NCBI GenBank assembly: GCA_949710005.1
Contig: OX453287.1
Span: 15,966,560 to 16,030,559 of the forward strand
Direction: 5' to 3'
Length of the DNA: 64,000 nucleotides
Source of the DNA: Ricordea florida
Taxonomy: Eukaryota; Cnidaria; Anthozoa; Corallimorpharia; Ricordeidae
Both the position numbers and the translations under genes were made by a program. Shown piece after piece: positions 1 through 64,000 of the stretch. How positions within the stretch are numbered: position 1 is the stretch's first letter; the number at the start of each line of letters is the position of its first letter. The notes under the pieces are model-generated. The model did not search any database and was not told where the DNA came from. It worked only from the letters and a program-made list of their open reading frames with translations.

Positions 1-1458
1 TTTTGCCAACGCTACTGAGCCCCACTTTCAGATTTTTCTTGAAGTCTATAAATTTAAAGTAGTTTTGGACATCTGCAAATAGCCATTCAACCGATGTTCG
101 CACAGAGTTCATTGACTGGTTATAAAGCTGCTTCTGAGGGGTGAGGTAAGCATCTCTGAAGGGGCCCTGCAGATGAACCCTTAGGGGGTAGGCAGGGTCC
201 CCATATATGCACATTGGTTGCCCTGTTGTTGAAAATGCATATTGTTCAAGATCTTGTAGTAGTCCAGAATCTCTGAGCATACTGGCATCATGCCTCTTTC
301 CCTCTAGAATAAATTGGGAATATCTTATTAAAAACCTTCATATAGATACTTATTGTTTACATGCCATTAAAGACAATCTATTTCAAGTGACCTATCTTTT
401 AATAATACACAGGCTTTGGTTATGAATGTTTCTGGCATTATAAGGGACTGATCAATATACCATGTGAAAGCATAACCTTTACAACATTGATATAGGTACA
501 GGTACATGAGAGAACATTCCATTTCCCTTGTTTAATTTTTTTATTATTTTAACTATTTTACTCTTCTTGTTGCATCAAAATTATTTAGTTCCGCCCATTT
601 TTATTCAGTCCACAAAATGAGAGGCTGGGCTTAAGAGTCTATTTTAGAGTAAAATGGAACAGGACCTGTTTAAATGGAGGAAAGCCAATAAGGTGAATGT
701 TCGACTATAATATAAATTATATAGAGAGAGTCAGGTAAGCCCGCATGCTGGAATAACAACAAAATGACAAAAGAAACATGTAATTTTCACTTACCTACTG
801 GTCCATATAGGTTGCCAATCAGTCCATTAGGTAGGGCAAGTGACTGAAATTTTAAAGCGTGTACTCGCTTATGTCCATTATATATAATACGCTGGTGTTC
901 ATCTGGTCGAGCTATAGGTCGGACAGTTCCGTCCACAAATCCAAAACAGTTCTCCAATGCAGCCCCCTTTCCGTGGATAGTTTCTGCGTATACTTCTAAA
1001 GCACGAGGGCTCAGCAGTGTGTGATTCCATTGTGTTATGAGATGATTGTGAGTATTGTAAATGTAATCGAGGACATGATTTGTAGCCATACTAAAAACGG
1101 GAACTGGACGTCCAAAACGGTAAATGAGGTCTCCATATCTACAGGGATACGCAAGTCGCTTCAAGAGCATACAGAGGCCTTCCATACCATCTACAACACT
1201 CCTCTGAGAAAGCTGAAATGACCGTGGAATCCTAAGAGCTTGCGCCAGTGTTGGAAGATCTCTTTTCCTTACTCTAAATTCGGCTTTGCATTCGTCGTCG
1301 TTCATGTTACCCAAGTCAAAGCGGTCGTACGAATCATAAGCAAAATATGGATTTCGTGAAGAAAACAACTCGTACAGGATTATGAAATCCTCATCAGTAA
1401 TAAGATCAGCATCGTAGTAGAGAAGAAGGGTCTGACGAAACTCTTTAAAACTTGCCAT
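1..1458 (-). CDS. Harbinger-type transposase (DDE_Tnp_4, HARBI1-like), 3' part outside window
   Basis: Predicted as join(1458..795, 303..1) on the minus strand. I chose the ATG at 1458 (MASFKEFRQT), because the longer frame upstream starts only at a TTG. Donor GTAG|GTAAGT at 795/794 and acceptor TTCTAG|AGGG at 304/303 restore the frame to read VEGKRHDA. Catalytic signatures are visible in order: GFVDGTVRP (first Asp) in exon 1, GDPAYP (second Asp) and SVEWLF (Glu) in exon 2. The family cuts and pastes DNA at TWA sites. No stop or frameshift was seen in the visible part, so this copy may be recent. The intron 304-794 shows no other gene. Confidence 0.85.
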
Positions 1459-1679
1459 AGCACAACAGATACAAAACTGTATCTGGAACTGAGAATGGAG
1501 GCGTCTTGTCAAAACAGCATCCGTGCTTAAAGAAATTAAATTTGGCGGGAGAGCGACGACGTCAGACCCAGGCCTTCGTGGATCTGACGGCGGCGTCGTC
1601 CTCGAGGTCTCTCGTGCTTAAGCTCCCTAATTCATCAGTTAGGTTCGGCACATGAGTGGAACGGCTTCTCAACCGGGCC
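1..1679 (-). mobile_element. PIF/Harbinger DNA transposon, partial
   Basis: The 1630-1679 end reads, on the minus strand, GGCCCGGTTGAGAAGCCG and is followed by TAA (1680-1682), the 3-bp TWA target expected for Harbinger. The host repeat at 1680-1957 is cut exactly here; its other copy at 15547-15830 continues past this point. The element encodes a Harbinger transposase on the minus strand and runs off the left edge of the window, so its other terminus is not seen. Confidence 0.8.
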
Positions 1680-1957
1680 TAATTTAGTGCCAAAATTAAA
1701 CTCCAATTCTACATAAGTGGCCATTCTTCAAATAGCCCCAAAATCAGATTTTGAGCTCTAGAGATGTTATATTTCACCATTTCATATATGTTCAATAAGG
1801 TTTTTGAGCGAGCGCCTCAGATTTAGTCGACCAATTTGCTCAATTTCATGTAATTTGCTCCGTGATGCGGTGATGCGATAGTTCAGTTGATCCCGATCAT
1901 GTTACTTTATCACGTAAACAAAGTCACCGATGAGCCAGGAATGGGACAATAGGAATT
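1680..1957 (+). repeat. Dispersed repeat Y, copy 1
   Basis: About 275 bp that recurs inverted at 15547-15830 with few differences. It is truncated on the left by the Harbinger terminus and on the right by the long-inverted-repeat element at 1959. No coding capacity was seen. Confidence 0.8.
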
Positions 1958-2932
1958 ATTTTTGACCATATTTGTTCAAAGTCAGGCTTACCTTGATTAA
2001 GAGTTGGGTTTCCGATCAAAAATTTGCTTCTGGGATGCACTTGTTTTGTCTTTCAAACTCCGTTACGCACGACCTAAGCTACCGGTCGTTGTCCATTCAA
2101 AACACCGGAAAAACAATGAAGATAGACCAGAAAATACAGTAGAAACGTATCCCAGCAGCTTAAGAATAATTATTGTTACTTTTGACACAGTCTAGGTTTT
2201 AAATGTCCTCGAAATACAAGCCAAATCCACAGGCTCTTTGACAGCTAGGCAACGTGAAATCAAAGAGGTTAACGCACGCCGTTGACTGTGTTGCGTGACA
2301 TCACGCCACTAATTGCGTCCCGTATCCTGTCTAAAATAATACGTTTATATCCTGAAAAATTGAAACTTTGAAAGGATGCATCCATTCTTTTTTTAAATAG
2401 CACAGTTCGCGGTCTGAAACAAGTCTCAAAGAGACAGAAGGCGGGACATGCTTCACATAACTAAAACGCCGGTTGCGTCCTAGATCTCTCTTTGGGTTTC
2501 AGGACTTTACAAAATTAGTCAGGGACGGACAGAAAAGTAACAAGAGTAAAAACAAAGCTCTCCACGAAACGTTGTTGCTGCTTATCATATTTCTTTAGAT
2601 TGCCTTGTCTAACTTACTGATTTGGTCGATTTCCCTATTGCTGTTTTTCACTTGTCACGTGACATTTGAATTTCACCCTAATATTCACACAAATCTTAAT
2701 CAGGCCCCATAGTTATAGTGATAAAACGACCAGGCGAGGATCAGGTCCACTTCGCTGTCAAAACCGGAAAACGTGAACGCTGCCTTATGCGGTTAGTAGA
2801 TGTATTTCGCCGGTCCTAGCGCACCCCCTGGAACCAGGAACCAGGAAAAAAAAAACCGGAAAAACTGGCGCCCAAACCATGAATAAACATAAATTCCAAT
2901 GGCTGATCTTGATAAATTAATATGTTTGGTGA

Positions 2933-3397
2933 TTATTCCATTCTTATACCATCTTTGTAGATCTGTTGTACACCACTAGATAAAAAATCACTCTTCATAG
3001 TCCTGTATTCTAATTCAATATTTGTTAATTGATAATTAGGTGGGTTAGCAGAATTCGTGTAGTAAACAATATTTTTCACAGCTGCTAGAGTTAACTCGAA
3101 TTTCAAATTATCTCTCAAACCATATGGATAAAATACGCCACCATCGGTTAAAACTGGATGATCAATCGGAATGCAAAAGTTTCTTTCATGAATTTTAGAT
3201 AACAAAAAATCTTTGGGATGACTTCTATCTTTATTACTTGCATTTGTCCGCAATCTTCGGATGTTTTCGTTTGATGTACCCTGTCTTAATCGGTCACGTC
3301 TTTCTTTTTGGGATAAATAAAGGTCTTTGTATGTCATATATAAATCATATCTATCATATCTATCAATTTCATTAAGTGTTTCAATTTTAGTGATCAT
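2933..3397 (-). pseudogene. Fragment of a major-capsid-type protein of a cnidarian virus-like family
   Basis: A 154-codon open frame from the ATG at 3397. Residues 72-100 contain IPIDHPVLTDGGVFYPYGL followed by RDNLKFELTL, and further on NIELEYRTMKSD. I recognise this arrangement from multi-copy cnidarian proteins that I take to be double-jelly-roll-type capsid proteins of Polinton/adinto-like elements; that assignment is from memory, not a search. Full-length relatives are several hundred residues, so most of the protein is missing. It lies alone between the arms of the long inverted repeat. An in-frame stop about 50 nt upstream and one at the end delimit it. Confidence 0.5.
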
Positions 3398-3539
3398 ATT
3401 TGAAGCCGTTAAAATATACCAACAACATATAAGTTGGATCTATGAATGGTTAAGAAAAGCAAAATGATGGAATGTAGATATGCCTTCCATAGCTATTATA
3501 CGAAAATTAGCTGAAACTGTGGGTCGGGTGGTTTTCAAG

Positions 3540-3900
3540 GTTCGTTCTGATAAATTTGCATCAAATTATGATTTTAATTTTTTAGAACTTGGATTTTTAT
3601 TTTTGGGATTTTGATTTTGATTTTGATTTTGATTTTTGGGATTTTGATTTTGGTTCAGTGCTCTGTATGATTTGCTTGAAGTTGTTAAGTTTGCTTATGA
3701 TCTGATTTTGGGATTTTTATTTTTATTTTTGATCCGATTTTTGAGATTTTTGGGATTTTTGAATCTGATTTTTGAGATTTTGGATCCGATTTTGGTTTTT
3801 TTAAATCTGACTTTGAGGGTTTAGTGTGATTTTTCTGGATTTTACTGGTTTTTGCTGGTTTTGGGCGATTTTTCTTGTTTTTTTTTTTACTAGTTCTGGG
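3540..3900. repeat. GT-rich low-complexity tract
   Basis: Degenerate runs of GATTTT and ATTTTGG on the plus strand. The Lys/Pro/Ser-rich frame on the opposite strand is a by-product of this composition and is not counted as a gene. Confidence 0.8.
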
Positions 3901-4428
3901 TTCTAGGGGCTGCACTACTGTTCACGTTTTCCGGTTTTGACAGCGAAGTGGACCTGATCCTCGCCTGGTCGTTTTATCACTATAACTATGGGGCCTGATT
4001 AAGATTTGTGTGAATATTAGGGTGAAATTCAAATGTCACGTGACAAGTGAAAAACAGCAGTAGGAAAATCGACCAAATCAGTAAGTTAGACAAGGCAATC
4101 TAAAGAAATATGATAACCAGCTTCAACGTTTCGTGGAGAGCTTTGTTTTTACTCTTGTTACTTTTCTGTCCGTCCCTGACTAATTTTGTAAAGTCCTGAA
4201 ACCCAAAGAGAGATCTAGGACGCAACCGGCGTTTTAGTTATGTGAAGCATGTCCCGCCTTCTGTCTCTTTGAGACTTGTTTCAGACCGCGAACTGTGCTA
4301 TTTAAAAAAAGAATGGATGCATCCTTTCAAAGTTTCAATTTTTCAGGATATAAACGTATTATTTTAGACAGGATACGGGACGCAATTAGTGGCGTGATGT
4401 CACGCAACACAGTCAACGGCGTGCGTTA

Positions 4429-4892
4429 TGCACCTATCAATGTAAACCCCGTGGTGGGGGGGAGTGCGGGCAAGGGGTGGGGATTTGACCAAGGAGCAAA
4501 AATTCTGGTCAATTTCCCAAGGGTGGGGCAGCATATGTTCGTCAAATGTAGTCAAAATCCCCACCCAGGGGCAAAATAACAAATATTAAAAGACAAGCTT
4601 TGAACACACCTTTAACAACTTGTGACTTAAACTTGAAGTATCAAGATAAATATCGGTAAAAAACTCACCTTCTCCGAAACCCACGCCATTCCAAAGACAA
4701 GAAAGACGATGCCAGGTAGCCACGCTTTGTCTCGGCCCCAGTCTCTCTGCCGAACAAATCAAATGTCCCGACCCCCGAGCAAAGGTACTCGATCAAACCT
4801 CCCACTGAGGAGATGGATTCCTTTGTCAAATCCCCACCCCTTGCCCGCACTCCCCCCCCCCCCCCCCCACGGGGTTTACATTGATAGGTGCA
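4429..4892. mobile_element. 464-bp MITE, Harbinger-type target
   Basis: Terminal inverted repeats begin TGCACCTATCAATGTAAACC. It is flanked by TTA at 4426-4428 and at 4893-4895. The left arm of the enclosing inverted repeat shows the uninterrupted target, so both the boundary and the 3-bp duplication are exact. A TTA target suggests mobilisation by a PIF/Harbinger transposase. It has C-runs near the right end and no gene. Confidence 0.85.
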
Positions 4893-5206
4893 TTAACCTC
4901 TTTGATTTCACGTTGCCTAGCTGTCAAAGAGCCTGTGGATTTGGCTTGTATTTCGAGGACATTTAAAACCTAGACTGTGTCAAAAGTAACAATAATTATT
5001 CTTAAGCTGCTGGGATACGTTCCTACTGTATTTTCTGGTCTATCTTCATTGTTTTTCCGGTGTTTTGAATGGACAACGACCGGTAGCTTAGGTCGTGCGT
5101 AACGGAGTTTGAAAGACAAAACAAGTGCATCCCAGAAGCAAATTTTTGATCGGAAACCCAACTCTTAATCAAGGTAAGCCTGACTTTGAACAAATATGGT
5201 CAAAAA

Positions 5207-8058
5207 CTAGAAATACGACTCTCGCAAAAACCTCGCGAAGCTAGTTTTTGAATAAGTCTCAATACTTTTATATTTTATTTTATTTTGTATTTTATTTTTT
5301 ATATCAGCGTTATCCCCATTTTTTAATTTGTTATGCTGTGTTTGGTACACAATTAGTGACACCTGGTGCAAATTACATGATCAGTATACCGCTCAGCACA
5401 GGGCTTAAAAATTGACCTTCATTTAGCTCTTTCACTGCCACTGAGATTGCACGAAAGGGAATAGTAAAATTATTTGTTTTCTTGACGGGGAATACAGAGT
5501 CAATGAAGTATCACAATAATATTCAGTTAACACAAATTGAAAATTATTGTAAATCTTTTGAAGGTGAGATATTGAAGAGTTGATATGAATGCTTGTGTTT
5601 ACCACAGTGTAAAAACCTGGTTTCTTTTTGGAGTTGTATTTTCTTAGTCTCTACTGCTTTGTCTTCTTTGTTGTACATCACTTTTAAACACAATATGTTC
5701 TTACACCGAGGATGAGTTGAATGCTCCAATTATTTTTTGTTTATGTATTTTTCTAATAATTGCATGAGATTCATTGTAAGAAGAATCTTCTGATTAGATA
5801 TTTTATTGTCTACTGCAGTCATTATTTCATTCCTAGGTAACCACAAATGAGAGCATTATGAATAGTGCATGTTTCAATTTGTGTACTCTCTTCAGTTGCA
5901 ATGGTACCCCTAGTGGTAGATAGAAAAATTCCTCTTCCCTCAAAAGAGATGCCATGTCAACAGAAGTGTGAGATACAATGTCATTACATAAAAAAATGGG
6001 GGTAAAACAGTTGGATTCTACAAAAACTTCGAATAAAGGTTTGGTAATAGTGAGTGCCAACTGTATAGTATGTGGTTGTGCTATTTTTAGGTCATATCAT
6101 AAAAACAATACATGTCAGAAAGAGTTATTGAAATCTTAACATGTTGAAAAAGATTGCTCCACTATGATGTACTCCTGTAAGAATATAATGTGAAATCAAC
6201 ATCAATCAGTCACAAGTATATACCACATGAAAGTTTAATTGTGCTGTTACAGAAACAGGCAAAATATCCATACCCAACCAGAGAATAGTATATTATTTTG
6301 AATATATGAAAATTTCTATTATAAAAACTGCAGAAGAAAGATTTATGATAAGGATGGTATTTCATCGAAAAAGTCATGGCAGCCAGAGGTATTGAACTTG
6401 TAACCAATGACATATAGTAACGAGAAGAACTATCATTATAATTATTATCATTATTATTATTACTATTATTATTATTACTGGTATTGATATTATTATTATT
6501 ATTATTGTTATATTTTTTATGTTAAACATAATATATTTTTATGGGGTGGGATGCATGTGCTAATCTTGGTAAAGGTATTGTTACTCTACTACTACAAGCA
6601 ATACAAAAATCTTCTTAATAGGCTTTCCATCACAGGTGGTAGTAATCAAAACAGCTTCAAAGAATACCATTTCTTCTTTAATGCTTAGAATCTAGTGCAG
6701 TCATTTGTCTAAAAAGTTTGTGTGGAAAATCATTATTGAAAGCATACTTTAGGGCATTTAGGAAACTTGAAACACTTGTTACTACATACAGCACACTTGC
6801 AATGAATATATGAGAAAGATTATAAACATTTTGGCATTACAAAATTTATTTTCTTCTTTATGAAGTTCTTTCAATGTAAAAGGTTAACTGTATGTTGTGG
6901 TTGTTATTAAAGATTGATATTTGACATCATAAAAATGAAGTAAACAGCAGAAAGTAACAAGGTTATTATGTTATGTCTAACTTTGCAAATTAAGGCTTGA
7001 ATTAACATTTCATTTGTGGGAAAAGGGCAAGGGTTCTAGATAGCAATATTATCAGGGGGGTCATTGAACTCTAAGGTAAAACTTACCCATTGTGAAAAGG
7101 CTATGAAACTTGTTGTCTCTATGCAATATTATTGAAATCTTTCAATCAGAGAATACATACATATATATATATATAGCAAAGAGAAATACTACTCAGAAGT
7201 AAGTAATAACATTTGCTTTATTTTCAAATGATGGCATTGATCACTGATAAAATTGCAGAACCAGTACTTTATAGTGACACTGGGTATATATTCTGTTGAA
7301 AATTCTAAACACAACTGCTAGATCAAGAAAATTTACAATATTTTCACTGTTTCAATGATATCAGATCACATCGTTATAAATGATTGCTATAACAACTGCA
7401 AGTCTCTGTGTTGGGAATTTCTTCAAAATGGAAACACTATCGTTTTATTATGACAAATACCAACTTACATTCTTTTGTAATCTGTTGGTCGTCTTGCGAT
7501 TCCGTTTTTAGACTAACAGAATTATTTTCCATAGACATCTTCAATCGTTGAAGTCGTTCCTACTCGGTTTCCCTTCTAAGTCGTTTTGCTAAATTTAGTA
7601 CGCCAATATATTTCGTTATGTAATCGTTCACTCACGTCCTGTATTTCTATCAATAACACATTCAAATTCAAAACTAACTTGGTTGAATTCCTGGTCCTTT
7701 TCCCTGCTGTTTCGTTTGCCTTTTTCTGAAGCGAGCGGTTGTTGTCTTTGCTGCGATTTCTGTTGTTATTCTCCCTGCTGTCGTTTCTCTATCCCTGCTT
7801 TGAGTCGTGCTTTCCTTGTGTTGATTTTCACGGTATTCGAACTTACTCGGCGACGATCTCGGGCTAATCTTTCTTGAATATCTCGGAGATCATCTTGCTG
7901 GGATGTACCTCCAGGACGAGTGAAATCGGTTTCCACAAAATTTACATTACCTTCAAAAAGGCATCACCGCATTCGAAATGGCGGAAATTCAGCAGTTCTC
8001 AAGTGCGCTACTATTGCCAGGTAACCTGGCCTGCGAACGGACACCTTTAAAATATAGA
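5207..8058 (-). mobile_element. Non-autonomous Helitron-like element, copy A
   Basis: Read on the minus strand it starts TCTATATTTTAAAGGTG (at 8058) and ends in CTAG (5210-5207). A hairpin with stem CAAAAAC/GTTTTTG lies shortly before the end. The flanks are A on the left and T on the right, the A^T insertion typical of Helitrons. It aligns over its full length with copy B at 8264-14801. It contains ATT microsatellites (6433-6510). No Rep/helicase was seen, so it is non-autonomous. Minor frames near 7683-7900 and 5833-6413 are short, are conserved only as part of the repeat, and look like degraded exons or chance. Confidence 0.75.
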
Positions 8059-8263
8059 TATATATATATATTTATTATATCTGCAACCCTTGTATATGAG
8101 CAAACGCGCGCTCTGATTGGTTCCCTACTCATAGTATATCAGCTCATATACCATTGGCACGGAAAACGGCCATCATGGAGGGATGATTTCTTGAATTAGA
8201 CAGGGAGAAATTCAAGTCAAGCTTAAAAATCATACACCGAAGAAATACTACCGAAGCAAATAA
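8059..8263 (+). repeat. Repeat X copy 1, first part
   Basis: Matches 19078-19275 in inverse orientation. It continues at 14934-15424; Helitron copy B plus a 130-bp segment is inserted between the two parts. Contains CGCGCGCTCTGATTGGTTCC. No gene. Confidence 0.75.
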
Positions 8264-10304
8264 CTAGAAATACGACTCCCGCAAAAACCTCGCGAAGCTA
8301 GTTTTTGAAGATGTCACCATGCTTTTATATTTTATTCTCTAGTTTTTTTTATATTTTATTTTTTATATCAGGGTAATCCCCATTATTTTATTTCTTATTC
8401 TGTTTTTGGTACACAATTAGTGACACCTGGTGCAAATTACACGATCAGTATACCGCTCAACAAAGTGCTTATAAAAATTGAATTGACCTTCATTTAGCTC
8501 TTTCACTGCCACTGAGATTGCACCAGAGGGAATAGAAGTAAAATTATTTATTATCTTGACAGGGAATACAGAGTCGATGAAGTATCACAATAATATTCAC
8601 TTAACACAAATTGAAAATGACTGTGAATCTTTTGCAGCTGAAATCTTGAAGAGTTGATATGAATGCTTGTGTTTACCACAGTGTAAAAACCTGTGTTTTT
8701 TTTCTTTAGTTTTATTTTCTTAGTCTCTACTGCCTTGTCTTCTTTGTCTTCTTGGTTATAATTGTATGAGATTCATTGTAAGAAGAATCTTCTGATTATA
8801 TATTTTATTGTCCACTGCAGTCATTATTTCATTCCCGGGTAACCACAATTGAGAGCATTATGAATAGTGCATGTTTTAATTTGTGTACTCTTTTCAGTTG
8901 CAATGGTACCCCCAGTGGTAGATAGAAAAATTCCTCTTCCCTCAAAAGAGATGCCATATCAACAGAAGTGTGAGATACAATGTCATTACATAAAAAAAAT
9001 TGGGGGTGAATCAATTGGATTCTACAAAAACTTTGAATAAAGGTTTGGTAATAGTGAGTGCTGACTGTATAGTATGTGGTTGTGCTATTTCTAGGTCATA
9101 TCATAAAAACAATACATGTAAGAAAGAGTTATTGAAATCTTAACATGTTCCAAAAGATTGCTTCACTATGTACTCCTGTAAAAAAATAATGTGAAATCAA
9201 CATCAATCAGTCAAAAGTATATACCACATGAAAGTTTAATTGTGCTGTTACAGAAACAGGCAAAATATCCATACCCAACCACAGAAGATTGTTATTTTGA
9301 CTATATGAAAATTTCTATTATAAAAGCTGCAGAAGAAAGATTTAATATAAGGATGGTATTTCATCGAAAAATTCATGGCAGCCAGAGGTATTGAACTGTA
9401 ACCAATGACATATAGTAACGAGAAGAACTATCATTATATTATTATCATTATTATTATCATTACTATTATTATTACTGGTATTGATATTTTTGTTATTGTT
9501 ATATTTTTTATGTTAAACATAATATATTTTTATGGGGTGGGATGCATGTCCTAATCTTGGTAAAGGTATTGTTACTCTACTACTACAAGCAATACAAAAG
9601 TCTTCTTAATAGGCTTTCCATCAGAGGTGGTAGTAATCAAAACAGCTCCAAACAATACCATTTCTTCTTAAAGGTTTAGAATCTAGTGCAGTCATTTGAG
9701 TATAAAGTTTGGGTGGAAAATCATTATTGAAAGCATAGGGCATTTAGGAAACTTGAAACACTTGTTACTACATACAGCACAATTGCAATGAATATATGAG
9801 AAAGATCATAAACATTTTGGCATTACAAAATTTATTTTCTTCTTTATAAAGTTTTTCCAATGTAAAAGGATAAATTATTGCATGTTGTGGTTGTTATGAA
9901 ATATTGATACTTAACATCATAAAAATAAAGCAAAGACCATAAAGTAACAAAGTTAATATGTTATGTCTAACTTTTCAAATTAAAGTGCCCCTGCGACGAA
10001 AAAACACACTTTTACTTCGGAGCAATTTGTGTAAAGAATGTTGTATTGCGTTTATTGCTATCACTAGAAGTTGATAAAAACAAGCAGCAAACCTTCGATC
10101 ATTGTTTTTTTCCGCTTCAAAGTCTCCCAAAAATCGTCCGCCATTACTGAAAACTCGTTTCATCTGAGCCTGCATTTGTACAGCAGACAACTTGGTCGTG
10201 ACGTCATAGGCTCAACGTTCTCACGTCGTTCGCTGTTTTCCTCCTTGTTTACGACTTAAATTGTTGTTCGCGTTCTCATTTGTAGCGCTTTTTCGCCCTC
10301 TTTT

Positions 10305-11645
10305 ATGATGTCTACAATATCCGACGAAGAACCTTTGGATAATTTAAGTAGTGAAAATTCTTCAGAAGCGTCTGAGGATAGTTTTGTTTCTGCAAACGAA
10401 GACTTTTTGCCGAACAAGGAAGAGCCGAGTTCTTCGAGCAAGTAGCTCAAGAAGCAGAAGAGGAAATTCTATGGAGCAGGTTTTCTGGAGTAGAACCCGT
10501 GGAAAACTGGTTTGTGTTCTCCTTATCATGTTTACTTGCTTAATAGACACAAACTCTTTGATCGCTAGCTACCTTAGTTTCTATTATTGAACCACGTTCT
10601 TTTCGTATCACTTTGATCTCTTTGTATAAAGTGTTACTCTATGTGCAAACGTAAATTTGAGAATTTAACACTTTATTTCTAAGGTGCAAATGTTCCAACT
10701 TGGAATATGTCGTGAACCACGAAGAGTGCAGATGCTGCATAGAGGTGAACCGGTGTTGGGAAAGAATGGAGGGGATAGAGCAAGAAGGCGAATGCATAAC
10801 TTTCACATCCTGGTTTCGTTGCAGTTTGTTTAAATAGATGACTTCTTCACGCTGCTGGCGCCGGCTTTAAAACGAAACAGAAAAAGTCCTACACCACAAG
10901 GTTGGCTCATGGAGACACAGCATAGCACGAGTAAGTTTACATGAACTTTTGTAGATGTATATGTTGTAGTTCAATTTTATCCTTGGTTTAATGATCTCTC
11001 CTACTAAATTCAGGTACACTAAGTTCTATACTGCTACATTCAATTTTGCCAAACTGAATGTTGAGCCTTCTTCAGGGAATAAATACAACTATCAAAGGAC
11101 AAAATACAAAGCATATTCGCGTGCCTAACTTTAACTTTCCGGGGAAGTGAATGGTCACTGAAATATGCTGTAAGGGGATGTTGCATAATACATATGTTAC
11201 TATGTGTTGTTGCATTTTGGGGGTCATACGATCAACTCTAATCAGATGTGCAAATAACTGTGCATGATTTTGAAGAGTATATTATTATAAACGATTCAAT
11301 GTGTATATATTGTAGTTCAATTTTATCCTTGGTTCAAATTTTATTTTCCTTTGTTTTCTGGTATTGTAATGTATGATAATGAATTTCAAACCGAGGAAAA
11401 TAAAATTTGAACAACAATTTAGAAATTACATGAGTAATTTTGGCAGGGATTACACACAATATAATGTACAACTTGTTTTCCACAGGTTCCTTCGGGCTGT
11501 TGCTTACAGTTTCTAAGACTTGTATGGGGATATGTTGGGGCATCAAACCGTCTTCCTCTACCTAGCTGTGTTTACAACAGCATCAGGAAAACTTTTCCAA
11601 CTGCCAAAGAAGAGGGATTGCAGGGATATGAGGAAGATGATTAAT
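10305..11645 (+). pseudogene. P2X7-like cytosolic (ballast) domain gene, broken
   Basis: Exon 1 starts at ATG 10305 (MMSTISDEEPL, an acidic-Ser N-terminus) and reaches a stop at 10443, while the next frame continues as coding sequence (EILWSRFSGVEPVENW). That indicates a 1-base frameshift near 10437. Donor CTG|GTTTGT joins acceptor TCTAAG|GTGC near 10683, giving WCKCSN and then ECRCC and ECIT, the Cys pattern of the P2X7-like domain. A last coding block at about 11535-11645 reads LPLPSCVYNSIRKTFP and ends GYEEDD. The same lesions are present in the other copy of the element, so the master copy was already broken. The domain is common in cnidarian genomes; its role inside a transposon is unknown. 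Confidence 0.55.
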
Positions 11646-13114
11646 GTGATAAAGTTTAACAAATAATTATTTTTATACCCAATGGCACTTAATGTAGCTA
11701 GGAAGAAGCGATGTGGTTAGGTATATTAACATTGAAAACTTTTTTGGATAGGAAATTTACAACTAGCAGATTACCAACTGATCCTGTTCATAATAAAAGG
11801 TGTATTGGTTGTAATCTCTCACGGCCAATTTACTCTCACTAGTCATTTCCCCTGGTAACTGGTTGTTTCGCTCCATACCAGTTCACCCCCTATTAGAGGT
11901 CATTTTGCCCCCAATTCAGAGTTTTTCAGTTTTGAAAATGTACTGAACTGCACACTTCAAAAGTATTGACAAACCTAGAAATAACTCCATACACGAATTC
12001 CTTTTTCAATTTAAGCAGTGCAGACAAATGAAACCATCATGAGAAAATTCGAGTTTGGGGCAAAATCACCCTAGAGTATTTCCAACAACAAAAGTTGTTT
12101 CTGGTTTTGGTCTCTGTTGATTTATAAATGCCCTAGCTTGCACTTATACTGCAGCATTGCCCTTTTTATGGCCTTTCCTTGGATTTCCACAGGTCCTACA
12201 CACTGGTTAACCTCTTTTTCTTCCAACAACTGTTGTGTTTTGTGTCATTGGTTGTAGCTCTGCATCTGTAGAAAAGAGAAGTACTAACTACCCTCTGGAA
12301 TGTACATTGACAAGTTTGGAACAATTTCATAGTCACTATCACTTGTTTGAGAAGTTTTTTAATTTATATTCATTTGATTATTTGCACTAGACACAGCCTG
12401 TGGGCTAAGCTGTAAACAGCCTCAATCAAATAGCCTTTGAAATTATTATCACATGACAGTGGATTACATAAATCTAACAACTATTAATACCAGAACAGGT
12501 AGGAGGACATATCACTGTCTCCTTTGCTTTTTGCCAGTTGTATTCGGTTTTAGCGGCATCTTTGTCCTCCTTGTCCGGGATCACAGTGTGTAGGGCTGCT
12601 GGGTCCTGTTCTGCCAGTTCATCCATGACACCCTTTAACTCCTCTCTTGCCGCGAATCGTGGGACGATGCAGCTTGAGAATCCAAAATTTCTTTTACGAT
12701 CTAAGAAAAAATGAAACATTTCCAATCTACTACGAAGGAAATTTTAACAGGCCAGTAGAAATATCAATTCTACGCACTGATGAAGTACATCATCTCATCG
12801 TGTTTATAGGTACCATTTACGTATGAAGGTACAGTCAACCTTGGCATAAAGTGCTCAATGCTGTGATAGCAGAGCTGAGTATACAGTATATAAGTATTTT
12901 CGAACTTATATGTACCATTTATATATATTCAGTATACATCTCATTGGCCACGACATGTGCCACTTTATAACTTATTAGGCGTTTTTGTGTAAGACAGATA
13001 ATACAGTCGTTATCGGAATATTTTGGAAGCTCCCACGCGACCAAATGCAGTTATCCCTATTATTTATGCAACTTTAATCGAACGTAAACAAACTACGAAA
13101 ACACGTGGACTTAC

Positions 13115-13400
13115 CTTTCGACGAGATCGCGCTGATGATGGTTTTTCTGGTCCTTTTCTATGGATAGTAGGAACTGAACATGGGAGAAGTTTTCGCCTTA
13201 ATCCTTCCACATGCAGAGTTCTCTCGAAGCAGTCTTCCAAAGAGCGATATAACAAAAACTCCTTTTGGGTTAAAATTTTCGCAGCGAGTACGCACAAAGC
13301 GAACCCACTTCTCCCGCTCCGACTTATTTACGGGACTACGATGTAATGAAATCCCAGCAGCATGGTTTGAACGATTGCTGCAATCTTGTACTATGCTTGG
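13115..13400 (-). pseudogene. THAP zinc-finger remnant
   Basis: The minus strand reads DCSNRSNHAAGISLHR, then KWVRFVRTRCENFNP, and after a frame change near 13245 SLEDCFERT and LPCSVPTI. This is the order of a THAP DNA-binding domain. The C-x2-H-F part and one N-terminal Cys are missing where the frame changes. It ends at a good donor, AAAG|GTAAGT (13115). In Kolobok and P-type transposons such domains bind the element ends. Confidence 0.55.
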
Positions 13401-14801
13401 GCTTCCGTCATTTATGTTGGGTAAGGTACTGGTGATAAAAGTCGCAAAAAACGATTGTGAATTGAGTACAGAACTCTGTATGGCAATTAGCCATATGCAT
13501 TTTTCGTGTTGAGCCTTTGACGTCACTTCCTTTAATCCCAAGGAGGCATTCAGATCTACTTCCGGAACAAGACCAAATAATGGCGGTCGCAAAATCTCGA
13601 ATAAAACGGTTAGAAAAAGTTGACTTCTGTTGCTCGAAATGGATCGAAATTTGGCAAGGTAAGTGAGAGAGTCATATTCTACGCGAAAATGGAAAAAGAT
13701 AAAATGTGAAAAATTTGATCGCAGGGGCACTTTAAGGCTTGAATTAACATTTCATTTGTGGAAAAAGGGCAGGGGTTCTAGATAGCAATATTATCAGGGG
13801 GGGGGGGGGGTCATTGAACTCTATGGTAAAACTGAACCATTGTGAAAAGGGTATGAAACTTGTTGTCTCTATGCAATATTATTGAAACCTTTCAATCAGA
13901 GAATACATACACGTATATATAGCAAAGAGAAATGCTACTCAGAATTCAGTAATCACATTTGCTTTATTTTGAAATGATCGCATTGATCACTGATAATATT
14001 GCAGAACCAGTACTTTATAGTGACACAGGGTATATATTCTGTTGAAAATGTTTAACAGAACTGCTAGATAAAGAAAATTTACAATGTTTTCACTGTTGCA
14101 ATGATATCAGATCACATCGTTATAAATGATTGCTATAACAACTGCAACTCTCTGTGTTTGGATTACTTCAAAATGGAAACGCTATCGTTTTATTATAAAA
14201 AATACCTATTTACATTCTCTTGTAATCTGTTGGTCGCCTTCCGATTCCGTTTTTACACTAACAGAATTATTTTCCACAGACATCTCCAATCGTTGAAGTC
14301 GTTCTTACTCAGTGTCCTTTCTAAGTCGTTTTGCTAAATGCAGTACGCCAATATATTTCGTTATGTAATCGTTCACTCATGTCCTGTATTTCTATCAATA
14401 ACACATTCAAATTCAAAACTAACTTGATTGAATTCCTGGTCCTTTTCCCTGCTGTTTCATTTTTCCTTTTTCTGGAGCGAGCAGTTGTTGTCTTGGCTGC
14501 GATGTCTGTTATTCTCCCTGCTGTCGTTTCTCTGTCCCTGCTTTGAGTCGTACTTTTCGTGTGTTGATTTTCACGGTATTCGAACTTAATCGGCGACGAT
14601 CTCGTGCTGCTCTTTCTTGAATATCTCGGATATCTTCTTGCTGGGATGTACTTCCAGGACGAGTGAAATCGGTTTCCACAAAATTTACATTACTTTCAAA
14701 AAAGCATCACCGAATTCCCAATGGCGGAAACTCAACAGTTCTCAAGTGCGCTGCTATTGCCAGGTAACCACGCCTGCGAACGGACACCTTTAAAATATAG
14801 A

Positions 14802-14933
14802 TATATATATATATACATATATAAAAACTCTCGGCTCGATTTACTCGGGCTTGCGAGCCACGTGGTCTGACCGGAACCGACACGATTAGTAACCTCGCTA
14901 CGCTCGGCCTTCGGCCTCGCTTCGCGAGGAATT
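14802..14933 (+). repeat. 130-bp direct repeat, copy 1
   Basis: ATATA-rich start, then CTCTCGGCTCGATTTACTCG, ending in a hairpin-prone CCTCGC...GCGAGG block. It is repeated almost exactly at 15425-15546. The two copies flank the second half of repeat X. It may be an independent short element; its type is not known. Confidence 0.7.
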
Positions 14934-15349
14934 ATGGGATGAAATTATTCGACGGTAAGTGAGCAAATTATATTGCGAAATTGTTTATTACGAACGAAAG
15001 TGAAACTCTTACAAGCAGCCGCCATTTTGAAAGATCTGTGAAGCCCGTAAACTGAGTTTTATTTTATTTCTGCCTACTTTTTCCACTTTAAAATTCTTAA
15101 ACTAATTTGCTAACTCGAAAAAAAATTGACAAGTACATTAAAGAGATGTTTAAAAACGAGCCGGACTCGTGTTTCAAACTTTTTTACACATCGGCTCTAC
15201 AATATGTCGGCTCGACAACTGACATGGTTCTGTTCAAAAACAATAACAAAGTCAATTCTTGTCGTACAAACTAATTCCAGTGTCTCATAAGCGAGGGTTT
15301 AGAGATATAATAAAACAATTATTCCACTCAATCTCGTCGTATATGAGCT

Positions 15350-15382
<33 letters not shown>

Positions 15383-15424
15383 ATTAGCTCATATACGACT
15401 CGATTTCGTGGAATAATTGCTAAA
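14934..15424 (+). repeat. Repeat X copy 1, second part
   Basis: Matches 18595-19077 inverted. The end contains a near-perfect palindrome (15335-15405) whose arms read GTCGTATATGAGCTATAGCC. No gene. Confidence 0.75.
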
Positions 15425-15546
15425 TATATACATATATAAAAACTCTCGGCTCGATTTACTCGGGCTTGCGAGCCACGTGGTCTGACCGGAACCGACACGA
15501 TTAGTAACCTCGCTACGCTCGGCCTTCGGCCTCGCTTCGCGAGGAA
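15425..15546 (+). repeat. 130-bp direct repeat, copy 2
   Basis: Near-identical to 14802-14933, same orientation, followed directly by repeat Y. Confidence 0.7.
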
Positions 15547-15830
15547 TAATTTCTATTGTCCCATTCCTGGCTCATCGGTGACTTTGTTTACGTGATAAAG
15601 TAACATGATCGGGATCAACTGAACTATCGCATCACCGCATCACGGAGCAAATTACACGGAAATTGAGCAAATTGGTCGACTAAATCTGAGGCGCTCGCTC
15701 AAAAACCTTATTGAACATATATGAAATGATGAAATATAACATCTCTAGAGCTCAAAATCTGATTTTGGGGCTATTTGAAGAATGGCCCCTTATGTAGAAT
15801 TGGAGTTTAATTTTGGCACTAAATTACCCT
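15547..15830 (-). repeat. Dispersed repeat Y, copy 2
   Basis: Inverted match to 1680-1957. It shows the sequence on either side of the sites where the Harbinger and the long-inverted-repeat element entered copy 1. Confidence 0.8.
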
Positions 15831-16773
15831 GTTGTCAAGTACCTACTAAACAAAGCTCTTGAACCTTGTCACGAAATCCGTATTTAATCCGGAAATGTTT
15901 CTTAGATTACTGTCAGCTATTTGATTTTGCTGAATTAAGTATAAAATCGTCGGTAAAAAGTTTATTCGGCCGTCGCGAGGCAACTTTTTAGACCAATAAA
16001 TTTCGCAGTAAATTGAGGCGTCAAACCGTCGAAATCGAAAATCTCGATTTTCTCACAAAATTCGATCTAACTCAAAAAATAAACCCCAGAACCTTCTTAA
16101 TCTCACTAAAATCTTCCTTAAGACTCAAAATAACGGTAGGTTAGGTTTTGAGTTGTGGCCGCACCTTGCTCGATTTTTGTGTGCATTCGCTCTTAAGCGT
16201 AAACTGACATTCACGTTTGTTCGAAGCGGTATTATAAAGTGTAGCTCGAGTGAACGCTCCCGAGATCGTCTAGTTTTGTTTGCTTGGTGAGTATTAGAGC
16301 AAGGCATGAAAAGAAAAAGATATTTAATGGTGTACCGTAATGTTTTACAGTCCTAAATGGAGATAATAAGCGTGAACATCGAGAAATGAAAGTTAGCGTG
16401 CATGTTTCTGGGCACTCCTCTGATAAGATTTGCGTGACAGTAGAGGGAGCGTTATTGTTATGACCTCCCAAAATCCCATTTGACCATGTCACGCAATGCT
16501 TTACTGAAAAAAGAAAAAGCTGTTGCAAGAATTTTTCCTTTATTATATTTTTCACTTTATTTTTATATATTTCTTAAGTTACCCTCGAGCCTCGACATGC
16601 TACTCTCGACTCTCGACATTTTACCCTCGACTCTCCACCCTCGACAATTAGATACACTCATTTCTATGTCTACGTAGCATGCATGTGAAACTGAGTTTTC
16701 GATGATCTTTTTAAAATCCTTGTAAAATAGTTAAAATAACTTGGTGGTTTTAGGGCTAAGCTGTGTGAATAAA
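15831..16773. other. Non-coding region with dispersed repeats
   Basis: No gene supported. An 80-bp segment (16191-16272) recurs directly at 19987-20069. Positions 16480-16680 contain TCGACTCTCGAC-type short repeats and match 63205-63390 (same orientation) and, in part, 62745-62880 (inverted). Confidence 0.6.
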
Positions 16774-17589
16774 TTAAATGGAGGCGCTGTCACTTTTCTC
16801 TTGACGTTCCACAAAACCACGATAATTTGCCATTTGCTTTAAAGTAAGGGGAACACAAATACCAACAGCGAAACTCTCCGCCAACACAAAAATCATTTCC
16901 TTCGTGCGGTCAGCCTGTTGAGATTGATAGGTCAATTTTGAATAAGAAACGACCAGTTGCAACACTATGACTGCAATCAAAAGCAGGAGGTATAGTACAA
17001 TAAATGGTAGACTTGTCTTCGATTCAATGTTAACATACCAGGGCGTAGAAGATTTGTCTCTGATTGAAGCTTTTCTTACGCCGTTCAATTTCCACACGAA
17101 AATCACAAGAACAGCAGATGGGAACGCTCCGGTCATCGCCATCAAAACCAACCGAAGGCTATAGCTCACTTCTTCAAGAAAACAATCCACCAGCGATACG
17201 GCAACGTTAGCGAGTGACAGAAATGCAGCTAAGAACGTCGTACAGCCAAACATCTTTGGGGAGAAGTCGGCCTCTTCGTTTACTTTTGGCTGATACGCAA
17301 TGAGTGTCAACGAAGCCAAATTGAAAACGGCAAACCAACCACACGAAACTTGCAGAATTCTCAAAGCACCACACAGTTCCTCGCACTGTTGAGCTACGCA
17401 TTCCCCTTTGGAGGAAGCGATGGCGTTCGTGGCGAGAATTACGACGTGGACAACAAGCTGGAGAATAACAACAGGCTTGGAATATTTGTTTAACTTATAC
17501 TTCTTCCTGAAACAACTCAGCAACATTTTGAGGTTAAATACAATGCCAACAACGCAAAGAAGGAACAAGAACAGGTAAATTTCACTCAT
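16774..17589 (-). CDS. Orphan seven-transmembrane protein, single exon
   Basis: 271 residues from the ATG at 17589. Seven hydrophobic segments can be placed near residues 4-24, 39-58, 73-98, 114-137, 147-169, 194-217 and 232-254. There is a short N-terminus and a Lys/Arg-rich loop after the first segment (RKKYKLNKYSK). Segment 3 contains CGWFAVFNLASLTLIAY and the last ends VPLTLKQMANY, loosely recalling an NPxxY region, but the DRY and CWxP signatures of class A receptors are absent. It may be a divergent GPCR or an unrelated 7TM family; a ligand cannot be inferred. It is intronless, like many cnidarian receptor genes, and about 3.6 kb from a class A GPCR gene on the same strand. No lesion seen. 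Confidence 0.65.
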   Translation of the reverse strand: MSEIYLFLFLLCVVGIVFNLKMLLSCFRKKYKLNKYSKPVVILQLVVHVVILATNAIASSKGECVAQQCEELCGALRILQVSCGWFAVFNLASLTLIAYQPKVNEEADFSPKMFGCTTFLAAFLSLANVAVSLVDCFLEEVSYSLRLVLMAMTGAFPSAVLVIFVWKLNGVRKASIRDKSSTPWYVNIESKTSLPFIVLYLLLLIAVIVLQLVVSYSKLTYQSQQADRTKEMIFVLAESFAVGICVPLTLKQMANYRGFVERQEKSDSASI

Positions 17590-18594
17590 CGTGAAAGCAG
17601 GTTTGATTTCTCGCTGTACGAAATAAAACCAGAAATGGGGAACCGACTACTGAAACCACGCCGACTTTAGTTGTTCCGCACGAGCACAAACAGACAGAAA
17701 ATAAATTTGCATGAAAATGCCGCTGTCCATGATAACGTGATATTTAACTCTCCATGTACAAATGAGTCGTGTTAGCTGTACCAGCGGTTGAAAATATCAC
17801 TCCGAAGATTCCAAAGGTTCTGTGTGTGTTTTCCGCACAGTTTTCGTAAGCGTTATGGATATTTATTTTGTAGACTAACGATTGAGGTTCTGTACTGCAA
17901 GGTATTTTGTTACTGGACTAAAAGAAGTATGTCAACTTGGGGTCTCATAGCAACGTATGGCTCTCTTCAAACCGATGGGCTATGAATTAAAATCTTGGAG
18001 AAAGGAAAACAGTTTGATTAGCCTCTTGACAGACAGGAAAAAAGTTGCATGAATACAAAGGCAGTAACATGATCATGAAATGTGTCCATAAATAAGATGA
18101 CATAATATGGTCGCACCAAGATACTGATAATAAATATTTCTTCCGCGTATTGGGAAATATTTCATGAGCGAGTGAGTGCGGCGAACGAGTGAAATTTTTA
18201 TCAACATGGGACGATAAATTTCGATCTCCAAGCGACCATGCAATTTTCTTATTCTAAATTATTAATTTCGTTTCTTCAGGCGACAATGGCCGTTTCTATA
18301 GTGGATGAGGCATCAGTGTCCATCTCGACGAACTTGGGTTGAAACATTCGTAGTTCTGGTTATGCGTTTCTAGTTTAACGACGGGCGCAAGACGTGTTGT
18401 GGGTCTAGACGCATACTACTCAAGGTGTTTCCGTCTGTCCTGGGCCCGTCTTTACACCAGAGACTCATAACTAGACAAACTACGAATGTTTGCCCAACTT
18501 CGTTCAGACGGAGAATGCGTCCCCTAGTATAAAACTACTATAAAACGCTTGCAGGTAAAACGGTTGACGTTACAGAGGATTGCTAGACATATTT
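17590..18594. other. Non-coding region with a foldback element
   Basis: No gene supported. Positions 18325-18515 form an imperfect inverted repeat (arms containing AACATTCGTAGTT) of about 65 bp each, a small foldback MITE. Confidence 0.5.
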
Positions 18595-18633
18595 AGCAAT
18601 TATTCCACGAAATCGAGTCGTATATGAGCTAAT

Positions 18634-18666
<33 letters not shown>

Positions 18667-19275
18667 AGCTCATATGCGACGAGATTGAGTGGAATAATTG
18701 TTTTATTATATCTCTAAACACTCGCTTACGAGACACTGGAATTAGTTTGTACGACAAGAATTGACTTTGTTATTGTTTTTGAACAGAACCATGTCAGTTG
18801 TCGAGCCGACATATTGTAGAGCCGATGTGTAAAAAAGTTTCAAACACGAGTCCGGCTCGTTTTTAAACATCTCTTTAATGTACTTGTCAATTTTTTTTCG
18901 AGTTAGCAAATTAGTTTAAGAATTTTAAAGTGGAAAAAGTAGGCAGAAATAAAATAAAAACTCAGTTTACGGGCTTCACAGATCTTTCAAAATGGCGGCT
19001 GTTTGTAAGAGTTTCACTTTCGTTCGTAATAAACAATTTCGCAGTATAATTTGCTCCCGTCGAATAATTTCATCCCATATTTATTTGCTTCGGTAGTATT
19101 TCTTTGGTGTATGATTTTTAAGCTTGACTTGAATTTCTCCCTGTCTAATTCAAGAAATCATCCCTCCATGATGGCCGTTTTCCGTGCCAATGGTATATGA
19201 GCTGATATACTATGAGTAGGGAACCAATCAGAGCGCGCGTTTGCTCATATACAAGGGTTGCAGATATAATAATAA
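18595..19275 (-). repeat. Repeat X copy 2, uninterrupted
   Basis: Inverted match to 8059-8263 joined to 14934-15424. It contains a palindrome around 18620-18690 (GAGCTAATAGCC and its mirror). It provides the empty site for Helitron copy B. No coding capacity. Confidence 0.75.
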
Positions 19276-21229
19276 ATGTTATTTAAGACTGTCTCTAAAA
19301 TCTATTGAACTTGTTGTTTGTGTATAATAAAGTTCTTGGTAATTATGACCACAAAACGGCTAAGTTAAACTCGGAGACTGTTTGTCAGCCCGAATTCCCT
19401 CGGGCCTCTTTTCAAAATCATGCCTGGATTCTTTTCTTATTCAAACTCAACTTTTTTTAACTGCGTGGTCGTGTGGAAAGACATTAGCGGGATCAGGCGA
19501 AATCGGAAGAATAGTATATCCGATTGAGGAGTAATATTCTTGTTTTTCCCCACATATCGCTTCTTTGCCGTCGATAACTTGGAATCACGATGAATGGCAT
19601 CAGGTTTCACAATTGTTTTTCTACCGTGGGAACCAAAGAAGCTGGTTGGTAAACATTAATCCGATTAGTAAATGTAGTGTCGTTGTATTGCGTTACAGTC
19701 ATGCGCACTGGGAGTCGGTTAAGTCAGGAGTATGCACGATTACTGTAATTTACTGCTAGAGAATAAATAACAAGTATTCACAATCAAGGACTCCATAGTA
19801 AACAAACCCAATTACTGGCACTGAAATTTCGGTAAAACCTTAGAAATCTTTCTGATAAAATCGCTCAGCTTAAGCACGACGTCGACAAGAATTGCGGTGC
19901 GATGTACAGTCTGGTAGGATTTTTGCGGTCGTGGAACCAGCCATATAGAATACTACATATATAAACCCAGGAGCTCCTGATAAACCTTAAGCGTAAACTG
20001 ACATTCACGTTTGTTCGAAGCGGTATTATAAAGTGTAGCCCGAGTAAACGCTGCCGAGAGCGTCTAGAAACTAATTTTATTGATTTATTATTAACTGCTC
20101 AGCTAGTAATGACATAAGTGAGTTACTATTCATCTAAACCAAAAATCATTCATGTCTTTATTTATTTTACTCATTTTTTTACTATTTACAGTACAGGATT
20201 CAAAGTAAGATAAAGTCTAGATAAAGTTACCTCTGGTGCCAGGGAAGTATCGTTAAAGGCAGGGATTATAAAATGTGACGATTCGTCCCTGATCGGAACA
20301 ATCATATCTAACGCGATCGTAATGATCGTATGTACATCAGCCTTAATTGCGTTCATTAGCAAGAAACTGAGCTCCAGATCTGAGTTTGGCGACATTACCG
20401 AAACAAAGGACGGAAGGACAATTTTGAAATTGCTTAAGAAAAGCTTGATAAAAATAAAGTAGAAACAAAAAAAAAGAAAGGAAAAGAAAAAGTAATGGTG
20501 GTCTATTCCGTACTACCCGACAAATCGCGACGAATGCCAGAATAAATGCAAAATCAAATCATCAGATTAAGCAAATATTCAATTAAGCAAATATTCAATT
20601 AAGCAAATATTCAATTATATTGTGTTGATTTGTCCAACATATTAAAAACAACATAATCAGATATGAACTTTTAAGAAACGTGATTAGTAAAAAAATGATG
20701 ATAAAAATACGATGTATAAAATTTTGGTTTGTTTAAGCTCATTAATTACATTACGTGTAAATCGGATAGAAGGAAACAAATTTACTCCACAAAGAAACCG
20801 CGAGAACACCCCCGTAATTTACTACCCTGAGTAAAATATATAAAATTTAATACTTTAATTGATGGCAAAATTACTGGAAAACGCAGCAAGATTCAGTTAC
20901 TAGGACTGTTTATTTAAGCATTACGACGAGATCTCCATTAAATAACACAGTCTACCTCATATAGACAGCGACTTTTTTTCTGGTTTTTGGTAATGTCACA
21001 TCTTGTACTCGACAATGATTTTTTCTCAAGCGGTCGTCGTACATTACTCCCTGTGTATTGCGGCATTTCTTGAACGATTTTGAATCATCTCCCTTTCAGA
21101 GCTATCTCCTTTTCCCAAACAAGGCTGGGCTGACTGGGATCTTTGGGTCTTTGGCATACTCATCGAAGGGGCAATCGTGTCTAATTTCGCTATATTGTCG
21201 CAGGTCTTCCATCTTGGCTTTGCAGCTGG
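19276..21229. other. Non-coding region
   Basis: No gene supported. 19987-20069 repeats 16191-16272. Three 16-bp tandem units (AAGCAAATATTCAATT) lie at about 20570-20620. A minus-strand AATAAA near 20911 could serve the GPCR gene upstream of it. Confidence 0.5.
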
Positions 21230-22273
21230 CTAAGTAGCAGTTTCATCGAAGTGAGCTGCCAGCGATCCCGGGTTCGCTTGCCACGCATTTCCCGGGCCTA
21301 CTTCACCAGTTTTAGGATAAGCCACTGATGGATTTCTGATCCTAAAAAGCTCCAGTACTGCTTCCCTGAGACGGTCATTCCTGTAGCAGTACAGCAGTGG
21401 ATTGAGAAGGGAGTTTAAGTGAAACACGGTCACAACCCAAAGGAAAAACGTGCTGTCATATACTGCAGTCCAGGAATAACCAAATAATGTGAGCAACATG
21501 GGACTGTAGCACAACATCACAGCCGCTGTTAACTGTCCAGTAGTTTTTGCAACGCTTCTTTCCCGGTTTATTCTCGCCATCGTGTTAGCATGGTTTGTTA
21601 AGATCGCGGGTCGAGTGCGAATTTCGATGTTGATTACCAGGTAGAAATATACAATGAGAGGTAAAGGAACAAGCTGCGGAACGCTGAGAATCGACAAAAA
21701 ATAAGAGTGTTGGTCCTTGCTAAGAACAGAGCAAAGACGCAATAAATCAGGAGATATGAAAAGTAACGCTGCTATCCACACCACTGACAAAATCTTCTTC
21801 ATTAAAGCACTTGTTACAATCACTTTGTACTGAAAAGGTTTTTTGATGGCTATCCATCTCTCCCAAGCGATAATGGTCAAGTACAAATAAGAAGACGTGC
21901 TAGCAAAAGCCGTGATTATTAGATATGTGGAGTTCACTGCACAAAAATAGTCACTGCGCGAGTCACTTCCGCGAAGAAATCCGTGTTGAGTGATAAAGAT
22001 TGGCTGTGATACAGTGCCTACCAACAGGTCAGTCACGGCCAAACTGCACAGAAGAATGTTACATTTGATTTGTAGTTTTTTCCTTCGCTTAACGGTTATG
22101 ATGATTAGGAGATTGAGAAGTATAGTGGGAATAGAGGCCACTGAGTTAATGGACACCGTACACCAACGAGTGATGATATCTTCTGGGTTCCAGGTAAAGT
22201 CCAGTGACAAACAGCACTTAAAGATGGCATTAACTTGACTTGAAAAATTTGCGGTGTCGTTTCCGCCTTTCAT
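21230..22273 (-). CDS. Class A (rhodopsin-like) G-protein-coupled receptor
   Basis: 347 residues from the ATG at 22273, single exon, intact. The N-terminus has NDTAN and FSSQ, with potential N-glycosylation. Seven segments carry class A signatures: LLNLLII (TM1 Asn), LAVTDLL (TM2 Asp), a Cys before TM3 (YFCAV), ERWIAIKKP at the end of TM3 in place of DRY, CYSP in TM6 in place of CWxP, and LNSLLNPLLYCYR (NPxxY) in TM7, then a short helix 8 and tail. Length is normal for the family. It resembles the large cnidarian expansions of amine/adenosine/melanocortin-type receptors, but the ligand cannot be told from sequence. It acts at the plasma membrane through heterotrimeric G proteins. Confidence 0.9.
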   Translation of the reverse strand: MKGGNDTANFSSQVNAIFKCCLSLDFTWNPEDIITRWCTVSINSVASIPTILLNLLIIITVKRRKKLQIKCNILLCSLAVTDLLVGTVSQPIFITQHGFLRGSDSRSDYFCAVNSTYLIITAFASTSSYLYLTIIAWERWIAIKKPFQYKVIVTSALMKKILSVVWIAALLFISPDLLRLCSVLSKDQHSYFLSILSVPQLVPLPLIVYFYLVINIEIRTRPAILTNHANTMARINRERSVAKTTGQLTAAVMLCYSPMLLTLFGYSWTAVYDSTFFLWVVTVFHLNSLLNPLLYCYRNDRLREAVLELFRIRNPSVAYPKTGEVGPGNAWQANPGSLAAHFDETAT

Positions 22274-22612
22274 TTTAGTTGGGGACTGTTTAAGGAAAGA
22301 ACTTCGTTTACTAAATCAACGTAGTTCTGTTCTCGTAATGACCAACGTTTAAACTAGCAGTTCGCCTTACTACTTAAATTTTGAATTCCAACTTGCTGCA
22401 GTTAAGGGAATGTTTTGCGCTTATGTAAAACTGGCCTTGAAAGAACTTGGTTCACTAAATCAACTTACTTCTGTTCGCTTAATGGCCAATGTTTCAACTA
22501 CGTCAGTCGGCTTTTCTACTTAAATGATCAATTCCAACTTACTGCACTGCAAGGAATCAGTTTGGCTAATGTAAAACTAGCCTTTTAAAGTATATTGCCT
22601 TGCCTTTTCCTG
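22274..22612. other. Non-coding region upstream of the GPCR gene
   Basis: Contains an internal partial duplication: about 22290-22360 resembles 22440-22510 (TTCACTAAATCAACTT and similar). No gene. It ends with CTG, the left target duplication of the next element. Confidence 0.5.
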
Positions 22613-22639
22613 CACAGGGCGAAAACACATATTTTGGTG

Positions 22640-22960
22640 TCTTTAGTTGAAAATTAAAGTTTAACTAAAGCCTTATCTTATCTTTAATTGTCTTTAATGG
22701 CAACATGAAATATCCAAAAGATGAAATCGATCTTTAATGAGTCTTTAATGTACCTTTTGTTGGACTTTAATATTGCCAAACTTTAGGTCTAATTTTGGGG
22801 GCCTTTTCTTTCTCCCAAAACGTCCTATAAGGTTTTAACATCTTTAATTTTGAAATAAATCAAACTTAAAGTGTCATGAGATATTTCGATATCTTTAATT
22901 GGAAATTAAAGTTCGTCAAGGTAACTTGATCTTTAGGTGATCTTTAATCAAAATTAAGTT
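22640..22960. repeat. Left subterminal repeats of the CACTA-like element
   Basis: Many copies of CTTTAAT and ATTAAAG in both orientations, mirrored at 29985-30320. In CACTA elements such motifs are binding sites for the element-encoded transposase complex; here that is inference. Confidence 0.55.
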
Positions 22961-23144
22961 ACCTTTTAACGCCGAGCCTAGAGTTAATTTGATCGGATGA
23001 AAAGAACCACGTGGCGCAGCCGTACGTATTTCTTATTCAGTATTTTCCTGGCCCTTGGATTTAGTAGAAGACAGAGAAAATGCAATTTGCAGCTGCTTTC
23101 CTTTAGGTTTCCCTTTACAACATTAATTCAAAGAAATAGAAACC

Positions 23145-23342
23145 ATGGAAAACAATGGAGCTAAACGATATGTCTATTGCGCCCGTTGCGATGTGGTATC
23201 ACGATCAACCTTTCAAAGACACGAAAGGAAAAGATATTCGGCAACCTCATGCAGTGAGATTAGACAATCAAAAGCAACTCTGTGCGGGTCAGGTTCAGAA
23301 ACATCGAGTACACCCAAAGTTGTTAAAATTGCATGTTCATAA
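23145..23342 (+). CDS. Putative N-terminal zinc-ribbon exon of a CACTA-type transposon protein
   Basis: ATG at 23145 in good context (ACCATGG). The start reads KRYVYCARCDVVSRSTFQRH, a Cys-x2-Cys followed by a His, like the N-terminus of cnidarian transposase-domain proteins of En/Spm type that I know. Residues after about 40 look non-coding, so the real exon probably ends near 23240. It lies 530 bp inside the left terminus, where such an exon belongs. No following exon could be linked. Confidence 0.35.
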   Translation: MENNGAKRYVYCARCDVVSRSTFQRHERKRYSATSCSEIRQSKATLCGSGSETSSTPKVVKIACS

Positions 23343-23670
23343 TATTCTGCATAACAATAAAAAATTCACTTTTTGGGTATCAACGGTTTTTCAGTTTTTT
23401 ATATTGGCTTGCAGATTACATCACATAAATTTGCAGATTGACATACCACCAGGCCAGGCTTGATGGATTGAGGTTTAAGGTTATTTTTATGTTCTCAATC
23501 CAGTCAATATACATAACACTAACCCATAATACAATTACTGTCATCTTTCATTCACGGAAATCTTCCACAAAGGAACAATTAATATATTTAAAAATGTTAG
23601 CTTGCCTTTCCCTAAACCCTGTCCACAGTCCCCTTTATACTCTCCCACCAAATTTGTTAAGGACTTCATG

Positions 23671-25070
23671 GTTGTAATGTGGTCACTCAAAATGGCACAG
23701 ACACTTTAAGATCTGGCAAAATGGCCTCACTTGTAAACTGTACCAAATATTAAGATCTCACAAAATTAAGATCTGTTAAGAAAAATTAAGATTTGTAACT
23801 TGAACAGGGCTGCTCCAAAAGGGAAACAAACCCCTAGCTATGGTAAAAAGCTCTAACTCACTAACTGTTAAAGACAGTCTATACTACTTCATGCAATTTG
23901 ACAAAAGCCAGACAAGCTAAGTTCACTGATCATCAATCATGAACTATTTGTATGAAAAGCTAAATTTATCAAGGAGTCAATAAATTAGCTGTAATGTGGT
24001 CACTCAAAATGGCACAGACACTTTAAGATCTGGCAAAATGCCCTCACTCGCAAACTGTACCAAATATTAAGATCTCACAAAATTAAGATCAGGTAAGAAA
24101 AATTAAGATTTGTTAAGATTTGTAACTTTAACATAGTAGCTCCAAAAGGGAAACAAACCCCTAGCTATGGCAAAATGCTCTAACTCACAAACTGTTAAAG
24201 AAGTCTATACTACCTCATGCAATTTGAAAAAAGCCAGACAAGCTAAGTTCACTGATCATCAATCATGAACTATTTGTATGAAAAGCCAAATTTGTCAAGG
24301 AGTCAACACAGTAGTTGCAATGTGGTCACTCAAAATGGCACAGACACTTTAAGATCTGACAAAATGCCCTCACTCGTAAACTGTACCAAATATTAAGATC
24401 CCAGAAAATTAAGATCAGTCAAGAAAAATTAAGATTTGTTAACATTTGTAACTTGAACAGGGCTGCTCCAAATAGGGAAAGAAACCCCTAGCTATGGCAA
24501 AATGCTCTAACTCACAAACTGTTAAAGACAGTCTATACTACCTCATGCAATTTTAAAAAGGCCAGACAAGCTTAGTTCACTGATCATCAATCATGAATTA
24601 TTTGTATGAAAAGCCAAATTTATCAAGGAGTCAACACAGTAGTTGCAATGTGGTCACTCAAAATGGCACAGACACTTTAAGATCTGGCAAAATGCCCTCA
24701 CTCGCAAACTGCACCAAATATTAAGATCTCACAAAATTAAAATCTGTTCAGAAAAATAAAGATTTGTTAAGATTTGTAATTTTAACATGGTTGCTCCAAG
24801 AGGGAAAGAAACCCCTTGCTATGGCAAAATGCTCTAACTCACTAACTGTTAAAGACAGTCTATACTACCTCATGCAATTTGACAAAAGCCAGACAAGCTA
24901 AGTTCACTGATCATCAATCATGAATTATTTGTATGAAAAGCCAAATTTGTCAAGGAGTCAACACAGTAGTTGCAATGTGGTCACTCAAAATGGCACAGGA
25001 ACTTTAAGATCTGGCAGAATGCCCTCACTCGCAAACTGTACCAAACATTAAGATCTCACATCAATAAAGG
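23671..25070 (+). repeat. 326-bp tandem repeat, about 4.3 copies
   Basis: The anchor GGTCACTCAAAATGGCACAG recurs at 23681, 23998, 24324, 24652 and 24979, giving periods of 317, 326, 328 and 327. Units are rich in TTAAGATCT motifs and diverge by a few percent. The last unit is partial and merges into unrelated sequence. Not a CRISPR: there are no short repeats with unique spacers. Confidence 0.9.
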
Positions 25071-25196
25071 CAAAAAATCCCAAAGTCCATTTTCTGTTAA
25101 GAAAGCAAAGGCAAAGTATACCAATGGAAAATCTGTAACTGGAAAGAAACCCCTATTGCTGCAAGATGTTGTAGACTCGTAAATTGTAAAAGGCAG

Positions 25197-25508
25197 TCAT
25201 GCATACTGAAGAAAATTACTCAGCAGTTTCAACAGGTTCCTCTTGTTTCTTTGGTAGCGGTAAAATGAAACATAAAGGAGATCCTCACTTAGTTTTGGTT
25301 GGGCAAACATTTTAATCAAATTGGGATCAGTGAGATCCAAGCAACAACAGCAATCACCACTGTCACTACCATTGTCCTCATCAATGTTATAGTTGTTCTT
25401 CTCTGGGACCAAACTACATGTACTCTGATCTTCTTCAGTGGAATCACTTTGTTCCATGTACTGCACCTCAGTTCTGTAACCTTTCAATCTCCTCTTACAT
25501 TTCTTCAA
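25197..25508 (-). CDS. Hypothetical acidic/Cys-cluster protein inside the CACTA-like element
   Basis: 103 codons from 25508. The middle is acidic and Ser-rich (NIDEDNGSDSGD) and runs into CCCC, then a basic C-terminus (YQRNKRNLLKLLSN). I do not recognise a family. It could be a transposon exon or chance; a splice acceptor could not be confirmed. Confidence 0.2.
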   Translation of the reverse strand: MKKCKRRLKGYRTEVQYMEQSDSTEEDQSTCSLVPEKNNYNIDEDNGSDSGDCCCCLDLTDPNLIKMFAQPKLSEDLLYVSFYRYQRNKRNLLKLLSNFLQYA

Positions 25509-25559
25509 TTACTCCCTTCTTTTATCTTTGTTATGCTTTTCCATCTACAGTAAAAGAAT

Positions 25560-28500
25560 CGGTTGGAGAGAAAACAAGTTTGAACCAGTAATGAATACAT
25601 GGGGATTACTACACGGGGTTAAGCAAGCATTACATAGTATACGTGAACAAAGGGACAGCTAAGAATTTGGAATTTCAAATATTGGCTATGCTCTTCAAAT
25701 TTGTAACATATCAGAAGCCATGTTATAGGGTTTTCAAAGAGAGAGTCAGCTTAAATTCAGAAAGACTCATGATGTATTTGCCTTTTACATAAATTTTCTC
25801 ACTATCTAGTTTTGTTAACCACTCATGAATGCACTAAAACAAACGAGTTTTTTGTGGAAAAAAACTGTGCTGCAACCCCTACCCCCCGTTGAAAAATTAT
25901 CATGATGTCCTGCTAATAAGTTACAAGCTTAGGATTCGGATATTGTAAGCTTACATAATCACAGAACGTCACAGCCCGTGTACAATGTAATCCTTAACAA
26001 ATTTGCCTCGCAAGCCATGAAATTATAAGCTAAATGTAATCGATGGCGCTTGCAGTGAAACTTAAACAGGCCGATATATACATAATTGTAACCTTTAAGA
26101 ATACATCCAAACTTAATTACATCTATGATCATTGCCGGGTCACTGCCTATTACTTGAGTTCGATGAGATGCAAATTGGCATTATCATTGGCATTATCTAG
26201 TTTTATCTAGGAAAAAGACTACGCACACCGCCTGACATACAAAGAAAGTACAAAAAATACGTCGAACTTACCTCCCAAACTTTTGCGTGTGTTCCCGCTC
26301 TGTTCCCGCCGATTTCGGAGCTGTGCGGCCACGTCAGGAGTATCACCTTTTGAGCCTTTTGTGTTACGGGTCAGCGAATTTTGAACCAGAGCGAGGCGAG
26401 ACATCAGGGGCCAGGTTTGTACAACGGAGCGCGCAAACTGATGTTCGTTGAGAGACACTCGAGCCGGCCTAGCTCTGATTTTGTTGCTCTTTAGCCCACT
26501 GAGATTATAAGTATCGTATTTTTGTGCAATTTCTTGTACACTCAGGTTAATTGCAGATTGGAAGATCAGTTCGGGTGAATTCGTTCTGTAATGTTGCGTC
26601 GTGCTGTTGGGGAAACTCATCCAAAGCAACCGTGATCTTGCCGGAGAGAACGAAAAGCTGCGGCAAGAGCACGAAAGGACAAGCTAACATCAAGCAGAAG
26701 TGCTCAAACGGATTGAGCAAAGGTTAAATGAGGGGTAAACTCCAAGCATTCCTCTGGGAGAAAATCTCCGAAGATGATAACGAGCCAGAGACTCATTGCC
26801 GTTCCCGCCGGTTGTAGAGTAAGTAGAAGAACTGCACCTTTTAATCACATAAATACGGCATATACATGACAATAATTGTGTACTAATTTCTGCTTATTAG
26901 AACATGATGCATTGACCCGTAAAATTCGTTCTCGATGGCTTTGTTTATGAAATACGTTTTGGCGCCCAAATTGTGCATAAATTATTTTCATTTAAATAAT
27001 TATCTTTAATTAATTAATTTGACTGAAATGCACCTTTTTTCGGTTGAGCCAGTTAGGAGGGGCACAATGCGAACAGTCCTTTGACAAAGGAAGTTTAGCC
27101 TATTGTAACATCAGACATTATCTTTTTTTTTCATGTGTTTGCTTAATAGAGATCTCTCAGGAAGGTATACAGAGTCCTGATCAAAAGGGAGGATTTCAAT
27201 GGATTTCACCTTGATGAAAAAGTAAGTCTCTGCAATTTGTCAATAGAAGAACTATAATTTATTATGCATATAGCAATATCCTTCCAAAACCGGAGTCTTT
27301 GATTAATGCTCATCAGAATATACATGTAATTTATACTGCATTGTACATATATGGAGGAACGCTGTAGATGTCACTGCACGATATATGTTTTTTTGGTACC
27401 CAGATACAAGTACTGGTAATAGTCTTTTCACTTTTGCACACGGTATATATTGTAACCTTTATGTCTGTAGAAATATACATGTATTGTTTGTGTCTTTAGT
27501 TCTAAAGCCTAGGGATAGGTATAGAGTTGGTGTAATTTAAGTGCCATTGTAATTGCCTGTTGAAAGTTTCATTTGAGGCTTGATAATCCCCTGTAAGCTT
27601 TCTCATTTGTTTTGTTTTACTATTACAAAAAGCTTGAGACTCAATGGGCAAGCTGTTTCAGTTTTACTGCTGGCTTCATTTTGCATTGCCTGCATGACAA
27701 ACTAAAAATTAATAGTCCCTGTACTTAAACACAGGTTGCTTCCATCTGTTACAATGTAGTTTGGTGCAGAGTGCAAGAGAATACCAACATATTCAAACAG
27801 AAACTCATTTCTAGGGAAAAAAAGACATGTGAGCCTGCAGTAGTTCTGAATATGGTTTTGGAAAATGACAAATTTTGGGCTAAAATAGGGTTAAGTTATA
27901 GTGAATTAAGTAGATGTTCAAAGATAAATCTACAGTAAACTTCCTTGTTAAGTTTGTTTCCAAAACACAGCACATGCATCTTGATCGATAGCTAGACGCG
28001 ATCATGGATTTAGGTTGCTGAAACGTTGTATATGACTCATAATAGTGACCACTTTGTAGCACAAGCAAATTTTGCTGGCTCATCTTTTATCACATTGTCT
28101 TTAAAAATGGCAACCAACTTTTTGGAATTGGTTTCCACTTTGAGAAATTTTAAGAGCCAAGTGGCTACCAGCAAAAATGTTAATTTAATGCCCTTCATGG
28201 TCACACAGCGATGTCAACTTGGTTCCATTATCTTTCAGAAATAAACAAGACACGCAGTTGCCCTTGATGTGATTCAGTAGCAAGATGCCAATGCAAAAGG
28301 AAGGGCTGCAGCAGTGAGGAGAGCAACTATGGGGATGATGGGAATGGTCAACCAAAGGTTGTTGGCTATTAAGTAAAGAACCCTTCCTAGGACAATATCA
28401 AGTGACCTGTCTGAAGAGGAAACCCCTCATGGCCTTCCTGAGTGGGCTGTCAAAATTAATTTAATGTGACATTTTAGTAAGTGCAAAATACAGGCTTAGA

Positions 28501-29984
28501 AATGGCTTTATGAAAAGAAGTCTAATTTCTTTTTCAATACTGCCAAGAGCATGACAAAGAGCTCATACATTGCCTTGTACTAGCTATTATAAACTGTATT
28601 TTGTACCTGCTAAAATACTTTTGCAAAAAACATGCACTGCCTAATATTCTTCAACAAATTTTTCATTCGAAGGCTGTATAACTGCAGTGACACACAATGC
28701 TGATAAGTCACAAGCAAAGTGGGAATGATTTTTATTTTAATTTGATGGCTAGTTTCAATTTAATTTGTGTATAACTGCAGTGGCACTATGAGAGGAACTT
28801 TGGCATACAATGGAGACAACTCAAAAGCCAACTGGAAATTATTTGATGATGTTAACTGGATGGCTTGTTTCAATTGTCATCGCTCTGGCTACAAATACTG
28901 TTAACGGAGGAGTAACAGGGTTGTCATGGTCAGGCAAAAACGTTTTTTTTTTTTTTTTTTTTTTTCAAGGTTAAGAAAAAGTTGAAAAATTGTAAATGAT
29001 ATCATTGAAATTCTCAATGTACCTAAAAGTCGAGGAATTTTACTTTGTGCTAGTCATTAGGTTGTGGAGATTGCTTGTTAACAAAAGTAATGCATTTTGT
29101 AAAGTTCCTGCAAAGGAATTGTTTATTTCTGTGGCAGAAATAAATTTTCCATCCCAATTAGTGGCAACCCTGTGTAATAATTGTGTTGCCTGCATCACTG
29201 ATCGGTGTATAAATAGATTTAGTTTCATTAGTTTTTACTTGTTTTACAGCAAGGTTTTTGACTTAATCTCAAAAGAAATTATTACAATTAAGTGCTCAGA
29301 TTCTTTTGATGCTGTCTGCATACATTTTTCTCAACAACTTGCTAGAGTGATTAATAAATGTCTGGTTGCCTGTAGACAAAATAAGATCATGGAAGAACAG
29401 AGTTACACCTCTTCTGGAAATACTTCAAAGTTTGAAACAACCATATGGGTAAATAAAGCAGCACAACAGCAACACATAAGAGTGTAGAGACATTAGTGTT
29501 TTTGTGAAGCTTCATCTATAGCAGTTCTTATGACAGTTTTACTAGCAGTGCAAATACAAGTATATTATAATTAAATAGATGTGAAAACATGATATATGAA
29601 CAATATGCTTCTATATTTCCTGCTGAAATGGGTCTGTTGTACCTGCTAGGTTGTAAATAGACCTGATTTGTCATTTGTTGCATTTGAACGTAGAATAAAG
29701 TGATGTTAACTTTAATCTTTCAATTGGTTTCACAACATTTTTTGTCTCCTGAAAGAAAGCCAAGATGCAGAATGGAATATCAGTCCACTTTGGTTGTGTT
29801 TGAAATAAGTGAGGGAAAATGTGGACAAGAAATATGAAAAAAGAAGCGTTCACCCTAGCTTCTACCAATGAAGTAAAGCAGATTTATCATATGGTCTCTT
29901 ATTAGGACTTCTTACCACAGGTCATGTTACTCTTAGTCCAAAAAAAAGGAAAATTAAACATGACCCTAAAGAAATCTTTAAGGC
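25560..29984. other. Interior of CACTA-like element without a confident gene
   Basis: AT-rich sequence. A possible exon at about 27148-27221 (open frame [15 protein letters not shown], bounded by AG and GTAAGT) and a frame at 26219-26629 ending at AG|GTAAGT may be relics of transposon exons. A poly-T tract lies at 28946-28966. The 163-codon frame at 28996-29487 has ordinary AT-rich composition and no recognisable domain. Confidence 0.4.
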
Positions 29985-30320
29985 ATTTTTTGTTGACTTA
30001 AAGAAAACTTAAATGTGATTTTATGACCCTTTAATGTAACACTAAATGGCAATTAAAGGAGACTTTAAATGAACAATGAAACATTTAAGGTGAATTAAAG
30101 GTGAATTAAAAGCGGTTTTAAGGCCATTTGGGCAGCACACTTAAAGTCTATGAAATAAGCCTTTTGGCCATCTTTAATTACAAATTAAAGCTGCTACAAA
30201 ATGCTTCATAAGAAGACTTAAATTAGTACATTAAAGTCAAATTAAAGGAACATTTCAGGATTTTCGTGTAAAACTTAAGGATCCACAAAACACATCATTT
30301 GTTAACCTTTAGGTTAGCTT
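29985..30320. repeat. Right subterminal repeats of the CACTA-like element
   Basis: Dense AATTAAAG/CTTTAATT motifs mirroring 22640-22960, directly inside the right terminus. Confidence 0.55.
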
Positions 30321-30356
30321 TCAACCTCATTAAATCAGTGATTTCGTCCTGTGCTG

Positions 30357-30600
30357 TATACACTGTTTTCTTTCCAGGTATTGTTTTAAGTACGGTACTC
30401 TTTGAATTAGGTGGAACGTGGATACTCTGCACTTGTCACTCAAAGCACCATTGTTGAGTTTTGAGCGTTTTATTTCCTCTGAACGGTTTATTTTTAACAC
30501 GAAGATTATTCACACGATTACAAAGCATTAAATGGAGTGTTGCAGAACTCATGGTGTCGGAAACGTGGGTTTAAATGCGCAGCTCTAGCCATTTTAAATT
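30357..30600 (+). repeat. Local duplication, first copy (left part)
   Basis: Positions 30357-30600 continued at 39298 to about 39780 match 40340 to about 40960 (for example GGAATTGTTTTAAATGCGG and TTTATCTGTCCG). The Kolobok-like copy 2 splits the first copy. The second copy retains CTTAAAG where the element entered TTAA. Confidence 0.6.
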
Positions 30601-30850
30601 TTAAAGTGCCCCTGCGATCAAATTTTTCACATTTTATCTTTTTCCATTTTCGCGTAGAATATGACTCTCTCACTTACCTTGCCAAATTTCGATCCATTTC
30701 GAGCAACAGAAGTCAACTTTTTCTAACCGTTTTATTCGAGATTTTGCGACCGCCATTATTTGGTCTTGTTCCGGAAGTAGATCTGAATGCCTCCTTGGGA
30801 TTAAAGGAAGTGACGTCAAAGGCTCAACACGAAAAATGCATATGGCTAAT

Positions 30851-31303
30851 AGGCCCTTTGCAGGATCTAGTCACGTGCCTGGATACCACTTAGCAACGCC
30901 ATGCTGGGACGCAAGCGTTCCAGCGCCATTTGTAAAACAAAGGCTGAACACTGAGGTTGTTGCGTGCGATCAAGCGAGACAAGTACCTTTCGAAAAGATT
31001 CCCATTACTACGATAGCGAATAATTTTTCTCTTACACAAGTTGGCTTTGACCTCTTGTGCTTTTTAACTGGATTCACCGGCTAATAAGCGACAATTTTTC
31101 TTCGATTCCTGCAGCAAGTCGGCGAGTGAACACGTGTCGACATGGCGAACTCTGAAGGTAGGGAATAACCTATAACTTTTTGTTATGAATTTTTACTTTC
31201 CTCTTTTCGCCACTTAACTTTCTTACTGTCTTTGGAGGCCTTCCAGAAAAGGTTATTGTAGCGTCGTTGAAAGTATTTGGTGGCCGCATCTGGTGGCAAA
31301 AAT
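30851..31303 (+). repeat. Left terminal inverted repeat of ISL2EU
   Basis: About 450 bp, matching 35337-35789 inverted with a few percent difference. It contains the promoter region and the first 16-nt coding exon (ATGGCGAAC...). Confidence 0.85.
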
Positions 31304-33425
31304 TGATTACAGTAACAGTGATTTTTGTTTCATACTTGACACTTTCAAGTAAAACAACACATCCCTCGATAAGGATTTCTTTGTGAAGATTCGAAAATAA
31401 TAACTGTTCCTTGCACATGTACAGCTGGTGAAGGAACATCGAATATTCTGTTGGATCCGTGTGATGGCTCTCAGTCTCCAGTTCCCAAGAAGAAATCGAA
31501 AGGGGGAAGTTATCATTGCTGTGTGCCAAATTGTACTGGAGACTCACGGTATGACAGCTCTTTATCGTTTCATCGAATACCGAGCAGACCCAGTGATGAC
31601 ACTTTAAGAAAACTGTGGCTGGTCAAAATTAGGAGAGACATTGGACCATTTTTCAAGGTACAACTATAACCAATATATATGTTTACCTCATGTTGCTGTG
31701 GTTCTTGTTTATTGCTGACATGGCCTTCTATTTCAATGTGAATGAGCTTTTCATCCGAAGCCAACCGTTTACATGTTTGCTGGCTGTCTTTGTACATTTT
31801 TTTCGCGTTAGCAGTAAAGTCATTATACATTATTAAAGCGCATTGCAATACATGGCCCAAAGTATATGCTCCAACTTTTTTTTCTTACTTTATTTCCATA
31901 TTTCTGGGTTACAGATTACTAACAAGACCAGAGTGTGCTCTAAACACTTCCTTCCTGAAGACTATAAGCCATCTGACAATTCTGGACGCCGCCTATTAAA
32001 GGAAGGCACTGTTCCAACAATTTTTGACTGGACACTACCACCAAAGTCAAGAAGAAAACTTGTTCGTGTTGTTGACAGGTATGTTGCTTACTTACCTCTC
32101 ATATACCCTGGGCATCATAAGACATTTCATAACAATGAATTTCAATGTAAGATTACATTCTCAATTCAACACATGACAGTCACCTCTCTCTAAAAAAACA
32201 TAATCCTTTTCTTTTTGGTCCTTGTACATGTAGTGGCACTCAAACCGATGAGAGTGAGACTGATGAAGGAGATGGAATTCCTGGTGAGTGCAGAACAGCT
32301 ATTATAGAACCAGAACTGTCAGAACTTGAGGCAACCAGATCTCAGCTCTTGGTTGTTCAAGCAGAACTGGAGGAACTGAGAAGGATATCTACCACTGCTG
32401 CCAGGGAAGCTGATTCAGCCATTCTTCAGGCTCAGCAAGAACTCAAGAGACAAAAGGAGCTTGCTGCACAGGAGCTTGCACTGAGCAGATTTGGACTAGA
32501 GAGGTTCTCCACCAATGATGATCTCATTAAGTTTTATACAGGATTTTGTTCCTACAAACACCTAACTATGTTTTACAATTTTGCCAAGCCTACTGCTGAA
32601 AAAATGACATACTGTTATGCTTCTGGTGTCTTAGATAGTCGCCCTAATTCCCGGGTAATGTTATTGATAGATGAATTATTTATGTTCTTGGTTAGAGTGA
32701 AATTAGGCCTCTTTGAGCAAGATCTTGCACAACGTTTCCATATCCATATTTCATCAGTGAGCAGGAAAATTACTACTTGGGCCAATTATATGTATTTTCT
32801 TTTGGGTTCTCAGTCTATTTGGCCTTCTAGGGATGACGTAAATGCAAACATGCCTGAGGAGTTCAAGGAACTCTATCCAACAACAAGAGTTATTCTAGAC
32901 TGCACTGAGATTTTTGTGGAAACACCATCATCTCTTCTCTTACAGTCTCAGCTGTACTCGTCTTATAAAAGCAAAACCACCCTTAAAGGTTTAATAGGAA
33001 TTGCACCACATGGTGCAATTACATTCATTTCTTCTTTATTTACAGGTGCCATATCAGATAAAGAAATAACTAGATGTTCTGGTATAATAGATCTCTTAGA
33101 ACCTAATGACTCAGTTATGGCAGACAAGGGTTTTGACATTGAAGGGATGTTAAGGGAAAGGGGGGTGGGACTTAATCTCCCTCCTTTTTTGCAAAGCAGG
33201 GACCAGTTTACGGCTAAACAAGTGCATGAAACTAAAACTATTGCCAAGCTTAGGATCCATGTAGAAAGAGCAATTAGAAGGATAAAAGAGTTCCACATTT
33301 TTGATTCACCAGTGCCCCTGTCGATGGTTGGCACTGTCAACCAAATATACACTGTTGTCTGTTTACTAACAAATTTTCAGGGACCCCTGATTCTGAAGGG
33401 TGGCGGTTCTATTGACAATGATTAG
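31142..33425 (+). CDS. ISL2EU transposase: THAP zinc finger plus DDE_Tnp_4 nuclease
   Basis: Four exons, join(31142..31157, 31425..31657, 31915..32078, 32234..33425): 1605 nt, 534 residues, all junctions GT/AG and in phase. Residues 35-110 form a THAP domain: CCVPNC (residues 37-42), later CSKHF with C91 and H94, then TVPTIFDW. Residues about 145-215 are a coiled-coil-prone acidic stretch. An HTH (FEQDLAQRFHIHISSVSRK, about 298-316) precedes the catalytic core with D360 (ILDCTEI), D435 (MADKGF) and E482 (HVERAIRR). The THAP domain should bind the element ends and the DDE core cut and rejoin DNA. No lesion was found. The first exon lies in the terminal repeat, so the promoter moves with it. 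Confidence 0.88.
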
Positions 33426-33706
33426 TTCTAAAAAACAAGTAATATTTATTTATTAGTCTACAGCAATGGCTTACCACGATTATGTAAGAGGATCATAATA
33501 TCGAAGAAGTGTTCACAGATGATATGTATAATAAAAGATTATAATTATCTTACACAAAACAGTGATTGAACCTACTAGTTACATGTGGGCAACTTAAAAC
33601 ATAACAACTCTCACTGGTGGGAAGAGGGGAGTAGAACAAAATGATATTAAGTATAATTTTCTCCTTTACTTACTTAAAAAATAATTACTAAGATTACTGT
33701 TGACAA

Positions 33707-35333
33707 TTAGTTTAAGAAATAATTGAAGAAAAATGTGTCCACCTTATCCTTACTAGCTTGAAAGAAGTCTTTATCAAAGTAAATTCTTTGGCAAAAAAAA
33801 TCTGTATCAGTCATGTAGGAAAAAAAATCACACCAATCAAGACCAGTCAGACCAAGCTGACATTGAACCTGTGAGTAGTATTCATGATTTTCCTTCAATT
33901 TCCTCTCCTGGGTAAAAGGATCCACTCCTAAATATTTTACATTATTGAAACTGGTCTCCCCCTCTTTGACAACCTTAACTTCTAACAAACCGAATGGGTT
34001 ACGGCCTTGGTTTGCTAAAGTTATATCATAAACCTTTCGGTCTGGACTACAACCAAGCCAAGGACATTTTGGATTGATGACCAGTCCTGATGGATAGAGG
34101 TTAACCATCCCCCCCTTTGCTACATTAGCATAGACCATTGAAGCTCTGGCCTCCAGCTGAATACCTCTCTTCATGGCAGGAGTGGTGACGTGACGGCTGG
34201 GATTAAGCTGTGCAACAAGACTCTCAAAGTTCGAAACCCTCTTTGCACACAAGCCAAATTTGCTTGCTGTGATACGTTTCTTGCGAAGAAGGTGCCACAA
34301 ATTGTTTTCACTCTGCGTGACAGTTTTACTTTGCAGATCAATGGCAACTTCCCTTGTAACAAATAGAGAGTCCAATGATGCTTGCTTTTCAGGGCTCAAA
34401 CAAATTGAAACCCTATTTTCAAACCGGTCACCAGCATCAGGCAGTGGTAACTCAGGGTATGCCTCGCAGAATAAGTCATTAATTACGTATTCTTCTGATA
34501 ATTTCTGCTGGTATGAGAGGACACTGCCTCTAACAGCATGTCCAAATTTAGTTACAACAGAAGGTAATCCAGGGAGCTCTTGTACAGATGGAACAATAGA
34601 GGCCATCAATGGCTTGGGTGAGAGGTTGTTAAAATGACTCTTGCTAAGTATGCCATACACATTGGATGGGGAATATAGAGTGCTTTTAATGTACCTAGAG
34701 TAGTCAGCTCCCATCTGTGGTTTCTTGACCAACAAATCCTGGATTTCTTTTTGCTGAATAGTTTTACCCCTGGGAACACTCCACCGCTGTGGCAAACTGG
34801 TGCATGTTAAATCATCTGGCAAAGCCTTGAGACCATACAATTTACAGTGGGCCAGGTAGAAGAGTAAGGCTATTATATGATGGCAGTAGCCACTCATACC
34901 AGCAACACAGGAACACTTGGCATTGGTTATTTTGGGGTCCTCGTTAATTGCCTGTAGTGGCACAGACACTTCCAAAGAGTGTGGGGCTTCACTTTTCTTC
35001 ATTGATCTGAAGCACTTGCCTTTGACTTTAGCTTTATCCGGAAAATATGTAACTAAAAGGAGCAGCATACAACAAAATCAGCGAATACTCGGTATCTGGG
35101 AAATACACCACTTGCGTAAGCTTACCTTTGATATCATGGAGATAACCTGGTTCTGCAAAGAATTTGTAGGCCTTTGCAGTATTTTCACAGCCAGAGGACT
35201 TTTTTGCATATTCCTCAACCTCACTGAAAGATAGACTGGGGAATAAACTCAGATCCTGGGTCGTTGCTTCTCTTGAGTCTGACGCGGAGTTACCATCTGT
35301 ACGATAAATATGGATTAAAGTCTCACAGAACAT
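33707..35333 (-). CDS. ISL2EU YqaJ-type exonuclease/recombinase with SWIM zinc finger
   Basis: join(35333..35126, 35052..33707): 1554 nt, 517 residues. Donor AAAG|GTAAGC at 35126/35125 and acceptor TTTTAG|TTAC at 35053/35052 restore the frame (HDIKVTYFPDK). The N-terminal part has LSFSEVEEYA, then a SWIM finger CSCVAGMSGYCHH. The C-terminal nuclease shows RKKRITASKFG, GIQLEARA (Glu), LGCSPDRK (Asp) and LLEVKVV (E-x-K), the lambda-exonuclease/YqaJ pattern. The ATG at 35333 is the first in the open frame; an earlier ATG at 35498 in the terminal repeat has a good 16-nt exon, but I could not join it in phase, so the N-terminus is uncertain. A role in processing element DNA is presumed for the family, not shown. 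Confidence 0.82.
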
Positions 35334-35336
35334 GTC

Positions 35337-35789
35337 ATTTTTGCCACCAGATGCGGCCACCAAATACTTTCAACGACGCTAAAATAACATTTTCTAGAAG
35401 GCCTCAAAAGACACTAAGAAAGTTACATGGCGAAAAGAGGAGAGTAAGAATGCATAACAAAAAGTTATAGGTTATTCCCTACCTCCAGAGTTCGCCATGT
35501 CGCTACGTGTTCACTCGCCGACTTGCTGCAGGAATCGAAGAAAAATTGTCGCTTATTTGCCGGTGAATCCAGTTAAAAAGCACAAGAGGTTAAAGCCAAC
35601 TTGTGTAAGAGAAAAATTATCCGCTATCGTAGTAACGGGAATCTTTTCGAAAGGTACTTGTCTCGCTTGATCGCACGCAACAACCTCAGTGTTCAGCCTT
35701 TGTTTTACAGATGGCGCTGGAACGCTTGCGTCCCAGCATGGCGTTGCTAAGTGGTATCCAGGCACGTGACTAGATCCTGCAAAGGGCCT
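35337..35789 (-). repeat. Right terminal inverted repeat of ISL2EU
   Basis: Inverse of 30851-31303. It carries a parallel ATG/donor unit (35498-35483) for the leftward gene. Confidence 0.85.
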
Positions 35790-35876
35790 ATTGCCATACA
35801 GAGTTCTGTACTCAATTCACAATCGTTTTTTGCGACTTTTATCACCAGTACCTTACCCAACATAAATGACGGAAGC

Positions 35877-36162
35877 CCAAGCATAGTACAAGATTGCAGC
35901 AATCGTTCAAACCATGCTGCTGGGATTTCATTACATCGTAGTCCCGTAAATAAGTCGGAGCGGGAGAAGTGGGTTCGCTTTGTGCGTACTCGCTGCGAAA
36001 ATTTTAACCCAAAAGGAGTTTTTGTTATATCGCTCTTTGGAAGACTGCTTCGAGAAAACTCTGCATGTGGAAGGATTAAGGCGAAAACTTCTCCCATGTT
36101 CAGTTCCTACTATCCATAGAAAAGGACCAGAAAAACCATCATCAGCGCGATCTCGTCGAAAG
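35877..36162 (+). pseudogene. THAP remnant, Kolobok-like copy 2
   Basis: Counterpart of 13115-13400, same missing residues and same frame change. It differs by single substitutions (for example TTTTCTCG against TTCTCTCG). Confidence 0.55.
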
Positions 36163-37631
36163 GTAAGTCCACGTGTTTTCGTAGTTTGTTTACGTTCGAT
36201 TAAAGTTGCATAAATGATAGGGATAACTGCATTTGGTCGCGTGGGAGCTTCCAAAATATTCCGATAACGACTGTATTATCTGTCTTACACAAAAACGCCT
36301 AATAAGTTATAAAGTGGCACATGTCGTGGCCAATGAGATGTATACTGAATATATATAAATGGTACATATAAGTTTGAAAATACTTATATACTGTATACTC
36401 AGCTCTGCTATCACAGCATTGAGCACTTTATGCCAAGGTTGACTGTACCTTCATACGTAAATGGTACATATAAACACGATGAGATGATGTACTTCATCAG
36501 TGCGTAGAATTGATATTTCTACTGGCCTGTTAAAATTTCCTTCGTAGTAGATTGGAAATGTTTCATTTTTTCTTAGATCGTAAAAGAAATTTTGGATTCT
36601 CAAGCTGCATCGTCCCACGATTCGCGGCAAGAGAGGAGTTAAAGGGTGTCATGGATGAACTGGCAGAACAGGACCCAGCAGCCCTACACACTGTGATCCC
36701 GGACAAGGAGGACAAAGATGCCGCTAAAACCGAATACAACTGGCAAAAAGCAAAGGAGACAGTGATATGTCCTCCTACCTGTTCTGGTATTAATAGTTGT
36801 TAGATTTATGTAATCCACTGTCATGTGATAATAATTTCAAAGGCTATTTGATTGAGGCTGTTTACAGCTTAGCCCACAGGCTGTGTCTAGTGCAAATAAT
36901 CAAATGAATATAAATTAAAAAACTTCTCAAACGAGTGATAGTGACTATGAAATTGTTCCAAACTTGTCAATGTACATTCCAGAGGGTAGTTAGTACTTCT
37001 CTTTTCTACAGATGCAGAGCTACAACCAATGACACAAAACACAACAGTTGTTGGAAGAAAAAGAGGTTAACCAGTGTGTAGGACCTGTGGAAATCCAAGG
37101 AAAGGCCATAAAAAGGGCAATGCTGCAGTATAAGTGCAAGCTAGGGCATTTATAAATCAACAGAGACCAAAACCAGAAACAACCTTTGTTGTTGGAAATA
37201 CTCTAGGGTGATTTTGCCCCAAACTCGAATTTTCTCATGATGGTTTCATTTGTCTGCACTGCTTAAATTGAAAAAGGAATTCGTGTATGGAGTTATTTCT
37301 AGGTTTGTCAATACTTTTGAAGTGTGCAGTTCAGTACATTTTCAAAACTGAAAAACTCTGAATTGGGGGCAAAATGACCTCTAATAGGGGGTGAACTGGT
37401 ATGGAGCGAAACAACCAGTTACCAGGGGAAATGACTAGTGAGAGTAAATTGGCCGTGAGAGATTACAACCAATACACCTTTTATTATGAACAGGATCAGT
37501 TGGTAATCTGCTAGTTGTAAATTTCCTATCCAAAAAAGTTTTCAATGTTAATATACCTAACCACATCGCTTCTTCCTAGCTACATTAAGTGCCATTGGGT
37601 ATAAAAATAATTATTTGTTAAACTTTATCAC

Positions 37632-38972
37632 ATTAATCATCTTCCTCATATCCCTGCAATCCCTCTTCTTTGGCAGTTGGAAAAGTTTTCCTGATGCTGT
37701 TGTAAACACAGCTAGGTAGAGGAAGACGGTTTGATGCCCCAACATATCCCCATACAAGTCTTAGAAACTGTAAGCAACAGCCCGAAGGAACCTGTGGAAA
37801 ACAAGTTGTACATTATATTGTGTGTAATCCCTGCCAAAATTACTCATGTAATTTCTAAATTGTTGTTCAAATTTTATTTTCCTCGGTTTGAAACTCATTA
37901 TCATACATTACAATACCAGAAAACAAAGGAAAATAAAATTTGAACCAAGGATAAAATTGAACTACAATATATACACATTGAATCGTTTATAATAATATAC
38001 TCTTCAAAATCATGCACAGTTATTTGCACATCTGATTAGAGTTGATCGTATGACCCCCAAAATGCAACAACACATAGTAACATATGTATTATGCAACATC
38101 CCCTTACAGCATATTTCAGTGACCATTCACTTCCCCGGAAAGTTAAAGTTAGGCACGCGAATATGCTTTGTATTTTGTCCTTTGATAGTTGTATTTATTC
38201 CCTGAAGAAGGCTCAACATTCAGTTTGGCAAAATTGAATGTAGCAGTATAGAACTTAGTGTACCTGAATTTAGTAGGAGAGATCATTAAACCAAGGATAA
38301 AATTGAACTACAACATATACATCTACAAAAGTTCATGTAAACTTACTCGTGCTATGCTGTGTCTCCATGAGCCAACCCTGTGGTGTAGGACTTTTTCTGT
38401 TTCGTTTTAAAGCCGGCGCCAGCAGCGTGAAGAAGTCATCTATTTAAACAAACTGCAACGAAACCAGGATGTGAAAGTTATGCATTCGCCTTCTTGCTCT
38501 ATCCCCTCCATTCTTTCCCAACACCGGTTCACCTCTATGCAGCATCTGCACTCTTCGTGGTTCACGACATATTCCAAGTTGGAACATTTGCACCTTAGAA
38601 ATAAAGTGTTAAATTCTCAAATTTACGTTTGCACATAGAGTAACACTTTATACAAAGAGATCAAAGTGATACGAAAAGAACGTGGTTCAATAATAGAAAC
38701 TAAGGTAGCTAGCGATCAAAGAGTTTGTGTCTATTAAGCAAGTAAACATGACAAGGAGAACACAAACCAGTTTTCCACGGGTTCTACTCCAGAAAACCTG
38801 CTCCATAGAATTTCCTCTTCTGCTTCTTGAGCTACTTGCTCGAAGAACTCGGCTCTTCCTTGTTCGGCAAAAAGTCTTCGTTTGCAGAAACAAAACTATC
38901 CTCAGACGCTTCTGAAGAATTTTCACTACTTAAATTATCCAAAGGTTCTTCGTCGGATATTGTAGACATCAT
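37632..38972 (-). pseudogene. P2X7-like domain gene remnant, Kolobok-like copy 2
   Basis: Counterpart of 10305-11645 with the same exon structure and the same frameshift near its 46th codon. The shared lesion dates the break before transposition. Confidence 0.55.
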
Positions 38973-39297
38973 AAAAGAGGGCGAAAAAGCGCTACAAATG
39001 AGAACGCGAACAACAATTTAAGTCGTAAACAAGGAGGAAAACAGCGAACGACGTGAGAACGTTGAGCCTATGACGTCACGACCAAGTTGTCTGCTGTACA
39101 AATGCAGGCTCAGATGAAACGAGTTTTTAGTAATGGCGGACGATTTTTGGGAGACTTTGAAGCGGAAAAAAACAATGATCGAAGGTTTGCTGCTTGTTTT
39201 TATCAACTTCTAGTGATAGCAATAAACGCAATACAACATTCTTTACACAAATTGCTCCGAAGTAAAAGTGTGTTTTTTCGTCGCAGGGGCACTTTAA

Positions 39298-41764
39298 ATT
39301 TGTTTATCTAAAATGGAAATTCTTCAATTAGCTGTTGGTTTGTCCGTTTATAAGAATCATACATATGGCATCAAGTTAAGGTAGATTTTCATGGTTGATT
39401 TCCATTTCTGATTGTTCAACCATGTTATTAAAGGCGGTTGAAGCGACACTTTACAGCGAACGCCGGCCACTTTAAATAAGACCATTTACATGGTTACTTA
39501 GTGAAGTTAAAAGTAGTAGGATTTATGCTTTCATTTTTAAAGTTTTTTACATAAGTGCGTTTAGATAATACTTAAAAGCTCTATTGTGCAACCAACAATT
39601 CTTTGCCCACACTCTAATTTAAAATAACATTCCATTTATAATGCGTTCTTTCGTCGAGTTTAAACAATCGCCAACACAACAGCGCAATTCATAGAATGTT
39701 CAACCGTTTACGCTCGAAAACAATGTGACGGACATTGTTACGAAATATAACAAATTTTCCTTTCACTGTATCTTTTAATAAAAAAAAAATGCTCACGTAT
39801 TCAGTAATCGTCTGTGACGAGTCTCAAGGAAAAGATTTTGTCGTGATTTACTTTTCATTAACATTTATGGTCGGCGCTTTACCTACCCAGACAGTTCTTG
39901 CTTTTCTTAAGCTAGACATTACAACTAAAAAGAGTAAAAATAATTTTAATTTAGACATCTTTGCTGTCGAGCTGATGAGTAGACTAAATATGAAGAATCT
40001 TACGGATTGAGTGAACGGGCTCATGTCAACATGATAGGAAACACTTGCCAAACACTGTTACTGACCTAAATGGATGACAAATTTACCAGAAACCCCAGTA
40101 GTTTTAATTGTGCTCCAAATATATGCAGCTTTAGAAAATTTTTAGTTAATTGCAACGTTATGGTTGTCGGACACTGCCCCGTTTTCTCCCAAATGATTGG
40201 TAGGAGTCTGTGTTTGCGCATCAGAGATTTCCATTTCCAAGTAACTGATAGGTAACACAGACTGGTTTTTGGTATTCTAGTTGTGGCGTAATTGCTCCTT
40301 TTGTACTGCGGTATTTTGGAAATTAAACGGTGTTGAACCTTTTTCTGTTTTCTTTCTAGGAATTGTTTTAAATGCGGTATTCTTTGAAATAGATGGGACG
40401 TGGACACTTTGCAATTAACTGTCGCACAGAGCACAATGGGTAAGTTTTGAATGGTTCATTTCCTGTAATGAATTTTCTAAAGAAGAGAAAAGACGAAAAT
40501 CATTCACACGATTACAGCCTTAAATTTACGTTGGCTGCAATGCATAGCTCTTTGCCATCCATTTTAAATTTCTTAAAGCAGAAAATTATTTAAGTAACTG
40601 TTTATCTGTCCGTTCGTAACGATTCTACATGTGGCAGTTGTGCAAGTCGCTTTTGTTCGTCTCGATTTCCTTTTTGTCAAGTGTGTTATAGTGGTGATGA
40701 AAACGACACTTATATCGTTTCCATGGTTACTAAGTAAAGTTGAAGTTGGTAGATTTCATTTTTTTATTTTCAAAGCTGGCTTACGTGTATTTAGATAATG
40801 CGTAAAAGCTCCTGTGTGGAACCAACTATAATTTAGTAATGCCGTAAGTAAATGTTAAGTTTAAAATGTTTCCTTTAGTGGAGTGGACCGTCGCTGACAG
40901 AACAGAAGCCGTTTTCTTTAACAGTTAAGAAACAACCCGTGTTTCTTTAGATATCCAAACACGTCACTGTGCTTAATTTCCTTTGTTTTTCTCTGATGTA
41001 GTATTAAGACGTTTAATAAGCATATGCTAAAGACAACGGCTTTAGTTGAGAAGGTCACAATGATCACAAATTGGCCTTTAACACATCAAAGACAATCGAC
41101 GTCTTATTTCCAACGGCAATTTCTCAAAATCAGCTCAGGGGTATAGTGTATAGTTTTTAGAGGCAATAGATATCAGCGACTCGTGCTTCGTGTTTCATCA
41201 TAAGTTCCAAACACCTCGAAACAATAAAAGCGCTCGTCATGCAGGCTTTTGCCTTCATTAGTTTCTCTGTCTTTGAAACCTATGACAAAACAGTCGCACT
41301 CGTTTTTAATATACTACCTACACATAGTTTATTTGTGGTATTGCTGGATCGATATTGTTTACCCGCTCAATAGGGAAAGTTTATTCTCAAAGTTTCCTTT
41401 CTATTAGTTCAAAGAAATGATTTTCACAGTACGCACTTTCCTTGGAACTAACATCGATTGTTGATGGTTTACCCAAGTAGATGGTTTTTGGTCAACTTCT
41501 TTCTAATGATGTTTACTTGTTTTCCAGAAATTCGCTTCTATGCCAGCTAAAAATAACTTAGCAGTTATGAGAGCGCATGCAAGATTCGAGAAAAAGATTT
41601 TAATTGAACATAGCTACGAATCAAATACTGACAGATGTCCCCAGAAAATAGCATGTTTATCGCCAAGGACCTCTGAGTCCATGAGCAATTATTTATCTTC
41701 CCTTCTTCTTAGGTACATGTACGTCACTCCTGTTCTTCTTACTTGATGAACACAAAACACGCTA
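39298..41764. other. Non-coding region, contains both halves of the local duplication
   Basis: 39298 to about 39780 and 40340 to about 40960 are the duplicated segment. The short frames at 39735-40010 and 40066-40434 have no recognisable domain. No gene supported between 40960 and 41764. Confidence 0.45.
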
Positions 41765-42185
41765 CAGTAAAAACCCGCGTATAAGAACCTAACATTTAAG
41801 AACCTGTTAGGCTAAAATTTCAGTTTTAAGCACCCTTCACATAAGAACCATTTTAGGCTAAAATGCTAAAACAGGTTCTTATTTTCAAAAAACCAAAAAT
41901 AATCTTCTCTAAAATATACATTGGACATTAAAGATCATTTATAAATTCAGGGGCGGATGCAGGGGAGGGGTGCAGGGGGTGCGCACCCTACCTCAAACAA
42001 CTTTACGACCCCTCCCTGGACAAAATCCTGGATCCGCCACTGAAATTCTACTTTATTTCTTGACAAAAAGTTAAGAACCTAATTAAGAACCTAGTTAGCC
42101 TAATTTTACACTAAATACCATTTATATAAGAACCTGTTTAGGCTAACTTGAAAAAACCTAGGTTCTTATACGCGGGTTTTTACTG
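41765..42185. mobile_element. 421-bp MITE, Tc1/mariner-type
   Basis: Inverted ends CAGTAAAAACCCGCGTATAA are flanked by TA (41763-41764 and 42186-42187). The interior repeats AAGAACCTGTTAGGCTAA-like motifs. No gene; a second small element is nested inside. Confidence 0.8.
41948..42042. mobile_element. 95-bp nested MITE, hAT-like ends
   Basis: Ends CAGGGGCGGATGCAGG and CCTGGATCCGCCACTG; flanking AAATT on both sides. The CAG...CTG ends and GGCGGATCCAGG core are common in hAT-type MITEs. An 8-bp duplication is not complete, so the class is tentative. Confidence 0.5.
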
Positions 42186-42563
42186 TATTAGCTGTGCTAC
42201 AAAAATTAAAGAAAAGCCTTGACACGAAATTCAGAATATTTTATTTCGCAAATTAGCCCGCCGTTCACCCTTCAGAGGAAGAAACTGTTCAAATCATAAA
42301 GTTATTACCATAAATATCAATTGGGCTACCATAAAGAAAGATCGACATAAAAATGGTACCCATAACATATTTGTGGTTTATGTTGCCGTGATGCGCTTTA
42401 GTTAATGAGCTAGCCTGCGAAACAAAAGACACAAAAAACGAAAACAGTAACAGCTAAAACTGGCAACTTGCACAATATTCAAGATAAGTTCTAATTAACC
42501 TTAAGAAGCTGTAATCAAGAGTAAACGCTAGCACTGCACTATTTGTTCCGTCCGAAAGTTTGC

Positions 42564-45439
42564 TTATTTGAACCAGATAGAAGTCTGACCAGTTTGATCC
42601 CAGCCGCTAGCCGTGAACCACCCATGATGGGTATAGTGTTGGGATCCCCCGTTCACATCTGGCTCATAAGTTGTTTGGGTGCATCCAGAGCAAGGGCTAC
42701 GTCCGGAACCTGAATGGACACTTGGAAAAAAGGGGCCCCTGGTAAAGGACGAAAACTGTTTAGTGCTTTCGTAAAACCCATAACCAGTAGGGTAGCTGTC
42801 ACCCCAAGTAATCCCGAGGGCTTCCCCCAGTGCATATCGAAGGTACGTTCCGCTCTCCCCCTTCAGTGCTTCAACGAGGAAGTCGGTGATGTGCATTTGG
42901 CCTGATTGGGCGCCGTTGTAACGATTATGATTTCTGAAGGAGATTTGGCGAGGGTTGTTCCCTAGATAAATGCGGTACACATGGGTGTACGAGTCGATTC
43001 CGCCCGTGGCAGGGTTGTTCCCTGCTGCCATGATCATGTAACTGGCATTTTGGGCTATCTTAACGGCACCTCCTGGTAGATTTATTACTCCATTAGATGA
43101 AGCTCGTTTGATTGGCTGCCAGTTGTAACCAAAAAGGTTATTCATGTTTGGAATCCCGTGATTCTTAGGATCTACAGCTGCTTTGTGAACATAGCCATAA
43201 CTGGCAAGCATCCAAGCACCGCCGGCAAAGTTCATATCGCAGTAAGTCTCGGCCGCGGCTGACTCACTGGGAGGCTGGATCCAGTACAAACCGCTGCCCA
43301 GACTATCTCCGATATCAAGAATTGCTTGCGCATTCGGTGCAGGGTTATCTTTGCTTCCAAGTCTTTTTCTGTTGCACTGGGCACCGGAAAAGGCGCGAGG
43401 ACATTTACAGGCATTTCTCCCCATACAACTTCCGCCGTTTTGACATGGCTTTTCCGCGCAAAGACCTTCAAAACAAAGAAAATATGAGCGAATATATGAA
43501 TTAGACATTGAGTAATCATATTTTGTTTTCAACGGAATCATTTTCCCAATAAATTATGACGATTTTCTTTTATCTCTGTCTTCGCCTCTTAAAGGCTGAA
43601 AAAACAAAAATCTTGGACAAATGTGTCAACATTTCTGTTTGCCAAGGCACACTTTAACAAAGTCAAATGACCAAGACACATTACTAGGGTGTCACGACTA
43701 GGGTAGCATCGCCTAGACAAACAGATCAATAAACGAGCCATGATACCTGCCAAGTCATCCAAGTCTGACCAATGTACATGACAACGGTACAGGAGACAAT
43801 GTTCAGGTCTATTGTATATGACCAGTACACAAAGATACACGGCCAAAACACATGACTAAGACATCACGACTAAGGCAGCATGATCAAGGCAAATAGACCA
43901 AGGGACATGGTCATCCATGTCCGGCACACTTTACCAGGGCAGCATGACCAAAGCACAAGACTAAGGCGCATAACCATGGTACACGGGATGAAGGCAAATA
44001 GACAAAGAAACGAGTAAAGGCACATGGCTAGGTTATCCATATCCAGGCCTCAAAACTAAGGCACATGACCAATGTAGATAATCAAGGAAGCATGACCAAA
44101 GCATATAGACCGAGACATTGTGAGCAAAGACGCATGGCCAAGTTATCCATTTAACAAATACTAAACGGTTCAGCGTGTACTATCAAGTTAGTTTTCCACG
44201 CGGGAGGTTGCTAAGCACGAGAGAAGCGTAAGAGTCGCACCAGGCGATAGCCAAGTGCGACTCTAGCTTCCTGAGTGCTTGCTTAGTAAACCTCCCAAGT
44301 GCAATCATAACTCGATAGTACACGCTGAACAGTTTACTATTTGTTTTATAACATAATGAAAAGAGAAAAACACTTAAATTTGCCCAGAAGTAGGAGGGAA
44401 TGACGAGAGCATTTTATGAGAGTGCGCTATGGCGTGAACAAATTATTCTTCTCACTAATGCTCCCTAAAAAGAGCATGTGAAGTACTTTTTTCACTAAAA
44501 CCTCTTTTGTTTAAATTTGTTATCCGGTCTGAGTGACATTTGTGTACTTGTTCTCAATACGAGAACCACTACGTGGAACTTACCGGGGCCCAGTGGGACA
44601 CGGCATTGCATAGATATAGTTAACCTCTCGCACCTGTCACGATGGAAGGTTCACTCAATGTAGATAGCTTTGATAAGTCGCTCTTATTCTCGATAAGTTT
44701 CACGATGGAAGGTTCACTCTTAAGTGATCGCTCGTCAATTGTCTCTCCAATTATTCAATCTTACATTTTCGCTCATAAACTAGTGCATCGTAAAGGTTAG
44801 GGAACAAAAAGCTATAATCTTTCTCTTGACTGTCCTCCATGCCTCGTGCTTTTCAAAATGGTGGATAAGATTTCAATGAGCCAGCGAACAAAAGTAACGA
44901 GCCAGCAATATATCTCAGTCAGCGATATATCCCTTACAATGTAACGTTAAAAAAACGACAGAAACCGTCTGCATTTTATAACCGGTGCCAGCCTTCGGCT
45001 GGGCCCCGGTAATATAGAAGGATTTTCCCGAAATTCTGTTGAAAAAGGAAAACAAAATAATTCCCCGGCCTTACTGACGCGTACTCCTTTGAGCGCGCGC
45101 TTGCTTTCGTCACAAGCGTACACTCATGGGCAAATAGTAGACAATGAATTGACCAATGAGAGCGCGCACGTTACTTTGGTTATGGTATAATTCCTGATCT
45201 AGAGCACATGACCAATGCAAATAACCAAGCTACACTGTACATGTCCAAGCTTAAGGCAGATGACTTGGGCACATTACCATGTCATATTGCCCAAGGGTTT
45301 GCCAACTATTCTTTAGACTTAAAGAAAACAAACATACTTTTCTGACAGAAGGCTCCACTGTATCCGGGTGGACACGAGCACCGTGCGGACGTTGGTCCTT
45401 CGCACGACCCTCCGTTGCGGCAGTATAGATGTTTACAAA
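42564..45439 (-). CDS. Secreted/extracellular EGF plus fibrinogen-like domain protein, 5' exons not found
   Basis: Two exons are certain: 45439-45338 (102 nt, phase 1-1, one complete EGF module with CKHLYC, RNGGSC and CSCPPGYSG) and 43465-42564 (second EGF, CAEKPCQNGGSC to CPRAFSGAQC, then about 250 residues of fibrinogen-C-terminal/intelectin-like domain starting ILDIGDSLGSGLYW with YCDMNFAGGAWML). Exon ends match: CAGAAAA|GTATG and TTGAAG|GTCT. Symmetric phase-1 EGF exons are typical of extracellular mosaic proteins. A signal peptide exon must lie further upstream and was not identified. Such coral proteins are often lectin-like and secreted; the ligand is unknown. An AATAAA on the minus strand lies near 42241. 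Confidence 0.82.
43606..44150. repeat. Degenerate minisatellite (GACCAAGGCACAT-like)
   Basis: Loosely repeated ACCAAGGCACATG units of 12-15 bp in the intron of the EGF/fibrinogen-like gene. The same motif resumes at 45195-45300, so about 1 kb of other elements was inserted into one array. Confidence 0.6.
44152..44346. mobile_element. Foldback MITE, about 195 bp
   Basis: Inverted arms TACTAAACGGTTCAGCGTGT and ACACGCTGAACAGTTTACTA, with a shorter internal palindrome around AGTCGCAC/GTGCGACT. It sits where the minisatellite is interrupted. No target duplication determined. Confidence 0.6.
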
Positions 45440-45492
45440 CTGAGGGTTTACAAAACAGAATATTTTATGCTATTAGATTTTCATTTTATTAA

Positions 45493-46667
45493 GGGGGCAT
45501 TACGGTTGGTTTTGGGTGAGATTTTGACAGCTTATTCAAAAAGGCATATGTCACCAAGGATTCATTCAATTGCACTCAAACTTGGTAGGATGAAGGGCAA
45601 GACCATTGCTAACCACATAACAAAGTCTACGTCTGTCAGTTATTAACTCTTTGTTAATTATTAACCATTTGTTAAAGACTACTGATTTTGGAGCTATATT
45701 CCTGCCCCTCAATTTGAGAACTATCTTTTAACAAAAAACACATGATATTTGGTACAGTAAATCCTTGCTCGGTGAAGTGCCAACTTAATTAAGAATTATC
45801 GACTTTTGATTATTCTCGTTACTTTGGCAACCATTTACATTTCAATTTAACTAAATAACTCATAAAACCAGTGTTTCTTGAGCAAATTAAAATTTGCTCA
45901 ATTAGGTTGCAGGTGACTACAAGGACAGTGTTTGTGCCAAATTTGGTGACAATTGCTTAAATACTCTACAAGAAATTTAAGGGGGCACCAAAGTTACTTT
46001 GAAAAACATGATTTTTGGAAAAAACTCAAGTAAAACCTTACTTCTGTCTAAAACAACAAAGAAAAGGTAATTAACTCATTGAAATGGCCTGCCACTTGAG
46101 GGGATTCTTAGGTTTTCCTATGCTTTTTTATTTTACCACCTTGACAAAGTTGTGATTCATCTTCGCCGACAAACGTTTGTACCCCGATGACTACGGTTTT
46201 CTCTAGCTAGACTCTGTTCTTGAACTCCTCGAAAGCCCCTCTTCCTTTAACAAGAAGCCAACTTTTGGCATGACATATGGAAGAAAAGACTAAAAGGTGA
46301 AAGTAAACAAACGACCATTGACGCTCAAAACCAAGTCTACGGTTGCCTGCTTTGTATCCTGGCTTTTATTTAAAGTTTGGACGTTGGAATGGACTACAGA
46401 GGCTTAGGAAATTGAGGAATGTCAATTCAAACAATTTTAAGAAAATCAAACGGCTTTTGGAGATTGATTTGTATGTCGTTGCCATGGCAACCAAAATACA
46501 AACATATCCTACCTTTCGAAAGCTTCGTTATTTAGGCCGAGCAAAATAAATTTTTAATTAAATGCATATATCTTCTAAAAGTAGATAGTCTGAAGAACTG
46601 TTAGAGCCAAAGAAAAAAAAAATGACAAATTTTCCATTTTTTGCCAAAATCTAACCGTAATGCCCCC
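45493..46667. mobile_element. 1175-bp non-autonomous element with TTAA target
   Basis: Inverted ends GGGGGCATTACGGTTGG / CTAACCGTAATGCCCCC are flanked by TTAA at 45489-45492 and 46668-46671. No transposase. The 46343-46549 frame is basic and unremarkable. Ends differ from the 3748-bp element, so it is another TTAA family (piggyBac- or Kolobok-type). Confidence 0.75.
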
Positions 46668-47091
46668 TTAAAGCAGACTTCGTCCAGAATTGCTAAACTA
46701 GGGCACTGAAATATCATTTTTCATATCAAAACCTAAATCAAAGCCAGGTATCCTAAAAAATCAAGAGATTTATAGTGGAACCCCGACATAACGATATGCC
46801 AAGGGAGCAGTGAAATTATATCGTTAAATCGCGGTATCGTTATATCGAGACTCCCGATATAACAATATTGCTGTGAAATAACCGAAAATATCGTTATATC
46901 GGGGTAAAATTAACATGTACATTTTTCACTACATATTGTTTTATTAAACTTGTAATGAGTATCAAATGACTCGCAAACATAGCGTTTCAAGCAACAATTT
47001 GCAAAGCATTAGACGTTATCAAGGTTACACAACAAAGTCTGTGGTATGAATCGAAAAAGGGAAACAAAACAAATCATACATACATACAGAC

Positions 47092-47160
47092 AGACAGACA
47101 GACAGACATACTTTATTGGATCGTCCCCACGGGGCTTTTCAGAGCCAATTTTACATTACA
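47092..47160 (-). repeat. 3' end of a short interspersed element with (CAGA)n tail
   Basis: On the minus strand it reads CTCTGAAAAGCCCCGTGGGG followed by a microsatellite. The same core with a (TATG)n tail lies at 53848-53905, so this is a family with variable microsatellite tails. Confidence 0.6.
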
Positions 47161-47548
47161 AATAAAAGAAAAAAAAGCGAAGTACATGACAATGATGAAA
47201 GGAAGATAAAAGTTAATAAAATTAAATAAAGCAGTCGTTAAGAAGCAAAACGTTTGAACACAGATACAATTGCAAAACTTTAAACATTTGAAGTTGCAAC
47301 TGTAATCGTCTTTTACTTTTCGCTTTTTGCATTAAATTCAATGTTTTTGTTTCAATTGAAACTGTGTACTGATACTATAATATCGTTATATCGGGAACGA
47401 TTTTACGCTCGGTGCGCTAAAAACGCATCGGTAAATCGGGAATATCGTTATATTGAAGATCATTTTATTACACGTAACACGATAATTTTATTCCATAAAG
47501 CTGATTTGTAGAATTCTATACGCTTTATTTTCACATGTGAAAATAGCG

Positions 47549-47581
<33 letters not shown>

Positions 47582-48185
47582 CACCTGTGAAAGTATAACC
47601 AATCAACGATAGCGCAAGGTCTTTCTGAGCCAATCAGAATCGTGCATCGTTACATTCAAATTTTTTTTCAGATTTGGCGCCATTTTTAGCGGCGCGCCTC
47701 CTCCAGATTTTTCTTGCGAAAACGGAAAAGGCGGAGGAAAGCTCTAGGTTTGTGTCGGTTGGTTGCTCCGTAGACGAGTTTGTAGACTTTGTACAGCATC
47801 AAGAAAACAAAAACACATTGACAAAACACAGACAGATGTCTCGTTGCTCAAAAAAGTTTTAGTTTCAAGGAACGAGCTGAGAGAGAATGAAAATATTGAT
47901 GCAAAAGATCTGTCTAATTTTCTGCTTCTAGTTCGAACGAAAGACGGATAACAATACGAACCCACATCGCTCAGGTATTTTCTTTCACGCTTTCATCGTT
48001 ATTTATGAAAGAGTATTCCTCAATCATTATGAAGGAAATGACTTCAGCAGTTTATTTTCTTGATGTAGTGCGGACCAGTGCGATATTTTCCATTGCTATT
48101 AAATTTGCATTTGCTTCTGTTGTTAGTGAGTTTTTACTCAGCTCTAATTTGTGTTCAGAAAACTATTTCAATGAAAATTCTTCTG

Positions 48186-48217
<32 letters not shown>

Positions 48218-48219
48218 GT

Positions 48220-48345
48220 ACTTTGTACGGGGTTGTATTCACTCGTTTTTTTTTTTATCAAAAGCCATCACTCGCTCGTACCTCGCTCGTTCGGGTTTTT
48301 GACACAAACAACTCGTGAATACAACCCCGTACGTCGCACTTTCTA
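48220..48345. repeat. Short foldback repeat
   Basis: Arms GTACGGGGTTGTATTCACTCG-like and its inverse GTGAATACAACCCCGTACG, spacer about 70 bp. Confidence 0.6.
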
Positions 48346-48627
48346 TGAAGTAAACTATATATATCGGGGTTCTGTCCTATACACTTTTATTACTGTAACT
48401 TTTGCCGGGACATAGCATATTTATCGTTAAGCCGGGGTTGTCGTCATATCGAGGATCGTTATATCGGGGTTCCTCTGCACTAGAAATCATCAAGCAATTC
48501 CCTTTGTTGGGACATTTTGAAGTACACACTGTGTTTAAAACGTTTCATTACAACACTTATCCAGGACTACATTTCCGCCACTCTCCAGGTTGGGTTTTCC
48601 TTCATATAACCATAACCTTGTGCTAAT

Positions 48628-51600
48628 TTACTTGAGAGACAGCTGGTAATTGGACGGATTAGCCGGCTTGTAAAACTCTTTTTTCTTCAGATAGTCAGAT
48701 TTACCTGGACACTTTTTACTGGTACAGTGCTTCATCATCACATCTTCCATATCTTTGCACTCCTTTATGGTTTCCTCTGGGTCACAAGTCACATTTCGCT
48801 CAAACATTTGGCACACTTTCAGGGCTTTCTCCAACTTTTCAAAACAGTCAAGACACGACTCTGTAACCGATTAAGAATAGGAAAAGTGATAAAAGAGAAC
48901 ACGTAATTTCATCCAAGGAAAAGTTAGGTGCGTTGTATTTCCTTCTATCAGTCTGAAAGGAGATTTTTGTACATCATCAATTGTGTGTGACATAAATAAT
49001 CTTTTCTAGGTTATCCTACGAAATGCCTCGTGAACTTTCGCAGGAAAACAAGGTATCTTCACACGTGGCAATAAAAATGTTATTTCAGTTCACCCGCAAG
49101 ATATCAGCGTTGCTATGGTAACAGTAAAGATTGCCTTGAAATATCAAATTAGAATGGTTTGGTACATTAGCGGCGGTGCTTATCTGGGTATTATGGACTT
49201 AAACTTCTTCTTGGTCCATAAAAACCCCGGGCCTGTAATTAGTCAGCAATCAATATTGGTAGCCTAACAGGGAGTTCGTTGTGTTCAAACCTGGCACACT
49301 GCGCGCCACGCATTGCCTGTACAACTTTTGCTCAACATCATCACATTTTCTTGCGTCACTGATCTGATCATAGGGTCGATGCAACAGCTTGCAGTTTGTT
49401 GCTACGGCAAACGCCTTCTCAGTGCACTCCTCTAAAGAAAGATACTGAAAAGCAAGAAAATGAAAGAACTGAAGCTTAGAAAATTTATTACACAGGCTTA
49501 AAAAATTTACTCTAGAAAAAAATTACAATACTTGGAAACGGATGTCTCTAAAACTAAACCGTTAGCACATTAATTTCAAAAAGTCGGGTTCTCCATAGAA
49601 TGGCCATACTGCCTAGTTTCATTTAAAGAAGGAAAATTAAAAGCCACACTGCACAATGCTTTGCTATTGGAAAGATCCCTAAAGAGTGGTCAAGATATCC
49701 ACGTGTAAAGACTGTTACAACCACGCGATATGCGTAGGACAGGATTAACGCGGTAAGTACTGTTAAGCAGTTCCCAAAGAAGGGGTCCTACTAGATGGTT
49801 CGAACTACATAAAAAATAACGTTTGAGCCACACTGGATACGAAAAAAACACTGTACCACAAACGATACTGTTCAGAAACTTTTCAAACAGTGGTTTCAAA
49901 TGTATTGTTTGATTCCCACATGAAAACTTAAGAACGTACCGCACCAGAAGCGACAGTAAAATTTACAGTACCGCATGACATCATTGTTACGGTGTGCTCA
50001 TAAAGATTTATCTCACGGCATGAAATAAGCCTTTAATCACCATCCTCCTTCGCTCAAGATGGCTACATATTTGCCTGGTTCTTTCTGGCGTACAGCGAAC
50101 CTCGATTTCGAATCGTTCCATAAGAACGGAGCAAAAGAGCGAGCCCGATATCAAACCATCTTGACCTCACGCTGGGTAAATAACCCATATATATCCATTA
50201 GATGGGGGGCGTAAGGGTTTGCGGGGATGCGGTTTTGCGTTATTTTTGGTGCGGTTTTGCGGTAATTTTCATTTTAACTCGCGGTATTGCGGTTTCAAGA
50301 CACTAAGCGGTTTGCGGTTATTACAACTTTTAAGTCGCGATTTTCGGTGAAAAAAAAAAATGTCTGCGGCGATAACACTCTTTAGAACGGTCGGCAGGCG
50401 GTCGGCATTCGTTTGTCTTGCAAGCGCGAGCCAAGTGTTTTGTTTTACAACGCATCAGGGTTCATTATATCAGCTTACAGTTTAACTCTGTGGCTTGATA
50501 TCACAGCTTTTCCAGTTAATACTTAATGTGATTAACCGTTTTGGTCGTTTTGGCCAATGATGCTTCGATGATGCTATAATGGTATGTTTAATATTAACGT
50601 ACAATGTTATCAGGATGTATCACAATTCTTGCTGACGTAAGCTTTCATATTGTGGCCTCTATGTACGTGCGGTTTCGGTTTTCGGGAAAAAAATCCGATG
50701 CGGTTTGCGGTTTTTTGGCGTATTTCTGTGCGGTTTTGCGGTTTTCGGACCCACCTTACGCCCCCCTCTAGATGAGATACGTCAAAACATATTTATAGCA
50801 ACAGGGATTCTTCTCCTTCTCACGATGGAGACCATAATCCAAAAGATAAATTTCTTGTCAGTGGAGAGCTGTAACCCTAAGCTTGTTCACGAGGGGGTGA
50901 ATAGGCCAACGGACCACAAATCCTACACAGTATTTTTAGCCTGGATTTCGGATTCAGAGGGAAATATTAAAGGATTTACGGACCCTGCAATTGCAGTGGA
51001 TTGCGGCTTTCATCGATTTTTTGGGCCCGGATTTTGGATTTTGCTTATATATGATAAAGTTCGGATCGTGGATCTCGGCGATAATCAGGGAAATAGTAAC
51101 GCACTATGGACAGGAATCCGTGACATGTTGACGGCGTAACGTTTTGTCTTGGCGCTCTTTATACTGGGTCATACGTGGTACTGGCTGCGTTTGGGACCGG
51201 CTATGTTCTTCTTCTTTGGCGCTGTCCTTGTCCAGTGTTTCAACGAGTTTAACTTGCAAGTGATCTGAAGGATTACCTCTGACTCTGATCTTTCACCAAG
51301 CGCATTGTAAGTACGTTTGTAAAGCACTTTTTGCAGACTTTGAACGAACCTCTTGGTACATGCCAACCGTGCTGTTAGACGGTAAACCGGTTTCACTCAG
51401 TTATCTGTTCGTGTACAATAGGTAATGATCGGTAATGGAATTGTCAACAATAGAATGCGTTACATTCTTTTACAATGAACGGGTCGAAGGCGACAATTGC
51501 ATCCAAAAAATAAATTTCGCTGCTAAGTAAAGGTAGATCTTTTAATTTTCTCTTTTTTTTGTTAAAGATCCTATAAAAAGCGCTGAAACATTTTTTTTAA

Positions 51601-52928
51601 AACTTGTTTCGCAAACACACAAAAGCTCAAGGTACGTTTTTTCACAAATCCACGTGTCAAGTAGCAAACGATTCGGATTTAATTAGCAATTAATGAATGA
51701 GGCTGAGTAGGATATGAAGAATTAAGCGGATCAAGGAAGGTGTTATCCACCGAGGCCATAGGCCGAGGTGGATAACACCCTTCCGAGATCCGCTTAATTC
51801 TTAATATCCTACGAAAGCCGAATTCATTAATTGCTTTATTATTTATCAAAATATTTTCAAACACTTAAAGGAGAAAATGAGCTTTATTTTCACAATTTTC
51901 ACACCCACCAGCAATATAACAAAACAACAAAATAACACAAGCTCGTCCCCAGGTCGTCTCGGTTAACAGTGCATTAACCTGCGAAAACGCTGCATTTTTG
52001 ACGTCATTTCCTCGTTTAAGTCAAAATTCTTTCAAATTTGGTCGTCAGTAACTGGTTATGGTGAATTAAACGTGTGCTTTTAGCCAATCAGAATCGGGAA
52101 AATATTTTGAATGAATAATAACAATTGTTTTTGAACGGATCTATGGATTTGTTTATTTAATTACTGCAGTGGATCTGCGGATTTACAGACCCCTATTCCA
52201 CCCCCCCTCCCCCCTCCCCCGTCCCCCCTCATTCACTGAGGAACCGCATAACTTGCCGGGCAAGTTTGATCACGGCCTTATCGCTTTGACCGCGATATCC
52301 ATAAAAGCTGCATAACTTATGTCATTGATAGAGGTTATTTCTCTGACGGTCGTTCAATACGACTGGGTATTATTGTGTGAAGCAGAAAATATGAAAAAAT
52401 GACGAGTAAAGTTCTGTTTCTTAAGGATTATTGATTGATTGTTAATGTAAAACCTTTTTTAGAGCGTGCTTCTTTCATGCTGACCGGACGGTATGAAATA
52501 ATCCTTCCCTTGCTATCTTAGAAATTTTTCATCGATTCAAGTTACGACTGAAGACGCACGTTTCGCTGAATAAATTATTCTTGTGCGATATTCCACTAAG
52601 GAAAGTTGTGCAAATATCCGCCCTGTATTGTGAAAGATATTGCAATACGGCCTCCAATACGGTCTACTGTTTACCTTTGCATTCAAGCTAACACCCTACA
52701 ATTCTGTGCCTTAGCACAGAGGTTTTTCCTTTAAGCATGACAAATAATTCACACTCTACAGGAGGGCAGTGGGATTCTGTGAGCAAGAAAAGCTAATAAG
52801 AAATATCAATTTGCGATAAACATGCATACCTCCTCGCAGTCGTTATCTGGTTTCTTCAAGCTGTCAGGCGCACTGGAATTAATCACCACACAGAAGTAGC
52901 AGAAGACTGCAGTAAGAAGAGTCCACAT
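48628..52928 (-). CDS. Secreted cysteine-rich protein, three exons
   Basis: join(52928..52830, 49429..49291, 48860..48628): 471 nt, 156 residues. All junctions are GT/AG and in phase (GAG|GTATGC; TTAGAG|GAGTGC; CCAG|GTTTGA; TTACAG|AGTCG). Exon 1 encodes a clear signal peptide (MWTLLTAVFCYFCVVINSS). The mature part has two cysteine-patterned helical halves: one with C-x10-C-x15-C-x10-C, the other with CLDC, VCQMF, VTC, ECKDM, KHC and KKC. No family recognised; the pattern recalls small secreted all-alpha Cys-rich domains (DUF19-like), which is only a resemblance. Introns are 3.4 kb and 430 bp; the first holds several MITEs. No toxin assignment is made. Confidence 0.75.
50203..50768. mobile_element. 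MITE with GGGGGCGTAAGG ends
   Basis: Inverted ends GGGGGGCGTAAGG and CCTTACGCCCCCC, flanked by TAGATG on both sides (an imperfect 8-bp hAT-like duplication). The interior is full of GCGGTTTTGCGG motifs. It lies in intron 1 of the Cys-rich gene. The frame at 50705-51139 crosses its right end and is not taken as a gene. Confidence 0.6.
51686..51835. repeat. Large palindrome (foldback), about 70-bp arms
   Basis: Arms run from GCAATTAATGAAT to GGTGTTATCCACC and mirror almost perfectly around GGCCATAGG near 51757. It can form a long hairpin; probably a foldback transposon relic in intron 1 of the Cys-rich gene. Confidence 0.75.
51860..52829. other. Intronic non-coding stretch
   Basis: No gene or clear element, apart from a C-rich run at 52198-52228. 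Confidence 0.45.
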
Positions 52929-53106
52929 TCTGAGCCGTTCAGTAATGGCAATACTGTAGCCGATAGTCCCCGAATTCCCTGCAAGAATAGGAATGGGCGT
53001 AATGCTTGGCGCAGATCTTTATTAGGACACATGTGCTGACTCAGCTACATCATTTCCTGAAAGTAATCTCTTGTGTCATTTTAGGTCACGATTTCATCTG
53101 GACTAA

Positions 53107-53477
53107 GGGACTGTTCGTAATTTATGGCTAGCGGAGTACGGGGGGAGGGGGGGGGGGTGGACTAAGGGAGTCGGTGATTTCTTAACCAACTTAGGCAGAT
53201 TAAAAATGTACCCCCTTCCGAAAGTGCGTGTATCCAAAAATTACCTTCCTTCCCCCAGTTTATGCCACGGGCCCAAAAGAAAGCTCAATTTAATATATCT
53301 GCAAAACGGCAACAAAAGGGTTGAAACAACGGATTCTAAAAGTTTACCTCCCACAATTCTACAGCATTTAAAATATTCTCCCCATTTCCCGTTTGAAAAT
53401 TTTACACCTCCCCACCCACCCCCCCCCCCCCTCACTCTAAACACTGCCGTCCCTAGCCATAAATAATGAGCAGTCCC
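53107..53477. mobile_element. 371-bp MITE, Harbinger-type target
   Basis: Ends GGGACTGTTCGTAATTTATG and its near-inverse, flanked by TAA (53104-53106 and 53478-53480). Long G-run left and C-run right of centre. No gene; the opposing frames within are composition artefacts. Confidence 0.75.
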
Positions 53478-53689
53478 TAAGGGAAACCTCACGTTTTTGG
53501 TGATCTTGACGGATTTATTTATACTTCAACCCTGCATTCAACGTCGTCGCCTCGTCTGTCAGTCGTTAGTCACATGCTGGGCTGTGCCAAGCACGCACGT
53601 ACGCATTATGAAGAACAATGAACTATATCTAGTACTGTTTTCAATCACAGCCGTTCATTCCGGGCACCTATCGACGTTTTCTTTGCTAT

Positions 53690-53910
53690 GAGATTTAGTT
53701 GTGATTTCTCTGGCCACTACCTGGTGTTGTTCTGGGTAAGTACCTGGTTCAACTCCTCGATCATCCTTGTAAATAGCCAACTGGTCTGCCTCCTACCAGT
53801 TGGGATTCTTAACTATGTTGTATGTTGTATGTTGTATGTAATAAGTGACTCTGAAAAGCCCCCGTGGGGACGAGTTACTATATGTATGTATGTATGTATG
53901 TAAGTTTAAT
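53690..53910 (+). repeat. SINE-like repeat with microsatellite tail
   Basis: Contains GGTTCAACTCC near 53748, resembling a Pol III box B, then AATAGCCAACTGG and CCAGTTGGGATTCTTAAC, a core ending CTCTGAAAAGCCC..GTGGGGACG and a (TATG)n tail. The tail core is shared with 47092-47160. A convincing A box or tRNA head was not found, so SINE is tentative. Confidence 0.5.
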
Positions 53911-54336
53911 TTTTGTGAGTTAAAATTTGCGGTTTTCCTAGTCTAGACTAAAATCGTCAACCAATTGATCAGTTTCCTGGAAAATGACGCCCTATTCCAG
54001 ATCCAAACTTTCTGATTTCTATGACCCTATCCCGGATTAAACTGCTTGAGTAGTTGCAAAAGGCGGATTCTGGGACAAAAAGGGCGTGGTCAGGTAAGAT
54101 GGGCGTGGTCAATTTTGTCGGGGGACTGGTTCGGCTCGGCCAGAATTTTTGGGTGTGGTCCGAATTTTTTGTGCATAATTAATTAGTTGGGTCTCAACTT
54201 GTTCGATTTTTGATCGATGATTTTCTTTAAGGGTGTCAATTTTTTCGGTGGGATCGTCGAGTGGATGGGGTGGGGTCGGGGGTGAGAAAGTGGGATCTGA
54301 GTTTGGGGTTGGGAGTGAGTGGTATACGATTGCGAA
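53911..54336. other. Left flank of the virus-like block
   Basis: Two GGGCGTGGTC repeats at 54090-54115 and G-rich runs at 54235-54325 (ATGGGGTGGGGTCGGGGG) that could form a quadruplex. No inverted copy of this flank was found at the other end of the block. Confidence 0.4.
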
Positions 54337-54888
54337 ATGGACAACAATAACACAATGATGGTTGGCATGGCAACGTCTTTTGATTTTGTTTATGACAATG
54401 AAGATCGTTTAGGAGTTAATGATTTTCTGGAAGAAAACAAATCAGACATATTATATAGGGTCTCTAGGTTTAATCGATGTTTTGTTGAGAAGGTTCGTCT
54501 TGTATTTACTATGGCTTATTTTCCTATCGATGATAATGAGATAGTATATGAATATTCAAAAGACTTTGACAAGTTGTGTATTGATGACATCGTTAAGAAT
54601 TTATGTAAGGGTGCCGAAGATTTAGCCCGTGGAATGATAGATTTTGATCTTGAACAGCCATATTCTACCGGTGATCTACTTATTGGAGATCTTTCAGTTT
54701 GTGTGTATATAAGTTTCAAAGACGAGTTGTTACATGAGGTTTGGAAGGGCATACATAGACGTATTTTCATAAACGAAATCTGGGAAGAGCTAATGTCTGT
54801 GGCATGGCATCCAAGTAGGTTTGTATATTGGTGTCTTGATGTGGAAGAGTTTCAAGAGCTAAAAGATCGTTGGAGTAATCATTGGTAA
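54337..54888 (+). CDS. WHP-motif protein 1 of the virus-like block
   Basis: 183 residues from ATG 54337 (MDNNNTMMVG); the frame is open 18 nt further up but only from a GTG. The C-terminus reads ELMSVAWHPSRFVYWCLDVE. A C-terminal WHP-x-R-x3-WC motif is common in small proteins of mimivirus-like and other large DNA viruses. The rest is acidic and unassigned. A paralogue follows at 55004. Its 5' flank (GGTTGGGAGTG..GTATACGATT) resembles that of the paralogue, and a hairpin lies 10 nt after the stop. Function unknown. Confidence 0.65.
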   Translation: MDNNNTMMVGMATSFDFVYDNEDRLGVNDFLEENKSDILYRVSRFNRCFVEKVRLVFTMAYFPIDDNEIVYEYSKDFDKLCIDDIVKNLCKGAEDLARGMIDFDLEQPYSTGDLLIGDLSVCVYISFKDELLHEVWKGIHRRIFINEIWEELMSVAWHPSRFVYWCLDVEEFQELKDRWSNHW

Positions 54889-54898
54889 TCGTAAGGAA

Positions 54899-54929
54899 TT
54901 TTTTGTAACATGGATCGTGTTACAAAAAA
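54899..54929 (+). terminator. Palindromic hairpin after WHP gene 1
   Basis: Perfect 12-bp stem TTTTTTGTAACA / TGTTACAAAAAA with loop TGGATCG, 10 nt after the stop. A likely transcript 3'-end signal of viral type (inference). Confidence 0.6.
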
Positions 54930-55003
54930 GTATAAATTGAAATTTGTGTTTGTGGTTGGGGGTGGCTTGTATATGATTTTTGCAACAAAAGAGTTACATT
55001 AAT

Positions 55004-55306
55004 ATGAGTATGAATATGATGTTAATGGGCAGTATGTTTAATTTGGCAGCTTTTTATATTGGATATCGTCTGTTTGAGAATGAGGAGTGGTATAATGAGG
55101 AATGTCATAAAGAAATATTTAGGAAGGAAATTAAATATGATTTACTATATGAAGCAAATAGACGAATCCATAAACGTACTTTCTACAGAGATCTATATGA
55201 TGATTTGATGCCTGTGACGTGGCATCCAGATAGGTTTCTGGACTGGTGTGTTGACATTGAAGAGCTTAAGGATTTGAAGCAGCTTTGGGGAGTTGTTGAC
55301 TGCTAA
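55004..55306 (+). CDS. WHP-motif protein 2 of the virus-like block
   Basis: 100 residues from ATG 55004 (MSMNMMLMGS). A hydrophobic N-terminal stretch (FNLAAFYIGYRLF) is followed by the same C-terminal region as protein 1: DDLMPVTWHPDRFLDWCVDI. It is a shortened paralogue; the shared 5' and 3' flanks indicate duplication of the whole transcription unit. The Met-rich N-terminus might anchor in membrane. Function unknown. Confidence 0.65.
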   Translation: MSMNMMLMGSMFNLAAFYIGYRLFENEEWYNEECHKEIFRKEIKYDLLYEANRRIHKRTFYRDLYDDLMPVTWHPDRFLDWCVDIEELKDLKQLWGVVDC

Positions 55307-55320
55307 TTGTAATGAATTCA

Positions 55321-55347
55321 TTTTGTAACATGGATCGTGTTACAAAA
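55321..55347 (+). terminator. Palindromic hairpin after WHP gene 2
   Basis: Stem TTTTGTAACA / TGTTACAAAA, loop TGGATCG, 14 nt after the stop. Same stem core and loop as the first hairpin. Confidence 0.6.
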
Positions 55348-55406
55348 GTTGAGCAGGGTGTTAATTGGTTTAAAACCAGTTTAATCAATAAGTATACTGT
55401 GATACT

Positions 55407-55637
55407 ATGGTAAGGAGGTGTGTTCATGGTGACGTAAAGTATCGATGTGGGGCTTGTGGTAACGATCTTAGTTGTGTTCATGGTAGAAAAAGGACTTGTT
55501 GTAAGGATTGTGGAACTTATATGTGTGTACATGGTAAATATAAGAGTGTATGTAAAGTGTGTGTAGCTGCTTCTAAATTTTGTAAGCATGGTAAAGTTAA
55601 GTATCTATGTGATGTTTGTGCATGGTGGGCTAAGTGA
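55407..55637 (+). CDS. Four-repeat C-x-H-G / C-x2-C zinc protein
   Basis: 76 residues from ATG 55407. Four exact units C-x-H-G-x5-C-x2-C begin at residues 5, 23, 40 and 59 (CVHGDVKYRC, CVHGRKRTCC, CVHGKYKSVC, CKHGKVKYLC). Each could bind one zinc ion through Cys/His/Cys/Cys. Similar CEHGK-type repeats occur in giant-virus and algal proteins, usually of unknown role. It is basic, so nucleic-acid binding is possible. Third of the rightward genes, with its own downstream hairpin. Confidence 0.75.
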   Translation: MVRRCVHGDVKYRCGACGNDLSCVHGRKRTCCKDCGTYMCVHGKYKSVCKVCVAASKFCKHGKVKYLCDVCAWWAK

Positions 55638-55653
55638 TGGTTCATAAAAGACA

Positions 55654-55678
55654 TTTGTAACGCGTTTCACGTTACAAA
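55654..55678. terminator. Palindromic hairpin at the convergence point
   Basis: Stem TTTGTAACG / CGTTACAAA, loop CGTTTCA. Relative to the other two hairpins one pair is changed on both sides (A-T to G-C), preserving the stem, while the loop sequence differs. It lies 16 nt after the zinc gene and 15 nt beyond the stop of the leftward SLOG gene, so it could end both transcripts. Confidence 0.6.
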
Positions 55679-55692
55679 AGTTCACTTAATCA

Positions 55693-56061
55693 TTAGACAT
55701 AGACGACTATAACCTTTCTCTTATATTTCCTGGCTATCTTAATAGCTGATTTGGTACCTGGTGAGTAGTAACGAGAAGGCAAGGCCAATACATGCGTCGC
55801 ACACTCCATAATCGCTCTATTGCGAATTGGCCCAGCCGCCTTGCCATAATAGTCCCATTGAGGTTCAAACACCTTGAATGGGATCTCCTTTTCAATGGCA
55901 AAATCTCTGGCCAGTTCATCAACCCCTTCTGCACCCCCAGACACAATCAATTGTATGTCTGAGAGATCCAGCTTCCATTTCTTGAGGGCTTTGTGTATTT
56001 CTAGTTTCAAGAATATACTGTCATCGAGGTATCTACTGCCAACGATTGCCAATGATGTCAT
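55693..56061 (-). CDS. DUF2493-type SLOG-fold protein (YspA/YAcAr-like)
   Basis: 122 residues from ATG 56061. Order of motifs: AIVGSRYLDD (nucleotide-binding start), LIVSGGAEGVDELARDFA, PQWDYYGKAAGPIRNRAI, then a Ser-Pro-Gly-Thr loop and a beta strand (KRKVIVVYV). This is the DUF2493 (YspA, cpYpsA-related) branch of the SLOG superfamily, mostly known from bacteria and phages and thought to bind nucleotide-derived ligands. It is intact and full length. In an animal genome it points to viral carriage. It is the last leftward gene, 42 nt downstream of the membrane-anchored structural candidate. Confidence 0.8.
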   Translation of the reverse strand: MTSLAIVGSRYLDDSIFLKLEIHKALKKWKLDLSDIQLIVSGGAEGVDELARDFAIEKEIPFKVFEPQWDYYGKAAGPIRNRAIMECATHVLALPSRYYSPGTKSAIKIARKYKRKVIVVYV

Positions 56062-56102
56062 GATTTACGAAGTCATGATCTATGGATTGTGCATCTCAAT
56101 TT

Positions 56103-57657
56103 TTATCTGAATAACAACCAAGCTGTAGTTCCAACTCCAAGGATTAATAGTATCAGGTTGGTTTCATGATTACTAGTTGTTTCTTCTGGTGAAGATTCTT
56201 TGATTTTAGGTTTAGGATTAATCGTTGGTGTTGGTGTTGGTCGTTTAGTCTCTACAGCTGCATGTGGCAACTTGACTTTTGAGGATCCCAGATTATGGCT
56301 GATTCCCACAGTCTTAGTCTCTAGGTTTATGTTTGTGTTGATGCCAAATTTCATGTTATCAGTGGCCTTCATGAGGTTGTTGTTATACCCGACTACACGC
56401 TCTGTGTTTATGATCATGTTACTCGGCATCAACCACACTCCAGGGGCAATGGCCAAATCAAGCCTTAACTTAGCTTCTTGGGTAGCCAGCTGATACCTTT
56501 GGATCGAACTTGAAATGTCATTCTCGATCACACTACTCTCGAACAGAGCCAAGAATTCTTGTTGAGTCTCGATTGCTCCACCACCAGTACCCACAATCGA
56601 GTTTCTAGTGTTGACTTGAGCCCCCAATACGCAGTAAACAAAGGCTTCAGCAGATCGATTCAATCTGCCAAGTCCAGCTTTAGTGAGTCCATAGCCACTG
56701 GTTGGTATGAACCACGCATATTTGTAATCAGCAAAGTCATCATTACGGATGAATGAGATGAGGTCACCCTTTTCCTTCTTACCCCCATCATCAGCAAATT
56801 TACCACCTTCACCAGGCCATTGATCAGCCTCTTCATCGTAATTCCTTACCATATGGACGTTTTGGTATCCTCCACCTACTCCATGGTATCCAGCACCATA
56901 ATCGATGAATATGTCACCCAAACCCCCGTTTCTTCCACCTTTCCATCTGAAATCAGAATTGTTTGAGATGCCAAATTCAGCGCACAATCGTTGATAAGCG
57001 ACCTTACTGTAAGGGTTGTTGTTTATTACAAAAGGTTGCTCATCAGGTAGTGGAAGACTCAGTTCATACAATATCCGTCTTATGGTGAAGTACACATGAA
57101 ACTTAATGAAGCTACTCACGACTTTGGGGTAGTTGAGGCTCTCAAAAGGGCTAATCCCACAACCAGAGGTCGCACACCAAACTGCAAAGTTCAGTTGTTG
57201 AGGCCAATAGTTCATGTCGGGAGCGTTTAGCCACTTTCGACTTTGTTTACCAGTCTTGAAAGTCAACTTGGGAGGTGAATACGTTACGCATCTTGGCGGT
57301 GAATTTCTTCGTATTGGACACGTATATGTCCAGTGATGTCAGCATGTTTGTGGTGTTACTTGTGGGGTTGTCAAAGTCAACGGCAGGTATCGGGTAGTAT
57401 CGTTTGGTCATGGTTAGACTCGTTGGGAATGAGTTCAGTGTGTCATCATCAGTCAATCCAAGATCAATCCAGAGTAGTAGTTTCAAACCTGGTCGCATCC
57501 CATCAGTCCATGTCTTTCCAGAAGGGTCATCATAGGACATGATTGTCATACCATTATGTTTCCATCTAATGTAACCCCCATATTGATCAGTCACAAATTT
57601 GAATTGGTCAAGGTCAGCCTTTGGATACCTGTTTCTAAAGTCGTTGAGTAAGCCCAT
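56103..57657 (-). pseudogene. Large structural-type protein with C-terminal membrane anchor, frameshifted
   Basis: Two frames overlap by 20 nt: 57657-57247 (136 codons from ATG MGLLNDF) and 57266-56103 (open without an ATG at its start; TTG). The first ends at TAG/TAA-type stop directly after DFQDW; the second continues with KQSRKWLNAPDM. I know this family as one protein of over 500 residues in cnidarian genomes, so a small indel near 57250 broke it; the joined product is not given. Segments: YGGYIRWKHNG near residue 27; WPQQLNFAVWCATSGCGIS early in the second part; LMPSNMIINTERVVGYNNNL late; a Pro-rich stalk (RPTPTPTINPKPK) and one C-terminal membrane segment (LILLILGVGTTAWLLF). A virion or virion-surface protein is my inference. 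Confidence 0.6.
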
Positions 57658-57690
57658 CTTCTATCCAGAATTTGGGTAGAAGAGTTCAAA

Positions 57691-57698
57691 CTTTTAAG
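57691..57698 (-). promoter_or_regulatory. CTTAAAAG motif upstream of the 57657 gene
   Basis: Minus-strand CTTAAAAGTT, 33 nt before the ATG. The same octamer precedes the genes at 58002 and 58687. Confidence 0.4.
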
Positions 57699-57720
57699 CC
57701 ATTAGTTAAATGTAACATCA

Positions 57721-58002
57721 TCAATCCAATCCAAAATTTTTACGTTCTTTTTCATGCCAAAGTTCCATAGCTTCATTGATTTCTTTGTTATTTTTGAAAG
57801 AAGCCCACAGAGACTCGTATTGTTCTTCAGCGATTTTTTGATCTTTTTCATTCACCATGTTCATCAACTCATACATTACAACAAAATCTAAAGTTTTGAG
57901 TTTCTCTTCAAATGTATATTTTAGAGGTTGGTTGTTCATGAGATCTGTAATAGTACGTGCCAAGGATTTGTATTTCTCTTCACTGGATTGTCTATTAGCC
58001 AT
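57721..58002 (-). CDS. Small helical protein of the virus-like block
   Basis: 93 residues from ATG 58002. Highly charged and helical throughout (KYKSLARTITDLMNN; KLKTLDFVVMYELMNMVNE), no Cys, no signal or membrane segment. Family not recognised. Spacing to neighbours is 63 nt downstream and 68 nt upstream, with its own upstream CTTAAAAG. It could be a core or assembly factor; nothing in the sequence decides. Confidence 0.55.
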   Translation of the reverse strand: MANRQSSEEKYKSLARTITDLMNNQPLKYTFEEKLKTLDFVVMYELMNMVNEKDQKIAEEQYESLWASFKNNKEINEAMELWHEKERKNFGLD

Positions 58003-58025
58003 GATTATGTTCTTAGTATATCCAC

Positions 58026-58033
58026 CTTTTAAG
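58026..58033 (-). promoter_or_regulatory. CTTAAAAG motif upstream of the 58002 gene
   Basis: Minus-strand CTTAAAAGGT, 23 nt before the ATG. Confidence 0.4.
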
Positions 58034-58070
58034 TGTTTGGACTAGTATATTCTTTGTTCATAAATTATGG

Positions 58071-58687
58071 TTATCGTCCTCCTTTTAGTTCTTTGAGTAT
58101 TTCTTCGCGTACTCTCTGCCTCAATACCAATGGGTCCTCTACACTCATATTTTTTTGAGCTTTAGCCCTTATTTCAGCCTTCAGCTTTTCAAAGTTCTTG
58201 AGTTCTTCTATGATCAATGAGAACTGCTCATCAGAGATCTTATTGTCACGAAGGGCTTTGGAAACCAGGTCTTCAATGGTGTTTATCTTGGATCTTGCCA
58301 GTGTGATGGTGTTTTGATGCTTCACAGCTTTCTTGGACAGGTTCTTGGATATTTGTTGACATGCTATGGATACACACACAAATACACCACTTACTACACC
58401 CAATGGCAAGATGCGATGATTCCGACTCCACTAAGAGATGTGCCCAATCCACCAGCTGCCAAAACGCAAGACAATATACCACAAGTCGAGCTTGCATTCA
58501 TCAGTACACCCTTGGATCGGTTGTATTTTTTTAGCACTGTCTCATAGTGGTTTAATTCAGACTTTAGCCTTTTCAAAGCATCAGAACATTGTTGAAGCCT
58601 GAATTATGGCCCATCAGTGGGGGTTGGAGGAGGTGCAGGAGGTGCAGTAGCCTCTAAGTTGGGATATATTGATTTATATTCATCCAT
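58071..58687 (-). pseudogene. Coiled-coil/hydrophobic-hairpin protein of a multi-copy cnidarian family, two lesions
   Basis: ATG 58687 (MDEYKSIYPNLE, a Pro-rich head) meets a TAA at 58606-58604 in the same frame in which coding continues (FRLQQCSDALKRLKSE). The frame changes again near 58400, where GVGIIAS passes to PLGVVSGVFVC in another frame. Segments: N-terminal Pro tract, first helix, Gly/Ala-rich hydrophobic stretch about 50 residues long, then ARSKINTIEDLVSKAL and ISDEQFSLIIEEL, ending in a charged helix. Intact relatives of about 200 residues are frequent in cnidarian genomes. The stop and frameshift make this copy non-functional unless read through; the repaired protein is not given. 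Confidence 0.65.
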
Positions 58688-58707
58688 TTTGGAATGAATA
58701 TCACTTA

Positions 58708-58715
58708 CTTTTAAG
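58708..58715 (-). promoter_or_regulatory. CTTAAAAG motif upstream of the 58687 gene
   Basis: Minus-strand CTTAAAAGTA, 20 nt before the ATG and next to the stop of the preceding gene. Confidence 0.4.
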
Positions 58716-58718
58716 ATG

Positions 58719-59348
58719 TTATCTAAATCTTAAACTGAAAGTGATGGGAGAACCCTTCAGATCAAGTTTCTTCCATCCAATGTCGAGGATGTTTAAATCG
58801 AAGTGGTTTATGGGGCTCTTATGTTTTTGAACTGGAATGGCTGGGTAATCCTGGGATGGTATGTTGGCAAGGAGGTGTGAGGGTGAGAGTTTCACAGGTT
58901 CTCCAGATTGAGTCTTATTCATATATGACGACTTATTGTCCACTATACTACACAAAAGTCTCAGTGGCTCCTTAATCTGTATATTTATGGGGTACAGCTT
59001 TCCAGGGGCTATGATTTCAGGCACTCCAAGACCAACTTGTAGCCCTCTTGTAAGTTTAATGTTGAAACTCTTGTTGGAATACAGGTAATCAACAGTGTCA
59101 GTCTCAACGATCGATAGCTTGGCATTATCCGTATCGTCCAGAAGGATTGCGTGTATATCACGTAGAGAGTATGTGCCGGGTTGAATTATTAAGATGGGTC
59201 GATCCTCTTTGAGAAAGCTTTGTCTATCTTTGAAGTTGACCAATCGTTTGGGTATAATACAGTCAAGGAGTTGTATCTCCCGAACCTTTTCCAGTGGGGG
59301 ATCCAAATACACCCTGGTTTCAGACTCGTACATAGTAATGCTCAACAT
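58719..59348 (-). CDS. Beta-rich structural protein, candidate minor capsid (penton-like)
   Basis: 209 residues from ATG 59348, intact. The predicted pattern is almost all beta: VYLDPPLEKVREIQLLDCII near the start, LIIQPGTYSLRDIHAIL around residues 53-70, KSFNIKLTRG, YPINIQIKEPLRLLCSIVD, and a final LDLNILDIGWKKLD..ITFSLRF. I recognise the P-L-x3-K-x-I-x-L-x2-C, PPG-x-Y-T/S and terminal G-x-P-x2-F-x-L-x-F layout from multi-copy cnidarian proteins linked to virus-like elements. A single-jelly-roll capsid role is inference; structure prediction would test it. It starts 10 nt downstream of the zinc protein stop. Confidence 0.5.
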   Translation of the reverse strand: MLSITMYESETRVYLDPPLEKVREIQLLDCIIPKRLVNFKDRQSFLKEDRPILIIQPGTYSLRDIHAILLDDTDNAKLSIVETDTVDYLYSNKSFNIKLTRGLQVGLGVPEIIAPGKLYPINIQIKEPLRLLCSIVDNKSSYMNKTQSGEPVKLSPSHLLANIPSQDYPAIPVQKHKSPINHFDLNILDIGWKKLDLKGSPITFSLRFR

Positions 59349-59357
59349 TTTATTTGA

Positions 59358-59546
59358 TTACTCCTTCTTCATCTTTAAATTTCTATAATCAGCATCTGAG
59401 AGGAATCGAGTTTTGATGATGCCACAGCTGGAACATTTACACTTTATCATCGGCCTTCCTTTGGATGTTTTGGCAAAAGTTTCACTACCAGGTACACAAT
59501 CAGTCAGCTTTTTCTCTTTGATACAGTAAGTCTTCATTTGATTCAT
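59358..59546 (-). CDS. DUF5679-like small zinc-ribbon protein, one Cys replaced
   Basis: 62 residues; ATG 59546 overlaps the stop of the upstream gene (ATGA). An inner ATG at the fourth codon (MKTYC) is the other candidate start. YCIKEKKLTD, then KGRPMIKCKCSSCGIIKTRF match the layout of DUF5679-like proteins of large DNA viruses, where the first half normally has C-x2-C; here the second Cys is Glu (CIKE). The C-terminal CKCSSC may supply the missing ligand. Probably nucleic-acid or virion-core related. Confidence 0.55.
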   Translation of the reverse strand: MNQMKTYCIKEKKLTDCVPGSETFAKTSKGRPMIKCKCSSCGIIKTRFLSDADYRNLKMKKE

Positions 59547-60667
59547 TTACGTTTCCTTTTTAACTCTTCTATAAAGTAAAGCACAATCGCCATTATTAAC
59601 AGCCAAGCATGTTTACCCAGGAATGAAATGGCCTCTCCAGCAGTCTTGAATAGAAAGCTTACAATAGCACCCACCATCCCAGGCAATATCTCACCAAGTT
59701 TCTTCCCAAGGGTTTTTAACCCATCACCAACGCCTTTGCCCAATTTCGATAGCCCTTTGGAGAGGTTGGAGATTATAACGCCAATGACCACTCCAACGGC
59801 ACTCATGACAGCAAAGACTGTGAATCCGTATTTCTTGAAGATGGCCTTCACACGATCACGAAGAGGCATCTTATCACGTATTTCATCATTTTGTCTCTCC
59901 AGATCACTTATTTGTTCTTGATTGGAAATGATTCTATTCTTGGCTAGCTCTTCATAGGTGTTAACCCTTTTGATCAAGCTATCTCGACTTTGTTCAATCT
60001 TCTTCAGACTGGCCAAGTCTTTCTTGTTCTTATCAATCTCATCTTTGTATACTTTCAAATCATTCAACAAAGTTTCTGCATATAGTCTTGCATCAACCTT
60101 TTCTTTCACTGCAGTTTCGAGATAACTCTCACTTTCAGCGATTCTGGTTTGATGTCGTTCAATTATACCCCTCAACTCTTTCTCAAGTGTAACATATCGA
60201 TCAATTTCGAATTGACTTGTTTCCGTGACTGCTCTTAACCCGTCTAATGCATTACGTAAATCCTTAATTTCTTCATTGGCTTCATTCAAATCAGCAATTA
60301 GTTTGTTATTATTCAGAACAAGATTCTGAGAATCCATACCAATTGATCTCTTGATTGTCTCTGGAAGTCGGTCATATTTCACCAAATCCCCTTTGGAGTT
60401 GATAAGTAAATGCTCCCTATTGTTGGATCGATCGGTCAGTCTGACCCAAACTCCTTCATCATCGATTCTTGCACTGAATGGTGAATTTAGTGGGTCGAAA
60501 TTGTAGAACTTCTCTTCTATCTTTCTGAAAGCGCGAGCCCTATTGTCTTCTTTACTTTCCACAATCAGTGGAGATTTTTCATCAATTGGATCTAGGTATA
60601 TGGTATCACCACCTGCAGCACCAGGCTCATTTAATATAGTTGGATCAAGGGTATCGTCGGTGTCCAT
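59543..60667 (-). CDS. Coiled-coil protein with C-terminal membrane-active region
   Basis: 374 residues from ATG 60667 (MDTDDTLDPT); the frame extends 12 nt upstream only to a TTG. N-terminal about 110 residues globular (WVRLTDRSNNREHLLINSKG); residues about 110-265 coiled coil; then LRDRVKAIFKKYGFTVFAVM and a hydrophobic segment (AVGVVIGVIISNL). A Gly/Lys amphipathic stretch (SKGLSKLGKGVGDGLKTLGK) follows, then a second hydrophobic part ending in a basic tail (EELKRKRK). The same C-terminal organisation (KxxGxTxxAVxxAxGxxIG.. LPGxxGAI) occurs in an abundant cnidarian protein family. It may act at membranes during virion entry or assembly; inference only. Intact. Confidence 0.6.
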   Translation of the reverse strand: MDTDDTLDPTILNEPGAAGGDTIYLDPIDEKSPLIVESKEDNRARAFRKIEEKFYNFDPLNSPFSARIDDEGVWVRLTDRSNNREHLLINSKGDLVKYDRLPETIKRSIGMDSQNLVLNNNKLIADLNEANEEIKDLRNALDGLRAVTETSQFEIDRYVTLEKELRGIIERHQTRIAESESYLETAVKEKVDARLYAETLLNDLKVYKDEIDKNKKDLASLKKIEQSRDSLIKRVNTYEELAKNRIISNQEQISDLERQNDEIRDKMPLRDRVKAIFKKYGFTVFAVMSAVGVVIGVIISNLSKGLSKLGKGVGDGLKTLGKKLGEILPGMVGAIVSFLFKTAGEAISFLGKHAWLLIMAIVLYFIEELKRKRK

Positions 60668-60701
60668 ATTAGTGTTCAAATATGGAAACCTCTAAATTAA
60701 T

Positions 60702-60965
60702 TCAAAAGTCTCGTATATTCATATCGTTTGGGTCCCATATTTCATCGCGGAAACCAGTCTTTGAATTACAGTCTGGGATCTTTCTAATTATAGCAATTGG
60801 TAAGACGCGCTGTTTGAGTTCACTCTTGGCAATGGCTATAGGATTGAAATCAAATGGCCAATCTATGACTGGTTTACTACCCATCCTCAATTGATAAGCT
60901 CTAAATCCCACCAAACGAACATATTCATGTGGTGTTATTATGTCATCTGTTGTTTTGTAATTCAT
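60702..60965 (-). CDS. Rpb6/omega-like RNA polymerase subunit
   Basis: 87 residues from ATG 60965, which shares one base with the TAA of the preceding gene (TAATG). Residues 9-30 (IITPHEYVRLVGFRAYQLRM) followed by P-V, then NPIAIAKSELKQRVLPIAII and RKIPD, reproduce the conserved core of Rpb6: T-x-Y-E-x2-R-x2-G-x-R-A-x-Q-L, D-P-x2-I-A-x2-E-L, P-x2-I-x-R-x2-P-D. Rpb6 stabilises the RNA polymerase clamp. Cellular Rpb6 genes have introns and an acidic N-terminal tail, both absent here; ASFV and mimiviruses encode short viral Rpb6. Intact. It could recruit or modify host polymerase, or be a relic of a viral enzyme. Confidence 0.75.
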   Translation of the reverse strand: MNYKTTDDIITPHEYVRLVGFRAYQLRMGSKPVIDWPFDFNPIAIAKSELKQRVLPIAIIRKIPDCNSKTGFRDEIWDPNDMNIRDF

Positions 60966-61177
60966 TATATCCACTTGCTGACAATATATCCCAAGGCTAA
61001 CATACCGATAGAAACATAAACCATTTCTCCAGTCTTTTGATCTGAATTGGGTCGGTAATAGTCTGAGAATTTTGGGGGATTACCGATTTGATTGTACAAT
61101 CTCAGCGCTTCATCCGTCTTTGATATAACACGTTCTAAAAACAAACGGGATATTCTAAAACGTGATTTCTGGAACAA
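60965..61177 (-). CDS. Small membrane-anchored protein, 5' end lost
   Basis: 70 codons open to an upstream TAA with no ATG near the start (first codon TTG at 61177; the only ATG is at the C-terminal GEMVYVSIGML). Helical N-terminal part (ISRLFLERVISKTDEALRLY) and one C-terminal membrane segment (VYVSIGMLALGYIVSKWI). Its stop overlaps the Rpb6-like start. Sequence upstream of 61190 no longer looks coding, so the block is probably truncated here. Family not recognised. Confidence 0.45.
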   Translation of the reverse strand: MFQKSRFRISRLFLERVISKTDEALRLYNQIGNPPKFSDYYRPNSDQKTGEMVYVSIGMLALGYIVSKWI

Positions 61178-61660
61178 ATAAAAGAAAACAGCTTAATTTT
61201 TTCCAGATGAAATTAACAAATTTGGCAAGAAATATCCTTTTTGGCTATTATTTTGCCAGAGTGGTCAACGTTTTGACACAATTTCCCATTAGCTGCTTAA
61301 ATTTTGCCACGAGCAACAAAAACTTCAGCTGGTAAGAAATGGGTCAATAAGTGAACTTTTTACCAGGACCGTACCTTTGAAGACTGCTAAGGTAAAAATG
61401 TCACGAAAAGTTAAGATTTTTGCCAGGATCTATTTGCAAGAATCAGCTTAAAAAAAGAGTTTTCTGCAACGAAGGTACCAAACACGGTAAAAAATAGGAG
61501 TAAATGTTCATTTTTGGTCAAAAGCATTTAAAAGCCAGCATTCTCCTGGCATGAAACAAGTAGAATTCTGTTAATTTTGCCAATTTTCAAAACGATTGGC
61601 AAATTTATTGGTAATTGGGGTAATGTCATTCAATTTTGGAACATCACGGAGGTATAGGTA
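61178..61660. other. Right flank of the virus-like block
   Basis: AT-rich, with several TTTTGCCA(A/C)-type motifs in both orientations (for example 61250, 61305, 61575). No open frame. May be decayed block sequence or a terminal region. Confidence 0.4.
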
Positions 61661-61680
61661 CTTGCAATAAGACATAAGAC

Positions 61681-61975
61681 AAGGTACATGGAAATTTGCA
61701 AGTACCTTGCAGCCAAATATAAGGCAGGGTACATGGAAATTTCCATGTACCTCGCAATGAGACATATGGCAAGGTACATGGAAATTTCCATGTACTTTGA
61801 AGTGACACATATGGTAAGGTACATGGAAATTTCCATGTACCTTGCAATGAGACATATGGAAATTTCCATGTACCTTGGAGTCACATACGTTAAGGTACAT
61901 GGAAATTTCCATGTACCTTGCCATATGTCTCATTGCAAGGTACATGGAATTGTCCATGTACATTGCTAGGATACA
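61681..61975. repeat. Array of perfect palindromes GGTACATGGAAATTTCCATG(TACC)
   Basis: Seven palindromes of 20-28 bp built on GGTACATGGAAATTTCCATG with TACC completing the mirror, spaced about 40-50 bp by variants of TTGCAATGAGACATATGGC. Some are imperfect (first and last units). The opposing frames rich in MEISMYL are an artefact of the repeat. Confidence 0.85.
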
Positions 61976-63686
61976 CAAATAACACAGAGTGCAACCTCGT
62001 CTTACGCGTGTTTGAAACTTATCGCTTTAATCTTTGTCAAGACAAATTTCAATTGCAAATTTACTGAAGAGGTGATGGTTCTGAATTTTGGTATGTTTAA
62101 AATGTAACGACTTTGCGGGATAAAAGTTAACGTCAATGTAATTAATTTAACTTGCCGTTCCCTCGCTGTCCTTCAGGGTTGATCGAGATTTATCGTCACT
62201 CAGGTTTAGTTTAATTTTTTATTTAGTTTACCACATATGTCCTTGAGATACTTATGTGTCTCATGTGCAAGCTTTCTGTTCTCATTTAACTCTGGAAATT
62301 AATCAACACTCCGTTGGCAGTGTGTCTGTCCATACCTGCCACTTTCCAAGGTCTCTATTCCGTCTTCCGAGAACCTTCCCAGTACTCTATTTCAAACGAA
62401 GACTCGTCCACCGCGATTACTTTCTTCAAAACAAGAACTTCCATGTAGCCATGAATATTAACAGCTGATATTAACTGCCACAAAAAATGCTTCTAAAGGA
62501 TTGGAAACTGTAAACTATAGAACACTGAGCCACATTTTCAGAATTTCTAATTCAAGTGGCTCGGCGGCTCGCAAGTGAAACCACGAGAAGTGTTATTTTT
62601 GAAACGGCTCGGGGGCTTGCCAGTCACACAATTGTCGTGACTAACAGGCCGCGGAGCCACTGACGTATATACCTTACTCGTTCTATAAACACTTGAGGTG
62701 ATTGACGATCCGCCGAACCGCCGGGCCATTGATAGTGTATCTAATTGTCGAGAGTCGAGATTAAAATGTCGAGAGTCGAGGGTAACATGACGAGGGTCGA
62801 GGGTAACTTAAAAAATATATTACAGTAATGTGAAAAATAAAAACATTATTATAAACCAGGAACTAACTTTGTTTTCATTATTTTCATGCCATACTCGCCG
62901 AGTAAAAAAATTAACGTAAACACAGTGGATTGAAATAGGGTTACGTGAAGTACTAAAGAATAGGGGATGGCATGTCTGTTATCTTATATTAGCCTTCAAT
63001 GCCTGCCTGTTTGTTCATTGACTGCCCGATATATAAACATTGGATACTTTCAAACAGTTCTCTCTAGTTTATTTGGTATTTATTGGAAACTGTGCAATAC
63101 TAAACCACCAGTTCTAAAGCAGGATGTAGCCGTAGTCTATTGAGCGTTCGAGTGTAGTATATGCAGTTACTACACTCAAGACTATAAGGAGCGAAAAGTC
63201 ATTTGGCCGTGTCACGCAACGCTTTACTCAAAAAAAAAAAAAGAAAGAAAAGCTGACAAAGGAAAATTCTGTTTTGATTTTTATCTTATATTTTTAACTT
63301 TATTTTAATATATTTCTTAAAGTTATCTTCCACTCTCCACATTTTACTATTGACTTTCGACAATTAGATACACTCAGCCACAGAAATGTATACCTTACTC
63401 GATCTTTCATGATATCTTCAGTTAACCTGACTGGCGAGCCTCCGAGCCACTTGCTTAATAACCACTCCGAAAGTGGCCCTGCATTCTATAGTTGCTACCT
63501 CTATCGACGCGAGTAGCCAACGTTCGTGGATAACAAATCAGCTCTTTCGTCGACTGCGTAGGAACAATAACTTTATCCTTAATCCTTAATTAATGGAGCT
63601 TCATGCTTCGTTCACGTGGTTTTACCTCGATCGACATACTTTTAACTGAGATTAAAGTGTACCAAGCGTATAAGCTTATCAGCTTT
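61976..63686. other. Non-coding region with dispersed repeats
   Basis: 62745-62880 (inverted) and 63205-63390 (direct) match the repeat at 16480-16680, with GTCGAGAGTCGAG-type units. 62540-62740 is GC-richer with GGCTCGG.GGCT motifs. No gene supported. Confidence 0.5.
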
Positions 63687-63899
63687 TCAAACAGTACTCA
63701 CTGACTCGACAAGTTGAAGGAACCTGGATTTGCTTTTCATTACATTTCTGTTGGGGCTGTGCCGCTTCGGCCTACGATTTCCATGTTTCTGGTTCTCTTC
63801 GATGCCTTTGAGTTTATACAGAACTTCGCAGAGGACTTTGTCACGTTCGTCGCCTCTCACTTTCAGTTCGTCTCGCAGCTTCTGATTGTCTTCTACCAC
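63687..63899 (-). CDS. Possible exon encoding a charged coiled coil
   Basis: The open frame reads NQKLRDELKVRGDERDKVLC and KLKGIEENQKHGNRRPKRHS, ending near a donor CA|GTGAGT at about 63689. A stop lies directly upstream (63902-63900), so if real it is an exon with an acceptor inside the frame or a start at GTG. Family unknown. Confidence 0.25.
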   Translation of the reverse strand: MVEDNQKLRDELKVRGDERDKVLCEVLYKLKGIEENQKHGNRRPKRHSPNRNVMKSKSRFLQLVESVSTV

Positions 63900-64000
63900 T
63901 TATTGTTTTTTTGCGTGAAGTCTCCTCCAGAAGAAGGACGCGATTTTGTCAGATATTTCTGCACTGTACTATATAATCACAGAGCCTTTGAGCAAAGACC

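Follow-up and report, generated by a model that had tools for sequence, protein, structure and literature searches.

A probable degraded Polinton/Maverick-type provirus in Ricordea florida with an Rpb6-like gene and palindromes behind its stop codons

The Polintons, or Mavericks (Polintoviricetes), including those of Hydra and Nematostella, have in common with the element described here a PolB-like gene, an rve integrase, a packaging ATPase, a major capsid protein (MCP), a penton, and (AGT)2/(ACT)2 termini. In published accounts of these elements, a Hydra Polinton MCP matched PBCV-1 VP54 and a Ulp1/adenain protease occurs in 74% of Polintons (PMC4028283), cnidarian MCPs lie outside the main Maverick cluster (PMC10120064), and vertebrate Mavericks generate 6-bp target duplications (PMC8097293). 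Meldviruses are described as joining an adinto-like PolB and integrase with NCLDV-like virion proteins (PMC11071296), a chimera of the same type as here by its description; the term "Rpb6" is absent from the main text of that paper. Polinton-like viruses (PLVs) are reported to have MCP, penton, and ATPase without a protease (PMC4642659), a set that resembles that of our element, in which no protease was recognized. PLVs mostly lack the rve integrase that is present here. Mavirus has PolB, an rve integrase, integration, and a penton match in common with it; in contrast to the virophages, no protease was found here, no helper is known, and the host is of animal type.

The block considered here lies in a 64,000-nucleotide stretch of Ricordea florida DNA (the window), and is very probably the right-hand part, now degraded, of a Polinton/Maverick-type provirus. 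This left-truncated, frameshifted copy of 7.1 kb (54,049–61,126) starts at a terminal AGTAGT, and its homology with other copies ends within gene p134 at 61126, an extent that replaces the 54337–61177 of the preliminary description. The compact, intronless layout in two opposing blocks given in that description stands, with three genes on the plus strand (54337–55637) and the remainder on the minus strand (55693–61126); the number of genes is 12, one of them a stub, and not about 14. The 136-aa and 370-aa ORFs are a single frameshifted gene (p515), and the 89-aa ORF is a portion of a frameshifted gene of ∼202 aa. Instead of many overlaps of 1–4 nt there are two, at 59543–59546 and between p134 and Rpb6 at 60965. 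An ACTACT end followed by a gcttg flank is absent from the window, which contains the following features:

54044–54048, unstranded: flank gcttg adjoining the right terminus, where one half of a 5-bp target duplication is expected, the partner being lost
54049–54336, plus: right terminal region up to the first gene, beginning AGTAGTTGC, with one TIR arm inside
54337–54888, plus: WHP-motif accessory gene 1 (WHP1), 183 aa, an ORF
54899–54929, unstranded: perfect palindrome, arms 12, loop 7, 10 nt past the WHP1 stop
55004–55306, plus: WHP-motif accessory gene 2 (WHP2), 100 aa, 45% to WHP1 over 53 aa
55321–55347, unstranded: perfect palindrome, arms 10, loop 7, 14 nt past the WHP2 stop
55407–55637, plus: CxHG-repeat gene, 76 aa (75–518 aa in other fetched copies)
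55654–55678, unstranded: palindrome, arms 9, common to the convergent CxHG and SLOG ends
55693–56061, minus: SLOG/YspA-like gene, 122 aa, PF10686 at 6.1e-8
56103–57657, minus: frameshifted p515 copy (∼515 aa), pieces 57247–57657 and 56103–57215
57721–58002, minus: p93 gene
58071–58687, minus: frameshifted p202 gene, tblastn pieces 58687–58409 and 58409–58077
58719–59348, minus: penton-like protein (minor capsid, single jelly roll, from a model), 209 aa
59358–59546, minus: DUF5679-like gene, 62 aa, PF18930 at 6.7e-6
59543–60667, minus: protein with coiled coil and hydrophobic C-terminus (by eye), 374 aa
60663–60686, unstranded: palindrome with 8-bp arms, 15 nt past the Rpb6 stop, overlapping the start of the coiled-coil gene
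60702–60965, minus: Rpb6-like gene, 87 aa
60966–61126, minus: p134 3′ remnant (residues 82–134), the truncation point

The same genes in identical order were recovered from all ten fetched copies, which is beyond chance. In the genome, p515 occurs in at least 111 places (107 of those listed with no stop inside the match) and the MCP in at least 101 (97 of those listed without a stop), each count taking in the window or query copy. Full-length copies, of which five measured 16,328–18,421 bp, encode the PolB-like protein, rve integrase, NCLDV-like capsid protein, and A32-type ATPase. These longer copies lie in the same genome and, by having an integrase, a packaging ATPase, and capsid genes as well as TIRs and target duplications, bear out the earlier proposal of an integrated dsDNA virus of Polinton/adinto-like type. 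The accompanying view that the lineage lacks replication genes, whether by loss or from the outset, holds only for the window copy, the one copy shown to be truncated. Neither of the two findings named beforehand as fatal to a viral reading, intron-bearing single-copy host genes or want of any capsid-like fold, turned up. A host gene cluster, in favor of which nothing was found, has next to no probability, being contradicted by dispersed near-identical copies (in at least 111 and at least 101 places) and by homology that ends at the termini.

The termini are AGTAGT and ACTACT, with perfect 5-bp target duplications in all five copies in which both ends were located, and TIR alignments span 203–417 columns in five other copies. 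With the window counted, ACTACT is present in nine of ten right ends; copy 7 lacks it, and copy 9 is not pinned. The empty site of copy 4 lies inside the window, where its flanks match 47464–47595 (97.7%) and 47591–48364 (93.5%); these matches overlap by exactly the duplication AAGTA, which confirms its length of 5 bp. In this respect the element differs from vertebrate Mavericks, since the 6-bp duplication that is typical of those elements, and not defining for them, was not found. An endogenous giant virus (NCLDV) fragment could account for the Rpb6-like gene, the A32-type ATPase, and the Capsid_N-type MCP, but is contradicted by the copies themselves, which are bounded at 16–18 kb and have both terminal repeats and target duplications, and the listed ORFs lack the NCLDV core replication set (by eye and Pfam); we regard this origin as highly improbable.

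The integrase matches rve (PF00665) at 2.5e-7, with 31.3 bits against a cut-off of 32.6, and a PHROG transposase at 8.1e-9; in a 329-aa integrase, the Pfam scan shows rve and no chromodomain, and a Stylophora relative of PolB bears rve plus PF00385. The PolB-like protein has no polymerase match in Pfam, PHROG, PDB, or phage searches; in 14 aligned sequences, its conserved blocks, which we take to be the PolB exonuclease and polymerase motifs, are invariant or nearly so. Among its 120 relatives listed, the four that are named come from Nematostella (two), Stylophora, and Exaiptasia. The packaging ATPase matches Pox_A32 (Pfam, 2.3e-11), and the MCP matches Capsid_N at 3.4e-5 in one copy and 0.012 in another, with no PDB profile match. 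The 209-aa protein, singled out earlier for a jelly-roll check, looks like a single-jelly-roll penton: its predicted model is of good confidence, and pentons head both its viral and its PDB matches, at low TM-scores, with the mavirus penton first in PDB and the MELD virus penton first in BFVD. No protease family was detected by Pfam in 26 protein entries (10 + 10 + 6), a scan that a divergent protease could escape; in comparison with Polintons, the element is without a recognized Ulp1 protease. It further differs from them by the Rpb6-like gene, the post-stop hairpins, and the family of the large protein p515, all of which the named cnidarian Polintons may share. The earlier suggestion that such a lineage had yet to be described as a single element holds only in part, given published cnidarian Polintons with PBCV-1-like capsids and outlying cnidarian capsids (PMC4028283, PMC10120064).

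The Rpb6-like protein, whose preliminary assignment stands, matches Pol II Rpb6 best in PDB (2.2e-8), with matches to C147L of ASFV from 3.5e-7; Pfam Rpb6 is found at 5.7e-4, with 20.3 bits, under the cut-off of 26. Its gene was found in seven of 11 copies (median dN/dS 0.22), and the SLOG gene, whose preliminary assignment is upheld by the PF10686 match, in all 11, two of which have it split (median dN/dS 0.23). Among the remaining proteins, the DUF5679-like product, also as first assigned, scores 26.6 bits, narrowly short of the cut-off of 27, Pfam and PHROG scans give no family for WHP1, and p515 has 1036 database relatives (120 listed) and an AlphaFold model of low confidence. Median dN/dS between copies is 0.09–0.23 for INT, ATPase, MCP, penton, p134, p202, D5679, p181, Rpb6, and SLOG, which suggests that these genes are under purifying selection.

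Palindromes with arms of at least 9 number 44, against a Markov mean of 6.0 (3–8 in 10 runs), and 34 of the 44 sit 10–21 nt past a labelled stop, as compared with 7.4% of random positions. With arms of at least 8, a palindrome is found near the stop of MCP (6/8), p364 (7/7), Rpb6 (6/7, with arm 8 and within 85 nt), p99 (3/4), SLOG (8/9), CxHG (7/8), WHP2 (6/6), WHP (3/7), and WHP3 (1/2), and in one of 146 windows within ORFs. Paired changes are seen in the arms. Poly(A) motifs are scarce, AWTAAA following 12 of 156 stops (15.3% in the control), and no strong shared promoter motif was detected, the best 8-mer occurring in 3 of 20 families. The mimivirus mRNA hairpin rule, as described in PMC4402537, likewise involves palindromes of differing sequence close past gene ends; processing enzymes were not found in the element. 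Together, the Rpb6-like gene and the giant-virus-style hairpins suggest that these genes may be transcribed by machinery of the virus type.

Animal Mavericks are usually regarded as nuclear elements, and it is quite possible, if short of an even chance, that this one is a conventional nuclear Maverick served by host RNA polymerase II, its palindromes acting as mRNA-stability, insulating, or protein-binding elements and its Rpb6 a captured accessory. The palindromes of WHP, SLOG, and CxHG are of one common sequence type, as binding sites might be, and the termini are AGT-type, as in vertebrate Mavericks (PMC8097293); however, palindromes of unrelated sequence follow unrelated genes at the same 10–21 nt, AWTAAA is scarce, and the dN/dS of Rpb6 is low. 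It is less probable, and in our view unlikely, that the element is a virophage-like satellite, for which a giant-virus-like helper that infects the animal would supply both activation and transcription. Hairpin 3′ signals and helper-type regulatory elements are reported for Sputnik (PMC6723459) and transpovirons (PMC7031253), integration into the host genome resembles that of mavirus (PMC6723459), and the mavirus penton tops the PDB matches. Against this reading, no helper is known, the IMG/VR scans returned no relative (six loci match only a short nuclease-like stretch), and a strong shared promoter motif is missing.

For the provirus itself, the following life cycle may be proposed. Full-length linear units of 16.3–18.4 kb would insert via the rve integrase, giving the 5-bp duplications (the ends and duplications being observed), and motifs in PolB point to self-copying by a protein-primed polymerase. 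According to Pfam and fold matches, the A32-type ATPase would package the DNA, the capsid being built from a double-jelly-roll MCP and a single-jelly-roll penton. The mRNA ends would form at hairpins by virus-type machinery and not at AATAAA signals, a type of transcript end to which we give about even odds, and the Rpb6-like protein may adapt or recruit RNA polymerase; dependence on a giant-virus-type polymerase would be a bold extension of this. From copy to copy, variation is much greater in the capsid genes (with divergent alleles), the coiled-coil gene (the 374-aa protein likewise differing in allele), p136, and the accessory genes near the terminus than in the other genes, which we read as a sign that cassettes may be exchanged among co-resident or co-infecting relatives. 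The whole combination, an animal-infecting, integrating, virophage-like Polinton with hairpin-ended transcripts, a giant-virus-type polymerase engaged via its own Rpb6-like subunit, and capsid cassettes exchanged between genome-stored copies, is a long shot.

It is not yet settled whether Polintons live as viruses. This high-copy family, in which many capsid genes are open, signs of selection are seen, the ends are precise, and the 3′ signals are virus-style, makes the matter directly testable in an animal. Transcripts ending at the palindromes, if confirmed, would link animal Polintons to the world of giant viruses and make genomes such as this one a place to seek an equivalent of the mavirus system in animals.

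The Ricordea florida genome (537.8 Mb in 48 contigs were searched) harbors a high-copy family of Polinton-type proviruses in which an Rpb6-like gene and positioned palindromes occur. The window is part of contig C16 (15,966,560-16,030,559). The copy in the window is truncated and broken: its 12 genes, all intronless, occupy 54,337-61,126, with frameshifts in p515 and p202 (genes named by protein length in amino acids) and with p134 truncated at 61,126. The partner end expected for its terminus was not found within the 64-kb window.

54,049: right terminus of the window copy, AGTAGTTGC
within 54,337-61,126, + strand: two WHP-motif genes and a CxHG-repeat gene (three genes)
within 54,337-61,126, - strand: SLOG, p515, p93, p202, penton, DUF5679-like, coiled-coil (coil), Rpb6-like and the 3' stub of p134 (nine genes)

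At least 111 genomic places match the 370-aa piece of the frameshifted p515 gene, mostly within frames of ∼515 aa, and 107 of those listed lack a stop in the matched stretch; the NCLDV-like capsid protein (MCP) has at least 101 genomic matches, of which 97 of those listed are stop-free. Ten of the listed 111 p515 places were taken with 10-kb flanks and compared (the numbered copies). In the copies read, the genes run PolB (+), integrase (INT; -), MCP, ATPase, p181, p364, p101, p136, p134, (Rpb6), coil, DUF5679-like, penton, p202, p93/p99, p515, and SLOG, followed on the opposite strand by CxHG and WHP genes; copy 9 has an additional WHP gene left of PolB. Several copies have single genes broken or unrecognised, and none of those read was demonstrated to be intact across every gene. 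CxHG length ranges from 75 to 518 aa across copy 9 (L026) and other right ends, a difference that tandem repeats of ∼54 bp seem to account for.

The anatomy is of the Polinton/Maverick type, with the difference that these copies duplicate five target bases, not six. Both ends were found in five of the ten copies, and all five have AGTAGT..ACTACT termini, perfect 5-bp duplications (CATTG, TCACT, AAGTA, GACAC, and GCGGA), lengths of 16,328-18,421 bp, and terminal inverted repeats aligning over 203-417 columns at 73-100% identity. For copy 4 (contig C9), the 5-bp duplication is confirmed because the unoccupied site, a repeat copy at 47464-48364, lies in the window: the left flank matches 47,464-47,595 (97.7%), the right flank matches 47,591-48,364 (93.5%), and these matches overlap by five bases, the duplication.

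Other features also occur in the window. A second element (1959-5206) has long inverted repeats, with arm pieces at 2270-2778/3920-4428 (509 nt) and 1959-2277/4888-5206 (319 nt) that are 99% complementary; it encloses a 140-aa related MCP fragment (2948-3367, - strand, 47% identical), and no AGTAGT termini were found at it. About 0.5 kb past the truncation point of the provirus, at 61661-61966, self-complementary units (AAGGTACATGGAAATTTCCATGTAC) are arrayed in tandem and form many overlapping inverted repeats. An ORF with YqaJ/viral alkaline exonuclease domains (33707-35077; PF09588, 1.8e-13) adjoins a DDE_Tnp_4 transposase ORF (32151-33425), and a rhodopsin-type GPCR ORF is open for 361 aa (21230-22315; PF00001, 2.5e-29).

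Polintons with MCP and penton, including those of Hydra and Nematostella, are already described in the literature (PMC4028283), as are cnidarian MCPs outside the main animal cluster (PMC10120064) and meldviruses, chimeras of adinto-like PolB/integrase and NCLDV-like capsids (PMC11071296). Replication of the element is probably protein-primed, and its proteins would assemble a capsid.

The Rpb6-like gene occurs in seven of 11 copies (window copy counted); for copies 1, 5, 7, and 9, the pieces retrieved did not show it. Its median dN/dS is 0.22. A PF01192 profile search of the genome placed at least five places above the cut-off (150 of 256 candidates scored); the top-scoring place among these, L043 (C2:22178700-22179060), is a diverged Rpb6-like stretch identical to the element's Rpb6 at 24/57 positions. 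The combination of Rpb6 with a Polinton was not found in searches of open-licence papers, and the excerpted text of PMC11464507 has nothing on an RNA polymerase subunit in a Polinton.

The element pieces, 138,107 bp in all, contain 44 perfect palindromes of arm length ≥9 (Markov mean 6.0; 3-8 in 10 runs), 34 of which sit 10-21 nt 3' of a labelled stop codon; the test range, -6 to 60 nt from a stop, takes in 7.4% of random positions. About six kinds were distinguished, behind the MCP, p364, p134/Rpb6, p99, SLOG/CxHG, and WHP genes. In a per-family scan that left out PolB and p515, palindromes with arms ≥8 followed MCP (6/8), p364 (7/7), Rpb6 (6/7), p99 (3/4), SLOG (8/9), CxHG (7/8), WHP2 (6/6), WHP (3/7), WHP3 (1/2), penton (2/10), and p134 (2/10), and none was found behind nine other gene families; the control within ORFs gave one in 146 windows. 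Two arm pairs of the WHP/SLOG kind co-vary (A-T or G-C) and a pair is broken in 1/23, the remaining arm letters being fixed by the search pattern. A weaker folding-energy test gave 0.157 after stops, 0.043 within ORFs, and 0.133 before starts. The motif AWTAAA lies within 80 nt of 12/156 stops vs. 15.3% in Markov controls (some 80-nt windows extend into the next gene), and is nonetheless present behind Rpb6 (5/7) and p136 (5/10). These palindromes may mark transcript ends of the hairpin type, and they resemble the signals reported for mimivirus, where mRNA polyadenylation occurs at such palindromes (PMC4402537), Sputnik (PMC6723459), and transpovirons (PMC7031253). Hairpin-type transcript signals of Polintons were not found in the portions seen of open-licence papers.

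When copies are compared in pairs, INT, ATPase, MCP, penton, p134, p202, DUF5679-like, p181, Rpb6, and SLOG have median dN/dS values of 0.09-0.23, and coil, p364, CxHG, WHP, and p136 have values of 0.31-0.54, in a sample of one genome with 4-11 copies per gene, non-independent pairs, and a bias toward intact copies from excluding ORFs <85% of reference length. These ratios suggest that the insertions come from lineages with genes in use. By median dS, ATPase, INT, penton, p202, p134, p181, Rpb6, SLOG, and DUF5679-like fall at 0.13-0.30, p364 at 0.58, and MCP, coil, p136, WHP, and CxHG at 1.0-1.9, which is near saturation. Copies 1 and 5 share 61-62% MCP identity with copy 4, whereas in ATPase and penton both match the reference at 92-96% identity; together with the dS contrast, this divergence points to an exchange of cassettes between copies.
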